From Tepidiphilus sp. J10 (lineage in GTDB: Bacteria > Pseudomonadota > Gammaproteobacteria > Burkholderiales > Thiobacillaceae): DNA of 42,940 nucleotides. The translations under genes were made by a program, and so were the position numbers. The notes under the pieces are model-generated. The model was not told where the DNA came from, ran no database searches, and worked only from the letters and a program-made list of their open reading frames with translations. This document shows, one piece after another, positions 1 through 42,940 of this stretch. Location: assembly GCA_945897865.1 (NCBI GenBank), contig CAMDHJ010000013.1:1-42940 (forward strand), in the 5' to 3' direction. Numbering within the stretch: position 1 is the first letter of the stretch; each line of letters begins with the position of its first letter.

Positions 1-344
1 CTTTCCCAATCCCAGCGCGAGACATGCGGGTGGCGGCCGATCAACACGGTTTCCAGCACGCTGGCGGCAAATGCATCGCTCTGCTGTTGCGCCAGCAGCC
101 CGCGCAACCGCGCGGCGCAACGCGGGCCGAGTGCGGCATAGCTGTCGCCGGCGAGTTTGATCTCGCCGGCTTCCGGCGCGCGCAGACCGGCCAGGGTATG
201 CAGCAGCGTGGTCTTGCCGACGCCGTTGCGGCCGAGGATGGCGAGACGTTCGCCGGGCTGCAGCGATAGATCGAGCCTCTGCACCACGGCCTTGCCACCG
301 ATGGAGACAGTAAGTTGACGGACTGCCAGCAGGCTTGGACTCAT
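1..344 (-). CDS. btuD: Cobalamin/iron-chelate ABC transporter ATP-binding protein, partial (C-terminus beyond left edge)
   Basis: This is the nucleotide-binding subunit that powers import of cobalamin through a BtuCD-type inner-membrane transporter. The first 114 codons are visible. They open with MSPSLLAVRQLTVSIGG and contain the Walker A motif GRNGVGKTT near residues 38-46. A Q-loop-like LLAQQQSDAF stretch follows, and then VLETVLIGRHP, typical of the FecE/BtuD family. The signature motif and Walker B lie outside the window. The ATG at 344 overlaps the stop of the permease gene by four bases (ATGA), so the two are translationally coupled. The family also serves siderophores. Assignment to B12 rests on the shared riboswitch-controlled operon with btuB and cobO. 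Confidence 0.88.
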   Translation of the reverse strand, partial: MSPSLLAVRQLTVSIGGKAVVQRLDLSLQPGERLAILGRNGVGKTTLLHTLAGLRAPEAGEIKLAGDSYAALGPRCAARLRGLLAQQQSDAFAASVLETVLIGRHPHVSRWDWE

Positions 345-1336
345 GCTTCCACCCGTGGTGCACGCGCCAGCAGGAACAGAAACACCGGCACGCCGATCAG
401 CGCGGTGAGCACGCCGACCGGCAATTGCTGCGGCGCGATGATGCTGCGCGCCAGCATATCGGCCAGGGTCAGCAGCGTCGCGCCGGCCAGTGTTGCTGCC
501 GGCAACAGCAAGCGCTGATCGTTGCCCAGCGCCAGACGCGCCAGATGCGGCACCACCAGTCCGACGAAGCCGACGCTGCCGACGCTGGTCACGGCGGTTG
601 CAGTCAGCAGCGATGCGAGGAAATACAGGAGCAGGCGCAGTTGCGCGACATTGGCGCCCAGCGTGGCGGCCAGCAGCGCACCGCGCGCCAGCAAATTCAA
701 TTCACGTGCGTAGAACATCGCCACCAACAGCCCCGCCGCTAGCACCAGCATGGCGGGCAGCGGCGTAGCGGCCTCGGCGGCATCGCCCATCAGCCAGAAC
801 AGCATGCCGCGCAGTTGTTGATCCGGCGCCAGCGACAACATCAAAGCTACCGCCGCGCCGCAGCCGGCGGCGACGATGACGCCAGTAAGCAGCAAGCGGG
901 TTTGCGTCCAGCTGCCATCGCCACGCGCCAGGCCGAATACCAGCCCCATCGCCGCCAGCGCGCCGATGAAGGCCGCGATTCCCAGGCCGAATCCGGCCGC
1001 CACGCCAAGCAGCATCGCCGCCAGCGCGCCGACTGCCGCACCACCGGAAATGCCCAACACATACGGGTCAGCCAGCGGGTTGCGCAACAACACCTGCATC
1101 AACGCGCCGGCCAGCGCCAGCAGACCGCCGCAGGCAAAGACCGACAACGCGCGCGGCAAGCGCAGATTGCGCACCACTTCAAACGCCATGCCATCGCCCG
1201 AACGCTCACCGAGCAGCGCCGCCCACACCTCGCCCGGCGCCAGCGAGACACTGCCCACCGCCAGCGACAGCAGCAGGCTGAGCGCCGCCGCGACGGCGAG
1301 CAGTGTGAGGACAAGCAGCGCGCGGCGACGATTCAT
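341..1336 (-). CDS. btuC: FecCD/BtuC-family ABC transporter permease
   Basis: This is a 331-residue polytopic inner-membrane permease, the usual length for BtuC/FecD. It shows about ten hydrophobic segments from residue 8 onward. Family landmarks are the LRLPRALSVFACGGLLALAG region, NPLADPYVLGISGGAAVGA and the C-terminal GSVGFVGLVVPHLAR, which is the coupling helix contacting the ATPase. The start ATG lies 13 bp after the cobO stop with no clear Shine-Dalgarno sequence, suggesting coupled translation. Downstream it overlaps btuD by 4 bp. The periplasmic binding protein (btuF) is not in the window. In the riboswitch operon it most likely imports cobalamin or cobinamide; a siderophore substrate cannot be excluded from this sequence alone. 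Confidence 0.9.
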   Translation of the reverse strand: MNRRRALLVLTLLAVAAALSLLLSLAVGSVSLAPGEVWAALLGERSGDGMAFEVVRNLRLPRALSVFACGGLLALAGALMQVLLRNPLADPYVLGISGGAAVGALAAMLLGVAAGFGLGIAAFIGALAAMGLVFGLARGDGSWTQTRLLLTGVIVAAGCGAAVALMLSLAPDQQLRGMLFWLMGDAAEAATPLPAMLVLAAGLLVAMFYARELNLLARGALLAATLGANVAQLRLLLYFLASLLTATAVTSVGSVGFVGLVVPHLARLALGNDQRLLLPAATLAGATLLTLADMLARSIIAPQQLPVGVLTALIGVPVFLFLLARAPRVEA

Positions 1337-1349
1337 GCAATGCGATCGG

Positions 1350-1961
1350 TCACAAATCCACTCCCGCCTGCGCCTTCACCCCGGCGCGATAGGCATGTTT
1401 GATGTCGGCAATCTCGCTCACTGTATCCGCCGCTTCAATCAACGCCGCCGATGCGGCGCGTCCGGTAATGACGACATGCTGCATCGGCGGTCGCGCGGCG
1501 AGGTCAGCCAGCACCGTCGCGCTATCCAGCCAGCCGTAGTTGAGCAGATAGGTCAGTTCATCCAGCACCACCAGATGAATCGACGCATCGGCCAGCATCC
1601 GCCGCGCCACTTCCCAGCCGCGTTTTGCGGTGGCGATGTCGCGTTCCAGATTCTGCGTATCCCAGGTGAAACCTTCGCCCAGCACATGCCATTCGACGCC
1701 GGCCTGTTTGCCGAGAAAGGCTTCCTCGCCGGTGTCGGAGCGGCTTTTGATGAACTGCGCCACGCCGACCTTCATGCCATGCCCCAGCGCCCGCGCCACC
1801 ATGCCGAAGGCGGACGAGGACTTGCCCTTGCCGTTGCCGGTGAGCACCAGCAGCAAGCCTTTCTCCTTGTCCGCCGCAGCGATGGCGGCGTCGATCACTG
1901 CTTTCTTTTTTGCCATGCGCGCGGCATGGCGTTCAGCTTTGTCTGTCATATGTTCATTCAT
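1350..1961 (-). CDS. cobO: Cob(I)yrinic acid a,c-diamide adenosyltransferase (CobO/BtuR type)
   Basis: This cytoplasmic enzyme transfers the 5'-deoxyadenosyl group of ATP to the cobalt of reduced corrinoids, making adenosylcobalamin. The 203-residue protein has the family N-terminus ERHAARMAKKKAVIDAAIAAA, a P-loop GNGKGKSSSAFG at about residues 42-53, and VVLDELTYLLNYGW. The C-terminal part, VVITGRAASAALIEAADTVSEI, is also characteristic. The frame is open 28 codons further upstream, into a repeat element, but I chose the ATG at 1961. It is preceded by GAGGATTCCAGG and matches the usual family length. The gene lies between btuB and btuC in one riboswitch-controlled operon, so imported corrinoid would be adenosylated on entry. 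Confidence 0.92.
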   Translation of the reverse strand: MNEHMTDKAERHAARMAKKKAVIDAAIAAADKEKGLLLVLTGNGKGKSSSAFGMVARALGHGMKVGVAQFIKSRSDTGEEAFLGKQAGVEWHVLGEGFTWDTQNLERDIATAKRGWEVARRMLADASIHLVVLDELTYLLNYGWLDSATVLADLAARPPMQHVVITGRAASAALIEAADTVSEIADIKHAYRAGVKAQAGVDL

Positions 1962-2019
1962 CCTGGAATCCTCAGTTGGGATTGAATATTGTGAAATTTC
2001 AAGCAGTTGCGTTACTGAT

Positions 2020-2077
2020 GTAGGTGCGAATTCATTCGCACACAAGCGGTTGATTTTGCGAATAAATTCGCACCTAC
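2020..2077. repeat. 58-bp REP-like inverted repeat (copy 1)
   Basis: Arms GTAGGTGCGAATTCATTCGCA and its near-complement face each other around a spacer containing CAAGCGGTTG. A second 58-bp copy, in the opposite orientation and about 90% identical, lies at 33491-33548. It sits between btuB and cobO and provides a strong hairpin in the operon mRNA. This form resembles REP/BIME doublets mobilised by RAYT transposases (inference). Confidence 0.85.
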
Positions 2078-2110
2078 AGTCCGGTCAACTGCGTTTTTTA
2101 GGTTCATGGC

Positions 2111-3994
2111 TCATTTTCCAGGCTGATAACTCAACGTCAGAAACACGCCGCGACCAGGGGTAGCGTAGAAGCGCGTGTTGGTCCGTGCCAGTGCGTAATC
2201 GCGGTCGAGCAGGTTGTCGATGCGCACACCAAGCCGGGTGTCCTTGTTCAGCGCATATTCGTAGGCGGCGTTAACCAGTCCGTAACCGTCCAGACGTTGC
2301 GTACCGTTCACATCCAGACGTTGCGAATAGGCGCTGCCTTCGATACGCACACCGTGATTGCCCATGCTGCGGGCAGCATTCAGCGTCAGGCTGTTTTCCG
2401 GACGGCGGTCGAGTTGCAGATCGGTGCCGAGATTGATCGCCTGCAACCGGGTTGCTGTGGCCTGCCAGTCCCAGCCCAGCCAGCGGATATGGCCGCTGAG
2501 TTCAAGACCGCGCATGCGCGCCGAACTAAGGTTTTGCGGTTGGTAATCGTAGGTGGTATTGATGCCCGGACCGCTGCCGGCCGCAGTAATGACCGGCTGC
2601 CATTCGATCAGGTCGCGCACCCGGGTTTCATACAGATTCAACGCTGCATCCCAGTTCGTCCGCCGATAACTCAAGCCCAGTTCGCTGCTGCGCGAGGTTT
2701 CCGGTTTAAGGGCAGTATTGCCGCGCGTGATGTAGGTGTCGCTATAGGTATCGGCGCCTATCGTGTAGGTATACGGGCCATCGACACTGTTCGGCCAATA
2801 CAGATCGTTGATGGTCGGCGCTTTGAAGGCAGTGCCATGTCCCACCGAGAAACGCAGGCCCGGCGCCAGTTCGCGGCCCCAGCGCAAATTCCAGGTGTTG
2901 TGGCCGCCGAAGGCGTCGTGCTTGTCGCGGCGCAGACCGAGTTGGGCATCGCCACTCAACACGGCAAAGCGGTATTGCGCAAACAGTCCGGTGTTTTCGA
3001 TGCGTTCGTCGAGTGTGCCGCTGTTGTCCTTGGTGGCGTGATCGTTCCAGTGATCGATGCCGAGGCTGAGTTGTCCGTGATTGATATCGAGGTCGTGCTG
3101 CCAGGACAGGCTGTCGCGCCGGGTCTCAATGCGAGCCGGAATGAACGGACTGAAGGAGGTGTAGCTGTCCAGGCTGTTGCCCAGAGTCAGGCTGTGCAGC
3201 CATTGCGCGTTGGCCTGGTGGTCGAGTTTGAGGCTGGCGGTGCGGTTCTTGAAATCGTTGTCGCCGGTATTGGCGTCCTGTTCGTTGCGTCCCCACGCCT
3301 GGGCGATGCGCGCGGACAGCGCCAGGCCGGGGGCCAGGCTGCCATCGACGCTGAAGGCGAGATGATTGCGCGAGAAGCCGTAGGCGGTGCTGTCGCTGAC
3401 AAAAGTCGGCAGGCCGTCGGTGCTTTCGCGGCCGGCTTCCAGGCTGTAGCGCCAGACCTCGCCACCGCCGAGTGAAACATCGAGCCCGCGCGTGTTGCGA
3501 CTGCCCAGCGTGAGCTTGACACCGGGACCGGCGGCACGGCGGGTGAAAATCTGGATCACGCCGCCGATGGCATCCGATCCGTACAGGCTGGACAACGGAC
3601 CGCGCACAATTTCGATGCGTTCGATCTGCGCCGGAGACATCGCATTCCAGTCGTATTCCCCGGTCGTCGCCGAACCGGCGCGCACGCCATCGACCAGCAC
3701 CAGCACGTGTTTGCCTGCCGCACCGCGCACGAAGACCGCTGAGCTTTTGCCTTCACCGCCGGTGCGCGAAAGGTTGAGACCGACCTGCTGATCGAGCAGC
3801 GCAAGCAGATCGCTCGCCTGACTATGTTCAATGGTTTCCCGGTTGATCACTGTCGTTGCGGCCAGACTGCTGTCTACGGCAATGGGTGTACGCGTGGCCG
3901 TGACCACGATTTCGTCGAGGAAGGTGATTTCTGTTGCCTGAACCGGCAGGACAAACAAGCCGGCGATGACGGCGGCCAAAGTATTGCGATACAT
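2111..3994 (-). CDS. btuB: TonB-dependent vitamin B12 outer-membrane receptor
   Basis: This outer-membrane beta-barrel transporter imports cobalamin using TonB energy. The 627-residue product has a signal peptide (MYRNTLAAVIAGLFVLPVQA). A TonB box follows, DEIVVTATR at about 27-35. The plug domain includes VFVRGAAGKHVLVLVDGVRAG, IERIEIVRGPLSSLYGSDAIGG and QIFTRR. The long C-terminal barrel includes the NLLDRDYALARTNTRFYATPGR segment typical of BtuB. The frame is open 40 codons further upstream, but the ATG at 3994 follows AAAAAGGATG and begins the signal peptide, so it is preferred. The cobalamin riboswitch directly upstream and the downstream cobO-btuC-btuD genes fix the substrate. The last residue is lysine rather than the usual terminal aromatic. 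Confidence 0.95.
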   Translation of the reverse strand: MYRNTLAAVIAGLFVLPVQATEITFLDEIVVTATRTPIAVDSSLAATTVINRETIEHSQASDLLALLDQQVGLNLSRTGGEGKSSAVFVRGAAGKHVLVLVDGVRAGSATTGEYDWNAMSPAQIERIEIVRGPLSSLYGSDAIGGVIQIFTRRAAGPGVKLTLGSRNTRGLDVSLGGGEVWRYSLEAGRESTDGLPTFVSDSTAYGFSRNHLAFSVDGSLAPGLALSARIAQAWGRNEQDANTGDNDFKNRTASLKLDHQANAQWLHSLTLGNSLDSYTSFSPFIPARIETRRDSLSWQHDLDINHGQLSLGIDHWNDHATKDNSGTLDERIENTGLFAQYRFAVLSGDAQLGLRRDKHDAFGGHNTWNLRWGRELAPGLRFSVGHGTAFKAPTINDLYWPNSVDGPYTYTIGADTYSDTYITRGNTALKPETSRSSELGLSYRRTNWDAALNLYETRVRDLIEWQPVITAAGSGPGINTTYDYQPQNLSSARMRGLELSGHIRWLGWDWQATATRLQAINLGTDLQLDRRPENSLTLNAARSMGNHGVRIEGSAYSQRLDVNGTQRLDGYGLVNAAYEYALNKDTRLGVRIDNLLDRDYALARTNTRFYATPGRGVFLTLSYQPGK

Positions 3995-4002
3995 GGAGAA
4001 AC

Positions 4003-4060
4003 ATCCTTTTTCGTTCCCGGCGACCCCGCAGGGAAAACTCAAAACGCGGGCCGAAAAAGG
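4003..4060 (-). promoter_or_regulatory. Predicted Shine-Dalgarno-sequestering helix of the btuB leader
   Basis: In the mRNA sense, CCTTTTTCG (complement of 4052-4060) is perfectly complementary to CGAAAAAGG (complement of 4005-4013). The latter contains the btuB ribosome binding site, 10 nt before the ATG. It lies between the riboswitch aptamer and the start codon, so this 9-bp helix is a plausible expression platform working on translation. This is a sequence-based inference; no folding was run. Confidence 0.55.
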
Positions 4061-4117
4061 GTTTTGCAACCTCGATCCATTGCTGGTAGCCGCCCTCCGC
4101 AGCCCGCGTACCATGCT

Positions 4118-4318
4118 CCGGGCCGGTCTCCGGGCTCGCGCCTTGAGTCCAAGTGTCTTGCAACTTGTGACCCTGGTTTTCGCCTTCCCATCCCAAAGGA
4201 CAGTGGCTGGGTGAAAACCGTGAAGCGCTTACCGTTGCGGGGGCAGCACAGGGTTAGAGTCGGTTTTGAGTCGTCTCGCACCTGTTTCCCGTTTCACTTC
4301 CTTGCGGAAGCACCTGAA
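4118..4318 (-). ncRNA. Cobalamin (B12) riboswitch
   Basis: Read on the minus strand, this leader carries the conserved blocks of the AdoCbl riboswitch in order. They are GGTGCTTCCGCAAGGAAG, GGGAAACAGGTG, CTGCCCCCGCAACGGTAA, AGCCACTG, GGGAAGG and the B12 box GAGCCCGGAGACCGGCC. It lies about 125 nt upstream of the btuB ATG. When bound to adenosylcobalamin it would be expected to reduce expression of the whole btuB-cobO-btuC-btuD operon. The bases up to 4424 show nothing further that I recognise; the operon promoter should lie there. Confidence 0.95.
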
Positions 4319-4424
4319 GCGGGCGGGAGTTTAACCGATGCCGCTCAGATCACGATTCGTATCACTGACCGGTACGCCACTTACTTAACAGGATGTCGAA
4401 AAACGCCTGAAACAAGCGCATTCG

Positions 4425-4976
4425 TCACTGACCGTATGAGCCGCCATTTTTCAGCAGATACAACAAAGTCGGCAGGTCACGCCGGGTATTCACGGTACAC
4501 AGATAATGGAAGAACAGTTCACGGTGATAACCACCAGCGAGGCGGGGTTGTATCAGTTCCCACCTGGCATAGCGGTTGCGTGACCACTGGCCGGCATCCT
4601 TGCCGCTGGTGCGTCCGAAGGCATAAAGCTTGCGCTCCCCGGTGTCACACCGCAGGCCTTCAAAACTGACGTTTTCCGCACCGCTCGGGCTGCGCAGAAT
4701 CGCGGTGTAACGCACGATGCCGTCATCACCGACAGACAGCGATGCCTGGTCGATCAACAACTGGTTGCGCGTGGAGGAATCGAGTTTGACCTCGATCAGG
4801 TTGGCAGGCAGCGGCGCGCTCGGCAGCTGCGCCTCGATTTCCTTCCAGGTTTTTTTATTGGCCTCGAAGTCATATTCGAAATCGCCCCATTCGGCGGCAG
4901 CCAAAGACGGCAACAGCGTTGCCGCACAGAAGGCGGCAAGGGTGGCGAAGGTGGCGAAGGTGGCAAAACGGCGCAT
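4425..4976 (-). CDS. CNP1-like family exported protein
   Basis: This 183-residue protein has a signal peptide with an odd threefold FAT repeat (MRRFATFATFATLAAFCAATLLPSLAAA), encoded by a 9-bp tandem repeat near 4940-4966. The mature part starts AEWGDFEYDFEANKKTWKE and contains VKLDSSTRNQLLIDQASLSVG, DGIVRYTAILRSPSGAENVS and FEGLRCDTGERKLYAFGR. These are features I associate with the CNP1-like family, first noted in Neisseria and common in Betaproteobacteria. The function is unknown. Other in-frame starts exist at 5021 and 5054; the ATG at 4976 gives a clean signal peptide. It is the last gene of a run that begins with rubrerythrin, 52 bp after the EncFtn gene, so co-transcription is plausible but a functional link is not shown. 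Confidence 0.8.
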   Translation of the reverse strand: MRRFATFATFATLAAFCAATLLPSLAAAEWGDFEYDFEANKKTWKEIEAQLPSAPLPANLIEVKLDSSTRNQLLIDQASLSVGDDGIVRYTAILRSPSGAENVSFEGLRCDTGERKLYAFGRTSGKDAGQWSRNRYARWELIQPRLAGGYHRELFFHYLCTVNTRRDLPTLLYLLKNGGSYGQ

Positions 4977-5028
4977 GGCATTCCAGATCAAAACGGGATG
5001 CGCCGCATGATACCGCCGCATGAAAGCT

Positions 5029-5307
5029 TCAGCCGTGCTGGCCGCTGATTTCACCTTCCTTGAACAGGGTATCTTTCAATTCATGGTCGAAGGTCGGGTC
5101 GTGGCGGCGGATCCATTCCAGCAGCATGCCGGCATGTTCCTTCTCTTCGTTGCCGTTGTGGGCGAGTATTTTCTTCAGTTCCGGGTCATGGCAGACATCG
5201 GCGCGCTGGTTGTAGAAATCGACCGCTTCCAGTTCCTCCATCAGCGATTTGATGGCGCGGTGCATATCCGCCACGGCGGGGCTGAGTGTGTCTTCCTGAT
5301 ACGACAT
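5029..5307 (-). CDS. Encapsulated-ferritin-like protein (EncFtn family, no cargo tag seen)
   Basis: This 92-residue two-helix ferritin-like protein closely resembles the encapsulated ferritin of Rhodospirillum rubrum. It has HRAIKSLMEELEAVDFYNQR followed by DPELKKILAHNGNEEKEHAGMLLEW. By alignment from memory, the ferroxidase residues correspond to E25, Y32, E55 and H58, so iron oxidation is expected. EncFtn works as a decamer and normally carries a C-terminal encapsulin-targeting peptide. Here the protein ends at KEGEISGQHG, and no encapsulin shell gene is nearby. The start has a good SD (CAGGAGAAACAAATG). It lies 33 bp after DUF3501 in an apparent rubrerythrin operon, which suggests iron storage or detoxification during peroxide stress. 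Confidence 0.85.
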   Translation of the reverse strand: MSYQEDTLSPAVADMHRAIKSLMEELEAVDFYNQRADVCHDPELKKILAHNGNEEKEHAGMLLEWIRRHDPTFDHELKDTLFKEGEISGQHG

Positions 5308-5340
5308 TTGTTTCTCCTGGCTTAGGTGTGAGTTCCGTTT

Positions 5341-5922
5341 TTATTGTAGATCGCCGACCAATGCGGCACGCACATTGTCCGGAATTTGCTGACGGGTCGG
5401 AGACGCGGCCAGATCGATCCCGGCACGCAGCGCGGCGCCGTTCAACGCCGCCTGCCGCATCGCCGGCGTCAGTTCGAAGCGCAGGAAATGCACCGACGCG
5501 GTCTTGTCCGGTGCACTGCGGTCCAGATCCTCGTTGGCAATGGCGAATACTGGATCGAATCCGTCCACCTGCATCCACACCGTCTCCTCAATGCCGATCA
5601 GCCGCGCCAGCGCCTGCTTGCGCTCGGCCTCGTCGGCGTACTCGATCATGAAAGTGGCTTTCCAGTTGCTGCCATCCGGAATCAGCGCAGCGTAGACGTC
5701 GAGCTCCTCCTGGATACCGGCAGCTTCGAAGATGCGTTCGATGCGCAACATTTCCTGGATTTGATACTGCACCGTCAGCGCATCCTCGAAGTACAGCGTG
5801 TTGTGCGCATCCAGCGCCAGCCGGCGGTTTTTCTTGTGCGCGATCACACGGCGCCGGAAATCGGCGCGGATTTCAGCGTACTTCTCCAAGCCATAGAGGT
5901 CGTTGCGGGTCAGTTTGGCCAT
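5341..5922 (-). CDS. DUF3501 family protein
   Basis: This 193-residue soluble protein begins MAKLTRNDLYGLEKYAEIR and continues with KKNRRLALDAHNTLYFEDAL and YQIQEMLRIERI. The sequence pattern matches DUF3501, a family of unknown biochemical function that regularly lies next to rubrerythrin and a two-cluster Fe-S oxidoreductase in Proteobacteria. That is exactly the arrangement here. It begins 11 bp after the Fe-S gene. The frame is open 36 codons further upstream into that gene, but the ATG at 5922 matches the family N-terminus. By association it probably helps the Fe-S protein in peroxide or redox stress defence (inference). No transmembrane segment or metal-binding cysteine cluster is visible. 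Confidence 0.85.
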   Translation of the reverse strand: MAKLTRNDLYGLEKYAEIRADFRRRVIAHKKNRRLALDAHNTLYFEDALTVQYQIQEMLRIERIFEAAGIQEELDVYAALIPDGSNWKATFMIEYADEAERKQALARLIGIEETVWMQVDGFDPVFAIANEDLDRSAPDKTASVHFLRFELTPAMRQAALNGAALRAGIDLAASPTRQQIPDNVRAALVGDLQ

Positions 5923-5933
5923 GGTTGCGTCCT

Positions 5934-7262
5934 TCAGATGCCGTAAGCCTTGCGCAGCAAGGTCATCGGATGCTCCGGCGCACGACCATCCTGCATTGCG
6001 TTTTCGATATGGTGCCCAGCCATTGCGCAATCGCTGCCGTAATGGTCGGCCTTGGCCTGCTGCACGCGGGTGACCACCGGTTTGACGATCTTCATCGCAT
6101 ACGCGTGCGATTCCTTCTTCACCGCGTAAGTGCCATCGTGGCCGGAACAGCGCTCAATCACCTCGACCACCGTATCCGGCACCAGCGCCAGCGCTTCACG
6201 CGTTTTCTGGCCGATGTTCTGCACGCGCTGGTGGCAGGCGGCGTGATAGGCCACCTTGCCCAGGCTGGTCTTGAAATTAGTTTTCAGCTTGCCTTCCTTG
6301 TGCCGCAGCATCAGGTATTCGAACGGGTCGAAGAAGGCGTTCTTCACCTTTTGCACGTCCGGGTCATCCGGGAACATCAACGGCAGTTCCTGCTTGAACA
6401 TCAGCACGCAGGACGGAATCAACGCGGTCAGATCCCAACCTTCGTCGACCAGTTTGGCGAGCTGCGGGATGTTGGTTTCCTTGGCAGCGATCACCGCCTC
6501 CAGGTCGCCCAGTTCCAGCTTCGGCATGCCGCAGCAACGCTCCTTTTCCGCCAGCGTGATCGGGATGTTGTTGTGTTCGTAGACGGCGGCGAAGTCCTCG
6601 CCAATGCCGGGCTCGTTGCGATTCATGTAACAGGTGGCGAACAACGCAACCTTGCCTTGGGTGCGGCCAGCCGGGTCGCCTTCGACTTTCCAGGTCTTGC
6701 GCGTCAAACGGCTGCGTAGCGGCTTGCTGTGGAATTCCGGCAACCAGGCGTCAGCATGGATTTCGGCGACCGATTGCATCGCCTTGCGCACCGGCTTCAT
6801 CTTGTTGACGGCGTTGACCACCTGCGCCACGACAGGAATGCCGGCCAGGCTGCCGACCATGTCGGTGCTGGTCAGCACGCGGTCGCGCATTTTCGTGTCG
6901 CCATGTTTGAACTTGTAGACCTTGGCGCGCAGCATCAGATGCGGGAAATCGAGGTTCCATTCGTGCGGCGGCACGTAAGGACATTTGGTCATGTAGCAGA
7001 GGTCGCACAGATAGCAGTTGTCGACCACTTGCCAGTAATCGGTTTTGGCAACGCCATCGACTTCCATTGTCGAGGATTCATCGACCAGATCAAACAAGGC
7101 GGGAAACGACTGGCACAGGCTGACGCAGCGGCGGCAACCGTGGCAGATGTCGAACACCCGCTCCATTTCCTTGTACAGCGAAGCCTCGTTAAGAAAATCC
7201 GGATTCCGCCAATCGAGCGGGTGACGCGTGGGGGCTTCGAGACTGCCTTCGCGAACGGCCAT
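5934..7262 (-). CDS. Heterodisulfide-reductase/GlpC-like Fe-S oxidoreductase
   Basis: This 442-residue protein has two N-terminal [4Fe-4S] ferredoxin-type motifs. One is C40-x2-C43-x2-C46-x3-C50 (CHGCRRCVSLC), the other C83-x2-C86-x2-C89-x4-C94P (CYLCDLCYMTKCP). Two CCG-type halves follow, seen as CYMNRNEPG with CCGMPKLELG, and YHAACHQRVQNIG with ERCSGHDGTYAVKKE. This architecture is that of GlpC/HdrB-like electron-transfer subunits, which pass electrons between soluble partners and quinones or disulfides. It lies between rubrerythrin and DUF3501 on one strand, and would plausibly feed electrons to rubrerythrin, which here lacks its own rubredoxin domain (inference). The second CCG is degenerate (RCSG). 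Confidence 0.87.
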   Translation of the reverse strand: MAVREGSLEAPTRHPLDWRNPDFLNEASLYKEMERVFDICHGCRRCVSLCQSFPALFDLVDESSTMEVDGVAKTDYWQVVDNCYLCDLCYMTKCPYVPPHEWNLDFPHLMLRAKVYKFKHGDTKMRDRVLTSTDMVGSLAGIPVVAQVVNAVNKMKPVRKAMQSVAEIHADAWLPEFHSKPLRSRLTRKTWKVEGDPAGRTQGKVALFATCYMNRNEPGIGEDFAAVYEHNNIPITLAEKERCCGMPKLELGDLEAVIAAKETNIPQLAKLVDEGWDLTALIPSCVLMFKQELPLMFPDDPDVQKVKNAFFDPFEYLMLRHKEGKLKTNFKTSLGKVAYHAACHQRVQNIGQKTREALALVPDTVVEVIERCSGHDGTYAVKKESHAYAMKIVKPVVTRVQQAKADHYGSDCAMAGHHIENAMQDGRAPEHPMTLLRKAYGI

Positions 7263-7335
7263 GGGTGACTCCGGAATCGATGTGATTTAAACCGCTTGCG
7301 TGCTGATTAACGACTCGGCCCGCAAGCGGAACCTC

Positions 7336-7755
7336 CTACTCTCCCAGCGTATCCAGCGCCTTCTGGAAACGGTTGGCGTGCGAACGCTCGGCCTTGGCCA
7401 GGGTCTCGAACCAGTCGGCGATTTCTTCGAAACCTTCATCACGCGCCGATTTGGCCATGCCCGGGTACATGTCGGTGTACTCGTGGGTTTCACCGGCAAT
7501 CGCGGCTTTCAGGTTGTCGCCGGTGGGGCCGATGGGCATACCGGTGGCCGGATCGCCACTGGCTTCCAGATACTCCAGGTGGCCATGGGCGTGGCCGGTT
7601 TCGCCTTCAGCGGTGGAACGGAACACGGCGGCGACGTCGTTGTAGCCTTCCACGTCAGCCTTGGCAGCAAAATAGAGATAACGGCGGTTGGCTTGTGATT
7701 CACCCGCGAATGCGGCTTTCAGGTTGTCTTCGGTCTTTGAGCCTTTCAGTTGCAT
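7336..7755 (-). CDS. Rubrerythrin (diiron domain only)
   Basis: This 139-residue four-helix diiron protein reduces hydrogen peroxide to water. Metal-binding motifs are visible as [37 protein letters not shown] and [11 protein letters not shown]. The C-terminal rubredoxin-like domain of classical rubrerythrins is missing, so electrons must come from a separate donor. The adjacent Fe-S oxidoreductase is the obvious candidate. The SD (AAGGAGCAACCCATG) is good. It is the first gene of the minus-strand run through the Fe-S protein, DUF3501, EncFtn and CNP1-like genes. The leader upstream contains a TTGATCAA palindrome and a CCCGC/GCGGG hairpin, but no promoter I would assert. Confidence 0.93.
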
Positions 7756-7910
7756 GGGTTGCTCCTTGTCTCATCGTTGAAGTTCTACCCCCGGCTGAAA
7801 CCCGCGCCGGAGATGCGGGTTTGTTTAGACTTGATCAAAACATGTGACTGTTTTTTAGATTGCCCGACTTTTTCTGTCAACCTTGTTGGCTATTCGAATT
7901 GAGTTCTGGA

Positions 7911-7938
7911 AAAGAAAACGGCGCCCGCAGGCGCCGTT
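7911..7938 (-). terminator. Rho-independent terminator of the repeat-rich lipoprotein gene
   Basis: On the minus strand, AACGGCGCC - TGCG - GGCGCCGTT forms a 9-bp GC-rich stem followed by TTTTCTTT. It lies about 30 bp after the stop codon of the 7968-9905 gene. It closely resembles the terminator at 10251-10280. Confidence 0.9.
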
Positions 7939-7967
7939 CAAGTCCAACATCAGTCACTGCCAGTTGG

Positions 7968-9905
7968 TTAGAAATCCTTGGTGAAAATCGTATCTCCCAC
8001 CGCAACCGCACGCGTTCCATCGCTGGCAACACTACTCAGGAATTTCATTCCATTGCCTGTGGCGATCTGCTGATCCACTGCCCAAGTGACACCATCGGTG
8101 GAAGTCAGGATCAAGCGCTCGTTGACAAAAGCATAGGGAGAACCCAATGCGATGAAACGAGTTCCATCCCAATTCACCCCTACGAGCTGGTAGCTGCTGC
8201 TGGCGATCGCGCTGGGCAGCGTCTGGAGCGTCCAGGTCTGACCATCGCTGGAAGTCGCGATCTGGGGCGTGACGCCGACCTGTAGCGGTGCGCTGCTACC
8301 GACTATGACAAACACGCTGCCGTTCCAAGTTACATCGGTAGGAGCAAAGCCAGTGGGAGCGGTCACCCGAGTCCACGCCCCCCTATTGTTGGAGGTGTAG
8401 ATGAGAGCGGCAGGCGTCATGGCGTTGTCGTAGCCCACCGCGACACGCATGGTTCCAGATGAGGCCACACCCGATAGATTGCCGGCAGCGGTTTCGCTGG
8501 TCCACGCCACACCGTCCGTAGAGTGGAAGACATAGCCAGGGCCGACGACTGTTATCCCGGCGCTGTCGGAGGTGACGTCCGTCAGTTTGGCCCCGATATA
8601 AGTGCCCGAGGCGAGGCTCGCGCGGGTCCAGGTAATCCCGTCCGGTGAAGTGGCCAGCAGCGGAGGGATGCTGTTATTGACAACAGAGCGATCGCCGACA
8701 GCGATGAATCGGTTGGTTGAGGCGCTCCAGGCAAGGCCGTTCACCTGATAGTAATCAGCGTCAGGTTTGGCGTTGCTGGTGGACGAACGGGACGTCCAGG
8801 TAATGCCATCGGTAGAACTGATGATGGTGTTGCCAAATCCCCCCGCAACGAACAGACCATTGCCGTAGGCCACGGAATCCAGCGTGTAGGCCGTGCCGGA
8901 ACTGCGCTGGGTCCAGACAGCGGATCCTCCGCCACCGCCGCCACCCGACGAAGTCACCGTGAAGCTTGCGGTCGAACTCACCTCACGCTGAGTCAATCCA
9001 TTGGTGACCTTGATCGCGCCGGTCGATGCGCCTGCCGGCACGGTGACGACCAGTTGTGTGGCGGTGGCGCTGGTAACAGTCGCCGGCACATTGTCGGCAA
9101 AGGTCACCAGCATGTGGAAAGGATCGGGATCGAAGTTGCTCCCCGTGATGGTCACCGTGGTGCTGGATGCGCCGCTTGCTGGGCTGAATCCAGTGATCGT
9201 TGGTGGTGGCATCAAGAACCTTTGATGGTTTGTCTCCAGCGCCGTTGCCAATCCTGCGGGCGGGGTAATGGTCGGGCTCTGAACCGCATTCAGCAGATTC
9301 GGGTAAGTCGTACCGGCCGCCGTGAGTGCCAGTTTCAGCGCTTCCAGAATGTCGTCGTGCGCATTGCCACTGGCTGCGTCGAAGCCGACTGTCAGGGGAT
9401 TGACATCATTCAGCGCCGCCAGGCCAAGCGCGGTGCGCACATTGCCCAACGCGGCGTTCACGGCGTTGGCGTTGATCTGCTGGAGTGCGTTCGCGTTCAG
9501 GCCGGCAAACCAGGTTGCTGGCGCCTGGCCGGCCAGATTGGCTGCGATCAGGTCCGTCAGCGGCGTGATGTTGACCGTGCCTGTTTGCAACGCCACAGAG
9601 TGGTAAACCTGTCCGACTGGCAGGTTGCCGCCGCTGACTGCGACCGCACAAGGCAATGTCTGGCCGGATATTGTGACTTGCCAGATGCCGTCGTTATCGG
9701 TGGTGTCAGTCAACGTATTGCCGCCGGCGCATTTCACATCCACGGTGCCACTGACAATCGGCGCCCCGGTAGCGGCAGTGCCACCCAGCGTAGCGGCTGA
9801 GGGGGTTGCAGCCGGGGTTGAATCGTCATCACCCAGACAGCCGGTCAACAACACGGCCAGCGACACAATCGGGATGAATTTCCAATGCTTGCGAATCAGG
9901 CTCAT
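7968..9905 (-). CDS. Lipoprotein with IPT/TIG domain and beta-propeller-like repeats
   Basis: This 645-residue protein has a lipoprotein signal (LAVLLTGCLGDDDS, lipobox LTGC). Next comes a domain with GTAATGAPIVSGTVDV and VNITPLTDLIAANLAG, shared with the neighbouring 10302-11660 product. Then an IPT/TIG immunoglobulin-like domain at about 228-318 (PPTITGFSPASGASSTTVTITG) and an eight-glycine linker. The C-terminal half has recurring SSTDGITWT, ATSPDGITWT, HSTDGVAWT, ATSSDGQTWT and TSTDGVTWA units. These look like a BNR/Ycf48-type beta-propeller. The likely location is the outer membrane, facing the periplasm or exterior; the role (adhesion, binding) is unknown. The ATG at 9905 has an AAGGAA SD 7 nt away. 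Confidence 0.85.
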   Translation of the reverse strand: MSLIRKHWKFIPIVSLAVLLTGCLGDDDSTPAATPSAATLGGTAATGAPIVSGTVDVKCAGGNTLTDTTDNDGIWQVTISGQTLPCAVAVSGGNLPVGQVYHSVALQTGTVNITPLTDLIAANLAGQAPATWFAGLNANALQQINANAVNAALGNVRTALGLAALNDVNPLTVGFDAASGNAHDDILEALKLALTAAGTTYPNLLNAVQSPTITPPAGLATALETNHQRFLMPPPTITGFSPASGASSTTVTITGSNFDPDPFHMLVTFADNVPATVTSATATQLVVTVPAGASTGAIKVTNGLTQREVSSTASFTVTSSGGGGGGGSAVWTQRSSGTAYTLDSVAYGNGLFVAGGFGNTIISSTDGITWTSRSSTSNAKPDADYYQVNGLAWSASTNRFIAVGDRSVVNNSIPPLLATSPDGITWTRASLASGTYIGAKLTDVTSDSAGITVVGPGYVFHSTDGVAWTSETAAGNLSGVASSGTMRVAVGYDNAMTPAALIYTSNNRGAWTRVTAPTGFAPTDVTWNGSVFVIVGSSAPLQVGVTPQIATSSDGQTWTLQTLPSAIASSSYQLVGVNWDGTRFIALGSPYAFVNERLILTSTDGVTWAVDQQIATGNGMKFLSSVASDGTRAVAVGDTIFTKDF

Positions 9906-9962
9906 CGTGGATTCCTTTCAGTTATTGAATAGTGAAACAGATTGTTCATTGTTCTCCCCGGA

Positions 9963-9987
9963 CTTGAACATCCCGCGTTCGCGGGGG
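9963..9987 (-). promoter_or_regulatory. Palindromic leader element (copy 1)
   Basis: A 25-bp sequence with the hairpin core CCCGCGTTCGCGGG lies 58 bp upstream of the lipoprotein ATG at 9905. It is identical at all 25 positions to 11749-11773, upstream of the other lipoprotein gene. Both copies are followed in the direction of transcription by a similar AGAACAAT stretch. It may be an operator for the nearby response regulator, an RNA hairpin or a REP-type repeat; the sequence does not decide. Confidence 0.6.
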
Positions 9988-10250
9988 ATTGAGACACTGC
10001 AAGACCTCCATAAGTCGTGCCATGTATTCAGCTTCCCGCCCCGTCTGCCCACTGCCTGTTGGCGATTTTAAGATTCAATTTACTGTTAATTGCCATGCCG
10101 ATCCCTCTGCATTGCATACGCATTGGCTCAGTTTGAACTGGAGTTTCAAGCCGGACAGCAGCATTCCGGTCTAACGACCAGAAGTTCCATCGCAGGTGAT
10201 TTACAGAAAGAAGCCAATACTTTCCATAGGAGATAAGAGTCCAATACCAA

Positions 10251-10280
10251 GAAAAAATAACGGCGCCCTCGGGCGCCGTT
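10251..10280 (-). terminator. Rho-independent terminator of the second lipoprotein gene
   Basis: On the minus strand, AACGGCGCCC - GA - GGGCGCCGTT is a 10-bp stem followed by ATTTTTTC, about 20 bp after the stop of the 10302-11660 gene. Confidence 0.9.
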
Positions 10281-10301
10281 GAAGTGTGACCTAGTTGAAG
10301 A

Positions 10302-11660
10302 TCAGTTAAACGTATAGGTAATGGTGTATGGACCGGTGATCTGGCCAACGATCGAATTGATTGAAATAGTCATGGAGATCGTTCCAACATTCCCTGAATA
10401 ACTGCAAGAGTTGAATGTCAGCGTTGCGAGTCCGCCTGCCCCTACAGAATTCAGAACTTGCTGATAAGACGCATCGTTGGTGATGCCGCCGCAAAATTCC
10501 GTTTGGTTGGCGGGAGCGCTCACAGGCGAGATGGTAATGGCCGGAATTGAATAGTTGATCCCCTGGATTGATCCCGAGGTAGTTACAGACAAAGAGCCAG
10601 CGCCACCGCCACCGCCACCAGCAACGGCAGGAGCAAACTGTCCCAGAAACACACTGGCATTGCTCACCAGGTTGATCTCATGCAACGCGCCGCTTGCGGT
10701 TACAAGAACGGTTTCGTACTTATAACCGGTATCAGCGTCAGTAAACGAAGCAATCGTATAGTCACCTGAAGATGTGGAAACTGGGTTGCTCAGGGTCTTG
10801 CCAGAAAAAGCTAGGCTGGTCGGCGTGGCAGTGAAACAGGCGCTGGAGCCGTTCGTATAGGGGGCTGCTGCATTGCCACTGTAGGTCGTTGCCGTAGCTC
10901 CAGCGTCACAGGTGGCCGTACCGCCACCACCACCGCCATCGCCCGACGCGCCACCACCGATGTTGAATCCGTCGATGCTGATGCTGAAATTGAAGTTGTG
11001 CTGGCTCTCTCCGACATTGAAGACCACGCCACCCTCGCCAAAACTAACCACGATGTCGTCCAGCACACCATCAATACCAGTGCCATTGGGTGTAAAGGCC
11101 GCGCGCAGGAAATCAAAGGACGTTTCATCCAGGCCATTGGCCTCGAACTGGGCTCGCAGGTTGGCGTTGACCACAGCCAGGGCATCGCGCAGACCACCCT
11201 GGACTTCCGCTAGATCAGCGGGGTCCATCAGGCCGTGCCAGTCAACGAACACTGCAGCCAGATTGGCATAAGCTTGAGCTTCAGCGTCACCCTGGCGCAA
11301 TACTTCCAGCGCCAGATTGGTCAGCGGGGTGATGTTGAACACACCGGTCAGCCCATCCGCCAAGGAGAACAAGGTCACCGCGCCGCCATTGCCATTGGCC
11401 CGAAGAATCATGGGAGCTGCCAGGCCGGTGGTATCGATGCTGAAAGCGCCATTGGCGCCGATGGTCACATTCCGGGTAACACCATTGGCATCCACCAGAT
11501 CCACCGTACCAGTCATTGCAGCGCCAGTTGCCGCCGTGCCGCTGATCGAAGTCGCAGCTGCACCGGTACCGCCATCGTCGCCGTCAAGACAGCCGGTCAG
11601 CAGGAAGGCAGCGACCAGCAAAGCCAGCCAGCTTTTGATTGCACCTAGAGTTGTTCTCAC
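10302..11660 (-). CDS. Lipoprotein related to the 7968-9905 product, function unknown
   Basis: This 452-residue protein starts at GTG with a strong GAGGAG SD. The lipobox is AAFLLTGCLDGDDGG. The N-terminal region, GTAATGAAMTGTVDLVDANG through GVFNITPLTNLALEVL, aligns by eye with the corresponding part of the neighbouring lipoprotein. This indicates paralogy of the carboxypeptidase-regulatory-like segment and the helical region after it. A six-glycine linker follows, then a cysteine-containing region (TCDAGATATTY, SSACFTATP), another glycine run and a beta-rich C-terminus (TLTFNSCSYSGNVGTISMTI). I recognise no catalytic motif. It is transcribed divergently from the histidine kinase gene, whose product could control it. 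Confidence 0.82.
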   Translation of the reverse strand: MRTTLGAIKSWLALLVAAFLLTGCLDGDDGGTGAAATSISGTAATGAAMTGTVDLVDANGVTRNVTIGANGAFSIDTTGLAAPMILRANGNGGAVTLFSLADGLTGVFNITPLTNLALEVLRQGDAEAQAYANLAAVFVDWHGLMDPADLAEVQGGLRDALAVVNANLRAQFEANGLDETSFDFLRAAFTPNGTGIDGVLDDIVVSFGEGGVVFNVGESQHNFNFSISIDGFNIGGGASGDGGGGGGTATCDAGATATTYSGNAAAPYTNGSSACFTATPTSLAFSGKTLSNPVSTSSGDYTIASFTDADTGYKYETVLVTASGALHEINLVSNASVFLGQFAPAVAGGGGGGAGSLSVTTSGSIQGINYSIPAITISPVSAPANQTEFCGGITNDASYQQVLNSVGAGGLATLTFNSCSYSGNVGTISMTISINSIVGQITGPYTITYTFN

Positions 11661-11748
11661 TTTTTACTCCTCAAATGATTCACCGATGAAAGGATAGGTA
11701 TTTCAATACAGTTTCCCGCAAGATGAATTGTTCTTCGGCGGGCAGGGG

Positions 11749-11773
11749 CTTGAACATCCCGCGTTCGCGGGGG
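11749..11773. promoter_or_regulatory. Palindromic element (copy 2) between divergent lipoprotein and kinase genes
   Basis: This is identical over 25 bp to the copy at 9963-9987, with core CCCGCGTTCGCGGG. It lies 89 bp upstream of the lipoprotein start and 38 bp upstream of the histidine kinase ATG, so it could influence both. NarL-type regulators bind short inverted repeats, which makes it a candidate operator for the adjacent response regulator (inference). Confidence 0.55.
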
Positions 11774-11810
11774 TGTCGGATCAGAACAAAGCGTCATAAA
11801 GTTACTCGCT

Positions 11811-13976
11811 ATGCACAAAAGCCACCCTTTGACTCTACCCGCCCGCCGATTGCTGGCAATACTCGGCTTCAACCTGATTGCGCTGGCGCTGGCGATCGGA
11901 TTCGCCTTGAGCCTGCCCTGGCTGGGGCTAACCTTGCAGGCGAACGAGAACGGCAGCGTCAGCGTGATGGCTGCCAGTGGCCCGTCGGCCGGTATTCCCG
12001 CCGGCGCGCGTCTGCTCAGTCTGCGTGCAGTGGGCGGCGGCAATGCGGTGCCGGTAATCGCCGGCGATTTGCTGGAAGAGCCGGATATGGTTGCCGATTA
12101 TGTCGAAATGGACGCTTTTTTCGCCCGTCAGTCCGCGCTGGCCGCACCGTTGCAAGCGCCAGAGGTGATCATCGAGTGGCAGTCCGGCGATGCAAAGGGC
12201 GTCGCCACCCCGGTCAAACCGCTTGCGCGGCCCTGGTCCGCGCTGCCGGGCGCGTTCTGGTTTCAACTCGCAGTTGCGGTCAGCGGCGGCCTGATCGCTG
12301 GCTGGGTCTGGGCTTTGCGTCCGGGTGATTGGGGCGCCCGCATGTTCGCCATCACTGGCCTGAGTTTTCCCGTATTCGCATTGCCGGCGGCGGTCTACAG
12401 CACGCGCGAGCTCGCCATCGACGGCAGCCTGTTCCAGTCCTTGAGCGCGCTAAACCATTTCGGCGCGCTGATGTTCGGGGCTGCGCTGGCCGGTACGTTC
12501 TTGTGTTATCCCAAGCCATTGCTGCGTCCACGTTACCTTGCCGCGCTGTTCCTCTTCTACACGCTGTGGTGGTTGATCGAAGCCTTGCGGCTGGCGCCCG
12601 ACCTGGACTGGGGTCATCGTTTCGGGGTGATGAGCGAAATGCTGCTGGCGTTGCTGCTGGGCATCACACAATGGCGGCGCAGCAAGGGAGAAGCGGCAAA
12701 CCGGGCGGCCTTGCGCTGGTTCATGCTGTCGCTATTGCTGGGCAGTGGTCTGTTCATTCTGAGCACCGTCGTCACGGTCAGCCTGGGCTGGTTGCCGCCT
12801 ATACCGCAGGGCTACGCTTTCGGCTTCTTTCTATTCATCTACATCGGCATCGGACTGGGCCTTGGGCGCTACCGCCTGTTCGAACTCGACGTCTGGGCGT
12901 ATCGCTTGCTGGTCTGGCTGGGCGGCGCTTTGGCGATCGTCGGGCTGGATGCCTGGTTGATCCTGGCGTTGCATTGGTCCGGGACTCAGGCTCTGGTGGC
13001 TTCGCTATGGATCGTAGGATTGTTTTATCTGCCGCTGCGGCAATGGTTGTGGCAACGTTTTACCCGCCGACCACATCTTCAACTGCATGAACTGCTGCCG
13101 GATGTCGTGCGTATCGCGCTGCAGCCGACACAAGCCGAACGCGAACCGCTATGGGACGATATGCTGCAACGGCTTTATGCCCCGCTGGAACTAGCCGATG
13201 CGCATATTCCCCATACTGCCACCCTTATCGAAGATGATGGCCTGGCCCTCTCGATACCTGGATGTGCCGGCGTCGGCCCGCGCTATCTGCGTCACCCCGA
13301 TAACGGTGGACGCCTGTTTTCCCGCGAGGACGCCACCTTCATGGATGCACTGATCCAGCTGATGCGGCAGGCGGAATCTGGTCGGGAGGCGCAGCAGCGC
13401 GGCGCGCTCGAAGAGCGCCGACGCATCGCACGCGATATGCACGACGATGTCGGAGCGCGCCTGTTGATGCTGATCCATCATGCTCAAAGTCCGACCGTAG
13501 CGGAGCTTGCTCGCGCCGCGATGAACGATCTGCGTACCGCCCTGACCGCGCTGGATGCCAACCCGGCGCCATTGTCCGACGCACTGGCGGATTGGCGTGC
13601 GGAAGCAAGCAGCCGCTGCGAAGCAGCCAACGTCGAACTGGCCTGGGAGACTCACATCGAGCAACCAGCGCAGTTGCTGGGCTCCCGGCACAAACTTCTA
13701 CTCGAACGCGCCCTGCGCGAGAGCCTGAGCAATGCCCTGAAACACGCCAACCCGAAGAGCATTGACATTCATCTCAGCCAGCACAACCAGACACTTACGC
13801 TCGACATCCTGAATGATGGTCCAACCAGCAACGTCGAATGGCAGGAGGGTCGTGGCTTGCGCGGCATGCGCCAGCGGCTGGCGGAATACGGCGGTCGTCT
13901 CGAAATCCAGCGGCGTCCCGAAGGCGGCTCGCATGTCTCGATTCATCTACCACTGCAACCCGAGGTCCATGCATGA
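11811..13976 (+). CDS. Membrane sensor histidine kinase (NarL-type, HisKA_3)
   Basis: This 721-residue sensor kinase has one N-terminal membrane helix (about 15-40) and a roughly 100-residue periplasmic segment resembling a PDZ-like loop (PSAGIPAGARLLSLRAVGG). About eight more hydrophobic helices span roughly 150-410. The cytoplasmic part has the dimerisation/phosphoacceptor motif RRIARDMHDDVGARLL, with the phosphorylated histidine near residue 544. The ATPase boxes are an N-box ALRESLSNALKHA and a G-box GRGLRGMRQRLAEYGG. This is the class that partners LuxR-type regulators, and such a gene follows with an ATGA overlap. The signal sensed is unknown. No clear SD precedes the ATG. Confidence 0.92.
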   Translation: MHKSHPLTLPARRLLAILGFNLIALALAIGFALSLPWLGLTLQANENGSVSVMAASGPSAGIPAGARLLSLRAVGGGNAVPVIAGDLLEEPDMVADYVEMDAFFARQSALAAPLQAPEVIIEWQSGDAKGVATPVKPLARPWSALPGAFWFQLAVAVSGGLIAGWVWALRPGDWGARMFAITGLSFPVFALPAAVYSTRELAIDGSLFQSLSALNHFGALMFGAALAGTFLCYPKPLLRPRYLAALFLFYTLWWLIEALRLAPDLDWGHRFGVMSEMLLALLLGITQWRRSKGEAANRAALRWFMLSLLLGSGLFILSTVVTVSLGWLPPIPQGYAFGFFLFIYIGIGLGLGRYRLFELDVWAYRLLVWLGGALAIVGLDAWLILALHWSGTQALVASLWIVGLFYLPLRQWLWQRFTRRPHLQLHELLPDVVRIALQPTQAEREPLWDDMLQRLYAPLELADAHIPHTATLIEDDGLALSIPGCAGVGPRYLRHPDNGGRLFSREDATFMDALIQLMRQAESGREAQQRGALEERRRIARDMHDDVGARLLMLIHHAQSPTVAELARAAMNDLRTALTALDANPAPLSDALADWRAEASSRCEAANVELAWETHIEQPAQLLGSRHKLLLERALRESLSNALKHANPKSIDIHLSQHNQTLTLDILNDGPTSNVEWQEGRGLRGMRQRLAEYGGRLEIQRRPEGGSHVSIHLPLQPEVHA

Positions 13977-14608
13977 ACAACGTCTTGCTGGTCGATGATT
14001 TGCCCGAAGCCCTGTCCATGCTGAAAAGCGCTGTTCTTGACGCGTTCCCGCAAGCGCAATGTATCTGCGCCAACAGCGTGGCACTGGCCAGGCAAGCGGT
14101 GGCAGCGACACGCTTCGAGCTGGCGCTGGTCGACCTTGGCTTGCCGGACGGCAGTGGATTGGAGGTCATCGCCAATCTGAGTGAAGAACAACCTGGCTGC
14201 GCCGTGGTGGTCGCCAGCATCTTTGATGACGATGAACACTTGTTCACCGCCTTGCAGGCCGGCGCACAAGGTTATGTGCTTAAAGATCAACCTTCCGATT
14301 GGCTGGCGCGCCAGTTACGCGGCATATTCGATGGTCAACCGCCGTTGTCACCCGCTATCGCACGCAAGCTGTTGAACTATTTCCAACATCCGAAAAGCCC
14401 GAATCAGCCGCCGGCAGTCGACCTCAGCGCGCGCGAACGAGAAGTGCTCGGTCTGCTGGCGCAGGGCATCCGAATTACCGACATCGCCGCCAAGCTCGCC
14501 ATCTCCCGCTATACCGTCGGCGACCATGTGAAGAACATCTACCGCAAACTGAATATCAGCAGCCGCGCTGAGGCTGCGCTGCATGCCCGCTCACTTGGCC
14601 TGATCTGA
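13973..14608 (+). CDS. LuxR/NarL-family response regulator
   Basis: This 211-residue cytoplasmic transcription regulator has a receiver domain at about 1-120: acidic pair D8/D9, phosphoacceptor D54 in LALVDLGLPDGSG, and lysine in GYVLKDQ. A C-terminal LuxR helix-turn-helix follows (LSAREREVLGLLAQGIRITDIAAKLAIS, then YTVGDHVKNIYRKLNI). Its ATG at 13973 overlaps the kinase stop (ATGA), so the pair is co-translated and surely cognate. Likely targets include the palindromic elements upstream of the two neighbouring lipoprotein genes (inference). It ends 11 bp before the convergent DMT gene. Confidence 0.94.
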   Translation: MNNVLLVDDLPEALSMLKSAVLDAFPQAQCICANSVALARQAVAATRFELALVDLGLPDGSGLEVIANLSEEQPGCAVVVASIFDDDEHLFTALQAGAQGYVLKDQPSDWLARQLRGIFDGQPPLSPAIARKLLNYFQHPKSPNQPPAVDLSAREREVLGLLAQGIRITDIAAKLAISRYTVGDHVKNIYRKLNISSRAEAALHARSLGLI

Positions 14609-14619
14609 GACCAACGACG

Positions 14620-14976
14620 TCAGGACTTGAAGATGAAATACACCGCGCCGAGCAGACAACAGCCGGCCCAAAGGTAATTCCAGGACATCGGCTCCTTCAT
14701 GTAGAACACCGCGAACGGCACGAACACCGCCAGCGTGATGACCTCTTGCAGGATCTTCAATTGCGGCAACGTCAGCAGGGTAAATCCAATTCGATTGGCG
14801 GGCACCTGCAACAGATATTCGAACAATGCCACGCCCCAACTCGCCAACGCCGCAATCCACCATGGATAGGCATTCAGATGTTTGAGATGGGCGTACCACG
14901 CCACCGTCATGAACAGATTGGACAGAACCAGCAAAACAATGGTCTGCAGGACGGTAGTGTTGAGCAGAGAGTGCAT
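14620..14976 (-). CDS. DMT-superfamily small membrane protein (DUF486)
   Basis: This 118-residue protein has four predicted membrane helices, starting MHSLLNTTVLQTIVLLVLSN. It contains WYAHLKHL, PWWIAALASWGVALFEYLLQVPANRIG and LKILQEVITLAVFVPFAVFYMKEP. The pattern matches the DUF486 branch of the drug/metabolite transporter superfamily, about the size of an SMR unit. The substrate is unknown. The frame opens 24 codons further upstream, but the ATG at 14976 matches the family start. It follows the chemoreceptor gene on the same strand, separated by a tandem repeat tract. Confidence 0.87.
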   Translation of the reverse strand: MHSLLNTTVLQTIVLLVLSNLFMTVAWYAHLKHLNAYPWWIAALASWGVALFEYLLQVPANRIGFTLLTLPQLKILQEVITLAVFVPFAVFYMKEPMSWNYLWAGCCLLGAVYFIFKS

Positions 14977-15064
14977 GGGAAACCCGGCTGAAAAAGCTGC
15001 GCGATGATAAGTCAGCCTTGATTGCCTGATGGCCTGGTGACCTGCCATCTCAGCGCCAAAGAAC

Positions 15065-15127
15065 TTGAACCTTGAACCTTGAACCTTGAACCTTGAACCT
15101 TGAACCTTGAACCTTGAACCTTGAACC
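15065..15127. repeat. Nine tandem copies of a 7-bp unit (TTGAACC)
   Basis: Nine perfect consecutive TTGAACC units occupy the gap between the chemoreceptor stop and the DUF486 start. The tract is non-coding, and the unit length is not a multiple of three. Its copy number is likely unstable by slipped-strand replication. It may change spacing between the two genes but lies in no reading frame. Confidence 0.97.
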
Positions 15128-15146
15128 CTGTACCTGAACCTTTGCG

Positions 15147-16769
15147 TCAGACCCGGAAACCCGCGACCAATTCGTTCAACTGCCCGGCCAGGCTGGAAAC
15201 CTTGCCCGCGTTTTGACTGGTTTGCCGGCTGGCGCTGGAGTTGGTTTCGGTCATTTGCGCAATTTGCTCGACGCGCACGGCGACGTCTTTGGCGGTAGCG
15301 CTCTGCTCACGCAAGGCAAGATGGATTTCATTCACCGATTGCACCACATCGCTGGCCCGCTGTTCGATCTGGCCGATCGATTCGCCGGCACGACGCGCCA
15401 GTTCTTCGCCCTGATTGGCGCGCTCAACATCGGCCTGCATCGCCTGCATGGTGCGTTCAGTGCCGGTCTGAATGCGCTGGATCATGTCGCCAATCTGTTT
15501 CGTCGATGACGATGTCCGCTCCGCCAGTTTGCGAACTTCATCCGCCACCACCGCGAACCCGCGCCCCTGCTCGCCGGCCCGCGCCGCCTCGATAGCGGCA
15601 TTCAACGCCAACAAATTGGTCTGGTCGGCAATTTCCTTGATCACATTGACGATGCTGGTAATTTCCGAGGTCAAGCCACCCAACTCCGCAACGATGCCAG
15701 AAGACAATCGCGCACCTTCGGCGATCGCCTGCATCTCACGCGCAGCGTTCATCGTCACATCGCGCCCCTCGCGCGAGGATTCCCCTGAAAGCACGGCCAG
15801 ATCATGCGACGCCGTCGCGTGTTCGCGCACCTGGTCGATCGAAACGGAAAGCAGTTCCATCGACGCCGCCATGCCCGAAGCGGATTCCGCCTGCTGGTGG
15901 CTGGCGCCGGCCACATCGGCGCTGGCGCCGGCCAATTCGCCCGACATCTGTTCCAGCGAATGCGCGCCATCGCGCACTTGGCTGACCACCTCGCGCAGAT
16001 GATCCTGCATGGAGGAAAGGCTCTTCAGCAGATCGCTGATCTCGTCACGACCAGAAACCACAATCGACTGCGTCAGATCAAAGCCCGCTACCGCCTCAAC
16101 CGTGTTTCTGGCTGCCAACAACTGTTTGCACAAACGACTCTGCAACATCCAGATCGTCGTGCCGACCAGCACGAAAACCACGCCAAACAACACAGCCACA
16201 GCCCAGATCATGCGACGGGCTGCTTGATTAGCCGTTTCAAAAGAAGCCGCCGCAACGCTCTGGTAATAAGGCATGAACTGCTCCATCGGCTTCACTACGC
16301 TGCCATGCACCAGTGGCCAATCGTCTTCCAGAATACTTTTCACCAAATCCAGATCGTCAGTCTGATATGCGGTCATCAGGCGCTCCATCAGCGCATTCAA
16401 CCCAACCATCCCCTTATCGATCTTGTCCAGCAAGGCCTTTTCCGCTTCTGGCAGCATCTGCGTCGCGGCGATACTTCGAAAACGCGCCCACTCTTCCGGT
16501 AACGCGGCTTGCGATTCTTTCAAATGATTGGCCGAACCAACGGTCGGCAACTGTTCCAGGGCCACGCCGGCAATCCGAAAGCGAACTTCCTTCAGGCGGC
16601 GCTCTACGGATTGCAAAGTCGTCAGCGGCACCACCGCCTGATCGTTCACCTCGCTCAACATACTCGCCCCGCTGCGCGAGGCCTGAATTGCCATACTGCC
16701 CAAGGCCAGGAGAGATATCAGAGTGACCGCCGCCAACAAAATCAGCAGGCCGCGCAACGTGTGGATCAT
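15147..16769 (-). CDS. Methyl-accepting chemotaxis protein
   Basis: This 540-residue chemoreceptor has membrane helices at about 7-27 and 187-209. They flank a periplasmic, probably four-helix-bundle, sensing domain. A HAMP linker ([20 protein letters not shown], then [19 protein letters not shown]) precedes the signalling domain. The hairpin tip that binds CheA/CheW is [43 protein letters not shown]. No C-terminal NWETF-like CheR tether is present. The gene starts 44 bp after the exported rhodanese on the same strand, so the two may share a transcript. A sulfur-related or redox ligand is conceivable but unproven. Confidence 0.93.
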
Positions 16770-16813
16770 TTTTATCTCTCCTTTGTTATTTATATGAATC
16801 GGATGAAAAGTAC

Positions 16814-17263
16814 TTATTCGGTGGGAAATCCTTTGCTTTCCCAGGCAGGCAGACCGTCACGGAACCAATTCACCTGCTTGTATCCCGCCTTGATCGCCGC
16901 ATCCGCACCTTTGTAACCACGCCAGCACGGCGAACCGTTGCAGTAGAACACCAGCGCCTTGCTCTTGTCGGCAGGCAGTTTGCTCATGTCAACTGAATCC
17001 TTGGGATCGAGTTTGGCGACCTTCTTGTGGATTTCCTTGTAGACCACGCTGATCGCACCCTTGATATGTTTCTCGGCGTACTCGGCGGCAACGCGGGAAT
17101 CAACAAAAACCGCGCCCTTATCGAACAGGGCCTTGGCCTGAACCGCATTGACCATTTTGCCGCCTGGAATGGCTTGCGGCGTTTCCTCGACGGCGAAAAC
17201 CTGGCCGCTGGCAAAGCTCAAAGATCCAGCAAAAACGAGTGATAAAAAAGTACGGGCAAGCAT
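16814..17263 (-). CDS. Exported rhodanese-like protein
   Basis: This 149-residue single-domain rhodanese has a signal peptide ([20 protein letters not shown], cleavage near QVFA), so it acts in the periplasm. The domain contains [18 protein letters not shown] and the active-site region [16 protein letters not shown], with candidate catalytic C108 and a second C113, and ends [17 protein letters not shown]. Such proteins transfer sulfane sulfur or act in thiol redox. The ATG at 17263 follows AAAGGAGACACCC, a near-perfect SD; upstream in-frame ATG and longer starts are less good. A 9-bp hairpin lies just upstream. The chemoreceptor gene follows it. Confidence 0.9.
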
Positions 17264-17287
17264 GGGTGTCTCCTTTGGGGTCATATA

Positions 17288-17309
17288 GGTTTCCTCGCGA
17301 GAGGAAACC
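17288..17309 (-). promoter_or_regulatory. Perfect hairpin in the rhodanese leader
   Basis: GGTTTCCTC and GAGGAAACC form a perfect 9-bp stem around GCGA, ending 25 nt before the rhodanese ATG. In the mRNA it would sit just above the ribosome binding site. On the other strand it is followed only by CCTTTTC, a weak terminator at best. The role is unknown. Confidence 0.5.
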
Positions 17310-17449
17310 CCTTTTCGACACCTCAACGGGAAACTTTAGCAAACAGCTCAAGGCAAGCCGAAAGCAGACCAGCAATCAGCGGGTTACGCACCGTCTTGTA
17401 ACTGCTCAATAACTCACGGCAAGCGTCTCGGTGCGGTCGCCAGCTGGGC

Positions 17450-17547
17450 GTAGGTTGGGTTAGCCGACGTCTTTTTGTCGGCGTAACCCAACATGGCCGT
17501 GGTGAAGTCGGGATACGGCGCAAAAAGACGCGCCTAACCCGACCTAC
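17450..17547. repeat. REP-like composite inverted repeat
   Basis: GTAGGTTGGGTTAGCCGACG, an internal hairpin (GCCGAC/GTCGGC around a T-rich loop), and GGGTTA/TAACCC arms end in the complement GACCTAC. This GTAGGTTGGGTTAG-type element recurs in many proteobacterial genomes. It occupies most of the 317-bp gap between the rhodanese and hyfI. The rest of that gap, 17310-17449, shows nothing I can name. It probably acts as a terminator-like structure behind hyfI. Confidence 0.75.
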
Positions 17548-17580
17548 AAGTTCACTGTGCCGACGTGACTTATTGAGTAA

Positions 17581-18117
17581 TTACGCCATCTTCGATTGGC
17601 TGACTGCCGCCAGAATGCCTTGCAACAACGCGGTCGGCGTCGGTGGGCAGCCCGGCACTTCGACATCGACCGGGATGACGCTGGATATCTTGCCGCAGGT
17701 GGCGTAGTTCTCGCCGAACATCGCGCCAATATCGCCGCAACCGCAGCCGCAATCGCCCATCGCCACCACCCATTTCGGTTCCGGTGTCGCGTCGTAAGTC
17801 CGCTTCAACGCGGTTTCCAGATTGCGGGTGACCGGGCCGGTGACCAGCAGCACATCGACATGACGCGGGCTGGCGGCGAATTTCACGCCGATGCCTTCGA
17901 TGTTGTAGTGCGGTCCACCCAGCGCATGGATTTCCAGTTCGCAACCGTTGCAGGAGCCGGCATCGACGTGGCGGATGCTGACCGCCTGACCGAACACTTT
18001 CAGGATGTCGGCGTGCAGTTCCTGCTCCCGCAGGCGCAGCGAAAGATCGGCTTCCGGTGCGGGTTCCGAGACGATGCCGGTATTGAAGATTTTCTTGAGT
18101 ATGAGGTGGGTAGCCAT
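17581..18117 (-). CDS. hyfI: Ehr/hydrogenase-4-like small subunit (HyfI/NuoB family)
   Basis: This 178-residue membrane-associated Fe-S subunit would carry the proximal [4Fe-4S] cluster next to the large subunit. Family motifs are GSCNGCELEIHALGGPHYN (C56, C59), MGDCGCGCGDIG (C123 area) and VEVPGCPPTPTALLQG (C157). The separated CxxC is the hydrogenase type, as opposed to the adjacent CC of NuoB. All four cluster cysteines are therefore kept even though the partner large subunit has no nickel site. It is the last gene of the operon, about 96 bp after hyfG, separated by an unusual repeat. Electron input and acceptor are unknown. Confidence 0.9.
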   Translation of the reverse strand: MATHLILKKIFNTGIVSEPAPEADLSLRLREQELHADILKVFGQAVSIRHVDAGSCNGCELEIHALGGPHYNIEGIGVKFAASPRHVDVLLVTGPVTRNLETALKRTYDATPEPKWVVAMGDCGCGCGDIGAMFGENYATCGKISSVIPVDVEVPGCPPTPTALLQGILAAVSQSKMA

Positions 18118-18118
18118 G

Positions 18119-18207
18119 TGGGGTGAAGGGTAAAGGGTGAAGGGTGAAGGGTGAAGGGTAGGTGCGCAGGGGGGTTTACCCTTCCCCCTTCACCCTTCCC
18201 CCTTCAC
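18119..18207. repeat. GGGTGAA-type tandem units facing inverted copies
   Basis: From 18119 to 18160 several GGGTGAA or GGGTAAA units run in tandem. From 18177 to 18207 the complementary order TTTACCC, TTCCCCC, TTCACCC and so on is found. The arms could fold into a long imperfect hairpin in the transcript between hyfG and hyfI. The tract is non-coding. Confidence 0.85.
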
Positions 18208-18213
18208 AAATTG

Positions 18214-19743
18214 TCATAAATCCTGTCCGCTATACGAAAGATTGAACGATTTGTTGATCAGCGGGAAATCCGGAACGATGTTGCCGATGATGCCGATTTC
18301 CAGCAGCGGCCAGTTCTGCCAGGACGGGTCATGCGCATGCACGCGATCCAAACGGCCATCTGCGCCGATGCGAAGCGCGACGATCACCGGTCCACGCCAG
18401 GATTCGACCCAAGCGATGCCTTCAACGCCACCCGCTACCGGCGCCAGATCGTTATGCAAAGCGCCGGACGGTATCTGGCGCACGATCTCGCGGATCAGGC
18501 GCAGCGATTCATACACTTCGGCGAAGCGCACTTCGGAACGCGCAAACACATCGCCCTTGCGATGCGTCGCCATGTTCACTTCCAGCTTGTCATATGGCGC
18601 TTGCGGGAACTGCGCACGCACATCCCAGGCCTGGCCGCTGGCACGACCGGGCAGGCCGGTCAGGCCGAGGCGGGCGGCAAGTTCGGGCTTGCAGGTGCCG
18701 GTGTTGGCGAAACGATCCTGCAACACCGCCTGCTCGTCGTAGATCGCTTTCAGGCTTTGCACTTCCGCTTCCAGCCGGTCGGTCTCGGCCTGCAAAGCGG
18801 CGCTGTCGGTCAGATCGACGCTGACGCCGCCGGGCACGATGCGGTCGAACAGATATCGGTGGCCGAACAGACGTGCAGTCAAACGCAGCCAGTCCTCCTT
18901 CAAACGCCAGAACTGCATGAAGCCGAACGCCAGGGCAACGTCGTTGCCGAGATAACCCAGGTCACCCAGATGATTGGCGATGCGTTCGATCTCCAGGAAC
19001 AACGCGCGCAGCCATTCGGCACGCGGCGGCACCGTGCTGCCAGTAGCCGTTTCCACCGCCGAACAATAGGCCCAGGCATAGGCGCTGTGCGCGTCGCCGG
19101 AGATACGGCCGGCCAGGCGCGCGCCGGTGTTCAGGTCCATGCCTTCAAAGCGCTTTTCGCTGCCCTTGTGCGTGTAGCCCAGACGTTGCTCCAGACGCAG
19201 AACACGGTCGCCGATGATCGAGAAGCGAAAATGCCCCGGCTCAATGGTGCCGGCGTGGATCGGGCCGACCGGAATTTCGTGTACACCGTCGCCTTCGACC
19301 TGGATGAACGGATAGGCGTCGAGTTCGCGCACTGGTGCGCTGACAAAATCCTTGCGCAGCGGATAGGTATCGGCCGCCCAGGCGCCATGGCGCAGCCATT
19401 TGCGTTCATCCACCGCACCGTCTGCCTTGATGCCGAGCAGATCGAAAGTAGCGCGCTGCATGCGGTCGGCTTGCGGGAATATCTGCGCCAGATCGGGATA
19501 GGACGGCGCTTCGGCGGCCAGCGCGGCGCTGACCCAGGCCAAACCGGCGGCGGCATGAAAGGCGACATGTATCGCATAACCCGAGTTCAGATGCCGATCA
19601 TCCGATCCCCACAGTGCCTGCAACTGACCGCCCTCTTCCTTCACCGCATGCGCCAACGCCAGCAGTTGGCCGATTTCCATCTGGCCGCGCCAGATATGCG
19701 GCGCGATCAGGTTCAGGTTCCACTCTTGTGCATTGATCTGCAT
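18214..19743 (-). CDS. hyfG: Ehr-type large subunit (HyfG/NuoCD-like) lacking NiFe-binding cysteines
   Basis: This 509-residue protein combines a short NuoC-like N-terminal region with a NuoD/hydrogenase-large-subunit domain (about 150 onward: VGPIHAGTIEPGHFRFSIIGD, RLGYTHKGSEKRFEG). In true group 4 hydrogenases the motifs RxCGxC and DPCxxC bind nickel and iron. Here the first reads RISGDAHS (residues 213-220) and the second HDPSWQNWPLLE near the C-terminus. All four metal ligands are absent and no maturation genes are nearby. The protein therefore belongs with energy-converting hydrogenase-related (Ehr) complexes and cannot be a hydrogenase. Whether it binds quinone, a proton path or another cofactor is unknown. 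The gene starts one base after the hyfF stop. Confidence 0.9.
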   Translation of the reverse strand: MQINAQEWNLNLIAPHIWRGQMEIGQLLALAHAVKEEGGQLQALWGSDDRHLNSGYAIHVAFHAAAGLAWVSAALAAEAPSYPDLAQIFPQADRMQRATFDLLGIKADGAVDERKWLRHGAWAADTYPLRKDFVSAPVRELDAYPFIQVEGDGVHEIPVGPIHAGTIEPGHFRFSIIGDRVLRLEQRLGYTHKGSEKRFEGMDLNTGARLAGRISGDAHSAYAWAYCSAVETATGSTVPPRAEWLRALFLEIERIANHLGDLGYLGNDVALAFGFMQFWRLKEDWLRLTARLFGHRYLFDRIVPGGVSVDLTDSAALQAETDRLEAEVQSLKAIYDEQAVLQDRFANTGTCKPELAARLGLTGLPGRASGQAWDVRAQFPQAPYDKLEVNMATHRKGDVFARSEVRFAEVYESLRLIREIVRQIPSGALHNDLAPVAGGVEGIAWVESWRGPVIVALRIGADGRLDRVHAHDPSWQNWPLLEIGIIGNIVPDFPLINKSFNLSYSGQDL

Positions 19744-19744
19744 C

Positions 19745-21211
19745 TCAGCCTCCCAGCAATGCCGCAGCCTGGCGATACCACATGGCCAGATAGGGCGGGA
19801 TGAACAGGCCCAGCATCAGCACCAGTCCCAGGTGGATGAACACCGGCGTCAACGCCGGCTGATACGGCAACTTGGCCAATGGCGTCTCGCCGAACACCAT
19901 CGGCTGCACCTTGCCGAAGATCGACGCGAACGCGACGCCCAGCGCGATCAACAGGAACGGCGTCGCCCACGGATGTTCGTGCATCGCGGTGGTGATGATC
20001 AGGAATTCGCTGGCGAAGACGCCGAACGGCGGCACCCCGAGAATCGCCACGGTGCCCAGCATCAAGCCCCAGCCGATGGTCGGGTTGGTTTTGATCAGGC
20101 CACGGATGCCGTCCATCATTTGCGTGCCGGCGCTCTGCGTAGCGTGGCCGACAGCGAAGAAGATCGCCGACTTGGTCAGCGAATGCATGGTCATGTGCAG
20201 CAGGCCGGCGAAGTTGGCGACCGGACCGCCCATGCCGAAAGCGAAGGTGATCAGACCCATGTGTTCAATCGACGAGTAGGCAAACATCCGTTTCACATCG
20301 GTCTGGCGCTTGATCAGGAAAGCCGCCAGTACGACGCTGAACAGGCCGAAGCCCATCATCAGGTTGCCGGCCATGCTGTTGTCAACCTCGTTTCCCAATG
20401 CGCCATCAACCAGCACCTTGGAACGCATCACCGCGTACAGCGCCACGTTCAGCAAAAGACCTGAGAGCACGGCGGAAACCGGCGTCGGGCCTTCGGCATG
20501 GGCGTCGGGCAGCCAGCTGTGCAACGGCGCCAGACCGACCTTGGTGCCGTAACCGACCAGAAGGAAGACGAAGGCCAGTTGCAGCACCGTCGGCTCCAGT
20601 TCCGCCTTGACGCCGTTCAGATGGGTCCACAACAGCGCCGTGCCGCCGGAACCAAGAATCTTCTCCGCCGCGAAATAAAGCAGGATGGTGCCGAACAGCG
20701 CCAGCGCGATGCCGACGCCGCACAGGATGAAGTACTTCCAGGCCGCTTCCAGCGCCGCCGGGGTGCGGTACAAGGAAACCAGCAACACCGTCGCCAGCGT
20801 CGCAGCTTCCATCGACACCCACAGAATGCCCATGTTGTTGGTGGTCAGCGCCAGCAGCATGGCGCCAATGAAGATCTGATAGCTGGAATGGTAAAGGCGC
20901 AGACGCTTGGCGTTGAGGCGACCATGTTCCTCTTCGATGCGCATGTAGGGCCGTGAGAACAGCGAGGTAGTGAACGCAACGAAGGCGGTCAACGCGACCA
21001 GAAACACGTTGAACGAGTCGATGAAGAACCAGCCTTCGCCGCCAGTCAGCATCGGCCCGTCCGCGACGATGCGCGCGGTCAGCCAGGCCGCAGCCAGCAG
21101 AGTAAGAAAGCTGAACAGCGCGTTGACTTCCGGCGCCGAGCGGCTATTGCCCCAGAACGCCAGAACGATGCCGCCCAGAAGCGGGATACCAAGTAGCCAG
21201 TAGATTTCCAT
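19745..21211 (-). CDS. hyfF: Antiporter-like membrane subunit (HyfF/NuoN-M-like)
   Basis: This 488-residue polytopic subunit has about 14 hydrophobic segments and belongs to the Mrp-antiporter/complex I ion-translocating family. The signature region GYGTKVGLAPLHSWLPDAHAEGPTPVSAVLSGLL (about 240-275) carries the conserved lysine and discontinuous helix. KRMFAYSSIEHMG and FGVFASEFLIITTAM follow. It probably moves protons or sodium in the membrane arm. It lies 29 bp after hyfE and abuts hyfG. Confidence 0.92.
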   Translation of the reverse strand: MEIYWLLGIPLLGGIVLAFWGNSRSAPEVNALFSFLTLLAAAWLTARIVADGPMLTGGEGWFFIDSFNVFLVALTAFVAFTTSLFSRPYMRIEEEHGRLNAKRLRLYHSSYQIFIGAMLLALTTNNMGILWVSMEAATLATVLLVSLYRTPAALEAAWKYFILCGVGIALALFGTILLYFAAEKILGSGGTALLWTHLNGVKAELEPTVLQLAFVFLLVGYGTKVGLAPLHSWLPDAHAEGPTPVSAVLSGLLLNVALYAVMRSKVLVDGALGNEVDNSMAGNLMMGFGLFSVVLAAFLIKRQTDVKRMFAYSSIEHMGLITFAFGMGGPVANFAGLLHMTMHSLTKSAIFFAVGHATQSAGTQMMDGIRGLIKTNPTIGWGLMLGTVAILGVPPFGVFASEFLIITTAMHEHPWATPFLLIALGVAFASIFGKVQPMVFGETPLAKLPYQPALTPVFIHLGLVLMLGLFIPPYLAMWYRQAAALLGG

Positions 21212-21240
21212 GAAACGATTTTTCCTTTATCGATCTTTTT

Positions 21241-21903
21241 TTATCGCTCTTTCAGCTTTTCCATGTGTTTCAGATCGAGCGAGTCGAACGTCTCGCGAAT
21301 CTGGAAGAAGAAGATGCCCAGCACGAAGACGCCGATCAGCACATCCAGCGCGACGCCAAGCTCGACCACCAGCGGCATGCCGTAGGTCGCACTGGTGGCG
21401 GCGAAGAAGAGGCCGTTTTCCATCGCCAGGAAACCAATCACCTGCGGGATCGCATTTCGCCGCGTGATCATCATCAGGAACGCCAGCAGCACGCAGGCCA
21501 TCGCAATCCCCAACGTCGAGCGCATCACGGTGCCGGACAGCTCTGATATCGGCAAAGCCAGGTTGAAGGAGAAGATCACCAGTGCGATGCCGATCAGCAT
21601 CGTGGTCGGGATGTTGATCATCGGTTCAACGTCACGGTCCACATCCAACTTCTTCACCAGCCGGTAGAAGAACCAGGGCATCGCAATCACTTTCAAAGCC
21701 AGGGTCAGCGCAGCCGAGTAATACAAATGGTGCTGGTCGGTGGACCAGGCGACGATGGCGGTGGACAGCGACAGCGCCGCACCCTGCCAGGCGAACAGCG
21801 TCACCAGACCGACGATGCGGCGCTGCGACAGCATCGCGAACGAGATCAACAGCAGCAACGCGGCGAGCAGATTGACGACTTGCAGGTGGTAGGTGAGGCT
21901 CAT
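21241..21903 (-). CDS. hyfE: HyfE-like (NuoK-related) membrane subunit
   Basis: This 220-residue protein has about six to seven membrane helices. The first half includes LLLISFAMLSQRRIVGLVTLFAWQGAALS. The second half has GFLAMENGLFFAATSATYGMPLVVELGVALDVLIGVFVLGIFFF, which includes the conserved acidic residues of the NuoK/MrpC/HyfE family involved in ion translocation. The SD (CGGAGACTGAG ATG) is good. A REP-like doublet separates it from hyfC upstream. Confidence 0.92.
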   Translation of the reverse strand: MSLTYHLQVVNLLAALLLLISFAMLSQRRIVGLVTLFAWQGAALSLSTAIVAWSTDQHHLYYSAALTLALKVIAMPWFFYRLVKKLDVDRDVEPMINIPTTMLIGIALVIFSFNLALPISELSGTVMRSTLGIAMACVLLAFLMMITRRNAIPQVIGFLAMENGLFFAATSATYGMPLVVELGVALDVLIGVFVLGIFFFQIRETFDSLDLKHMEKLKER

Positions 21904-21914
21904 CTCAGTCTCCG

Positions 21915-21967
21915 GTAGGGTGCGCCATGCGCACCGCAGGTGAATGTGTGCGCATGGCGCACCCTAC
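21915..21967. repeat. REP-like doublet between hyfC and hyfE
   Basis: GTAGGGTGCGCCATGCGCACC and its complement GGTGCGCATGGCGCACCCTAC-type arm face each other around about 14 bp. The same element recurs at 22938-22991, so hyfC is bracketed by two copies. It may act as an mRNA stability or attenuation hairpin. Confidence 0.88.
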
Positions 21968-21981
21968 GCATGCGGTCCATC

Positions 21982-22926
21982 TCAGACCTCCAGCAAAAAA
22001 TGAATCAGCATGCCGAGCACCGCCAACAGAAATGCGGTACCGAGATATTCCGGCACCCGGAACAGACGCAGCTTGGCGCTGATGGCTTCCATGAACGCCA
22101 GCAGGAATCCACCGCCTGCCATCTTGGCGAACAGCGCCAGCACCGCCAGCGGCAACGCGCCCCAATCACCCGCCGCTGCAATGCCCCAGGGCAGGAACAG
22201 CGCGATGCCGAGCGCGGAGTAAGTAAACAGCTTGAGTGCTACCGCCCATTCGATCAGCGCCAGATGGCGCGCCGAATATTCCAGGATCATCGCCTCATGG
22301 ATCATCGTCAGTTCCAGGTGGGTGGTCGGGTTGTCCACCGGAATGCGGGCGTTTTCCGCCACCGAGATCATCCAGAACGCCACCGCCGCGAAGGCCAGGC
22401 TGGGATAGATCGCGAACTCGCTGTGCGCCAGGGTTTCGACGATGTGCGGCAACTCGGTCGATTGCGAGATCAGGCTGGCGGTGAAGAACACCATCAGCAA
22501 CGCCGGTTCGGCGAGGAAGGCGACCAGCATTTCGCGGCGCGCGCCTAGGGTGCCGAACGACGTGCCGATGTCCATCGCCGCCAGCGCCAGAAACACCCGC
22601 GCCAGCGCAAACACGCCGACCAGCGCGATGGCGTCGGCTGCGGGCGAGAACGGCAGGTCGTTGACGATCATGGGCACGATGCCGGCGGCCAGCGCCATGC
22701 AGGCGAAGATCATGTAGGGCGCGAAGCGGAACAAGGGTGAAGCGTTGTGCGCAATCACCGCATCCTTGTGAAACAGCTTGCGGATGCTGCGATACGGCTG
22801 GGTGATCGGTGGCGCGCCACGCCCTTGCAGCCAGGCGCGACATTGATTGACCCAGCCCAGCAGCAACGGCGCCAGCAGGATGGCGAGCAGAGTCTGGGCG
22901 ATTTGCAAAAGGATGCCGGCGGTCAT
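21982..22926 (-). CDS. hyfC: HyfC-like (NuoH-related) membrane subunit
   Basis: This 314-residue polytopic subunit connects the peripheral Fe-S arm to the ion-pumping membrane arm. Family signatures are PYRSIRKLFHKDAV, FAPYMIFACMALAAG, GTSFGTLGARREMLVAFLAEPALL, and the NuoH-type VAENARIPVDNPTTHLELTMIHEAMILEYSARHLALIEW. The ATG at 22926 is chosen. A GTG three codons upstream is also possible, and the frame stays open into the REP element. No SD is visible because the REP doublet lies only about 11 bp upstream of the ATG. Translation initiation here may therefore be weak or coupled. Confidence 0.92.
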   Translation of the reverse strand: MTAGILLQIAQTLLAILLAPLLLGWVNQCRAWLQGRGAPPITQPYRSIRKLFHKDAVIAHNASPLFRFAPYMIFACMALAAGIVPMIVNDLPFSPAADAIALVGVFALARVFLALAAMDIGTSFGTLGARREMLVAFLAEPALLMVFFTASLISQSTELPHIVETLAHSEFAIYPSLAFAAVAFWMISVAENARIPVDNPTTHLELTMIHEAMILEYSARHLALIEWAVALKLFTYSALGIALFLPWGIAAAGDWGALPLAVLALFAKMAGGGFLLAFMEAISAKLRLFRVPEYLGTAFLLAVLGMLIHFLLEV

Positions 22927-22937
22927 GGTTTGCACTC

Positions 22938-22991
22938 GTAGGGTGCGCCATGCGCACCGCTCCAGTTGATGGTGCGCATGGCGCACCCTAC
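22938..22991. repeat. REP-like doublet between hyfB and hyfC
   Basis: This is a second copy of the GTAGGGTGCGCCATGCGCACC doublet found at 21915-21967, in a slightly different spacer version. It ends about 11 bp before the hyfC start codon and appears to have displaced the expected ribosome binding region. Confidence 0.88.
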
Positions 22992-23025
22992 GAAAATGGC
23001 GTTGTTTCGCATGAAGGTCACCGTG

Positions 23026-25032
23026 TCACAAAACAAGCAGGAAGATCAGCGTGGCAAAGCTGTAGATCAGATACCACTGGATGCGGCCATGCTGAAGACG
23101 GCCGGCCTGGTCTGAAATCCAGCCGGCAAGTCGTGCGATGGGCAGATAGACGATGAACCAGATCTTATCGAGTGAGGCGCTGGTGTGGCGCGGATGCCGA
23201 TCGAACGGATCCGGCTCCTCCCTTTCCACCCGCATGAACATTTCAAAAATATGCCGGATCGGTTGACCGAAGCCTTCGGCGGTGTCCTGCATGCGCGAGG
23301 TCTGCTCCGGGTAACCGCAATCCCACGCATCGGCACGCCGCACGCGACCGTGATAAATCCGACGCACCCAAATGAATACCAACAACACCGTCACCAACAG
23401 CACGCCGAAAAAGATCAACGGCGCATAGCTGGCCCTTGCCGCATCGACCGGCGCCAACAGTATCCAATTGCCATCATTGATCAGGGTCTGACCGGTCAAT
23501 AGTTGAACCACCGGCGCCATCCAGCCGATGACCTGGGTCGGGAACAGACCGAGCAGGACGCAACCTGCAGCCAGCCAGATCATGCCCAGGCGTTCCGGCC
23601 AACTGGCTTCATGTGCGTGATTCAACTTGGCATCGCGCGGCTGGCCGAGGAACACCACGCCGAAAAACTTGACCATCACATAAGCGGCCAGCGCGGCAGC
23701 CAGCGCCACCGAGGCGGCGGCGACCGGAATCACCATATTCAGATACGGCTGGTTGAGACCGGGCGTAAGCAGGAAGGCTTGCAACAGCAGCCATTCCGAA
23801 ACGAAGCCGTTCAGCGGCGGCAAGCCGGCAATCGCCAGCGCGCCGATCAGCGTCAGCCAGGCGGTCCACGGCATGAAGCGCATCAGGCCGCCCAGATGCC
23901 CCATGTGACGCGAGCCGGTGGCGTGCAGCACGGAGCCGGTGCCGATGAACAGCAGCCCCTTGAAGAAGGCATGGTTGAGCGCGTGATACAGCAGCGCGGT
24001 CATGGTCAGCGCAGCCAACGCACCCTTGCCGTCGGTGTAGAAAATCAGCGTCAGGCCGAAGGCGGCGACGATGACACCGATGTTTTCGATGGATGACCAA
24101 GCCAGCAGGCGTTTCATGTCCGACTGCACGGCGGCAAAGATGACGCCGTACAGCGCGGTCAGCAGGCCCAGCGTCAGCGCCAGCGTACCCCACCAGCCCT
24201 GCTGCACGTTGAGCAGATCGAAGGTGACACGCAGCAAACCGTAGATCGCGGTCTTCAGCATGACGCCGGACATCAGCGCCGATACCGGCGACGGTGCCGC
24301 CGGGTGGGCTTCCGGCAGCCAGACATGCAGCGGCACCAGACCGGCTTTGGCGCCAAAACCGAACAGCGCGAGCAGGAACACCACCGAACCCCAGAATGGG
24401 GTCATTTCGGCAAGCCTCATGCTGGCGAAGGTGAAATCGCCGGAAGCTTCCAGACCACCACCCTGCAACACGCCAAAGCAGAGCAACAGGGCGATCGCGC
24501 CGACGTGGGCGATCAACAGGTAGAGAAAACCGGCGCGGCGGATATCGGGAATGTCGTGATCAGTGGTGACCAGGAAATACGATGACAGCGCCATGACTTC
24601 CCAGGCCACCATGAACGCATAGGCATCGTCGGCCAACAGCACCAGGGTCATGCCAGCCAGGAACAGGTGATACCAGAACGCCAGCAAGGCCAGCGAACCG
24701 CGTTCCATGTCCTTGAAATAGCCGATCGAATACACCGTCACGCCGAACGCCGAGCCGCCAAGCAAGACCAGGAAGAACGCCGACAGCGCATCCAGGCGCA
24801 AGTGGAAGGGCAGATCAGGCAGGCCGATCGGCAGCACGATGGCGGATGCCGGGTCGATCAAGCCGATGACCCCGACGCCAGCCAGACACAGCGCCGCCAG
24901 TGCGCCGAGGGGGAAGATCAAACCGCGCAGACGCGGCGTCTGTTGCGTGAACAGGCTGGAAAAACCCAGGGCAAGCCAGAACAGCACGATCCCCCAGGCA
25001 AGTTGCACAGGAAGGATGACGGGCTCGAACAT
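23026..25032 (-). CDS. hyfB: Antiporter-like membrane subunit (HyfB/NuoL-like)
   Basis: This 668-residue polytopic protein has about 16 membrane segments. The ion-translocating core shows GFGAKAGLVPLHVWLPEAHPAAPSPVSALMSG and KRLLAWSSIENIGVIVAAFGL. The lateral C-terminal region has RRADAWDCGYPEQTSRMQDTAEGFGQPIRHIF, typical of HyfB. In complex I-like machines this subunit is a proton or sodium pump module. It begins 3 bp after the carbonic anhydrase stop, so the two are almost certainly one transcript and probably translationally coupled. Confidence 0.93.
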   Translation of the reverse strand: MFEPVILPVQLAWGIVLFWLALGFSSLFTQQTPRLRGLIFPLGALAALCLAGVGVIGLIDPASAIVLPIGLPDLPFHLRLDALSAFFLVLLGGSAFGVTVYSIGYFKDMERGSLALLAFWYHLFLAGMTLVLLADDAYAFMVAWEVMALSSYFLVTTDHDIPDIRRAGFLYLLIAHVGAIALLLCFGVLQGGGLEASGDFTFASMRLAEMTPFWGSVVFLLALFGFGAKAGLVPLHVWLPEAHPAAPSPVSALMSGVMLKTAIYGLLRVTFDLLNVQQGWWGTLALTLGLLTALYGVIFAAVQSDMKRLLAWSSIENIGVIVAAFGLTLIFYTDGKGALAALTMTALLYHALNHAFFKGLLFIGTGSVLHATGSRHMGHLGGLMRFMPWTAWLTLIGALAIAGLPPLNGFVSEWLLLQAFLLTPGLNQPYLNMVIPVAAASVALAAALAAYVMVKFFGVVFLGQPRDAKLNHAHEASWPERLGMIWLAAGCVLLGLFPTQVIGWMAPVVQLLTGQTLINDGNWILLAPVDAARASYAPLIFFGVLLVTVLLVFIWVRRIYHGRVRRADAWDCGYPEQTSRMQDTAEGFGQPIRHIFEMFMRVEREEPDPFDRHPRHTSASLDKIWFIVYLPIARLAGWISDQAGRLQHGRIQWYLIYSFATLIFLLVL

Positions 25033-25035
25033 GGC

Positions 25036-25596
25036 TCAGAACTCGTTGCGAATCCGCTTGTAACCTCTGACCAGTTCGTTGTTGGCCTGCGCCACGCTTT
25101 CCGAGAATCCGGCCTGATCCAGTGTCACCGGCTCGATTTTGGCCAGTTCGGCGTCGGAATGGATGTTGGTGGTGGACGGAATATAAAAGCCGGGCGGCAC
25201 CGAACAGCCTTCGACCACGGCATTGTGGCGCACCACCGAACCATCGCCGACAGTGCAGTTGTAGAGCACCGAATTGAATCCGATGAAGACGTTGTCACCA
25301 ACCGTGCATGGCCCATGCACGATGGAACGATGCGCGATCGAAGTGCCCTGGCCGATCACCACGCCGCCGCCCGCCTTGCAGTGGATGACGACTCCATCCT
25401 GGATATTCGAATCGGCGCCGATGACGATCGCCTCCATGTCGCCATTGTCATCAACTTCGTCGGCGCGAATCACCGCGTAGGGTCCGATGAAGACGTTTTC
25501 ATTGACGATGACTTTGCCGCACAGGATCGCGGTGGGGTCGACAAAAGCGGTGTCATGCACCACCGGCAGGTGACCGGAGGGATTTCTACGAATCAT
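25036..25596 (-). CDS. Gamma-class carbonic anhydrase (Cam/CcmM type)
   Basis: This 186-residue left-handed beta-helix protein would interconvert CO2 and bicarbonate. The three zinc ligands correspond to H72 (VVIHC), H89 and H94 (SIAHRSIVHGP). The conserved R44 and Q66 (IRADE, NIQDG) are present. The C-terminal helix region IPSTTNIHSDAELAKIEP through ANNELVRGYKRIR follows the Cam/CcmM pattern rather than that of CaiE/PaaY. The ATG at 25596 has a GGGAG SD that directly abuts the T-run of a terminator. It is the first gene downstream of that terminator and lies 3 bp before hyfB. This pairs an apparently active carbonic anhydrase with an Ehr membrane complex. Confidence 0.9.
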   Translation of the reverse strand: MIRRNPSGHLPVVHDTAFVDPTAILCGKVIVNENVFIGPYAVIRADEVDDNGDMEAIVIGADSNIQDGVVIHCKAGGGVVIGQGTSIAHRSIVHGPCTVGDNVFIGFNSVLYNCTVGDGSVVRHNAVVEGCSVPPGFYIPSTTNIHSDAELAKIEPVTLDQAGFSESVAQANNELVRGYKRIRNEF

Positions 25597-25607
25597 GGCG
25601 TACTCCC

Positions 25608-25640
25608 AAAAAAAAGCCGTGCGAGATTATCCCGCACGGC
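25608..25640 (-). terminator. Rho-independent terminator/attenuator between USP and carbonic anhydrase
   Basis: On the minus strand, GCCGTGCG - GGATAATCT - CGCACGGC is an 8-bp stem followed by TTTTTTTT. It lies within the 65-bp gap between the universal stress protein stop and the carbonic anhydrase start. The T-run merges with GGGAG, the ribosome binding site of the next gene. It should reduce read-through from the TSUP/USP genes into the Ehr genes, or serve as an attenuator. Confidence 0.85.
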
Positions 25641-25661
25641 CTCGTTTGGGAGAGCCTGTCT

Positions 25662-26501
25662 TTACGGCTTGACCACCAATACAGGACAACTCGCTTGGCC
25701 GATCACCCGTTCCGCCACGCTGCCCAGCAGCACTTTGGCCAAACCGGTGCGTCCATGGCTGCCCATGACGATCAGATCAGCGGCGACATCTTCCGCCGCC
25801 TTGACGATCGCTTCATCCGGACGTCCCTCGACAATCTTGCCCTCGACATCGACACCCATCGCCTTCAAGCGCTCGACCTTGCCGGCGACGGCTTGCTCGG
25901 CTTCCTGCCGGCGCGCCTTGCTGTGGCTGCTGGTGACCACTGAAACCACGGTCACCGGCAAACCGGCCTGTTTAGCGAAATGGCCGGCGGTACCCGCGGC
26001 CGCCTCGCTATGCGGCGAGCCGTCGGTGGCCAGCAGAATGCGTTTTTCCCACAGCCGCGCCGCACGCGGGCAGACCAACACGGCGCAATCGGCCTGGCCG
26101 ATCACCTTCACCGTGGCATCGCCCACCATCATGCGCGCCATGCCGCGCTTGCCACGGCGGCCCATGACGATGACATCAGCTTTGGCCTGTTGCGAGCCTT
26201 CGACAATGCCCTGCGCCGGGTCGGACGCTTCCAGGGTCAGCGTCGTCGCCGACTCGCCGGCGGCTTCAATAAAGCCCTGCAACGCCTGGCGCGCGCGCTT
26301 CTCCGCCTCTTCACCCAGATTCGGCACCAGCGTGCTGTATTCCGGGTTGTAGATGGATACCGAAAAACCGGTCAGGCGGGCACCGCGCGCCTGCGCCAGC
26401 GCGAGTCCGGTACGAATGGCGCCGTCCGAATACTCGGAACCGTCGGTGGCGATCATCACGCTGGTCAGCGTGCCCTGTTCGGATAAGGTCTGATTGGTCA
26501 T
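25662..26501 (-). CDS. Tandem-domain universal stress protein
   Basis: This 279-residue cytoplasmic protein has two UspA domains, at about 10-135 and 150-279. Each begins with the nucleotide-pocket aspartate (VMIATDGSEYSD, ILLATDGSPHSE). The second has an intact GxxG-x9-GS ATP-binding motif (GSHGRTGLAKVLLGS). The first is GRRGKRGMARMMVGD, with D in place of S, so its binding may differ. The SD is excellent (AAGGAGGAG) and overlaps the TSUP stop region 16 bp upstream. Its position between the transporter and the carbonic anhydrase suggests an energy- or stress-responsive regulator of the locus (inference). Confidence 0.92.
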   Translation of the reverse strand: MTNQTLSEQGTLTSVMIATDGSEYSDGAIRTGLALAQARGARLTGFSVSIYNPEYSTLVPNLGEEAEKRARQALQGFIEAAGESATTLTLEASDPAQGIVEGSQQAKADVIVMGRRGKRGMARMMVGDATVKVIGQADCAVLVCPRAARLWEKRILLATDGSPHSEAAAGTAGHFAKQAGLPVTVVSVVTSSHSKARRQEAEQAVAGKVERLKAMGVDVEGKIVEGRPDEAIVKAAEDVAADLIVMGSHGRTGLAKVLLGSVAERVIGQASCPVLVVKP

Positions 26502-26517
26502 GGCTGCTCCTCCTTCG

Positions 26518-27597
26518 TTAGTCGGACATCGTGTTACGCGCGCTCACCGCCTGTCTCGCCTTGTGCTCTTTCATGCCCTTGAGCAAGGCGGCAATGACTG
26601 TGTAAGCGCCCAGGAACAACGCCAGGAACAACACGCCATCACCAATCCATTTCAAGATCTGTTGGGTATCGGCGGCCAGCGGCTCCATCATGCCCATTTT
26701 GCCGAGATAGCCCGGAATGTAGAAGAAACGTGAGAACAACACAGTCAGCATGATGACAGCCATAGTGAACTTGACCTGGTAATCCTTCACATAGGTGGTG
26801 CCGATGGCGCCGATCTGAATACCAAACAGAGAACCAAACAGAATCAGCATCGCCATGCGAATGTCCACCGCGCCTTCAAGACCATAGAAGATGGTGCCGC
26901 CCAGGCCCATGACGAAGGCGATTACCAGCTCCGTCGCGGAAGCCATGATCGCCGGCACGCCCAGGATGTAGATCATCGCCGGCACGCCGACGAAGCCGCC
27001 GACGGCGATGGCGGAAGCCAGAAAGCCGGTTGCGAAACCAATGGGCACCAGGAACAGCACGGACAGTTCCGACTTGGCCGCGTGCGAGTAAATCATCGTG
27101 CCGGGGATACGCACCGACTGCACCCACTTCGCCAACTTGGTCAGGCCAACATTGTCCTGCTCCTCGTCGCTCATGTTCTTCAGCTTGCGATAGTCCTTGA
27201 ACACGAAGGTGCCGACGATGGCCAGCGTGATGATGAACATTACAGAGACATAAAGATCAGTACCAACCGCGCCGAAAGCGTGCTTGATATCGGTCATCAC
27301 ATGCTTGCCGAACAGCACACCGGCTTCGGCGAACAGGCCCAGCACCAGGCCCAGTTTCACGTCCACCTGACCGTATTTGTTGCGCTTGACCGCGCCGACC
27401 AGCGCCTTGGGAAATTTATGACAGATGTTGGTCGCCACCGCGACCATGCCGGGTGCGCCGAGCGTCATCATCGCCGGAGTCAGTACAAAAGCGCCGCCAG
27501 AGCCGATGAAGCCGGACACCATGCCGCCAACAAAGCCGACCAGAATCAGAATGATCGAAGTGGTGATATCCAGTTCGATGAAGTTGAAGAGTTCCAT
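26518..27597 (-). CDS. TSUP (TauE/SafE) family membrane transporter
   Basis: This 359-residue transporter has about eight membrane segments in two related halves. The first half has GGMVSGFIGSGGAFVLTPAMMTLGAPG, the second SAIAVGGFVGVPAMIYILGVPA. Both match the TauE/SafE family of anion transporters, which handle sulfite, sulfonates, sulfolactate and other small anions. The substrate is not visible from sequence. A hydrophilic loop (about 130-175) separates the halves. The frame is open for 42 codons upstream, but the ATG at 27597 follows AAGGAAAACAAC and fits the family N-terminus. It lies 10 bp after the small membrane protein gene and 16 bp before the USP gene. Confidence 0.9.
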   Translation of the reverse strand: MELFNFIELDITTSIILILVGFVGGMVSGFIGSGGAFVLTPAMMTLGAPGMVAVATNICHKFPKALVGAVKRNKYGQVDVKLGLVLGLFAEAGVLFGKHVMTDIKHAFGAVGTDLYVSVMFIITLAIVGTFVFKDYRKLKNMSDEEQDNVGLTKLAKWVQSVRIPGTMIYSHAAKSELSVLFLVPIGFATGFLASAIAVGGFVGVPAMIYILGVPAIMASATELVIAFVMGLGGTIFYGLEGAVDIRMAMLILFGSLFGIQIGAIGTTYVKDYQVKFTMAVIMLTVLFSRFFYIPGYLGKMGMMEPLAADTQQILKWIGDGVLFLALFLGAYTVIAALLKGMKEHKARQAVSARNTMSD

Positions 27598-27607
27598 GTT
27601 GTTTTCC

Positions 27608-27934
27608 TTATTTCTTAGCTTTGAGGCCGACCACGTCCCAGAACAGGCCCGTGAAAATGCCGTGCGTGTAGGACAGCGCGAAAGCCATCGCGATTGGCGC
27701 GAAGACGTACCACCAGATGCCATCCATCATCGAGCCCGCCTTTTCTGCGCACAGTTCAGGCGTTGCCATGTTGTAGTAATCGACGCCTGAACCCGTCTGC
27801 ACGACACAGGCATCCACCGTGGTATGGGCCAACCGCACGAATTCGTCGGCGTAAATGAACAGGAACGCGTAGAGGGCAGCGGTCATCGCCCCCCAAAACA
27901 CGGTCTTGCCCAGACTGCTGCTATTGCTGCTCAT
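27608..27934 (-). CDS. Small membrane protein of unknown family, partner of TSUP transporter
   Basis: This 108-residue protein starts MSSNSSSLGKTVFWGAM and has probable membrane helices at about 12-30 and 75-100. Between them is a polar loop with two cysteines (VDACVVQTGSG, TPELCAEKAGS) that could form a periplasmic disulfide. I do not recognise the family. The ATG at 27934 follows CTTGGAGTACATC. An upstream in-frame ATG at 27946 lies before that SD and is rejected. It ends 10 bp before the TSUP gene, suggesting a transporter accessory subunit (inference). Confidence 0.75.
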   Translation of the reverse strand: MSSNSSSLGKTVFWGAMTAALYAFLFIYADEFVRLAHTTVDACVVQTGSGVDYYNMATPELCAEKAGSMMDGIWWYVFAPIAMAFALSYTHGIFTGLFWDVVGLKAKK

Positions 27935-27981
27935 GATGTACTCCAAGAAAACGCGTCGGGTCGGCGACCTTCGGCAAGGGT

Positions 27982-28003
27982 AAAAAAGGGGACAAATTTA
28001 TTT
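27982..28003. repeat. AAAAAAGGGGACAAATTTATTT intergenic motif
   Basis: This A-rich GGGGACA-AATTTATT stretch resembles end sequences that I associate with RAYT/IS200-like element remnants. Only one copy is seen here. It lies between the USP-like and small membrane protein genes and could also simply be leader sequence. Confidence 0.3.
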
Positions 28004-28026
28004 CGGTTATCGGGCCGGCTATGGAC

Positions 28027-28401
28027 TTAAAGCTCCTGCGGCAAATCCGGATGGTCTGACGCCGCCACCAACGGACATTCCAGCTTGCTCCAGGGATCGA
28101 CGTGACCCTCGCCGGCCCAGGCTGCGGGACGGCCAACAACGACTGAAGTGACACATTCGTGACGGCGCGCGTGTTCAACCACATGTTTGGCATCCAACCC
28201 AGGGGCGGGCGTCAGTCGGCAATCGACGCCGTCCTTTTCCAACGCGGCCAGGCGCGCTTCAATCTCGGCCCAGTCCGGCCGCATCGGGTCGGCCAGCACT
28301 TCCAGCTCAGCCTCCATGCGCCGACACAGCGCGGCGCCCACTTTAAACAGGCGCTCCACCGGCGAGACCGGACGCAGGGCGACGACGATGCGGCGTTTCA
28401 T
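28027..28401 (-). CDS. Divergent UspA-like protein
   Basis: This 124-residue cytoplasmic protein begins MKRRIVVALRPVSPVERLFKVGAALCRRMEAELEVL. That matches the first beta strand and helix of a UspA fold, and it ends SVVVGRPAAWAGEGH with KLECPLVAASDHP. The pocket residues are altered: no DGS after the first strand and no GxxG-x9-GS. It probably does not bind ATP in the usual way. It is the first gene after the predicted sigma-54 promoter and heads the run that continues through TSUP, USP, carbonic anhydrase and the Ehr genes. No clear SD precedes the ATG at 28401. Confidence 0.72.
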   Translation of the reverse strand: MKRRIVVALRPVSPVERLFKVGAALCRRMEAELEVLADPMRPDWAEIEARLAALEKDGVDCRLTPAPGLDAKHVVEHARRHECVTSVVVGRPAAWAGEGHVDPWSKLECPLVAASDHPDLPQEL

Positions 28402-28446
28402 GGAGTTGGACTAGGCAATGGCACTTAAAGAATCGGCTAAGGCATT

Positions 28447-28463
28447 AGCAGCAAACATGCCAA
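28447..28463 (-). promoter_or_regulatory. Predicted sigma-54 promoter
   Basis: On the minus strand, TTGGCATGTTTGCTGCT matches the -24/-12 consensus (TGGCACG-N4-TTGCW) with the invariant GG-N10-GC spacing. Transcription would start near 28436, about 35 nt before the USP-like gene. It lies between that gene and a divergently transcribed sigma-54 activator gene, which supports it. Confidence 0.7.
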
Positions 28464-28561
28464 TCGAAAAATTCTGCTAACACACTGAAATTACGACTAT
28501 GTGACTCAAAGCCTGTTCATCAAACCGTTTCAGATTGCAACACCGCTGTTACACTTTGCCC

Positions 28562-29548
28562 ATGCAGCCCGACAAATCAACCGACAACACAAAACTCCAC
28601 AGCCATCGTGTCATCACCCGCGATGGCGATATGCAGAAGCTTCTGGAAATGGCGCGTCAAGTGGCCCCAACCGGTTGCAACGTGCTGATTACCGGCGAAT
28701 CCGGCACCGGCAAGGAATTGTTCGCACGCTGTCTGCACGACCACGACGGCCGCCGGGTTGACCACAATGGCGGCCCTTTTCTGGCGGTCAACTGCGGCGC
28801 ATTCAACGAGGAACTGCTGGCCAACGAACTGTTCGGCCATGAAAAGGGCGCGTTCACCGGCGCCATCGGCAAAACCGGCCTGCTGGTCGCCGCCGATGGC
28901 GGTACCTTGTTCCTCGACGAAGTCACCGAAATGTCATCCGCCATGCAGGTCAAATTGCTGCGCGCCATCCAGGAAAAGGAGGCGCTACCGATAGGCGGCA
29001 CCAGACCGGTGAAAGTCGATGTCCGCTTCATCGCCGCCAGCAACCGCAACATGAAAGACTGGGTCGCCGAAGGACGCTTTCGGCAAGACCTCTACTACCG
29101 CCTGAACGTCGTCAACCTGCACATCCCGCCGCTGTCTGCCCGGCGCGAGGATATTCCGCTTCTCGCCCAGCACTTCCTTGACCGCGCCGCGCCGGTCATG
29201 GGCAAGTCGGTTGTTGCAATTTCCGAAGACGCGCTTGCCCTGCTCAAAGCCTACGACTTCCCCGGCAACGTGCGCGAACTGGAAAACATCATCGAACGCG
29301 GCGTCGCGATCTGCCAGGGCGACACCTTGGAAGCCACCCACCTGCCCGACGATCTGCGTGACCTTTCGATCCGTGCCTTCCGCCGCCGCGACGGCCGCGT
29401 AGTTCCTCTGGAAGAACACGAGCGCAACTACATTCTCTGGGTGCTGGAAGAAGCCCATGGCAACCAGACCCTGGCCGCCCAGATGCTGGGTATCGACAGG
29501 GTGTCGTTGTGGCGGAAGTTGAAGAAGTATGGCGAGGAGAAGGGGTGA
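28562..29548 (+). CDS. Sigma-54-dependent transcriptional activator without receiver domain
   Basis: This 328-residue bacterial enhancer-binding protein has a Walker A GESGTGKE at about 45-52 and the sigma-54-contacting loop GAFTGA at 96-101. Walker B is GGTLFLDEV, followed by FRQDLYYRLNVVNLHIPPL and the arginine-finger region. A Fis-type helix-turn-helix lies at the C-terminus (GNQTLAAQMLGIDRVSLWRKLKKYG). The N-terminus is only about 18 residues, with no receiver, GAF or PAS domain, so activity must be controlled in trans, as for PspF or HrpR/S. I chose the ATG at 28562; a TTG at 28535 is an alternative. Its divergent placement next to a predicted sigma-54 promoter suggests it activates the 28.4-17.6 kb operon. 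Confidence 0.92.
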   Translation: MQPDKSTDNTKLHSHRVITRDGDMQKLLEMARQVAPTGCNVLITGESGTGKELFARCLHDHDGRRVDHNGGPFLAVNCGAFNEELLANELFGHEKGAFTGAIGKTGLLVAADGGTLFLDEVTEMSSAMQVKLLRAIQEKEALPIGGTRPVKVDVRFIAASNRNMKDWVAEGRFRQDLYYRLNVVNLHIPPLSARREDIPLLAQHFLDRAAPVMGKSVVAISEDALALLKAYDFPGNVRELENIIERGVAICQGDTLEATHLPDDLRDLSIRAFRRRDGRVVPLEEHERNYILWVLEEAHGNQTLAAQMLGIDRVSLWRKLKKYGEEKG

Positions 29549-29572
29549 TTCAACGTTTCTCTCACTGACCTG

Positions 29573-29594
29573 ACACCGCCACTGCGGTGTTTTT
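29573..29594 (+). terminator. Rho-independent terminator after the sigma-54 activator
   Basis: ACACCGC - CACT - GCGGTGT is a 7-bp stem followed by TTTTT, about 25 bp after the activator stop codon. Confidence 0.85.
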
Positions 29595-29644
29595 AACCTA
29601 CCTGTTTCACTTCGATTTTCAGCTCACCGGAGTATTCAAAAACC

Positions 29645-30370
29645 ATGCCTGCCCATTTCAAGCTTTCCCCTGTCGCGACTTGCCTGCTTGCTTTTTCATT
29701 TCTGCTTTCCTCCGCGCCCGCTTCAGCTACCGTTAATTCAGACTCCCTCACCGTCAAAGGCATCGTGCTGGAAGTTCGGGATGTACCGAGCTACACCTAC
29801 CTGCGACTGAAAACCAAAGATGGGGATACCTGGGCTGCGGTGAACCGGGCGCGCGTCAACCCAGGCGCCGAGGTGACGATCGAAAAGGCCATGCTGATGC
29901 ATGACTTCGAGAGCAAAGCCATGCAGAGAACATTCAAGAAAATCATCTTCGGCAATCTGGCGAACAGTAACACTGCCGCATCTGGCGCTGGCATGGATAT
30001 GAAGACGGCGCACAAAGGCGTCGCCAGCGCACCGCAAAATCAGGTGGTGCGGGTGGCCAAGGCCAGCGGCGCGAATGCCCGCACAGTGGCTGAAATCCAC
30101 GCCAAGGGCGGCGCGCTGAAAGACAAGCCGGTGCTGCTGCGCGCAAAAGTGGTGAAGTACAACGCCGGCATCATGGGCAAGAACTGGCTGCATCTGCGCG
30201 ATGGCACCGGTTCCGCAGCCGACAGCAGCAACGACATCCTCGTGACGACCTCGCAAACCGCGAAAGTGTCGGATGTGGTGACGGTGAAAGGCACCGTTCG
30301 GACCGACAAGGATTTCGGCGCCGGCTATGTCTACAAGGTGCTGATTGAAGATGCGACGTTGCAGCTTTGA
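29645..30370 (+). CDS. Periplasmic protein with two OB-fold-like repeats (NrfJ-like)
   Basis: This 241-residue protein has a signal peptide (FKLSPVATCLLAFSFLLSSAPASA). Two similar domains follow. The first reads TVKGIVLEVRDVPSYTYLRLKTKDGDTWAAV; the second VLLRAKVVKYNAGIMGKNWLHLRDGTG, ending VTVKGTVRTDKDFGAGYVYKVLIEDA. Both follow the pattern of small periplasmic OB-fold proteins often found near cytochrome c or nitrite reductase genes (NrfJ-like). A conserved MHDFESKAMQRTFKKIIFG segment separates them. The exact role is unknown. It follows the activator on the same strand after a terminator and converges on the MFS gene. Confidence 0.78.
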   Translation: MPAHFKLSPVATCLLAFSFLLSSAPASATVNSDSLTVKGIVLEVRDVPSYTYLRLKTKDGDTWAAVNRARVNPGAEVTIEKAMLMHDFESKAMQRTFKKIIFGNLANSNTAASGAGMDMKTAHKGVASAPQNQVVRVAKASGANARTVAEIHAKGGALKDKPVLLRAKVVKYNAGIMGKNWLHLRDGTGSAADSSNDILVTTSQTAKVSDVVTVKGTVRTDKDFGAGYVYKVLIEDATLQL

Positions 30371-30399
30371 TCTCGCCTGAACATTGATTCGGCCCGATT

Positions 30400-31614
30400 T
30401 CAAGCTGCGGCCGGTTGACTTCTCGCCTTGATATCGCGTGCCAATAACACGCCGGTCAGTGGCAGGATCAGCGCCGAGGCGGCGAACAGCCAGGCCGCGC
30501 CGAATTGATCGACCACCAGGGCGCCGACGCTGACGCCAACCGCCTGGCCCAGGAAAAAACAGAACGCGAACAAGGACAGCGCTGTGCCCCGCGCCGCCGG
30601 CGCCATCTGGGTGGCGAGCGTTTGCAAGGTATTGTGGAGTTGATAAAACCCGAGCCCGAGCAGTCCGCACGCCAACACGGCCCAGCCCCATGCCGAGCCC
30701 AACGCCAATAACAGAAACGCCAGGCCGAGCAGCGCGCCACCGCTGCGCGCCAGACGCGCCGTGCCCAGGGTTTGCACCCAGCGGCGGGCGAACAAGGTGT
30801 ATCCGAGTCCGCCCAAGCCAACCGTGGCGACGATGACGCCGGAATGGAACAGGGAAATGCCGAAACGTTCGTGCAGGTAGGCCGGGATGAAGGCCATGAC
30901 GCCAAATGTGGCGATGGCTTCCAGGCAGATCATGGCCAGGATGAAACGTCCATGCGGATTGCCCAGCACTTGCCGATAGCGCCCCGGCAAATGCGGTTGT
31001 GCTGCACTCGATACCGCATGCTGGCCGCGCAAGGCGGCGAACAAAAGAAGGCCGACCACCAGGTAAATGCCCGCCAGCAACACAAAGGCCCAACGCCAGC
31101 CGAAGTGATCCGCACAAAAACCGGCGATCGCCTGGCCGCTGACCAGGCCGATGATTTGTCCGGACATGAAGCGCGCCAGCGTCGCCTGTCGATGTTCCAG
31201 GCTGACGTTATCGCCGATCCAGGCGAGTGACAGCGGAATCAATGCGGCGGTGGTGGCGCCATTCAAACCGCGCGCCAGCGCCAGCAGTTCCAGGCTGGGG
31301 CTGACGGCGCAGGCAAGGGCGCCCAGTGTGGAAGCGAGACAGGCCAGCGTGACAACCTTGAGTTTGCCGAAATGGTCGCCCAGCGGGCCGAACACCAGTT
31401 GCAGCACGCCGTAAGCAATGCTGGTGGTGGTAATCACCACGGCCGCCTGGCCCACGGTGCGACCAAACTCATCGGCCAATGCCGGCAAGATCGGATCGCA
31501 CAGTCGCAAGGCAACGGAACTGGCGAAGGCGGCGCAGGCAAGCAGAATGACAACGCGATTGACCTGGGCATCGCCCGCTTGCGTGGCGCTGTTTGGCAAT
31601 GGAGACAACGACAT
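30400..31614 (-). CDS. MFS transporter (DHA1 drug-efflux type)
   Basis: This 404-residue protein has about 12 membrane helices. Major facilitator signatures are visible: motif A-like GPLGDHFGKLKVV between helices 2 and 3, RLCDPILPALADEFG near helix 1, and ARGLNGATTAALIPLSLAWIGD in the region of helix 4. It resembles the YnfM/Bcr type of proton-driven exporters of small molecules. The substrate is unknown. No operon partner is seen: the OB-fold gene converges on it, and the gsp cluster starts in the other direction 380 bp upstream. Confidence 0.88.
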   Translation of the reverse strand: MSLSPLPNSATQAGDAQVNRVVILLACAAFASSVALRLCDPILPALADEFGRTVGQAAVVITTTSIAYGVLQLVFGPLGDHFGKLKVVTLACLASTLGALACAVSPSLELLALARGLNGATTAALIPLSLAWIGDNVSLEHRQATLARFMSGQIIGLVSGQAIAGFCADHFGWRWAFVLLAGIYLVVGLLLFAALRGQHAVSSAAQPHLPGRYRQVLGNPHGRFILAMICLEAIATFGVMAFIPAYLHERFGISLFHSGVIVATVGLGGLGYTLFARRWVQTLGTARLARSGGALLGLAFLLLALGSAWGWAVLACGLLGLGFYQLHNTLQTLATQMAPAARGTALSLFAFCFFLGQAVGVSVGALVVDQFGAAWLFAASALILPLTGVLLARDIKARSQPAAA

Positions 31615-31994
31615 CTACGGATTCAATCCAACAAAGTGCAACAAAACGGAATACGCAATTTTCCCTGATTTGGGTAATGACACGGGGGTTAAACCCAGGT
31701 TAAACGATGCAAATTCCAGAAGCGGCATGAGCGAAGGCTGGATTGTCGGTTGAAAACGGTACGCCTTCGTAACGCCTCAGGTGACTATTGAAACCCCCAT
31801 CATTCCCGCAAAAGAGAGAATCACGGACGAGGTGAGCTGAATCGTTACACCAAGCCATTGCCGGCCTCTACGAACGATTGGGCGAAGCACGGAAAGCCAA
31901 ACCAGCCAGGCTTCAGGATCGATCAATAATGCAACCTTGCCGCGATAGAATCGCGGCTTGCATTATTTCTTCCCATCCAACCTTCCTGGAAAAC
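31615..31994. other. Intergenic region between divergent MFS and gspG genes
   Basis: It carries the promoter-like hairpin at 31925-31967 near the gspG end. The rest is lower-GC DNA with no convincing reading frame. I looked for a c-di-GMP riboswitch and found no adequate match. Confidence 0.5.
31925..31967 (+). promoter_or_regulatory. Candidate gspG promoter inside a long hairpin
   Basis: AATAATGCAA/TTGCATTATT and GCCGCGA/TCGCGGC form nested arms around TAGAA. The TAGAAT at 31946-31951 is a good -10 hexamer, a style common in Betaproteobacteria. The -35 match (TCAATA at 17-bp spacing) is weak. The gspG start is 44 bp downstream. The palindrome could be an operator overlapping the promoter. 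Confidence 0.5.
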
Positions 31995-32435
31995 ATGCAG
32001 ATGCGAAACAACATGTCGCGCGCCAGCGGCTTTACCTTGCTGGAAATCATGATTGTCGTGGTGATTCTTGGTGTCCTCGCCGCCTTGGTCGTGCCGAAGG
32101 TCATGAGCCGGCCGGACGAAGCGCGTCAGGTCGCGGCCAAACAGGATATCGCCTCGCTGCTGCAGGCATTGAAACTGTATCGATTGGATAACTTCCGTTA
32201 TCCCAGTACCGAGCAAGGTCTGAATGCACTGGTCAGCAAGCCAACGACGGAACCGCTGCCGCCAAACTGGAAGGGTGGCGGCTATCTCGACCGTCTGCCG
32301 AAAGACCCCTGGGGTTCGCCTTACCAGTATCTGAATCCGGGTGTGCATGGCGAAATCGACGTGTTCTCCTTCGGCTCCGACCGTGAATCCGGCGGTGAGG
32401 CAGAGGGCGCGGATGTCGGCTCCTGGAATCTCTGA
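31995..32435 (+). CDS. gspG: Type II secretion major pseudopilin
   Basis: This 146-residue major pseudopilin polymerises into the periplasmic piston of the type II secretion system. It has a short basic leader (MQMRNNMSRASG) and the prepilin peptidase site G|FTLLEIMIVVVILGVLAALVVP. It also has the GspG signature KQDIASLLQALKLYRLDNFRYPSTEQGLNALV and the calcium-site region WKGGGYLDRLPKDPWGSPYQYLNPG. Two start codons are possible (31995 and 32001); either gives a normal leader. It is the first gene of the cluster visible here. Confidence 0.95.
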   Translation: MQMRNNMSRASGFTLLEIMIVVVILGVLAALVVPKVMSRPDEARQVAAKQDIASLLQALKLYRLDNFRYPSTEQGLNALVSKPTTEPLPPNWKGGGYLDRLPKDPWGSPYQYLNPGVHGEIDVFSFGSDRESGGEAEGADVGSWNL

Positions 32436-32448
32436 GTTTGATTGACGG

Positions 32449-33081
32449 GTGAAGTACGCAAGCACATCGCTGCCCGCTTGCGTGGACACGCCTCCCTCAA
32501 CTCCCCGTCACATTCAGCGCAATCCCTGCCACGGATTCACGCTGATCGAGTTGCTGGTGGTGATGGTTGTGGTGGGCGTCATCGTGGCTTCGATTCAGCT
32601 CAATCTGTTTTCCGATGATGCGCGGCGGCTGCGCAATGAAGGTGAACGGCTGGCTGCGTTGCTCACCGCGCTGGCGGATGAATCGGTGACCAGCGGTGCA
32701 CCATTGGCGGTGTCGTTCAGTGCTGATGGCTACGCCTTCTGGGAGCGCGATGAGGTCGCGGCAAGTGAAGATGCCGTACGGCAAATGCCGGCGTTGTCGT
32801 CCGAAATTCGCTGGCGGTTGCGTCCCGGCGATGAGTTGTTCAGCGCCCGCAAAATGCAGGCCGAGATCCAGATCGCCGAAGTGCGCATCCGGCAGCGCAT
32901 CTTGTCCCGTTCCGAAACACAGCCGGAACGTGTCGTCTTTTCGCCCTCCGGCATGCATCCGCCGTTTTCCGTGCTGCTGGCGCTGAACGATCTGCGCGTC
33001 CAGGTGGTGTCGGATGCGATCGGCAATCTGCGGGTGGAAGACGATACCGACGAGGTTGGCGACGAGGTTGGCGAGGAATGA
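32449..33081 (+). CDS. gspH: Type II secretion minor pseudopilin GspH
   Basis: This 210-residue minor pseudopilin has the cleavage site CHG|FTLIELLVVMVVVGVIVASIQL followed by LFSDDARRLRNEGERLAALLTALADESVTSGAPLAV, the usual GspH pattern. The leader from the GTG at 32449 is rather long, about 29 residues. No better start lies closer to the cleavage site. The C-terminus ends in an acidic tail with a DEVGDEVGEE duplication. It starts 13 bp after gspG and overlaps gspI by 4 bp. Confidence 0.88.
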   Translation: MKYASTSLPACVDTPPSTPRHIQRNPCHGFTLIELLVVMVVVGVIVASIQLNLFSDDARRLRNEGERLAALLTALADESVTSGAPLAVSFSADGYAFWERDEVAASEDAVRQMPALSSEIRWRLRPGDELFSARKMQAEIQIAEVRIRQRILSRSETQPERVVFSPSGMHPPFSVLLALNDLRVQVVSDAIGNLRVEDDTDEVGDEVGEE

Positions 33082-33464
33082 AGCGCATCGCTCAACCCAA
33101 GCGCTCGTCCAGCGGCTTCACGCTGATCGAAATGCTGGTCGCACTGGCCATCCTGGCGATTGCGCTGGCCGCCGTGCAACGTGCCGTTTCCGGCTCGCTG
33201 GATAACGCGTTCGAACTCAAGCAACGCCTGCTGGCGAGTTGGGTGGCGGATAACCGCCTGGCCGAATTGCGCGCCCTGCGGGTGTTGCCGCCCACCGGCG
33301 AGACGCGCGGCGAAGAAGCCCAGGCTGGCATCGTGTTTCACTGGAAGAGTGACATCAGCAGCACGCCCAATCCCTTTGTCGAACGCGTTGAGATCCGGGT
33401 TACCGCAGCGGCCGAGAGTGACCACGCGCTGGCGATACTGGTGGGCTATCTGGTGAAGCGATGA
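33078..33464 (+). CDS. gspI: Type II secretion minor pseudopilin GspI
   Basis: This 128-residue pseudopilin has leader MKRIAQPKRSSSG, then FTLIEMLVALAILAIALAAVQRA and the GspI-typical SWVADNRLAELRAL. It forms the pilus tip complex with GspJ and GspK. Its ATG overlaps the gspH stop (ATGA). It is separated from gspJ by a 58-bp REP-like element. Confidence 0.93.
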   Translation: MKRIAQPKRSSSGFTLIEMLVALAILAIALAAVQRAVSGSLDNAFELKQRLLASWVADNRLAELRALRVLPPTGETRGEEAQAGIVFHWKSDISSTPNPFVERVEIRVTAAAESDHALAILVGYLVKR

Positions 33465-33490
33465 ACCACGAAACCGCAGTGGATCCGACC

Positions 33491-33548
33491 GTAGGTGCGA
33501 ATTTATTCGCACAAACAACCGCTTGCGTGCGAATAAATTCGCACCTAC
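33491..33548. repeat. 58-bp REP-like inverted repeat (copy 2), inside the gsp operon
   Basis: This is the same 58-bp element as at 2020-2077 but in the opposite orientation, with arms GTAGGTGCGAATTTATTCGC and its complement. It lies in the 141-bp gap between gspI and gspJ. Confidence 0.9.
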
Positions 33549-33605
33549 ATCAGTCAGGCGCGCAATGAAAAGTCACCACATACATTGCCGACAGCGGCTT
33601 CCAGG

Positions 33606-34190
33606 ATGAACCACGCGCGCGGTTTCACTCTGCTGGAAGTGCTGGTCGCGGTGACCATCTTCGCGCTGCTCGGCATGGCCGCCTATTCCGGCCTTGACGC
33701 TGTGCTAAAAGCGCGGGCGCGGCTGGATGACGAGAACCGCCAATGGCGTTCGGTGGCGCTGTTCTGGGTGCGGCTGGAGCGCGACTTGTCCGCCTTCATC
33801 GAGCGCCCGGTGCGGCTGCGCGGCAGCGCGCCACAAGCCGCATTTCTGGGCGAACCGAACGTCATCAGCGAGTACGCGGCGCAGCTTGAATTGACCCGTC
33901 TCGGCGCCGCTGATGCCGGTAGATCGCCGCCTGAACGCGTGGCTTACCGGCTGCGTGAAAGCAAAGTGGAATGGCTGCGCTGGCCGGCATTGGACAGCGA
34001 TCCGCGCGCCACACCGGATGTCGCCGTGCTGCTTGAACGAGTAGCCAGCCTGGAATTCTCCTATCGCGACAAAGACGGCATCTGGCACTTGCGTTGGCCG
34101 CCTGTCGCCGGTTTGAGCCAGCCATCGGCGGTGAAAGTGGTGTTGAAGCTGGAGTCGGGGGAAGCACTGACCCGTTGGTATGCGTATTAA
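33606..34190 (+). CDS. gspJ: Type II secretion minor pseudopilin GspJ
   Basis: This 194-residue minor pseudopilin has a very short leader (MNHARG), then FTLLEVLVAVTIFALLGMAAYSGLDAVL. The family stretch WRSVALFWVRLERDLSAFIERPVR is characteristic. The ATG at 33606 is chosen over an upstream TTG because it gives a standard short basic leader. The gene follows the REP element and is 14 bp from gspK. Confidence 0.92.
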   Translation: MNHARGFTLLEVLVAVTIFALLGMAAYSGLDAVLKARARLDDENRQWRSVALFWVRLERDLSAFIERPVRLRGSAPQAAFLGEPNVISEYAAQLELTRLGAADAGRSPPERVAYRLRESKVEWLRWPALDSDPRATPDVAVLLERVASLEFSYRDKDGIWHLRWPPVAGLSQPSAVKVVLKLESGEALTRWYAY

Positions 34191-34204
34191 GGGTATGCGT
34201 TGGT

Positions 34205-35134
34205 ATGCGCATTAGGCAAAAACATCAGCAACAACGCGGCATTGCGCTGATCACGGTGATTCTGATTGTCGCGCTGGCAACCACGGTGGCCAGCTTTGTT
34301 GCCTGGCGGCAGCAGGTCTGGACACGCCAGGTGGAAAACCTGCGCGATGCCGCTCAAGCGGCGGCGGTAGCTCGCGCCGGCTTCGACTGGGCGGGCGTCA
34401 TTCTGGTTGAAGACAAGCGCAAGAATCAGATCGACCATCTCGGCGAAGCGTGGGCGCAGCAAGTTGTATTGCCGGTGGAACGCGGGCGCGTCGCGGGCGG
34501 ACTCAGCGATCAACAGGCCCGTTTCAATCTCAACAATCTGGTGCGTGGCAACCAGATCAGCGGCATCGACATTGCCGCTTTGCAGCGTTTGCTGGTCAGC
34601 CTCGAATTACCCGCCACGTTGGTCGATCCGCTGGTTGATTGGCTTGACCCGGACAGCCTCGTTTACAGCGCCGATGGCGCCGAAGATGCGTATTACCTGG
34701 CGCTGCCGCAGCCCTATTTCACGGCGAATCGCGGCCTCGTCGATCTGTCCGAATTGCTGTTGGTGCGAGGCTTCGAGCCGGACATGGTGGATAAACTGGC
34801 CCCCCATGTCTGCGTGCTGCCAACCCCGACACCGGTCAACATCAATACCGCCAGCCCAGAAGTGCTGGCTGCCGTCATCCCCGGCTACAGCCTGGACGAT
34901 GCCCGCAAATGGGTGGCCGAACGTGGCAATGGCAGTCAGACGCTGGCTGAATTTCGTGGCAAGCTGAGTCCAGCCCAGGCATTGGGTTTGCAGGAAAGCC
35001 TGCTTAGCGTCAGCAGCGACTTCTTCCAGGTCGATCTCAGCGTTGAATTTGGTCGTGTGCGGCAACGACATTTGGCGCTTTATCAGCGCCAAGGGCAGAA
35101 TTGGCCGCTGTTGCTATGGATGCAGCAGCGTTGA
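34205..35134 (+). CDS. gspK: Type II secretion minor pseudopilin GspK
   Basis: This 309-residue protein is the large pilus-tip pseudopilin. After the leader MRIRQKHQQQRG it has IALITVILIVALATTVASFVAWRQQVWTRQ, without the usual glutamate at mature position 5, which is normal for GspK. It also has FNLNNLV and a helical domain LLVSLELPATLVDPLVDWLDPDS. The ATG at 34205 is part of a local duplication of GTTGGTATGCG that also lies at the gspJ end (34174-34190). Confidence 0.93.
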   Translation: MRIRQKHQQQRGIALITVILIVALATTVASFVAWRQQVWTRQVENLRDAAQAAAVARAGFDWAGVILVEDKRKNQIDHLGEAWAQQVVLPVERGRVAGGLSDQQARFNLNNLVRGNQISGIDIAALQRLLVSLELPATLVDPLVDWLDPDSLVYSADGAEDAYYLALPQPYFTANRGLVDLSELLLVRGFEPDMVDKLAPHVCVLPTPTPVNINTASPEVLAAVIPGYSLDDARKWVAERGNGSQTLAEFRGKLSPAQALGLQESLLSVSSDFFQVDLSVEFGRVRQRHLALYQRQGQNWPLLLWMQQR

Positions 35135-35171
35135 TCCGTTTAACTCCAGCGAGCCCCTTTCGAGGTATTTC

Positions 35172-36407
35172 GTGAAACGTCTGTTCATTTCCCTACCTGA
35201 TCCACTGCCGGAAAGCCTGGATGGCATTGCCTGGCGTTTGCCAGGCGTGGAACCCGGCGCCCAGTCAGAGCAGGGTCTGTCGGCAACTGCGGTGAACCTG
35301 CCCAACGTCGATGAAATCTGGCTGGCGTTGCCGGCCGGCCGCGTTTTGCTCAGCAGCCTGACCCTGTCACGCCGCGCGTTGCGACAGTTGAACGGCGCCT
35401 TGGGCAATGCGCTGGAAGATCAGTTGATGCTGGATCCGACGCAGGTGCATGTGGCCCTTGGCAAAGCGCGGGTGCCTGATGTTCACCCGGTTGCGGTCAT
35501 CGACATCGCCTGGCTGGAACAGGCGCTGGCGCTGTGCCGGCGGCATGGCATCGAACCCTTCGGGGCAATTCCCGAGACGCTGCTCTGGTCGGCGGTTGCG
35601 GAAGTCGCCGAGGGGCATTGGTGCGCACGCTGGCGCGGCCATGCCGGCTTTGTCCGCTCCGCTGCCAGCGCCGGATTCGCGCTCGACGATGGCGACGCGG
35701 AAACGCCGCCGCTGGCACTGCAACTGGCATTGGCAGAAGCGCGACGGCAACCTGCAACGTCAGGCAGCCTCCCCGGCGGCATCGTGCTCGAAGCGGAAGT
35801 CGATGTGGATGCCGCAGCCTGGAGTCGCCAGCTCGATTGCCCGGTGCTGCTGCAATCTCTGCGTGCCGACCCGCTACCGCCCGCCATCAATCTGCTGCAA
35901 GGGCCTTACGCCTCGCGGCGGCGGGGCAGCAGCGGCTGGTTTGCCGATCTGGTCAGCCGCCAGCATCTTGCGAAATATCGTCTTGCCGCCGGCATTGCCG
36001 CTGCCGCTTTGGCGGTCCATGTATTGGGCACGCTGGCCGACTGGGCCCGCTTGTCACACGAAAACAGCCAACTGCGCGCCGAAATGCGGCAGGTGTTTCA
36101 GGAGACTTTCCCGCAAACCCAGGCCATCGTCGATCCCTCCTTGCAAATGCGGCGACAGCTGGCCGATCTGCGACGCGCGCGCGGTTATGTCGAGAACGGC
36201 GACTTCCTGCATGCGGTCAACGCCATCGCCGGCCAGGTCAGCGGCGTCAATCAATTGAGCTATGAAAACAGCCGACTCACCCTGGTTCAGCCGCTGGCCA
36301 CCGATATGAATGGCTTGCAAGCCGCACTCGCCACACAGGGCTATCAGATGACTTCGCAAGGCGAATCCGGCAACCAGTCCGTCACCCTGGAAAGGAGCCA
36401 GCCATGA
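35172..36407 (+). CDS. gspL: Type II secretion inner-membrane protein GspL
   Basis: This 411-residue inner-membrane assembly protein has an actin-like cytoplasmic domain (about 1-270), a membrane helix near 285-305 (YRLAAGIAAAALAVHVLG) and a periplasmic ferredoxin-like domain. GspL normally recruits the GspE ATPase to the membrane. I chose the GTG at 35172 because it follows CGAGGTATTTC; the longer open frame overlaps gspK. It overlaps gspM by 4 bp. Confidence 0.9.
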   Translation: MKRLFISLPDPLPESLDGIAWRLPGVEPGAQSEQGLSATAVNLPNVDEIWLALPAGRVLLSSLTLSRRALRQLNGALGNALEDQLMLDPTQVHVALGKARVPDVHPVAVIDIAWLEQALALCRRHGIEPFGAIPETLLWSAVAEVAEGHWCARWRGHAGFVRSAASAGFALDDGDAETPPLALQLALAEARRQPATSGSLPGGIVLEAEVDVDAAAWSRQLDCPVLLQSLRADPLPPAINLLQGPYASRRRGSSGWFADLVSRQHLAKYRLAAGIAAAALAVHVLGTLADWARLSHENSQLRAEMRQVFQETFPQTQAIVDPSLQMRRQLADLRRARGYVENGDFLHAVNAIAGQVSGVNQLSYENSRLTLVQPLATDMNGLQAALATQGYQMTSQGESGNQSVTLERSQP

Positions 36408-36898
36408 GTTATTCCGCCCGTCTGCAAACCTACTGGGATGGACTCGCCAGCCGTGAACGCAATCTCATCGCCGTCGGCCTGTTCGTCATTCTGCCGGTTG
36501 GCCTCTATCTTTATGTCTGGCAACCGGTCCAGGCCGAGCGCGCTCGCCTGGCGATCCGTGTCGAACAACTGCGCGGCGAACTGGCACAACTGCGCGCCGA
36601 TAGCGAGGAGATCAAACGTTTGCGCGGGCAGGCGCCGATCCGATCCGGCAGTAATCTGGAAGTCACGGCACGCCAGGCAGCAGCGCGTTTCGGCTTGCCC
36701 GATGTGCCCGGTGCAATGACCGCGCAGGGCAATGACCGTTTGTTGGTCAATCTGGAAGCAGTCGCTTTCGATGCCTGGGTGCGCTGGCTGGGCGAACTCG
36801 GCGTGCAGGGCGTCAGCCTCGCCAGTTGCAAGGTCGAATCACTGCCCATGGCCGGGCAGGTCCGGATCAAGGCGACCTTGGCGAGGACCGCATCTTGA
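36404..36898 (+). CDS. gspM: Type II secretion protein GspM
   Basis: This 164-residue inner-membrane protein has one N-terminal helix (NLIAVGLFVILPVGLYLYVW), then a coiled-coil stretch (ERARLAIRVEQLRGELAQLRADSEEIKRL) and a C-terminal ferredoxin-like domain. It pairs with GspL. The ATG overlaps the gspL stop, and AAAGGAGCCAGCC provides a strong SD. Confidence 0.9.
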   Translation: MSYSARLQTYWDGLASRERNLIAVGLFVILPVGLYLYVWQPVQAERARLAIRVEQLRGELAQLRADSEEIKRLRGQAPIRSGSNLEVTARQAAARFGLPDVPGAMTAQGNDRLLVNLEAVAFDAWVRWLGELGVQGVSLASCKVESLPMAGQVRIKATLARTAS

Positions 36899-37674
36899 AT
36901 GCGGTGCCAGTGCAGCCGCGTCTGCGCGGCAAATTGATCGCAGCGGGCCTGTTCTTCTATCTGCTCTTCCTGACCCTGCAAACGCCGCTAGCCTGGCTGG
37001 TGGCGCGCGTGCCTGCCGAGAGCCCGATCCAGTTGCATCAGGCCAGTGGTTTCGCCTGGAACGGCAGCGTGCGCAAAGTCATCTGGCAAGCCGAATCCGA
37101 CCGTATCGATCTCGGTCGGCTGGACTGGCAGTGGCGGCCGGGTGAACTGCTGGATGGCCGCATCGGCTTCGATTTTCAACTCGGCCGTGCCGTCAGCACC
37201 ATCCATGGCAGCGCCATGCTGGGACGCAACAACCTGGTGCTGAACAATCTGCGCGGCAGCGTCGATGCCGCCTTGCTGGGTTTCGTTTCACGTCCGCTGA
37301 GTTTGTTGCAACCCCAGGGCAATGTGTTGCTTGATGTGGACAGCTTGTCGCTGACGCGCAAACGTATTCATGGCAGTGGCCGAGTTGATTGGCAAAACGC
37401 GAAAAGTGCCCTCGTCGCCGCGCCTCTGGGCGATTACCGGGCGAAATTCAATGCCGACCCGGACGGCCGCCGCATGCTGATTGATGTGCAAACCCTGCAA
37501 GGCCCGCTGAGCATGAACGGCAACGCAGAATATCTGCCGGGCAAGGAATTGCGGGGAACACTCCGTTTGACACCGCCGCCGGCGGAGGGCGGCCAGATCT
37601 ATCGCCCGTTGCTCAGTTTGCTGGGCAGGCCGGATGCAAACGGCACCTGGGTTCTGGTATTCACTCAACGCTGA
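36895..37674 (+). CDS. gspN: Type II secretion protein GspN
   Basis: This 259-residue bitopic membrane protein has an N-terminal helix (LRGKLIAAGLFFYLLFLTLQTPLAWL) and the GspN pattern PIQLHQASGFAWNGSV, DWQWRPGELLDGRIGFDFQLG and LEYLPGKELRG-like sequence. I chose the TTG at 36895: it overlaps the gspM stop (TTGA) and lies 7 nt after GAGGA. A GTG at 36904 is the alternative. It is the last gene of the cluster. Confidence 0.85.
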   Translation: MNAVPVQPRLRGKLIAAGLFFYLLFLTLQTPLAWLVARVPAESPIQLHQASGFAWNGSVRKVIWQAESDRIDLGRLDWQWRPGELLDGRIGFDFQLGRAVSTIHGSAMLGRNNLVLNNLRGSVDAALLGFVSRPLSLLQPQGNVLLDVDSLSLTRKRIHGSGRVDWQNAKSALVAAPLGDYRAKFNADPDGRRMLIDVQTLQGPLSMNGNAEYLPGKELRGTLRLTPPPAEGGQIYRPLLSLLGRPDANGTWVLVFTQR

Positions 37675-37686
37675 ATGCGGCAGTCT

Positions 37687-37760
37687 GTAGGATGGGCCAA
37701 GCGCAGCGGGCCCATCACGCTCACTGCATTGATGGGCCCGCTACGCTTGGCCCATCCTAC
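37687..37760. repeat. 74-bp REP-like inverted repeat between convergent genes
   Basis: GTAGGATGGGCCAAGCG with GCGGGCCCATCA, and the complementary arms TGATGGGCCCGC and CGCTTGGCCCATCCTAC, form a long stem. It lies between gspN and the convergent glycosyltransferase and could terminate both transcripts. Confidence 0.88.
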
Positions 37761-37838
37761 GATTTTTTTCGTGCCACGCGAGTATCCGGAATTCACCACC
37801 CAAACGCGGCCGGGATCAGAAAATCTGAACATAGGCTT

Positions 37839-39041
37839 TTAAGCAACATCAATCTTCGCCAGGCAAAACGCAACCAGCCGGTCCAGCGTAGCCGACACGG
37901 AATAACCGGCGTGCTGCTCGGCAAAGCGCCTGGCCCGCTCGGCATAAGCTTCGTCAGCCAAGGCTTGCTGCAAGGCCGCGCCAATCAAACGCGCGTCATT
38001 GGGCAAGACTTTCCCGACTCTGAGTTCTCCCACACGCACGGCAAACATCGACTGTTCCAGATGGTTGGGCAGCATCAGTAACGGCACGCCAGCCAACAAC
38101 GCCTGGCAGCCCAGACCATTGCCGGCATGGTGAATGACCCAATCCGCGTTGGCCAACACTGCGGCCATGTTTTGCGGGTGCGTGCGTAGAGCGATATTGG
38201 GTTTGCTCAATCTAGCCGCCACGTCTTCCGGCAGGTCTGCTGCGTAGGCGAGAACCCGGCAAGGCATTCTGGCCAACTGATTCAGCACCGGCTCCAACAT
38301 GGCATGCCTGCTGTTGAGGTAAACGAAAACACGTTTGCCCTGCCCATCAGGCCAGACTGGCGACTCGCCCCAGTTCTGCGCATACAGCGGACCAAAGTAG
38401 TCAGCCGGACCCCGTTCCGGATAGTGGTCCAGTAGCGGCAAACCCAGCAGACAGGTGTCAACGTTCTGGAACAGATCCGACAGGCGCTCCAATGGCGTCA
38501 TGCGCAAGCTGACCAACGTCTGGTTGGCGGTCGCCAGCACACGCGCTTCCACCTCATGCATCACCGGCAGCAGTTCCGAACCCTGCCAGTAACGCATGTT
38601 GGGAAATGGCTGCGCCAGGGGTGGAATACCGAACGGTGAATCGGCAAACACAACAGGCACATCGCCACCGCGCAGGGCAAGCAGCAAGCTGGGCGCATGA
38701 TTGGCGACGATCAGACAGGGTGCGATGGCATCGACCAGATTGCGCCAGCCCCGCGCCAAACCGGTAAGGCCTGAGGCACTCAGCCACCCCTTGCGGGCGA
38801 GGATGCCGGCGTAATTGATTGGTTCCGGGATATTGCCGGGGCCAGACAACCAGACAGGCGATTGCACCAGCCGCACGCCGAGTGGACCTAACGTGGCTTC
38901 AGCACTGGTCAGATTCTGGCTGGCGACCCAGATTTCGAACCCCAACGCTTGCAGCCGCTCGGTCAGCAACATGAACTTGGTGACATGCCCGAGTGCGCCG
39001 CCCAGCTCCCAGGCCAGCAGAATGCGCGGTTTTGCCGACAT
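37839..39041 (-). CDS. GT1/UGT-like glycosyltransferase
   Basis: This 400-residue cytoplasmic GT-B-fold protein starts [30 protein letters not shown]. The C-terminal nucleotide-sugar region has ADWVIHHAGNGLGCQALLAGVPLLMLPNHLEQSMFAVRV, the pattern of UDP-glycosyltransferase/MGT-type enzymes. The donor and acceptor are unknown. Its ATG shares one base with the stop of the subtilase gene (TGATG), so the two are translated together. It could glycosylate a lipid or secondary metabolite, but a link to the protease is only positional. Confidence 0.85.
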   Translation of the reverse strand: MSAKPRILLAWELGGALGHVTKFMLLTERLQALGFEIWVASQNLTSAEATLGPLGVRLVQSPVWLSGPGNIPEPINYAGILARKGWLSASGLTGLARGWRNLVDAIAPCLIVANHAPSLLLALRGGDVPVVFADSPFGIPPLAQPFPNMRYWQGSELLPVMHEVEARVLATANQTLVSLRMTPLERLSDLFQNVDTCLLGLPLLDHYPERGPADYFGPLYAQNWGESPVWPDGQGKRVFVYLNSRHAMLEPVLNQLARMPCRVLAYAADLPEDVAARLSKPNIALRTHPQNMAAVLANADWVIHHAGNGLGCQALLAGVPLLMLPNHLEQSMFAVRVGELRVGKVLPNDARLIGAALQQALADEAYAERARRFAEQHAGYSVSATLDRLVAFCLAKIDVA

Positions 39042-41542
39042 CAAGGCGTGCGCGGCCGGCTCACAACGCGATTGGCTTCCGCGTATTCCACCTGTAGCGA
39101 TGCGCTTAGCGCGCGTTCGGCCCGCGTACGATCAGCCGCATCGGCAAAGTCGGCAAGAAACAGCCGGGGTGAGATTTCCTCGATCCGTGTCGCGCCCTGC
39201 GCTCGCAACAAGGCATCGGCGTCAACAGCAGGTTTGACCTTGACCAGCAACTGCCGCTCGACGCGCAACTCAATGGCGAGCGTGTCAGCCTGAGCGGCCT
39301 CGGCTACCGGTTTTTCGGGTGGCCGGAAGAACGCGCCGGCATTGGCGTCAGGCACCAATGCTTCCGCCAGCCAGGCCAGCGGCCATAGCAGCGTGCGTAC
39401 ACCGGCACGCAGCCAGTCGTGACGCGCGATGAAATTCGCCAGTGGCGGACTGGCACGGTAATAAGCATGGACGAATGCACGCCCCACTGCATTCGTCATC
39501 AGATAAACGTCACGGAATTGCCGCAACGCATTGACTCTGGGATGCAGCGCGCTGCCGTAGGCGGCAGTGGCGATGAAACAGCCGACATGGGTGCCGCCGT
39601 CGCCAGACTCATTTGGTGTAATGACAACCGCCGGGGAGTAGTTGGAGAAACCAGCCGCCTCGCTGTGTGCACGCACCCGGTAGCGGTATTCGGTATCGGC
39701 TTTGACGCTGTCATCCTGATATTGCGTGCGATTGGCGGACAAGTTGGCGATTTCGCTGAACAGCCCGCCGCCGGTAGCGCGTTCAACCCGGTATCCGCTT
39801 TCCCGCGCCGAGCGGTCGCGCCAGGTCAAGGTCACGACCAGCCCCTGGCCGTTGGCTTCAAGCGTATCTGGTGCCAATGGCGCAGTGAGCAATTTGACTT
39901 CGTTGCCGGGGGCGGAATCGCCAACGCCGTTGTAGGCGCGGACGCGGTAACCGTTGTAAGTGCCTTCGCCGGTCAGCACGGACGTATCCTGATAGATCAA
40001 GGTTGCGCTGGTCAGTGTCGCAATCGTGGTGAAATCCGCGTCAGGATCGCTGCGGCGTTCCAGCTTCCAACCGGTTTCGATCGTGGAATCATCCAGCCAG
40101 GACAGATCGACACGGCTATCGTTGATTTTGCTGGCGAAAAAATGAGAAGGCTGAACCGGCACACTGCCGTTCAGGTCGTAATCCATCGCCGCAGCCAGAT
40201 CCAGGCGTCCGCCAGTCACCGCCAGGCCGGCCAGTGCCGTAAGCCGATGGGCGGAGAGGAGCAGGATTTCCCGCACCTGGAACATGGACAGCTCCGGGCG
40301 ATGCGATTTCAGCAACGCAGCAGCGCCGGCCACCTGCGGGGCTGCCATCGAAGTGCCGCTTTCGTAACCATAGCCATCGGCACTCTGAATCAACGTGCTG
40401 TAGATATTCTTGCCGGGCGCAAACAGATGCACCCGCTGCGCACCGAAACTGGACGACCCGCCACGGGTGTAGCTGGCGCGTTGATCGAATTGATCCGAAG
40501 CCCCAACGGCAAGCAGATTGTTCAGCGCATAACTGGCCGGATAGGTGGGAATGCTGTCGTTGTCGCAACCATCGTTGCCCGCCGCAATGGCAACCAATAT
40601 GCCGGCAGCGCGGGCGCGATCCAGCGCCTCGCGCTCACTTTGACTGGCGCTGTCGCCGCATCCGTAGGCAATTGATATGTTGATTACCTGCACCTGCTCG
40701 GCAATCGCGTAGTCGATGGCGGCGACGATATTCGAAGACGCGCCAAAACCATCTGCCGCCAGAACCTTCAACGGCATCAGGCTGACCTGCCAGTTAATGC
40801 CGGCAACGCCCTCGCTGTTGTCGCCAACCGCACCGATGATGCCGGCGACATGGCTGCCATGACTGTCGTCATCCATCGGGTTATTGTTGTCAGAGACAAA
40901 GTTCCAGCCATGAATGTCGTCGATTTTGGGATGGTAGGTGCCGTTGTTGGTATCCGTCCAACCATTCATGTCGTCGTCGATGCCATTGCCAGGAATCTCG
41001 CCGGGATTGGTCCAGACATTGCCGGCCAGATCGGGATGGGTGTAATCAATGCCGGTATCCAACAACGCCACAATCACGGTTGACGATCCGGTATCGCGGT
41101 CCCAGGCGGTCACCGCACCGATATCCGCACCCGCCGTACCGGTGACGCTGTTGACGTTCTGGCCGGTGTTGCGCAATGCCCATTGCAGGTTAAAGCTGGT
41201 GTCGTTGGGAGTAGCCGCCTTGCGCACGATGTAGTTGGGCTCGGCGTATTCGACATCCGGCTGACGCGCATACCAGCGCTGCATGCCTTGCACGTCCATA
41301 CCAGCGGCCAGATGCAGATGCGCCAGACGACCGGAGCGCCCGATGCGCCCCGCGCGGATGCCCGCGCGTGAACTTGCGGCACTGGCGAGCGCTTGGTCGG
41401 TCTTGTACTTGACCAGCAACTCGCCCTCGCGATAAAGCGGCTGGGTGGTGACCAGGGAGCTGGCCTGGGCATATGAATCGATTGCCACCTGCATCGGCAG
41501 CAATGCAAGGACAGACAGCATGCAAAAGGAGCGTAGGGTCAT
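39041..41542 (-). CDS. Secreted S8 subtilisin-like protease with FnIII, CFI-box and a second propeptide-like domain
   Basis: This 833-residue exported serine protease has a signal peptide ([20 protein letters not shown] region). An I9/fervidolysin-like propeptide lies at 38-106 (GELLVKYK to [10 protein letters not shown]). The catalytic domain has D162 ([14 protein letters not shown]), H228 ([10 protein letters not shown]), oxyanion N323 (AAGNDG) and S398 ([12 protein letters not shown]). Two fibronectin type III-like domains follow (about 465-643), then a CFI-box ([29 protein letters not shown]) at about 655-720. The last 70 residues (RQLLVKVKP to [10 protein letters not shown]) repeat the propeptide pattern. 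The upstream TTG is rejected in favour of the ATG at 41542. It may use the nearby type II secretion system (inference). Confidence 0.93.
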
Positions 41543-41587
41543 GGCTGGCCAGTGGGTAAGAAATAAAGGCAAAGCGGGGCGTTTGTT

Positions 41588-42304
41588 TCAGGATGATTCA
41601 CCATCATTTCCCAACTCGCAGACGCGATCAAAAATGATGGTGGCGAGATGCGCGCAAGCTGTTTTTACCGTATGCCAGTCATGCCACTTCGACTCAAGAT
41701 TCTTGTATTCCGGCAAACCAGGGGACACCTCGTCCAAGTCATAGGGAAGCGCATTGGCAAGCTGTATTTGTAATTGTTGCAACGGGGACTCTCCGTTGTC
41801 CTGTGGATAAAACGTGTCGAACGGCTTCAGCGCGAGCGCAAGCTGTTCATCGCCGATGTGGTCGGCAAGCGCGACGAAGTCGAGGTAGTCTCGCGTGGCG
41901 TTTCGCTTGAGGATGAGCACACCCTTGATGCGAAGAATTTCGGCCTCAGTCGGGATCGTCAGAAGTTCGCCGTGGAAGTCGATCACCATCGTCTCCAGCG
42001 GAGCTTCCCGAATTAATTGCCGCACACCGGTTTCGATCCCGTCCAGGTTCCCAAGAATCTGTACCGGACGCTGAACACGCGCAGTTTTCCAGCCCGCTAC
42101 CGCTTCCAGTTCCCCCAGTACAACGTCAAACCGTGAACGCAGATCGGTCAGAACATGATCCGCATCACGCGAAAAGCGATGCCCGGCATGAATCGCGGAG
42201 GCCGTGCCGCCGACCAGAACGGCCTCCGGCAGGATGCGTTGCAAGCGTGCTGCTGATGAAAGGACAAGCTCCCAATCAGGAAGTGGCTTGATGCGCATCG
42301 GCAT
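41588..42304 (-). CDS. Nucleotidyltransferase, AbiEii/AbiGii-like
   Basis: This 238-residue cytoplasmic protein has the minimal nucleotidyltransferase signature VLVGGTASAIHAGHRFSRDADHVLTDL at about 29-53 (GG motif plus D-x-D). MVIDFHGELLTIPTEAEILRIKGVLILKRNATRDYLDFVALAD follows, typical of AbiEii/AbiGii toxin-like proteins. Starts at 42304 and 42298 are both inside the end of the upstream gene, so the pair is translationally coupled. Many members work as toxins or in phage defence with an upstream antitoxin; others have no proven role. Confidence 0.8.
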   Translation of the reverse strand: MPMRIKPLPDWELVLSSAARLQRILPEAVLVGGTASAIHAGHRFSRDADHVLTDLRSRFDVVLGELEAVAGWKTARVQRPVQILGNLDGIETGVRQLIREAPLETMVIDFHGELLTIPTEAEILRIKGVLILKRNATRDYLDFVALADHIGDEQLALALKPFDTFYPQDNGESPLQQLQIQLANALPYDLDEVSPGLPEYKNLESKWHDWHTVKTACAHLATIIFDRVCELGNDGESS

Positions 42305-42503
42305 AGTGCATCCAGAAGTGGTAACGCTGCGCATGGGGATCGGCGAGGTAAGGCCGACAAACACGCCGCACATGCTCCAGCAAGGCGCGATCCTGAATCG
42401 CCGCCGCGCGTAGCTCGGACCAATCCTGCCAACGGCCTCGCGAAATCACATCATCGATAGCAGCGAGCGTATAGCGTTGATGATTGAGGTGACGGTGCAA
42501 CAT
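42276..42503 (-). CDS. Small protein upstream of the nucleotidyltransferase (antitoxin candidate)
   Basis: This 75-residue protein reads MLHRHLNHQRYTLAAIDDVISRGRWQDWSELRAA, then QRYHFWMHYAD. The RYTLAAIDDVI-RG-DW pattern recurs, from memory, in small proteobacterial proteins paired with nucleotidyltransferases. It overlaps the downstream gene by 23-29 bp. No DNA-binding motif is certain. Its role as antitoxin or partner is inferred from position. Confidence 0.65.
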   Translation of the reverse strand: MLHRHLNHQRYTLAAIDDVISRGRWQDWSELRAAAIQDRALLEHVRRVCRPYLADPHAQRYHFWMHYADAHQATS

Positions 42504-42823
42504 GGCAACCCGTAAATAGTGACTGCAAAAAATTCAGGTTATTCATTACCCTCCCGCGCGTCATTCCCGCGTATGCGGGAACCCAGTTAGTTGGGTTGAT
42601 TGCCCTTAAATATAAACAGATTAACGTTCTGGATTCCCGCATACGCGGGAATGACAGGTGGCTGAGTCATCGGCTAGCAGCCGATAAACACACATTATGA
42701 AACGCCAGCTTTTACAAATTGTAGTCGTCATGATCGATTCGACGAACCTGAATCACTATTGGGCCGCCGGAAACAAAAAAGAGGGGGCGAACCCCAATGC
42801 CGTTAAGTTAAGCCCAAGGTAAG
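42504..42823. other. Intergenic region with a REP-like doublet and probable IS end
   Basis: The region holds the doublet at 42561-42654. Toward the right it holds CTTAACTTAACGGCATTGG (minus strand, just after the partial transposase stop), a sequence typical of IS flanks. I see no gene between 42655 and 42823. Confidence 0.5.
42561..42654. repeat. REP-like doublet (TCATTCCCGCGTATGCGGGAA)
   Basis: Two copies of TCATTCCCGCGTATGCGGGAA in opposite orientation, each itself a hairpin, are separated by 52 bp of AT-rich sequence. This is a widespread proteobacterial intergenic repeat type. Confidence 0.88.
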
Positions 42824-42940
42824 TCATCGGATAGCCTTGTAAGCGCGATACCGAATAGGTTTAACGGCTTGCCGATCACGTGGAAAGTGACGGTCTGGAC
42901 GCAGCCATTCCAGGGTATCGGCAACCAGTTTGAGGAGGTC
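42824..42940 (-). CDS. C-terminal fragment of a probable transposase entering from the right edge
   Basis: The last 38 codons before a TGA at 42824-42826 read DLLKLVADTLEWLRPDRHFP and then RDRQAVKPIRYRAYKAIR. The basic RHFPRDR...KPIRYRAYK ending resembles C-termini of IS4-type transposases. TTAACTTAACGGCATTGG follows. Only this tail is visible, so neither family nor intactness can be judged. Confidence 0.5.
   Translation of the reverse strand, partial: DLLKLVADTLEWLRPDRHFPRDRQAVKPIRYRAYKAIR

Follow-up and report, generated by a model that had tools for sequence, protein, structure and literature searches.

The window analyzed here, a 42,940-nucleotide stretch of DNA from Tepidiphilus sp. J10, contains a series of genes on the reverse strand that begin with a gamma-carbonic anhydrase (CA) gene and continue through six hyf genes. 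The CA (25036..25596, 186 aa) was recognized as Cam/CcmM-like from profile and PDB-chain alignments and is followed by hyfB (23026..25032), which profile matches identify as encoding a NuoL/Mrp-type antiporter-like subunit of 668 aa. Next come hyfC (21982..22926; NuoH-like membrane subunit of about 314 aa), hyfE (21241..21903; hydrogenase-4 membrane subunit, 220 aa), hyfF (19745..21211; a second antiporter-like subunit, 488 aa), hyfG (18214..19743; large subunit of the NuoC-NuoD/HycE type, in which both NiFe CxxC pairs are lost) and hyfI (17581..18117; NuoB-type small subunit that retains C56, C59, C123 and C157). Genes were called with a codon-score caller, which gives approximate starts (longest-ORF calling produced false antisense genes), and were labeled by BLAST against a small custom reference set. 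The caller set the start of hyfC, for which an alternative, longer GTG ORF extends to 22986 and crosses a repeat. The CA ends 3 bp before hyfB, at a TGA-GCC-ATG junction, as the preliminary description of this DNA had reported; its wording “fused by operon” is accurate for the operon arrangement only, as gene fusion is absent.

Upstream of the CA, a strong hairpin with a T-run (25613..25643, reverse strand) precedes it and follows usp2 (25662..26501, reverse strand), which encodes a double Usp-domain protein and lies immediately upstream of the CA gene both in the window and at several relatives. Farther upstream on the same strand are genes for a TSUP/TauE-family permease (26518..27597; about 359 aa, start by the codon-score caller) and for two proteins without a Pfam match, c17 (27608..27934, 108 aa) and c8 (28027..28401, 124 aa). 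Neighborhood maps show the TauE permease as a repeated upstream neighbor of CA genes of this family. Among labeled places, drawn from overlapping sets, c17 is followed by TauE at 30 of 30, and c8 is followed by SulP at 37 of 46 and by c17 at the other 9. A sigma-54 activator without a receiver domain is encoded divergently (28562..29548, forward strand), and its place is taken by NtrC in several relatives, often with HK. Matches to the sigma-54 promoter pattern in the window were not above chance (9 versus 10.3 expected), and a sigma-70 scan of positions 16700-28700 returned 0 sites (versus 3.1 expected in shuffles). A rhodanese-like gene is present downstream of the cluster, within the window.

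The CA matched the NCBIfam models for CcmM (124.9 bits) and Cam (116.2 bits) best, at scores far under the equivalog cut-offs (550 and 380, respectively), and we therefore regard it as related to both families without being an equivalog of either one. Hexapeptide repeats, characteristic of the left-handed beta-helix, are predicted from sequence (Pfam Hexapep, 68.3 bits). Residues H72, H89 and H94 align with histidines of Cam-type PDB chains, and R44, D46, E47, N64 and Q66 are matched in the same alignments; we take the aligned positions in Cam to be the zinc ligands H81, H117 and H122 and catalytic residues. Each of the eight residues is conserved without exception in the 81 family CAs compared (the 83 family CA genes minus two calls shorter than 150 aa), in agreement with the earlier claim that all zinc histidines of a Cam/CcmM-type enzyme are present. 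Fewer residues separate H72 from H89 than in Cam, whose acidic loop carries a proton-shuttle glutamate, and this loop is missing from the window CA. CcmM also lacks the Cam acidic loop. The shorter stretch thus speaks against the protein being Cam itself and not against its being a gamma-CA. No signal peptide was apparent by eye. With its active-site residues intact, the CA is predicted to hydrate CO2.

The hyf genes encode what the preliminary description had called a nickel-free Hyf module, and comparison with HycE (7z0s) bears this out: the HyfG sequence has RISGDA in place of RVCGIC and NLSYSG in place of DPCYSC. We compared 114 HyfG calls of 440-620 aa from the window, the class-level loci and the named loci (L043-L122, the best 80 of 568 relatives). 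None contains a complete NiFe CxxC pair, as a group 4 [NiFe] hydrogenase large subunit would, and four keep one cysteine of the first pair. Residues 471-509 form the best conserved of nine segments compared (mean 0.86), and the altered but well-conserved former NiFe pocket is, judging by this conservation, likely a functional centre. All four cluster cysteines of HyfI are kept in every one of 104 sequences, and charged residues are conserved in the antiporter-like subunits. The complex thus combines a group-4-like large subunit without NiFe CxxC pairs, a NuoB-like small subunit and antiporter-like membrane subunits, the features of energy-converting hydrogenase-related (Ehr) complexes. Group 4 [NiFe] hydrogenases such as Hyf and formate hydrogenlyase have ferredoxin-type subunits (HyfA, HyfH); no ferredoxin-type Pfam domain was detected in the ten window proteins scanned.

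The preliminary description had named strict synteny as a result that would support its proposal and synteny confined to this strain as one that would count against it. Neither was found: the pairing recurs in relatives, but not strictly. The next gene after the CA is SulP at 26, hyfB at 15 (one with a broken CA) and CbbO at 3 of 83 family CA genes, a number reduced from 86 when three CA-labeled sequences (L167_2711, L170_15950 and L187_7440) were dropped for CA-tree branches of 4-6 changes per site. The hyfB count falls from 15 to 9 when small opposite-strand ORFs are not skipped. SulP directly adjoins the CA at 52 of the 83, and at 72 at least one of SulP, Ehr, cbb and DAB is no more than two genes away. 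At three loci the CA gene is flanked by cbbQ and cbbO, and at a fourth, which ends there, it follows cbbQ (CbbQ and CbbO labels away from RuBisCO may denote NorQ and NorD); in L216 it is followed by DabB-DabB-DabA. This range of settings, with SulP as a frequent direct neighbor and other copies within cbbQ-cbbO or ahead of DabB-DabA, makes the gamma-CA look like an exchangeable partner rather than a fixed subunit.

One alternative is that the CA has no functional tie to Ehr, the 3-bp junction being a local rearrangement in a neighborhood rich in CA and transporter genes. That hyfB follows the CA at a minority of loci fits this explanation, as do the gaps of 21-513 bp at the seven named loci with a CA directly upstream of hyfB, and the 24 changes among five context labels over the 84 rows of the CA tree (which included the three rows later dropped). 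We nevertheless consider it unlikely: 41 of 49 family genomes with Ehr contain the CA, compared with 34 of 68 others (p 0.0002, by a Fisher test on genome counts that ignores relatedness), and the CA is also found near Ehr in Sulfuricella and Gallionellaceae loci (L074 and L079, from the best 80 of 568 relatives). Within the genus of the window (g1), the association was not significant (9/13 versus 4/10, p 0.22).

Viewed from the Ehr side, 22 of 23 readable Thiobacillaceae-type loci contain SulP or CA upstream of hyfB, the gene immediately before hyfB being SulP at 15 and CA at 7; the window locus has no adjacent SulP. The class-level sample comprised 43 genomes with Ehr in addition to the window, of which 37 were retrieved and 27 proved readable, and neither SulP nor CA was directly upstream of hyfB in any of the 27. 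At 39 readable remoter named loci, the gene directly upstream on the same strand was SulP at 10, metG at 8 and dnaE at 3; the named loci overlap the numbered genomes, and these counts are not independent. Two frequent Ehr neighbors, u1 and u7, considered as possible transporters or DabA, were rejected as such when identified as MetG and DnaE, respectively, which weakens a general link between Ehr and inorganic carbon (Ci). Class-level and most remoter loci lack SulP or CA upstream, and Ehr complexes in general are therefore not Ci devices. In a FastTree phylogeny of HyfG (114 rows), 89 rows were labeled according to whether any of the three genes upstream is SulP or CA (36 with, 53 without). 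This label switches a minimum of eight times over the tree, five of them forced by well-supported branches.

DAB genes occupy some of the same places. In g1 (23 genomes), 13 genomes have Ehr, 6 have DabA and none has both (Fisher p 0.002), and across the family (117 genomes), the corresponding numbers are 49, 41 and 10 (p 0.006); the tests disregard relatedness, and draft genomes may miss genes present in the organism. At each of the six DabA loci in g1, the gene immediately before DabB encodes a SulP of 707-715 aa, and c8-SulP precedes DabB in L037, L225 and L226 and hyfB in L023 and L034, all from g1; behind SulP, some genomes of the genus carry Ehr and others DAB. One locus, L051 (apparently the same as L208 and L234), has both in the order SulP-CA-hyfBCEFGI-DabB-DabA, with DabA scoring 820 bits. 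The genome of the window, which is 86% complete, has no match to DabA (PF10070). It contains two RuBisCO large-subunit genes and no carboxysome shell match, and a carboxysome-based mechanism is therefore without support. An anticipated correlation of Ehr with autotrophy did not appear at class level, where RuBisCO was present in 22 of 43 Ehr-positive and 151 of 325 Ehr-negative genomes (Fisher p 0.63). Within the family, this test has little power because 107 of 117 genomes carry RuBisCO (the RuBisCO cut-off was E<=1e-60, and the 49 genomes above 500 bits were scored as having Ehr; both sets were tallied by hand).

These distributions also bear on a broader explanation, in which Ehr acts generally as a redox-driven ion pump, linked to ferredoxin or quinol, whose gradient aids costly autotrophic growth while CA and SulP are co-regulated by low CO2 or low energy with no direct coupling. 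The conserved antiporter-like charged residues and single cysteine set are compatible with such a pump, as are the many relatives with Ehr beside metG or dnaE and the lack of a class-level RuBisCO link; in the available text of the published work, Ehr complexes are suspected of charge translocation (PMC6349859) and their function is given as unknown (PMC10284858). A general pump alone, however, leaves unexplained the lack of any genome in the genus with both Ehr and DabA, each found after SulP there, and the repeated switching of the SulP/CA association, and no electron-input subunit was detected among the ten window proteins scanned. We regard it as possible, though rather improbable.

SulP itself raises another alternative. 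One Ehr-linked SulP (L023:10606-12726) scored 139.6 bits with the BicA model, versus a cut-off of 880, and its best PDB match was a plant sulfate transporter (337 bits), with 6ki1, presumably BicA, at 94 bits; 6ki1 is itself labeled a sulfate transporter and is a shorter chain. The cluster could handle sulfur oxyanions, with SulP exporting sulfate and TauE sulfite, Ehr energizing this in sulfur oxidizers and the CA serving pH balance. The match of this single tested SulP and the presence of both TauE and a rhodanese in the window agree with sulfur handling. We think it quite improbable given that the same places are also taken by CA, cbb and DAB, including the CA family's positions beside cbbQ described above; we know of no sulfur role for DAB.

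Our preferred reading, which the gene context makes slightly more probable than not, is that the CA and hyfBCEFGI belong to a Ci uptake cluster in which Ehr provides energy coupling. The earlier proposal of an energy-coupled CO2/bicarbonate device is supported in part: the SulP, cbb and DAB neighbors and the Ehr/DabA non-overlap in the genus point toward it, but strict synteny and a class-level link to RuBisCO were not found. The pairing of CA and Ehr is known here from gene adjacency, which does not show a physical complex.

Several known systems bear similarity to this arrangement. The available text of PMC13144422 describes DAB (DabAB) as a vectorial CO2 hydration complex of a chemolithoautotroph; as here, a NuoL-like subunit is coupled with a protein resembling carbonic anhydrase. 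In relatives of the window, DAB follows SulP where others carry Ehr, or directly follows hyfI. Ehr differs from DAB in having NuoB-, NuoCD- and NuoH-like subunits and a cluster cysteine set, and its CA is a separate gamma-class protein, whereas DabA is beta-like. The cyanobacterial NDH-1MS is likewise a complex-I-like machine tied to CO2 hydration but, as far as the available text of PMC6981117 describes it, is redox-driven and includes a dedicated carbonic anhydrase module; no CupA-like or ferredoxin-type family was matched by any of the ten window proteins scanned. Plant complex I also associates a homologous gamma-CA with a complex-I-like machine, yet the window CA aligns with Cam-type chains at 102-114 bits and with plant chains at about 28-43, and CAs of its type are exchangeable between gene contexts. 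In Acidithiobacillus ferrooxidans, can2-sulP is predicted to take up bicarbonate and its transcripts fall as CO2 rises; the CA gene adjoins sulP, as in relatives of the window, but encodes a beta-type enzyme, and “hyf” and “hydrogenase” have 0 occurrences in the available text (PMC6458275). Published accounts of energy-converting hydrogenase-related complexes, in the portions available, leave them without a function or tie them tentatively to formate dehydrogenase (PMC10284858, PMC6349859), whereas gene context here links Ehr to CA, SulP, cbb and DAB. Among the open-access papers searched, we found none tying Ehr or Hyf to CA, SulP or DAB, and “hyf”, “hydrogenase” and “complex i” have 0 occurrences in the 2024 DIC-toolkit review (PMC10880623).

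By sequence, the hyf genes encode a six-subunit complex with two antiporter-like subunits, a single iron-sulfur cysteine set and no NiFe ligand pairs. Under the Ci uptake reading, its membrane arm may favor Ci accumulation by means of ion flow, as proposed for DAB2; alternatively, electrons passing through the single cluster could serve the same end, as in cyanobacterial NDH-1MS. In the window, bicarbonate would be formed from CO2 by the gamma-CA, either on the complex or close to it, and at loci with SulP in place of the CA, the complex would energize or regulate anion transport. More tentatively, and in our view less probably than not, a nickel-free hydrogenase relative may have been rebuilt into a vectorial CO2-hydrating or bicarbonate-accumulating machine with a detachable gamma-CA or SulP, a third complex-I-derived Ci pump beside NDH-1MS and DAB. 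Gene context gives a concrete, testable role for one branch of Ehr and, if that role is true, complex-I-type machines would have been recruited once more for CO2 uptake, among relatives of Thiobacillus, a sulfur oxidizer.

The genes of interest form a run on the minus strand of the window in the order c8 (start of the run; a 124-aa protein without a Pfam match; 28401-28027), c17 (108 aa, also without a match), a TSUP/TauE-family permease (TauE), usp2 (a double Usp protein), the gamma-carbonic anhydrase (CA; 25596-25036), hyfB, hyfC, hyfE, hyfF, hyfG, hyfI (ending at 17581) and a rhodanese-like gene, and a gene for a sigma-54 activator begins at 28562, divergent from them. The best-matching models for the CA were CcmM and Cam, both under the model cut-offs, and its nearest PDB structures were Cam-type chains; the segment corresponding to the acidic loop of Cam is shorter than in Cam. 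Every one of the 81 family CAs compared carries H72, H89, H94, R44, D46, E47, N64 and Q66, and the protein is, from its sequence, likely an active, cytoplasmic enzyme. The best alignment of HyfG was to HycE of formate hydrogenlyase, whose NiFe cysteines it does not share: among 114 HyfG proteins drawn from the window, the named-genome loci and the class loci, none has a complete cysteine pair and four have a single one of these cysteines. HyfG residues 471-509 are the most conserved of nine segments (0.86), the four HyfI cysteines are retained in 104/104 sequences, and at least 95% of 90 HyfB sequences keep E145 and K229; complex I residues like these two are part of the proton path. The 3-bp junction from the CA stop codon to hyfB, the invariant CA residues and the loss of the NiFe cysteine pairs from HyfG confirm what the preliminary description had observed, a gamma-CA in an operon with a nickel-free hydrogenase-related (Ehr) complex. 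The hyf gene set matches what has been published on Ehr complexes, a group described as of unknown function (PMC10284858).

Just 5' of the CA start, between usp2 and CA, lies a strong, terminator-like minus-strand hairpin with a T-run (25613-25643) whose fold was equalled by none of 200 shuffles. Where usp2 or TauE immediately precedes CA, the intergenic fold surpassed its shuffled controls by over 2 sd in 16 of 22 cases (the window and 21 relatives); possible roles of the hairpin are an attenuator or an overlap of promoter and terminator. TATCAT- or GATAAT-like elements were seen by eye beside or within several of these stretches. The palindromic repeats GTAGGGTGCGCCATGCGCACC between hyfC and hyfE (21915-21967) and between hyfB and hyfC (22938-22991) are REP-like elements within the hyf operon; the palindrome has 93 genome sites at up to two mismatches, versus 0 for the reversed control. 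The window also holds a cobalamin riboswitch (4104-4332, minus strand; 106 bits) and an ORF run (~31878-37674, plus strand) whose translations we take to resemble type II secretion pseudopilin and assembly genes.

CA is present in 75 and Ehr (score over 500 bits) in 49 of 117 family genomes, and CA occurs in 41/49 Ehr genomes versus 34/68 others (p 0.0002, relatedness ignored); within the window's genus the co-occurrence was not significant (9/13 versus 4/10, p 0.22, relatedness ignored). At the 83 CA genes kept when CA neighbourhoods were mapped in family genomes, SulP is the immediate neighbour in 52, and SulP, Ehr, cbb or the CO2-uptake complex DAB (DabA and DabB) lies within two genes in 72. 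The next gene 3' of CA is SulP in 26 and hyfB in 15, both counts skipping opposite-strand unlabelled ORFs under 105 aa (hyfB in 9 without skipping); the 15 include one locus, L221, with a broken CA frame. That CA (60 aa called; intact copies lie elsewhere) stands before a divergent Ehr, whose HyfG is 48% identical, and Ehr is preceded there by c17-TauE-usp2. CA stands between cbbQ and cbbO at three loci and after cbbQ at a fourth, where the contig ends; these four CAs form one side of a tree branch with support 98. Beyond the family CA is rare, at 5/369 class genomes (window counted; one of the five has an internal stop and one is a weak match), and CA near Ehr was also found in Sulfuricella (L074) and a member of the Gallionellaceae (L079).

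The association was also viewed from hyfB. Of 568 Ehr relatives in named genomes the best 80 (L043-L122) were kept. The 31 closest (L043-L073) gave 23 readable loci, with SulP upstream of hyfB in 15, CA in 7 and another gene in 1; the remoter 49 (L074-L122) gave 39, with same-strand SulP in 10, metG in 8, dnaE in 3 and other genes in 18, including one opposite-strand SulP and one MarR gene preceded by CA. Besides the window, 43 class genomes carry Ehr; 37 were fetched, and neither SulP nor CA is directly upstream of hyfB in any of the 27 readable there. Three class loci have a neighbour of inorganic-carbon (Ci) type nearby: a CsoSCA-like gene (L147), SulP-TauE-c17 (L154) and RbcL-CbbQ-CbbO (L162). 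In a HyfG phylogeny built with FastTree, association with SulP or CA, scored within three genes, requires at least 8 changes, 5 of them forced by supported branches. The link seems to have been recruited or lost repeatedly in some lineages and not to be a trait of Ehr as a whole. A gene of 351-365 aa recurs beside hyfI or cbbO (L043, L045, L048, L147 and others); it weakly matches carboxysome-shell carbonic anhydrase in L043 (PF20686, 26.9 bits, cut-off 21.5) and has no PF20686 match in L147, and TIGR02701 scores 36-37 bits, under its cut-off, in both. Small regulator-like genes also stand near hyfB in two sets of loci (L065, L067, L068, L070, L128-L130 and L160; L140, L143, L145, L151, L152, L159, L161 and L162), their products presumably being ribbon-helix-helix-like (61-68 aa) or XRE-like (~62-98 aa).

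The strongest evidence for Ehr serving Ci uptake here is its exchange with DAB at one place. DAB2 is described as a CO2-hydration complex coupled to proton-motive force and required for CO2 uptake in Halothiobacillus (PMC13144422). DabA occurs in 41/117 family genomes, 10 of which also have Ehr (p 0.006), and in the 23 genomes of the window's genus Ehr occurs in 13, DabA in 6 and both in none (p 0.002; relatedness ignored in both tests). In all six DabA genomes of the genus a SulP of 707-715 aa directly precedes the DabB-DabA pair; c8 is immediately 5' of this SulP in three (L037, L225, L226). Four have NtrC upstream, accompanied by HK in L037, L222 and L226 but not in L225. Neither c8 nor NtrC is present in L223, and L224 ends at SulP. 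In L023 and L034, also of this genus, hyfB is the gene that comes after c8-SulP. L216, of another genus, has the order SulP-usp2-CA-DabB-DabB-DabA, and L051 is the only locus seen with SulP, CA, Ehr and DAB in a single run; its hyfB is split into pieces of 147 and 526 aa. Family DAB genes have two arrangements (L222-L239): SulP-DabB-DabA followed by antiporter-like genes, and, in many cases close to cbb genes, a set of ~559 aa, 247 aa, DabA (~1040 aa) and 108 aa.

Several results weigh against a Ci role. A correlation with autotrophy did not emerge at class level, RuBisCO being found in 22/43 Ehr genomes of the class versus 151/325 others. No SulP adjoins the window cluster, and the source genome (a draft of 3.9 Mb in 247 contigs, 86% complete) encodes two SulP proteins at other places and gave no match to carboxysome shell proteins. 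SulP and TauE may instead serve a sulfur role, since the one Ehr-linked SulP tested was nearer a plant sulfate transporter than BicA (6ki1, which we take to be BicA) among solved structures.

The interpretation in the preliminary description gains partial support. An energy-coupled Ci device, as proposed there, is the best reading of the CA-Ehr cluster, and we rate it slightly better than an even chance, but strict synteny does not hold, and the gamma-CA is an exchangeable partner of Ehr, with hyfB next at 15/83 CA genes. Such a device would share a similar working concept with DAB and NDH-1MS. The cluster belongs to neither, because it lacks DabA and the operon gave no hit to a CupA-like or ferredoxin-type protein (no ferredoxin-type domain in the ten window proteins scanned). 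We found no published link of Ehr to Ci uptake in the open-access papers searched. TauE and c17 (window 26518-27934, minus strand) form a unit, seen in 30/30 labelled places; it recurs before CA and, in L154 from a different family, close to SulP and Ehr. The TSUP permease may have a Ci-related role.
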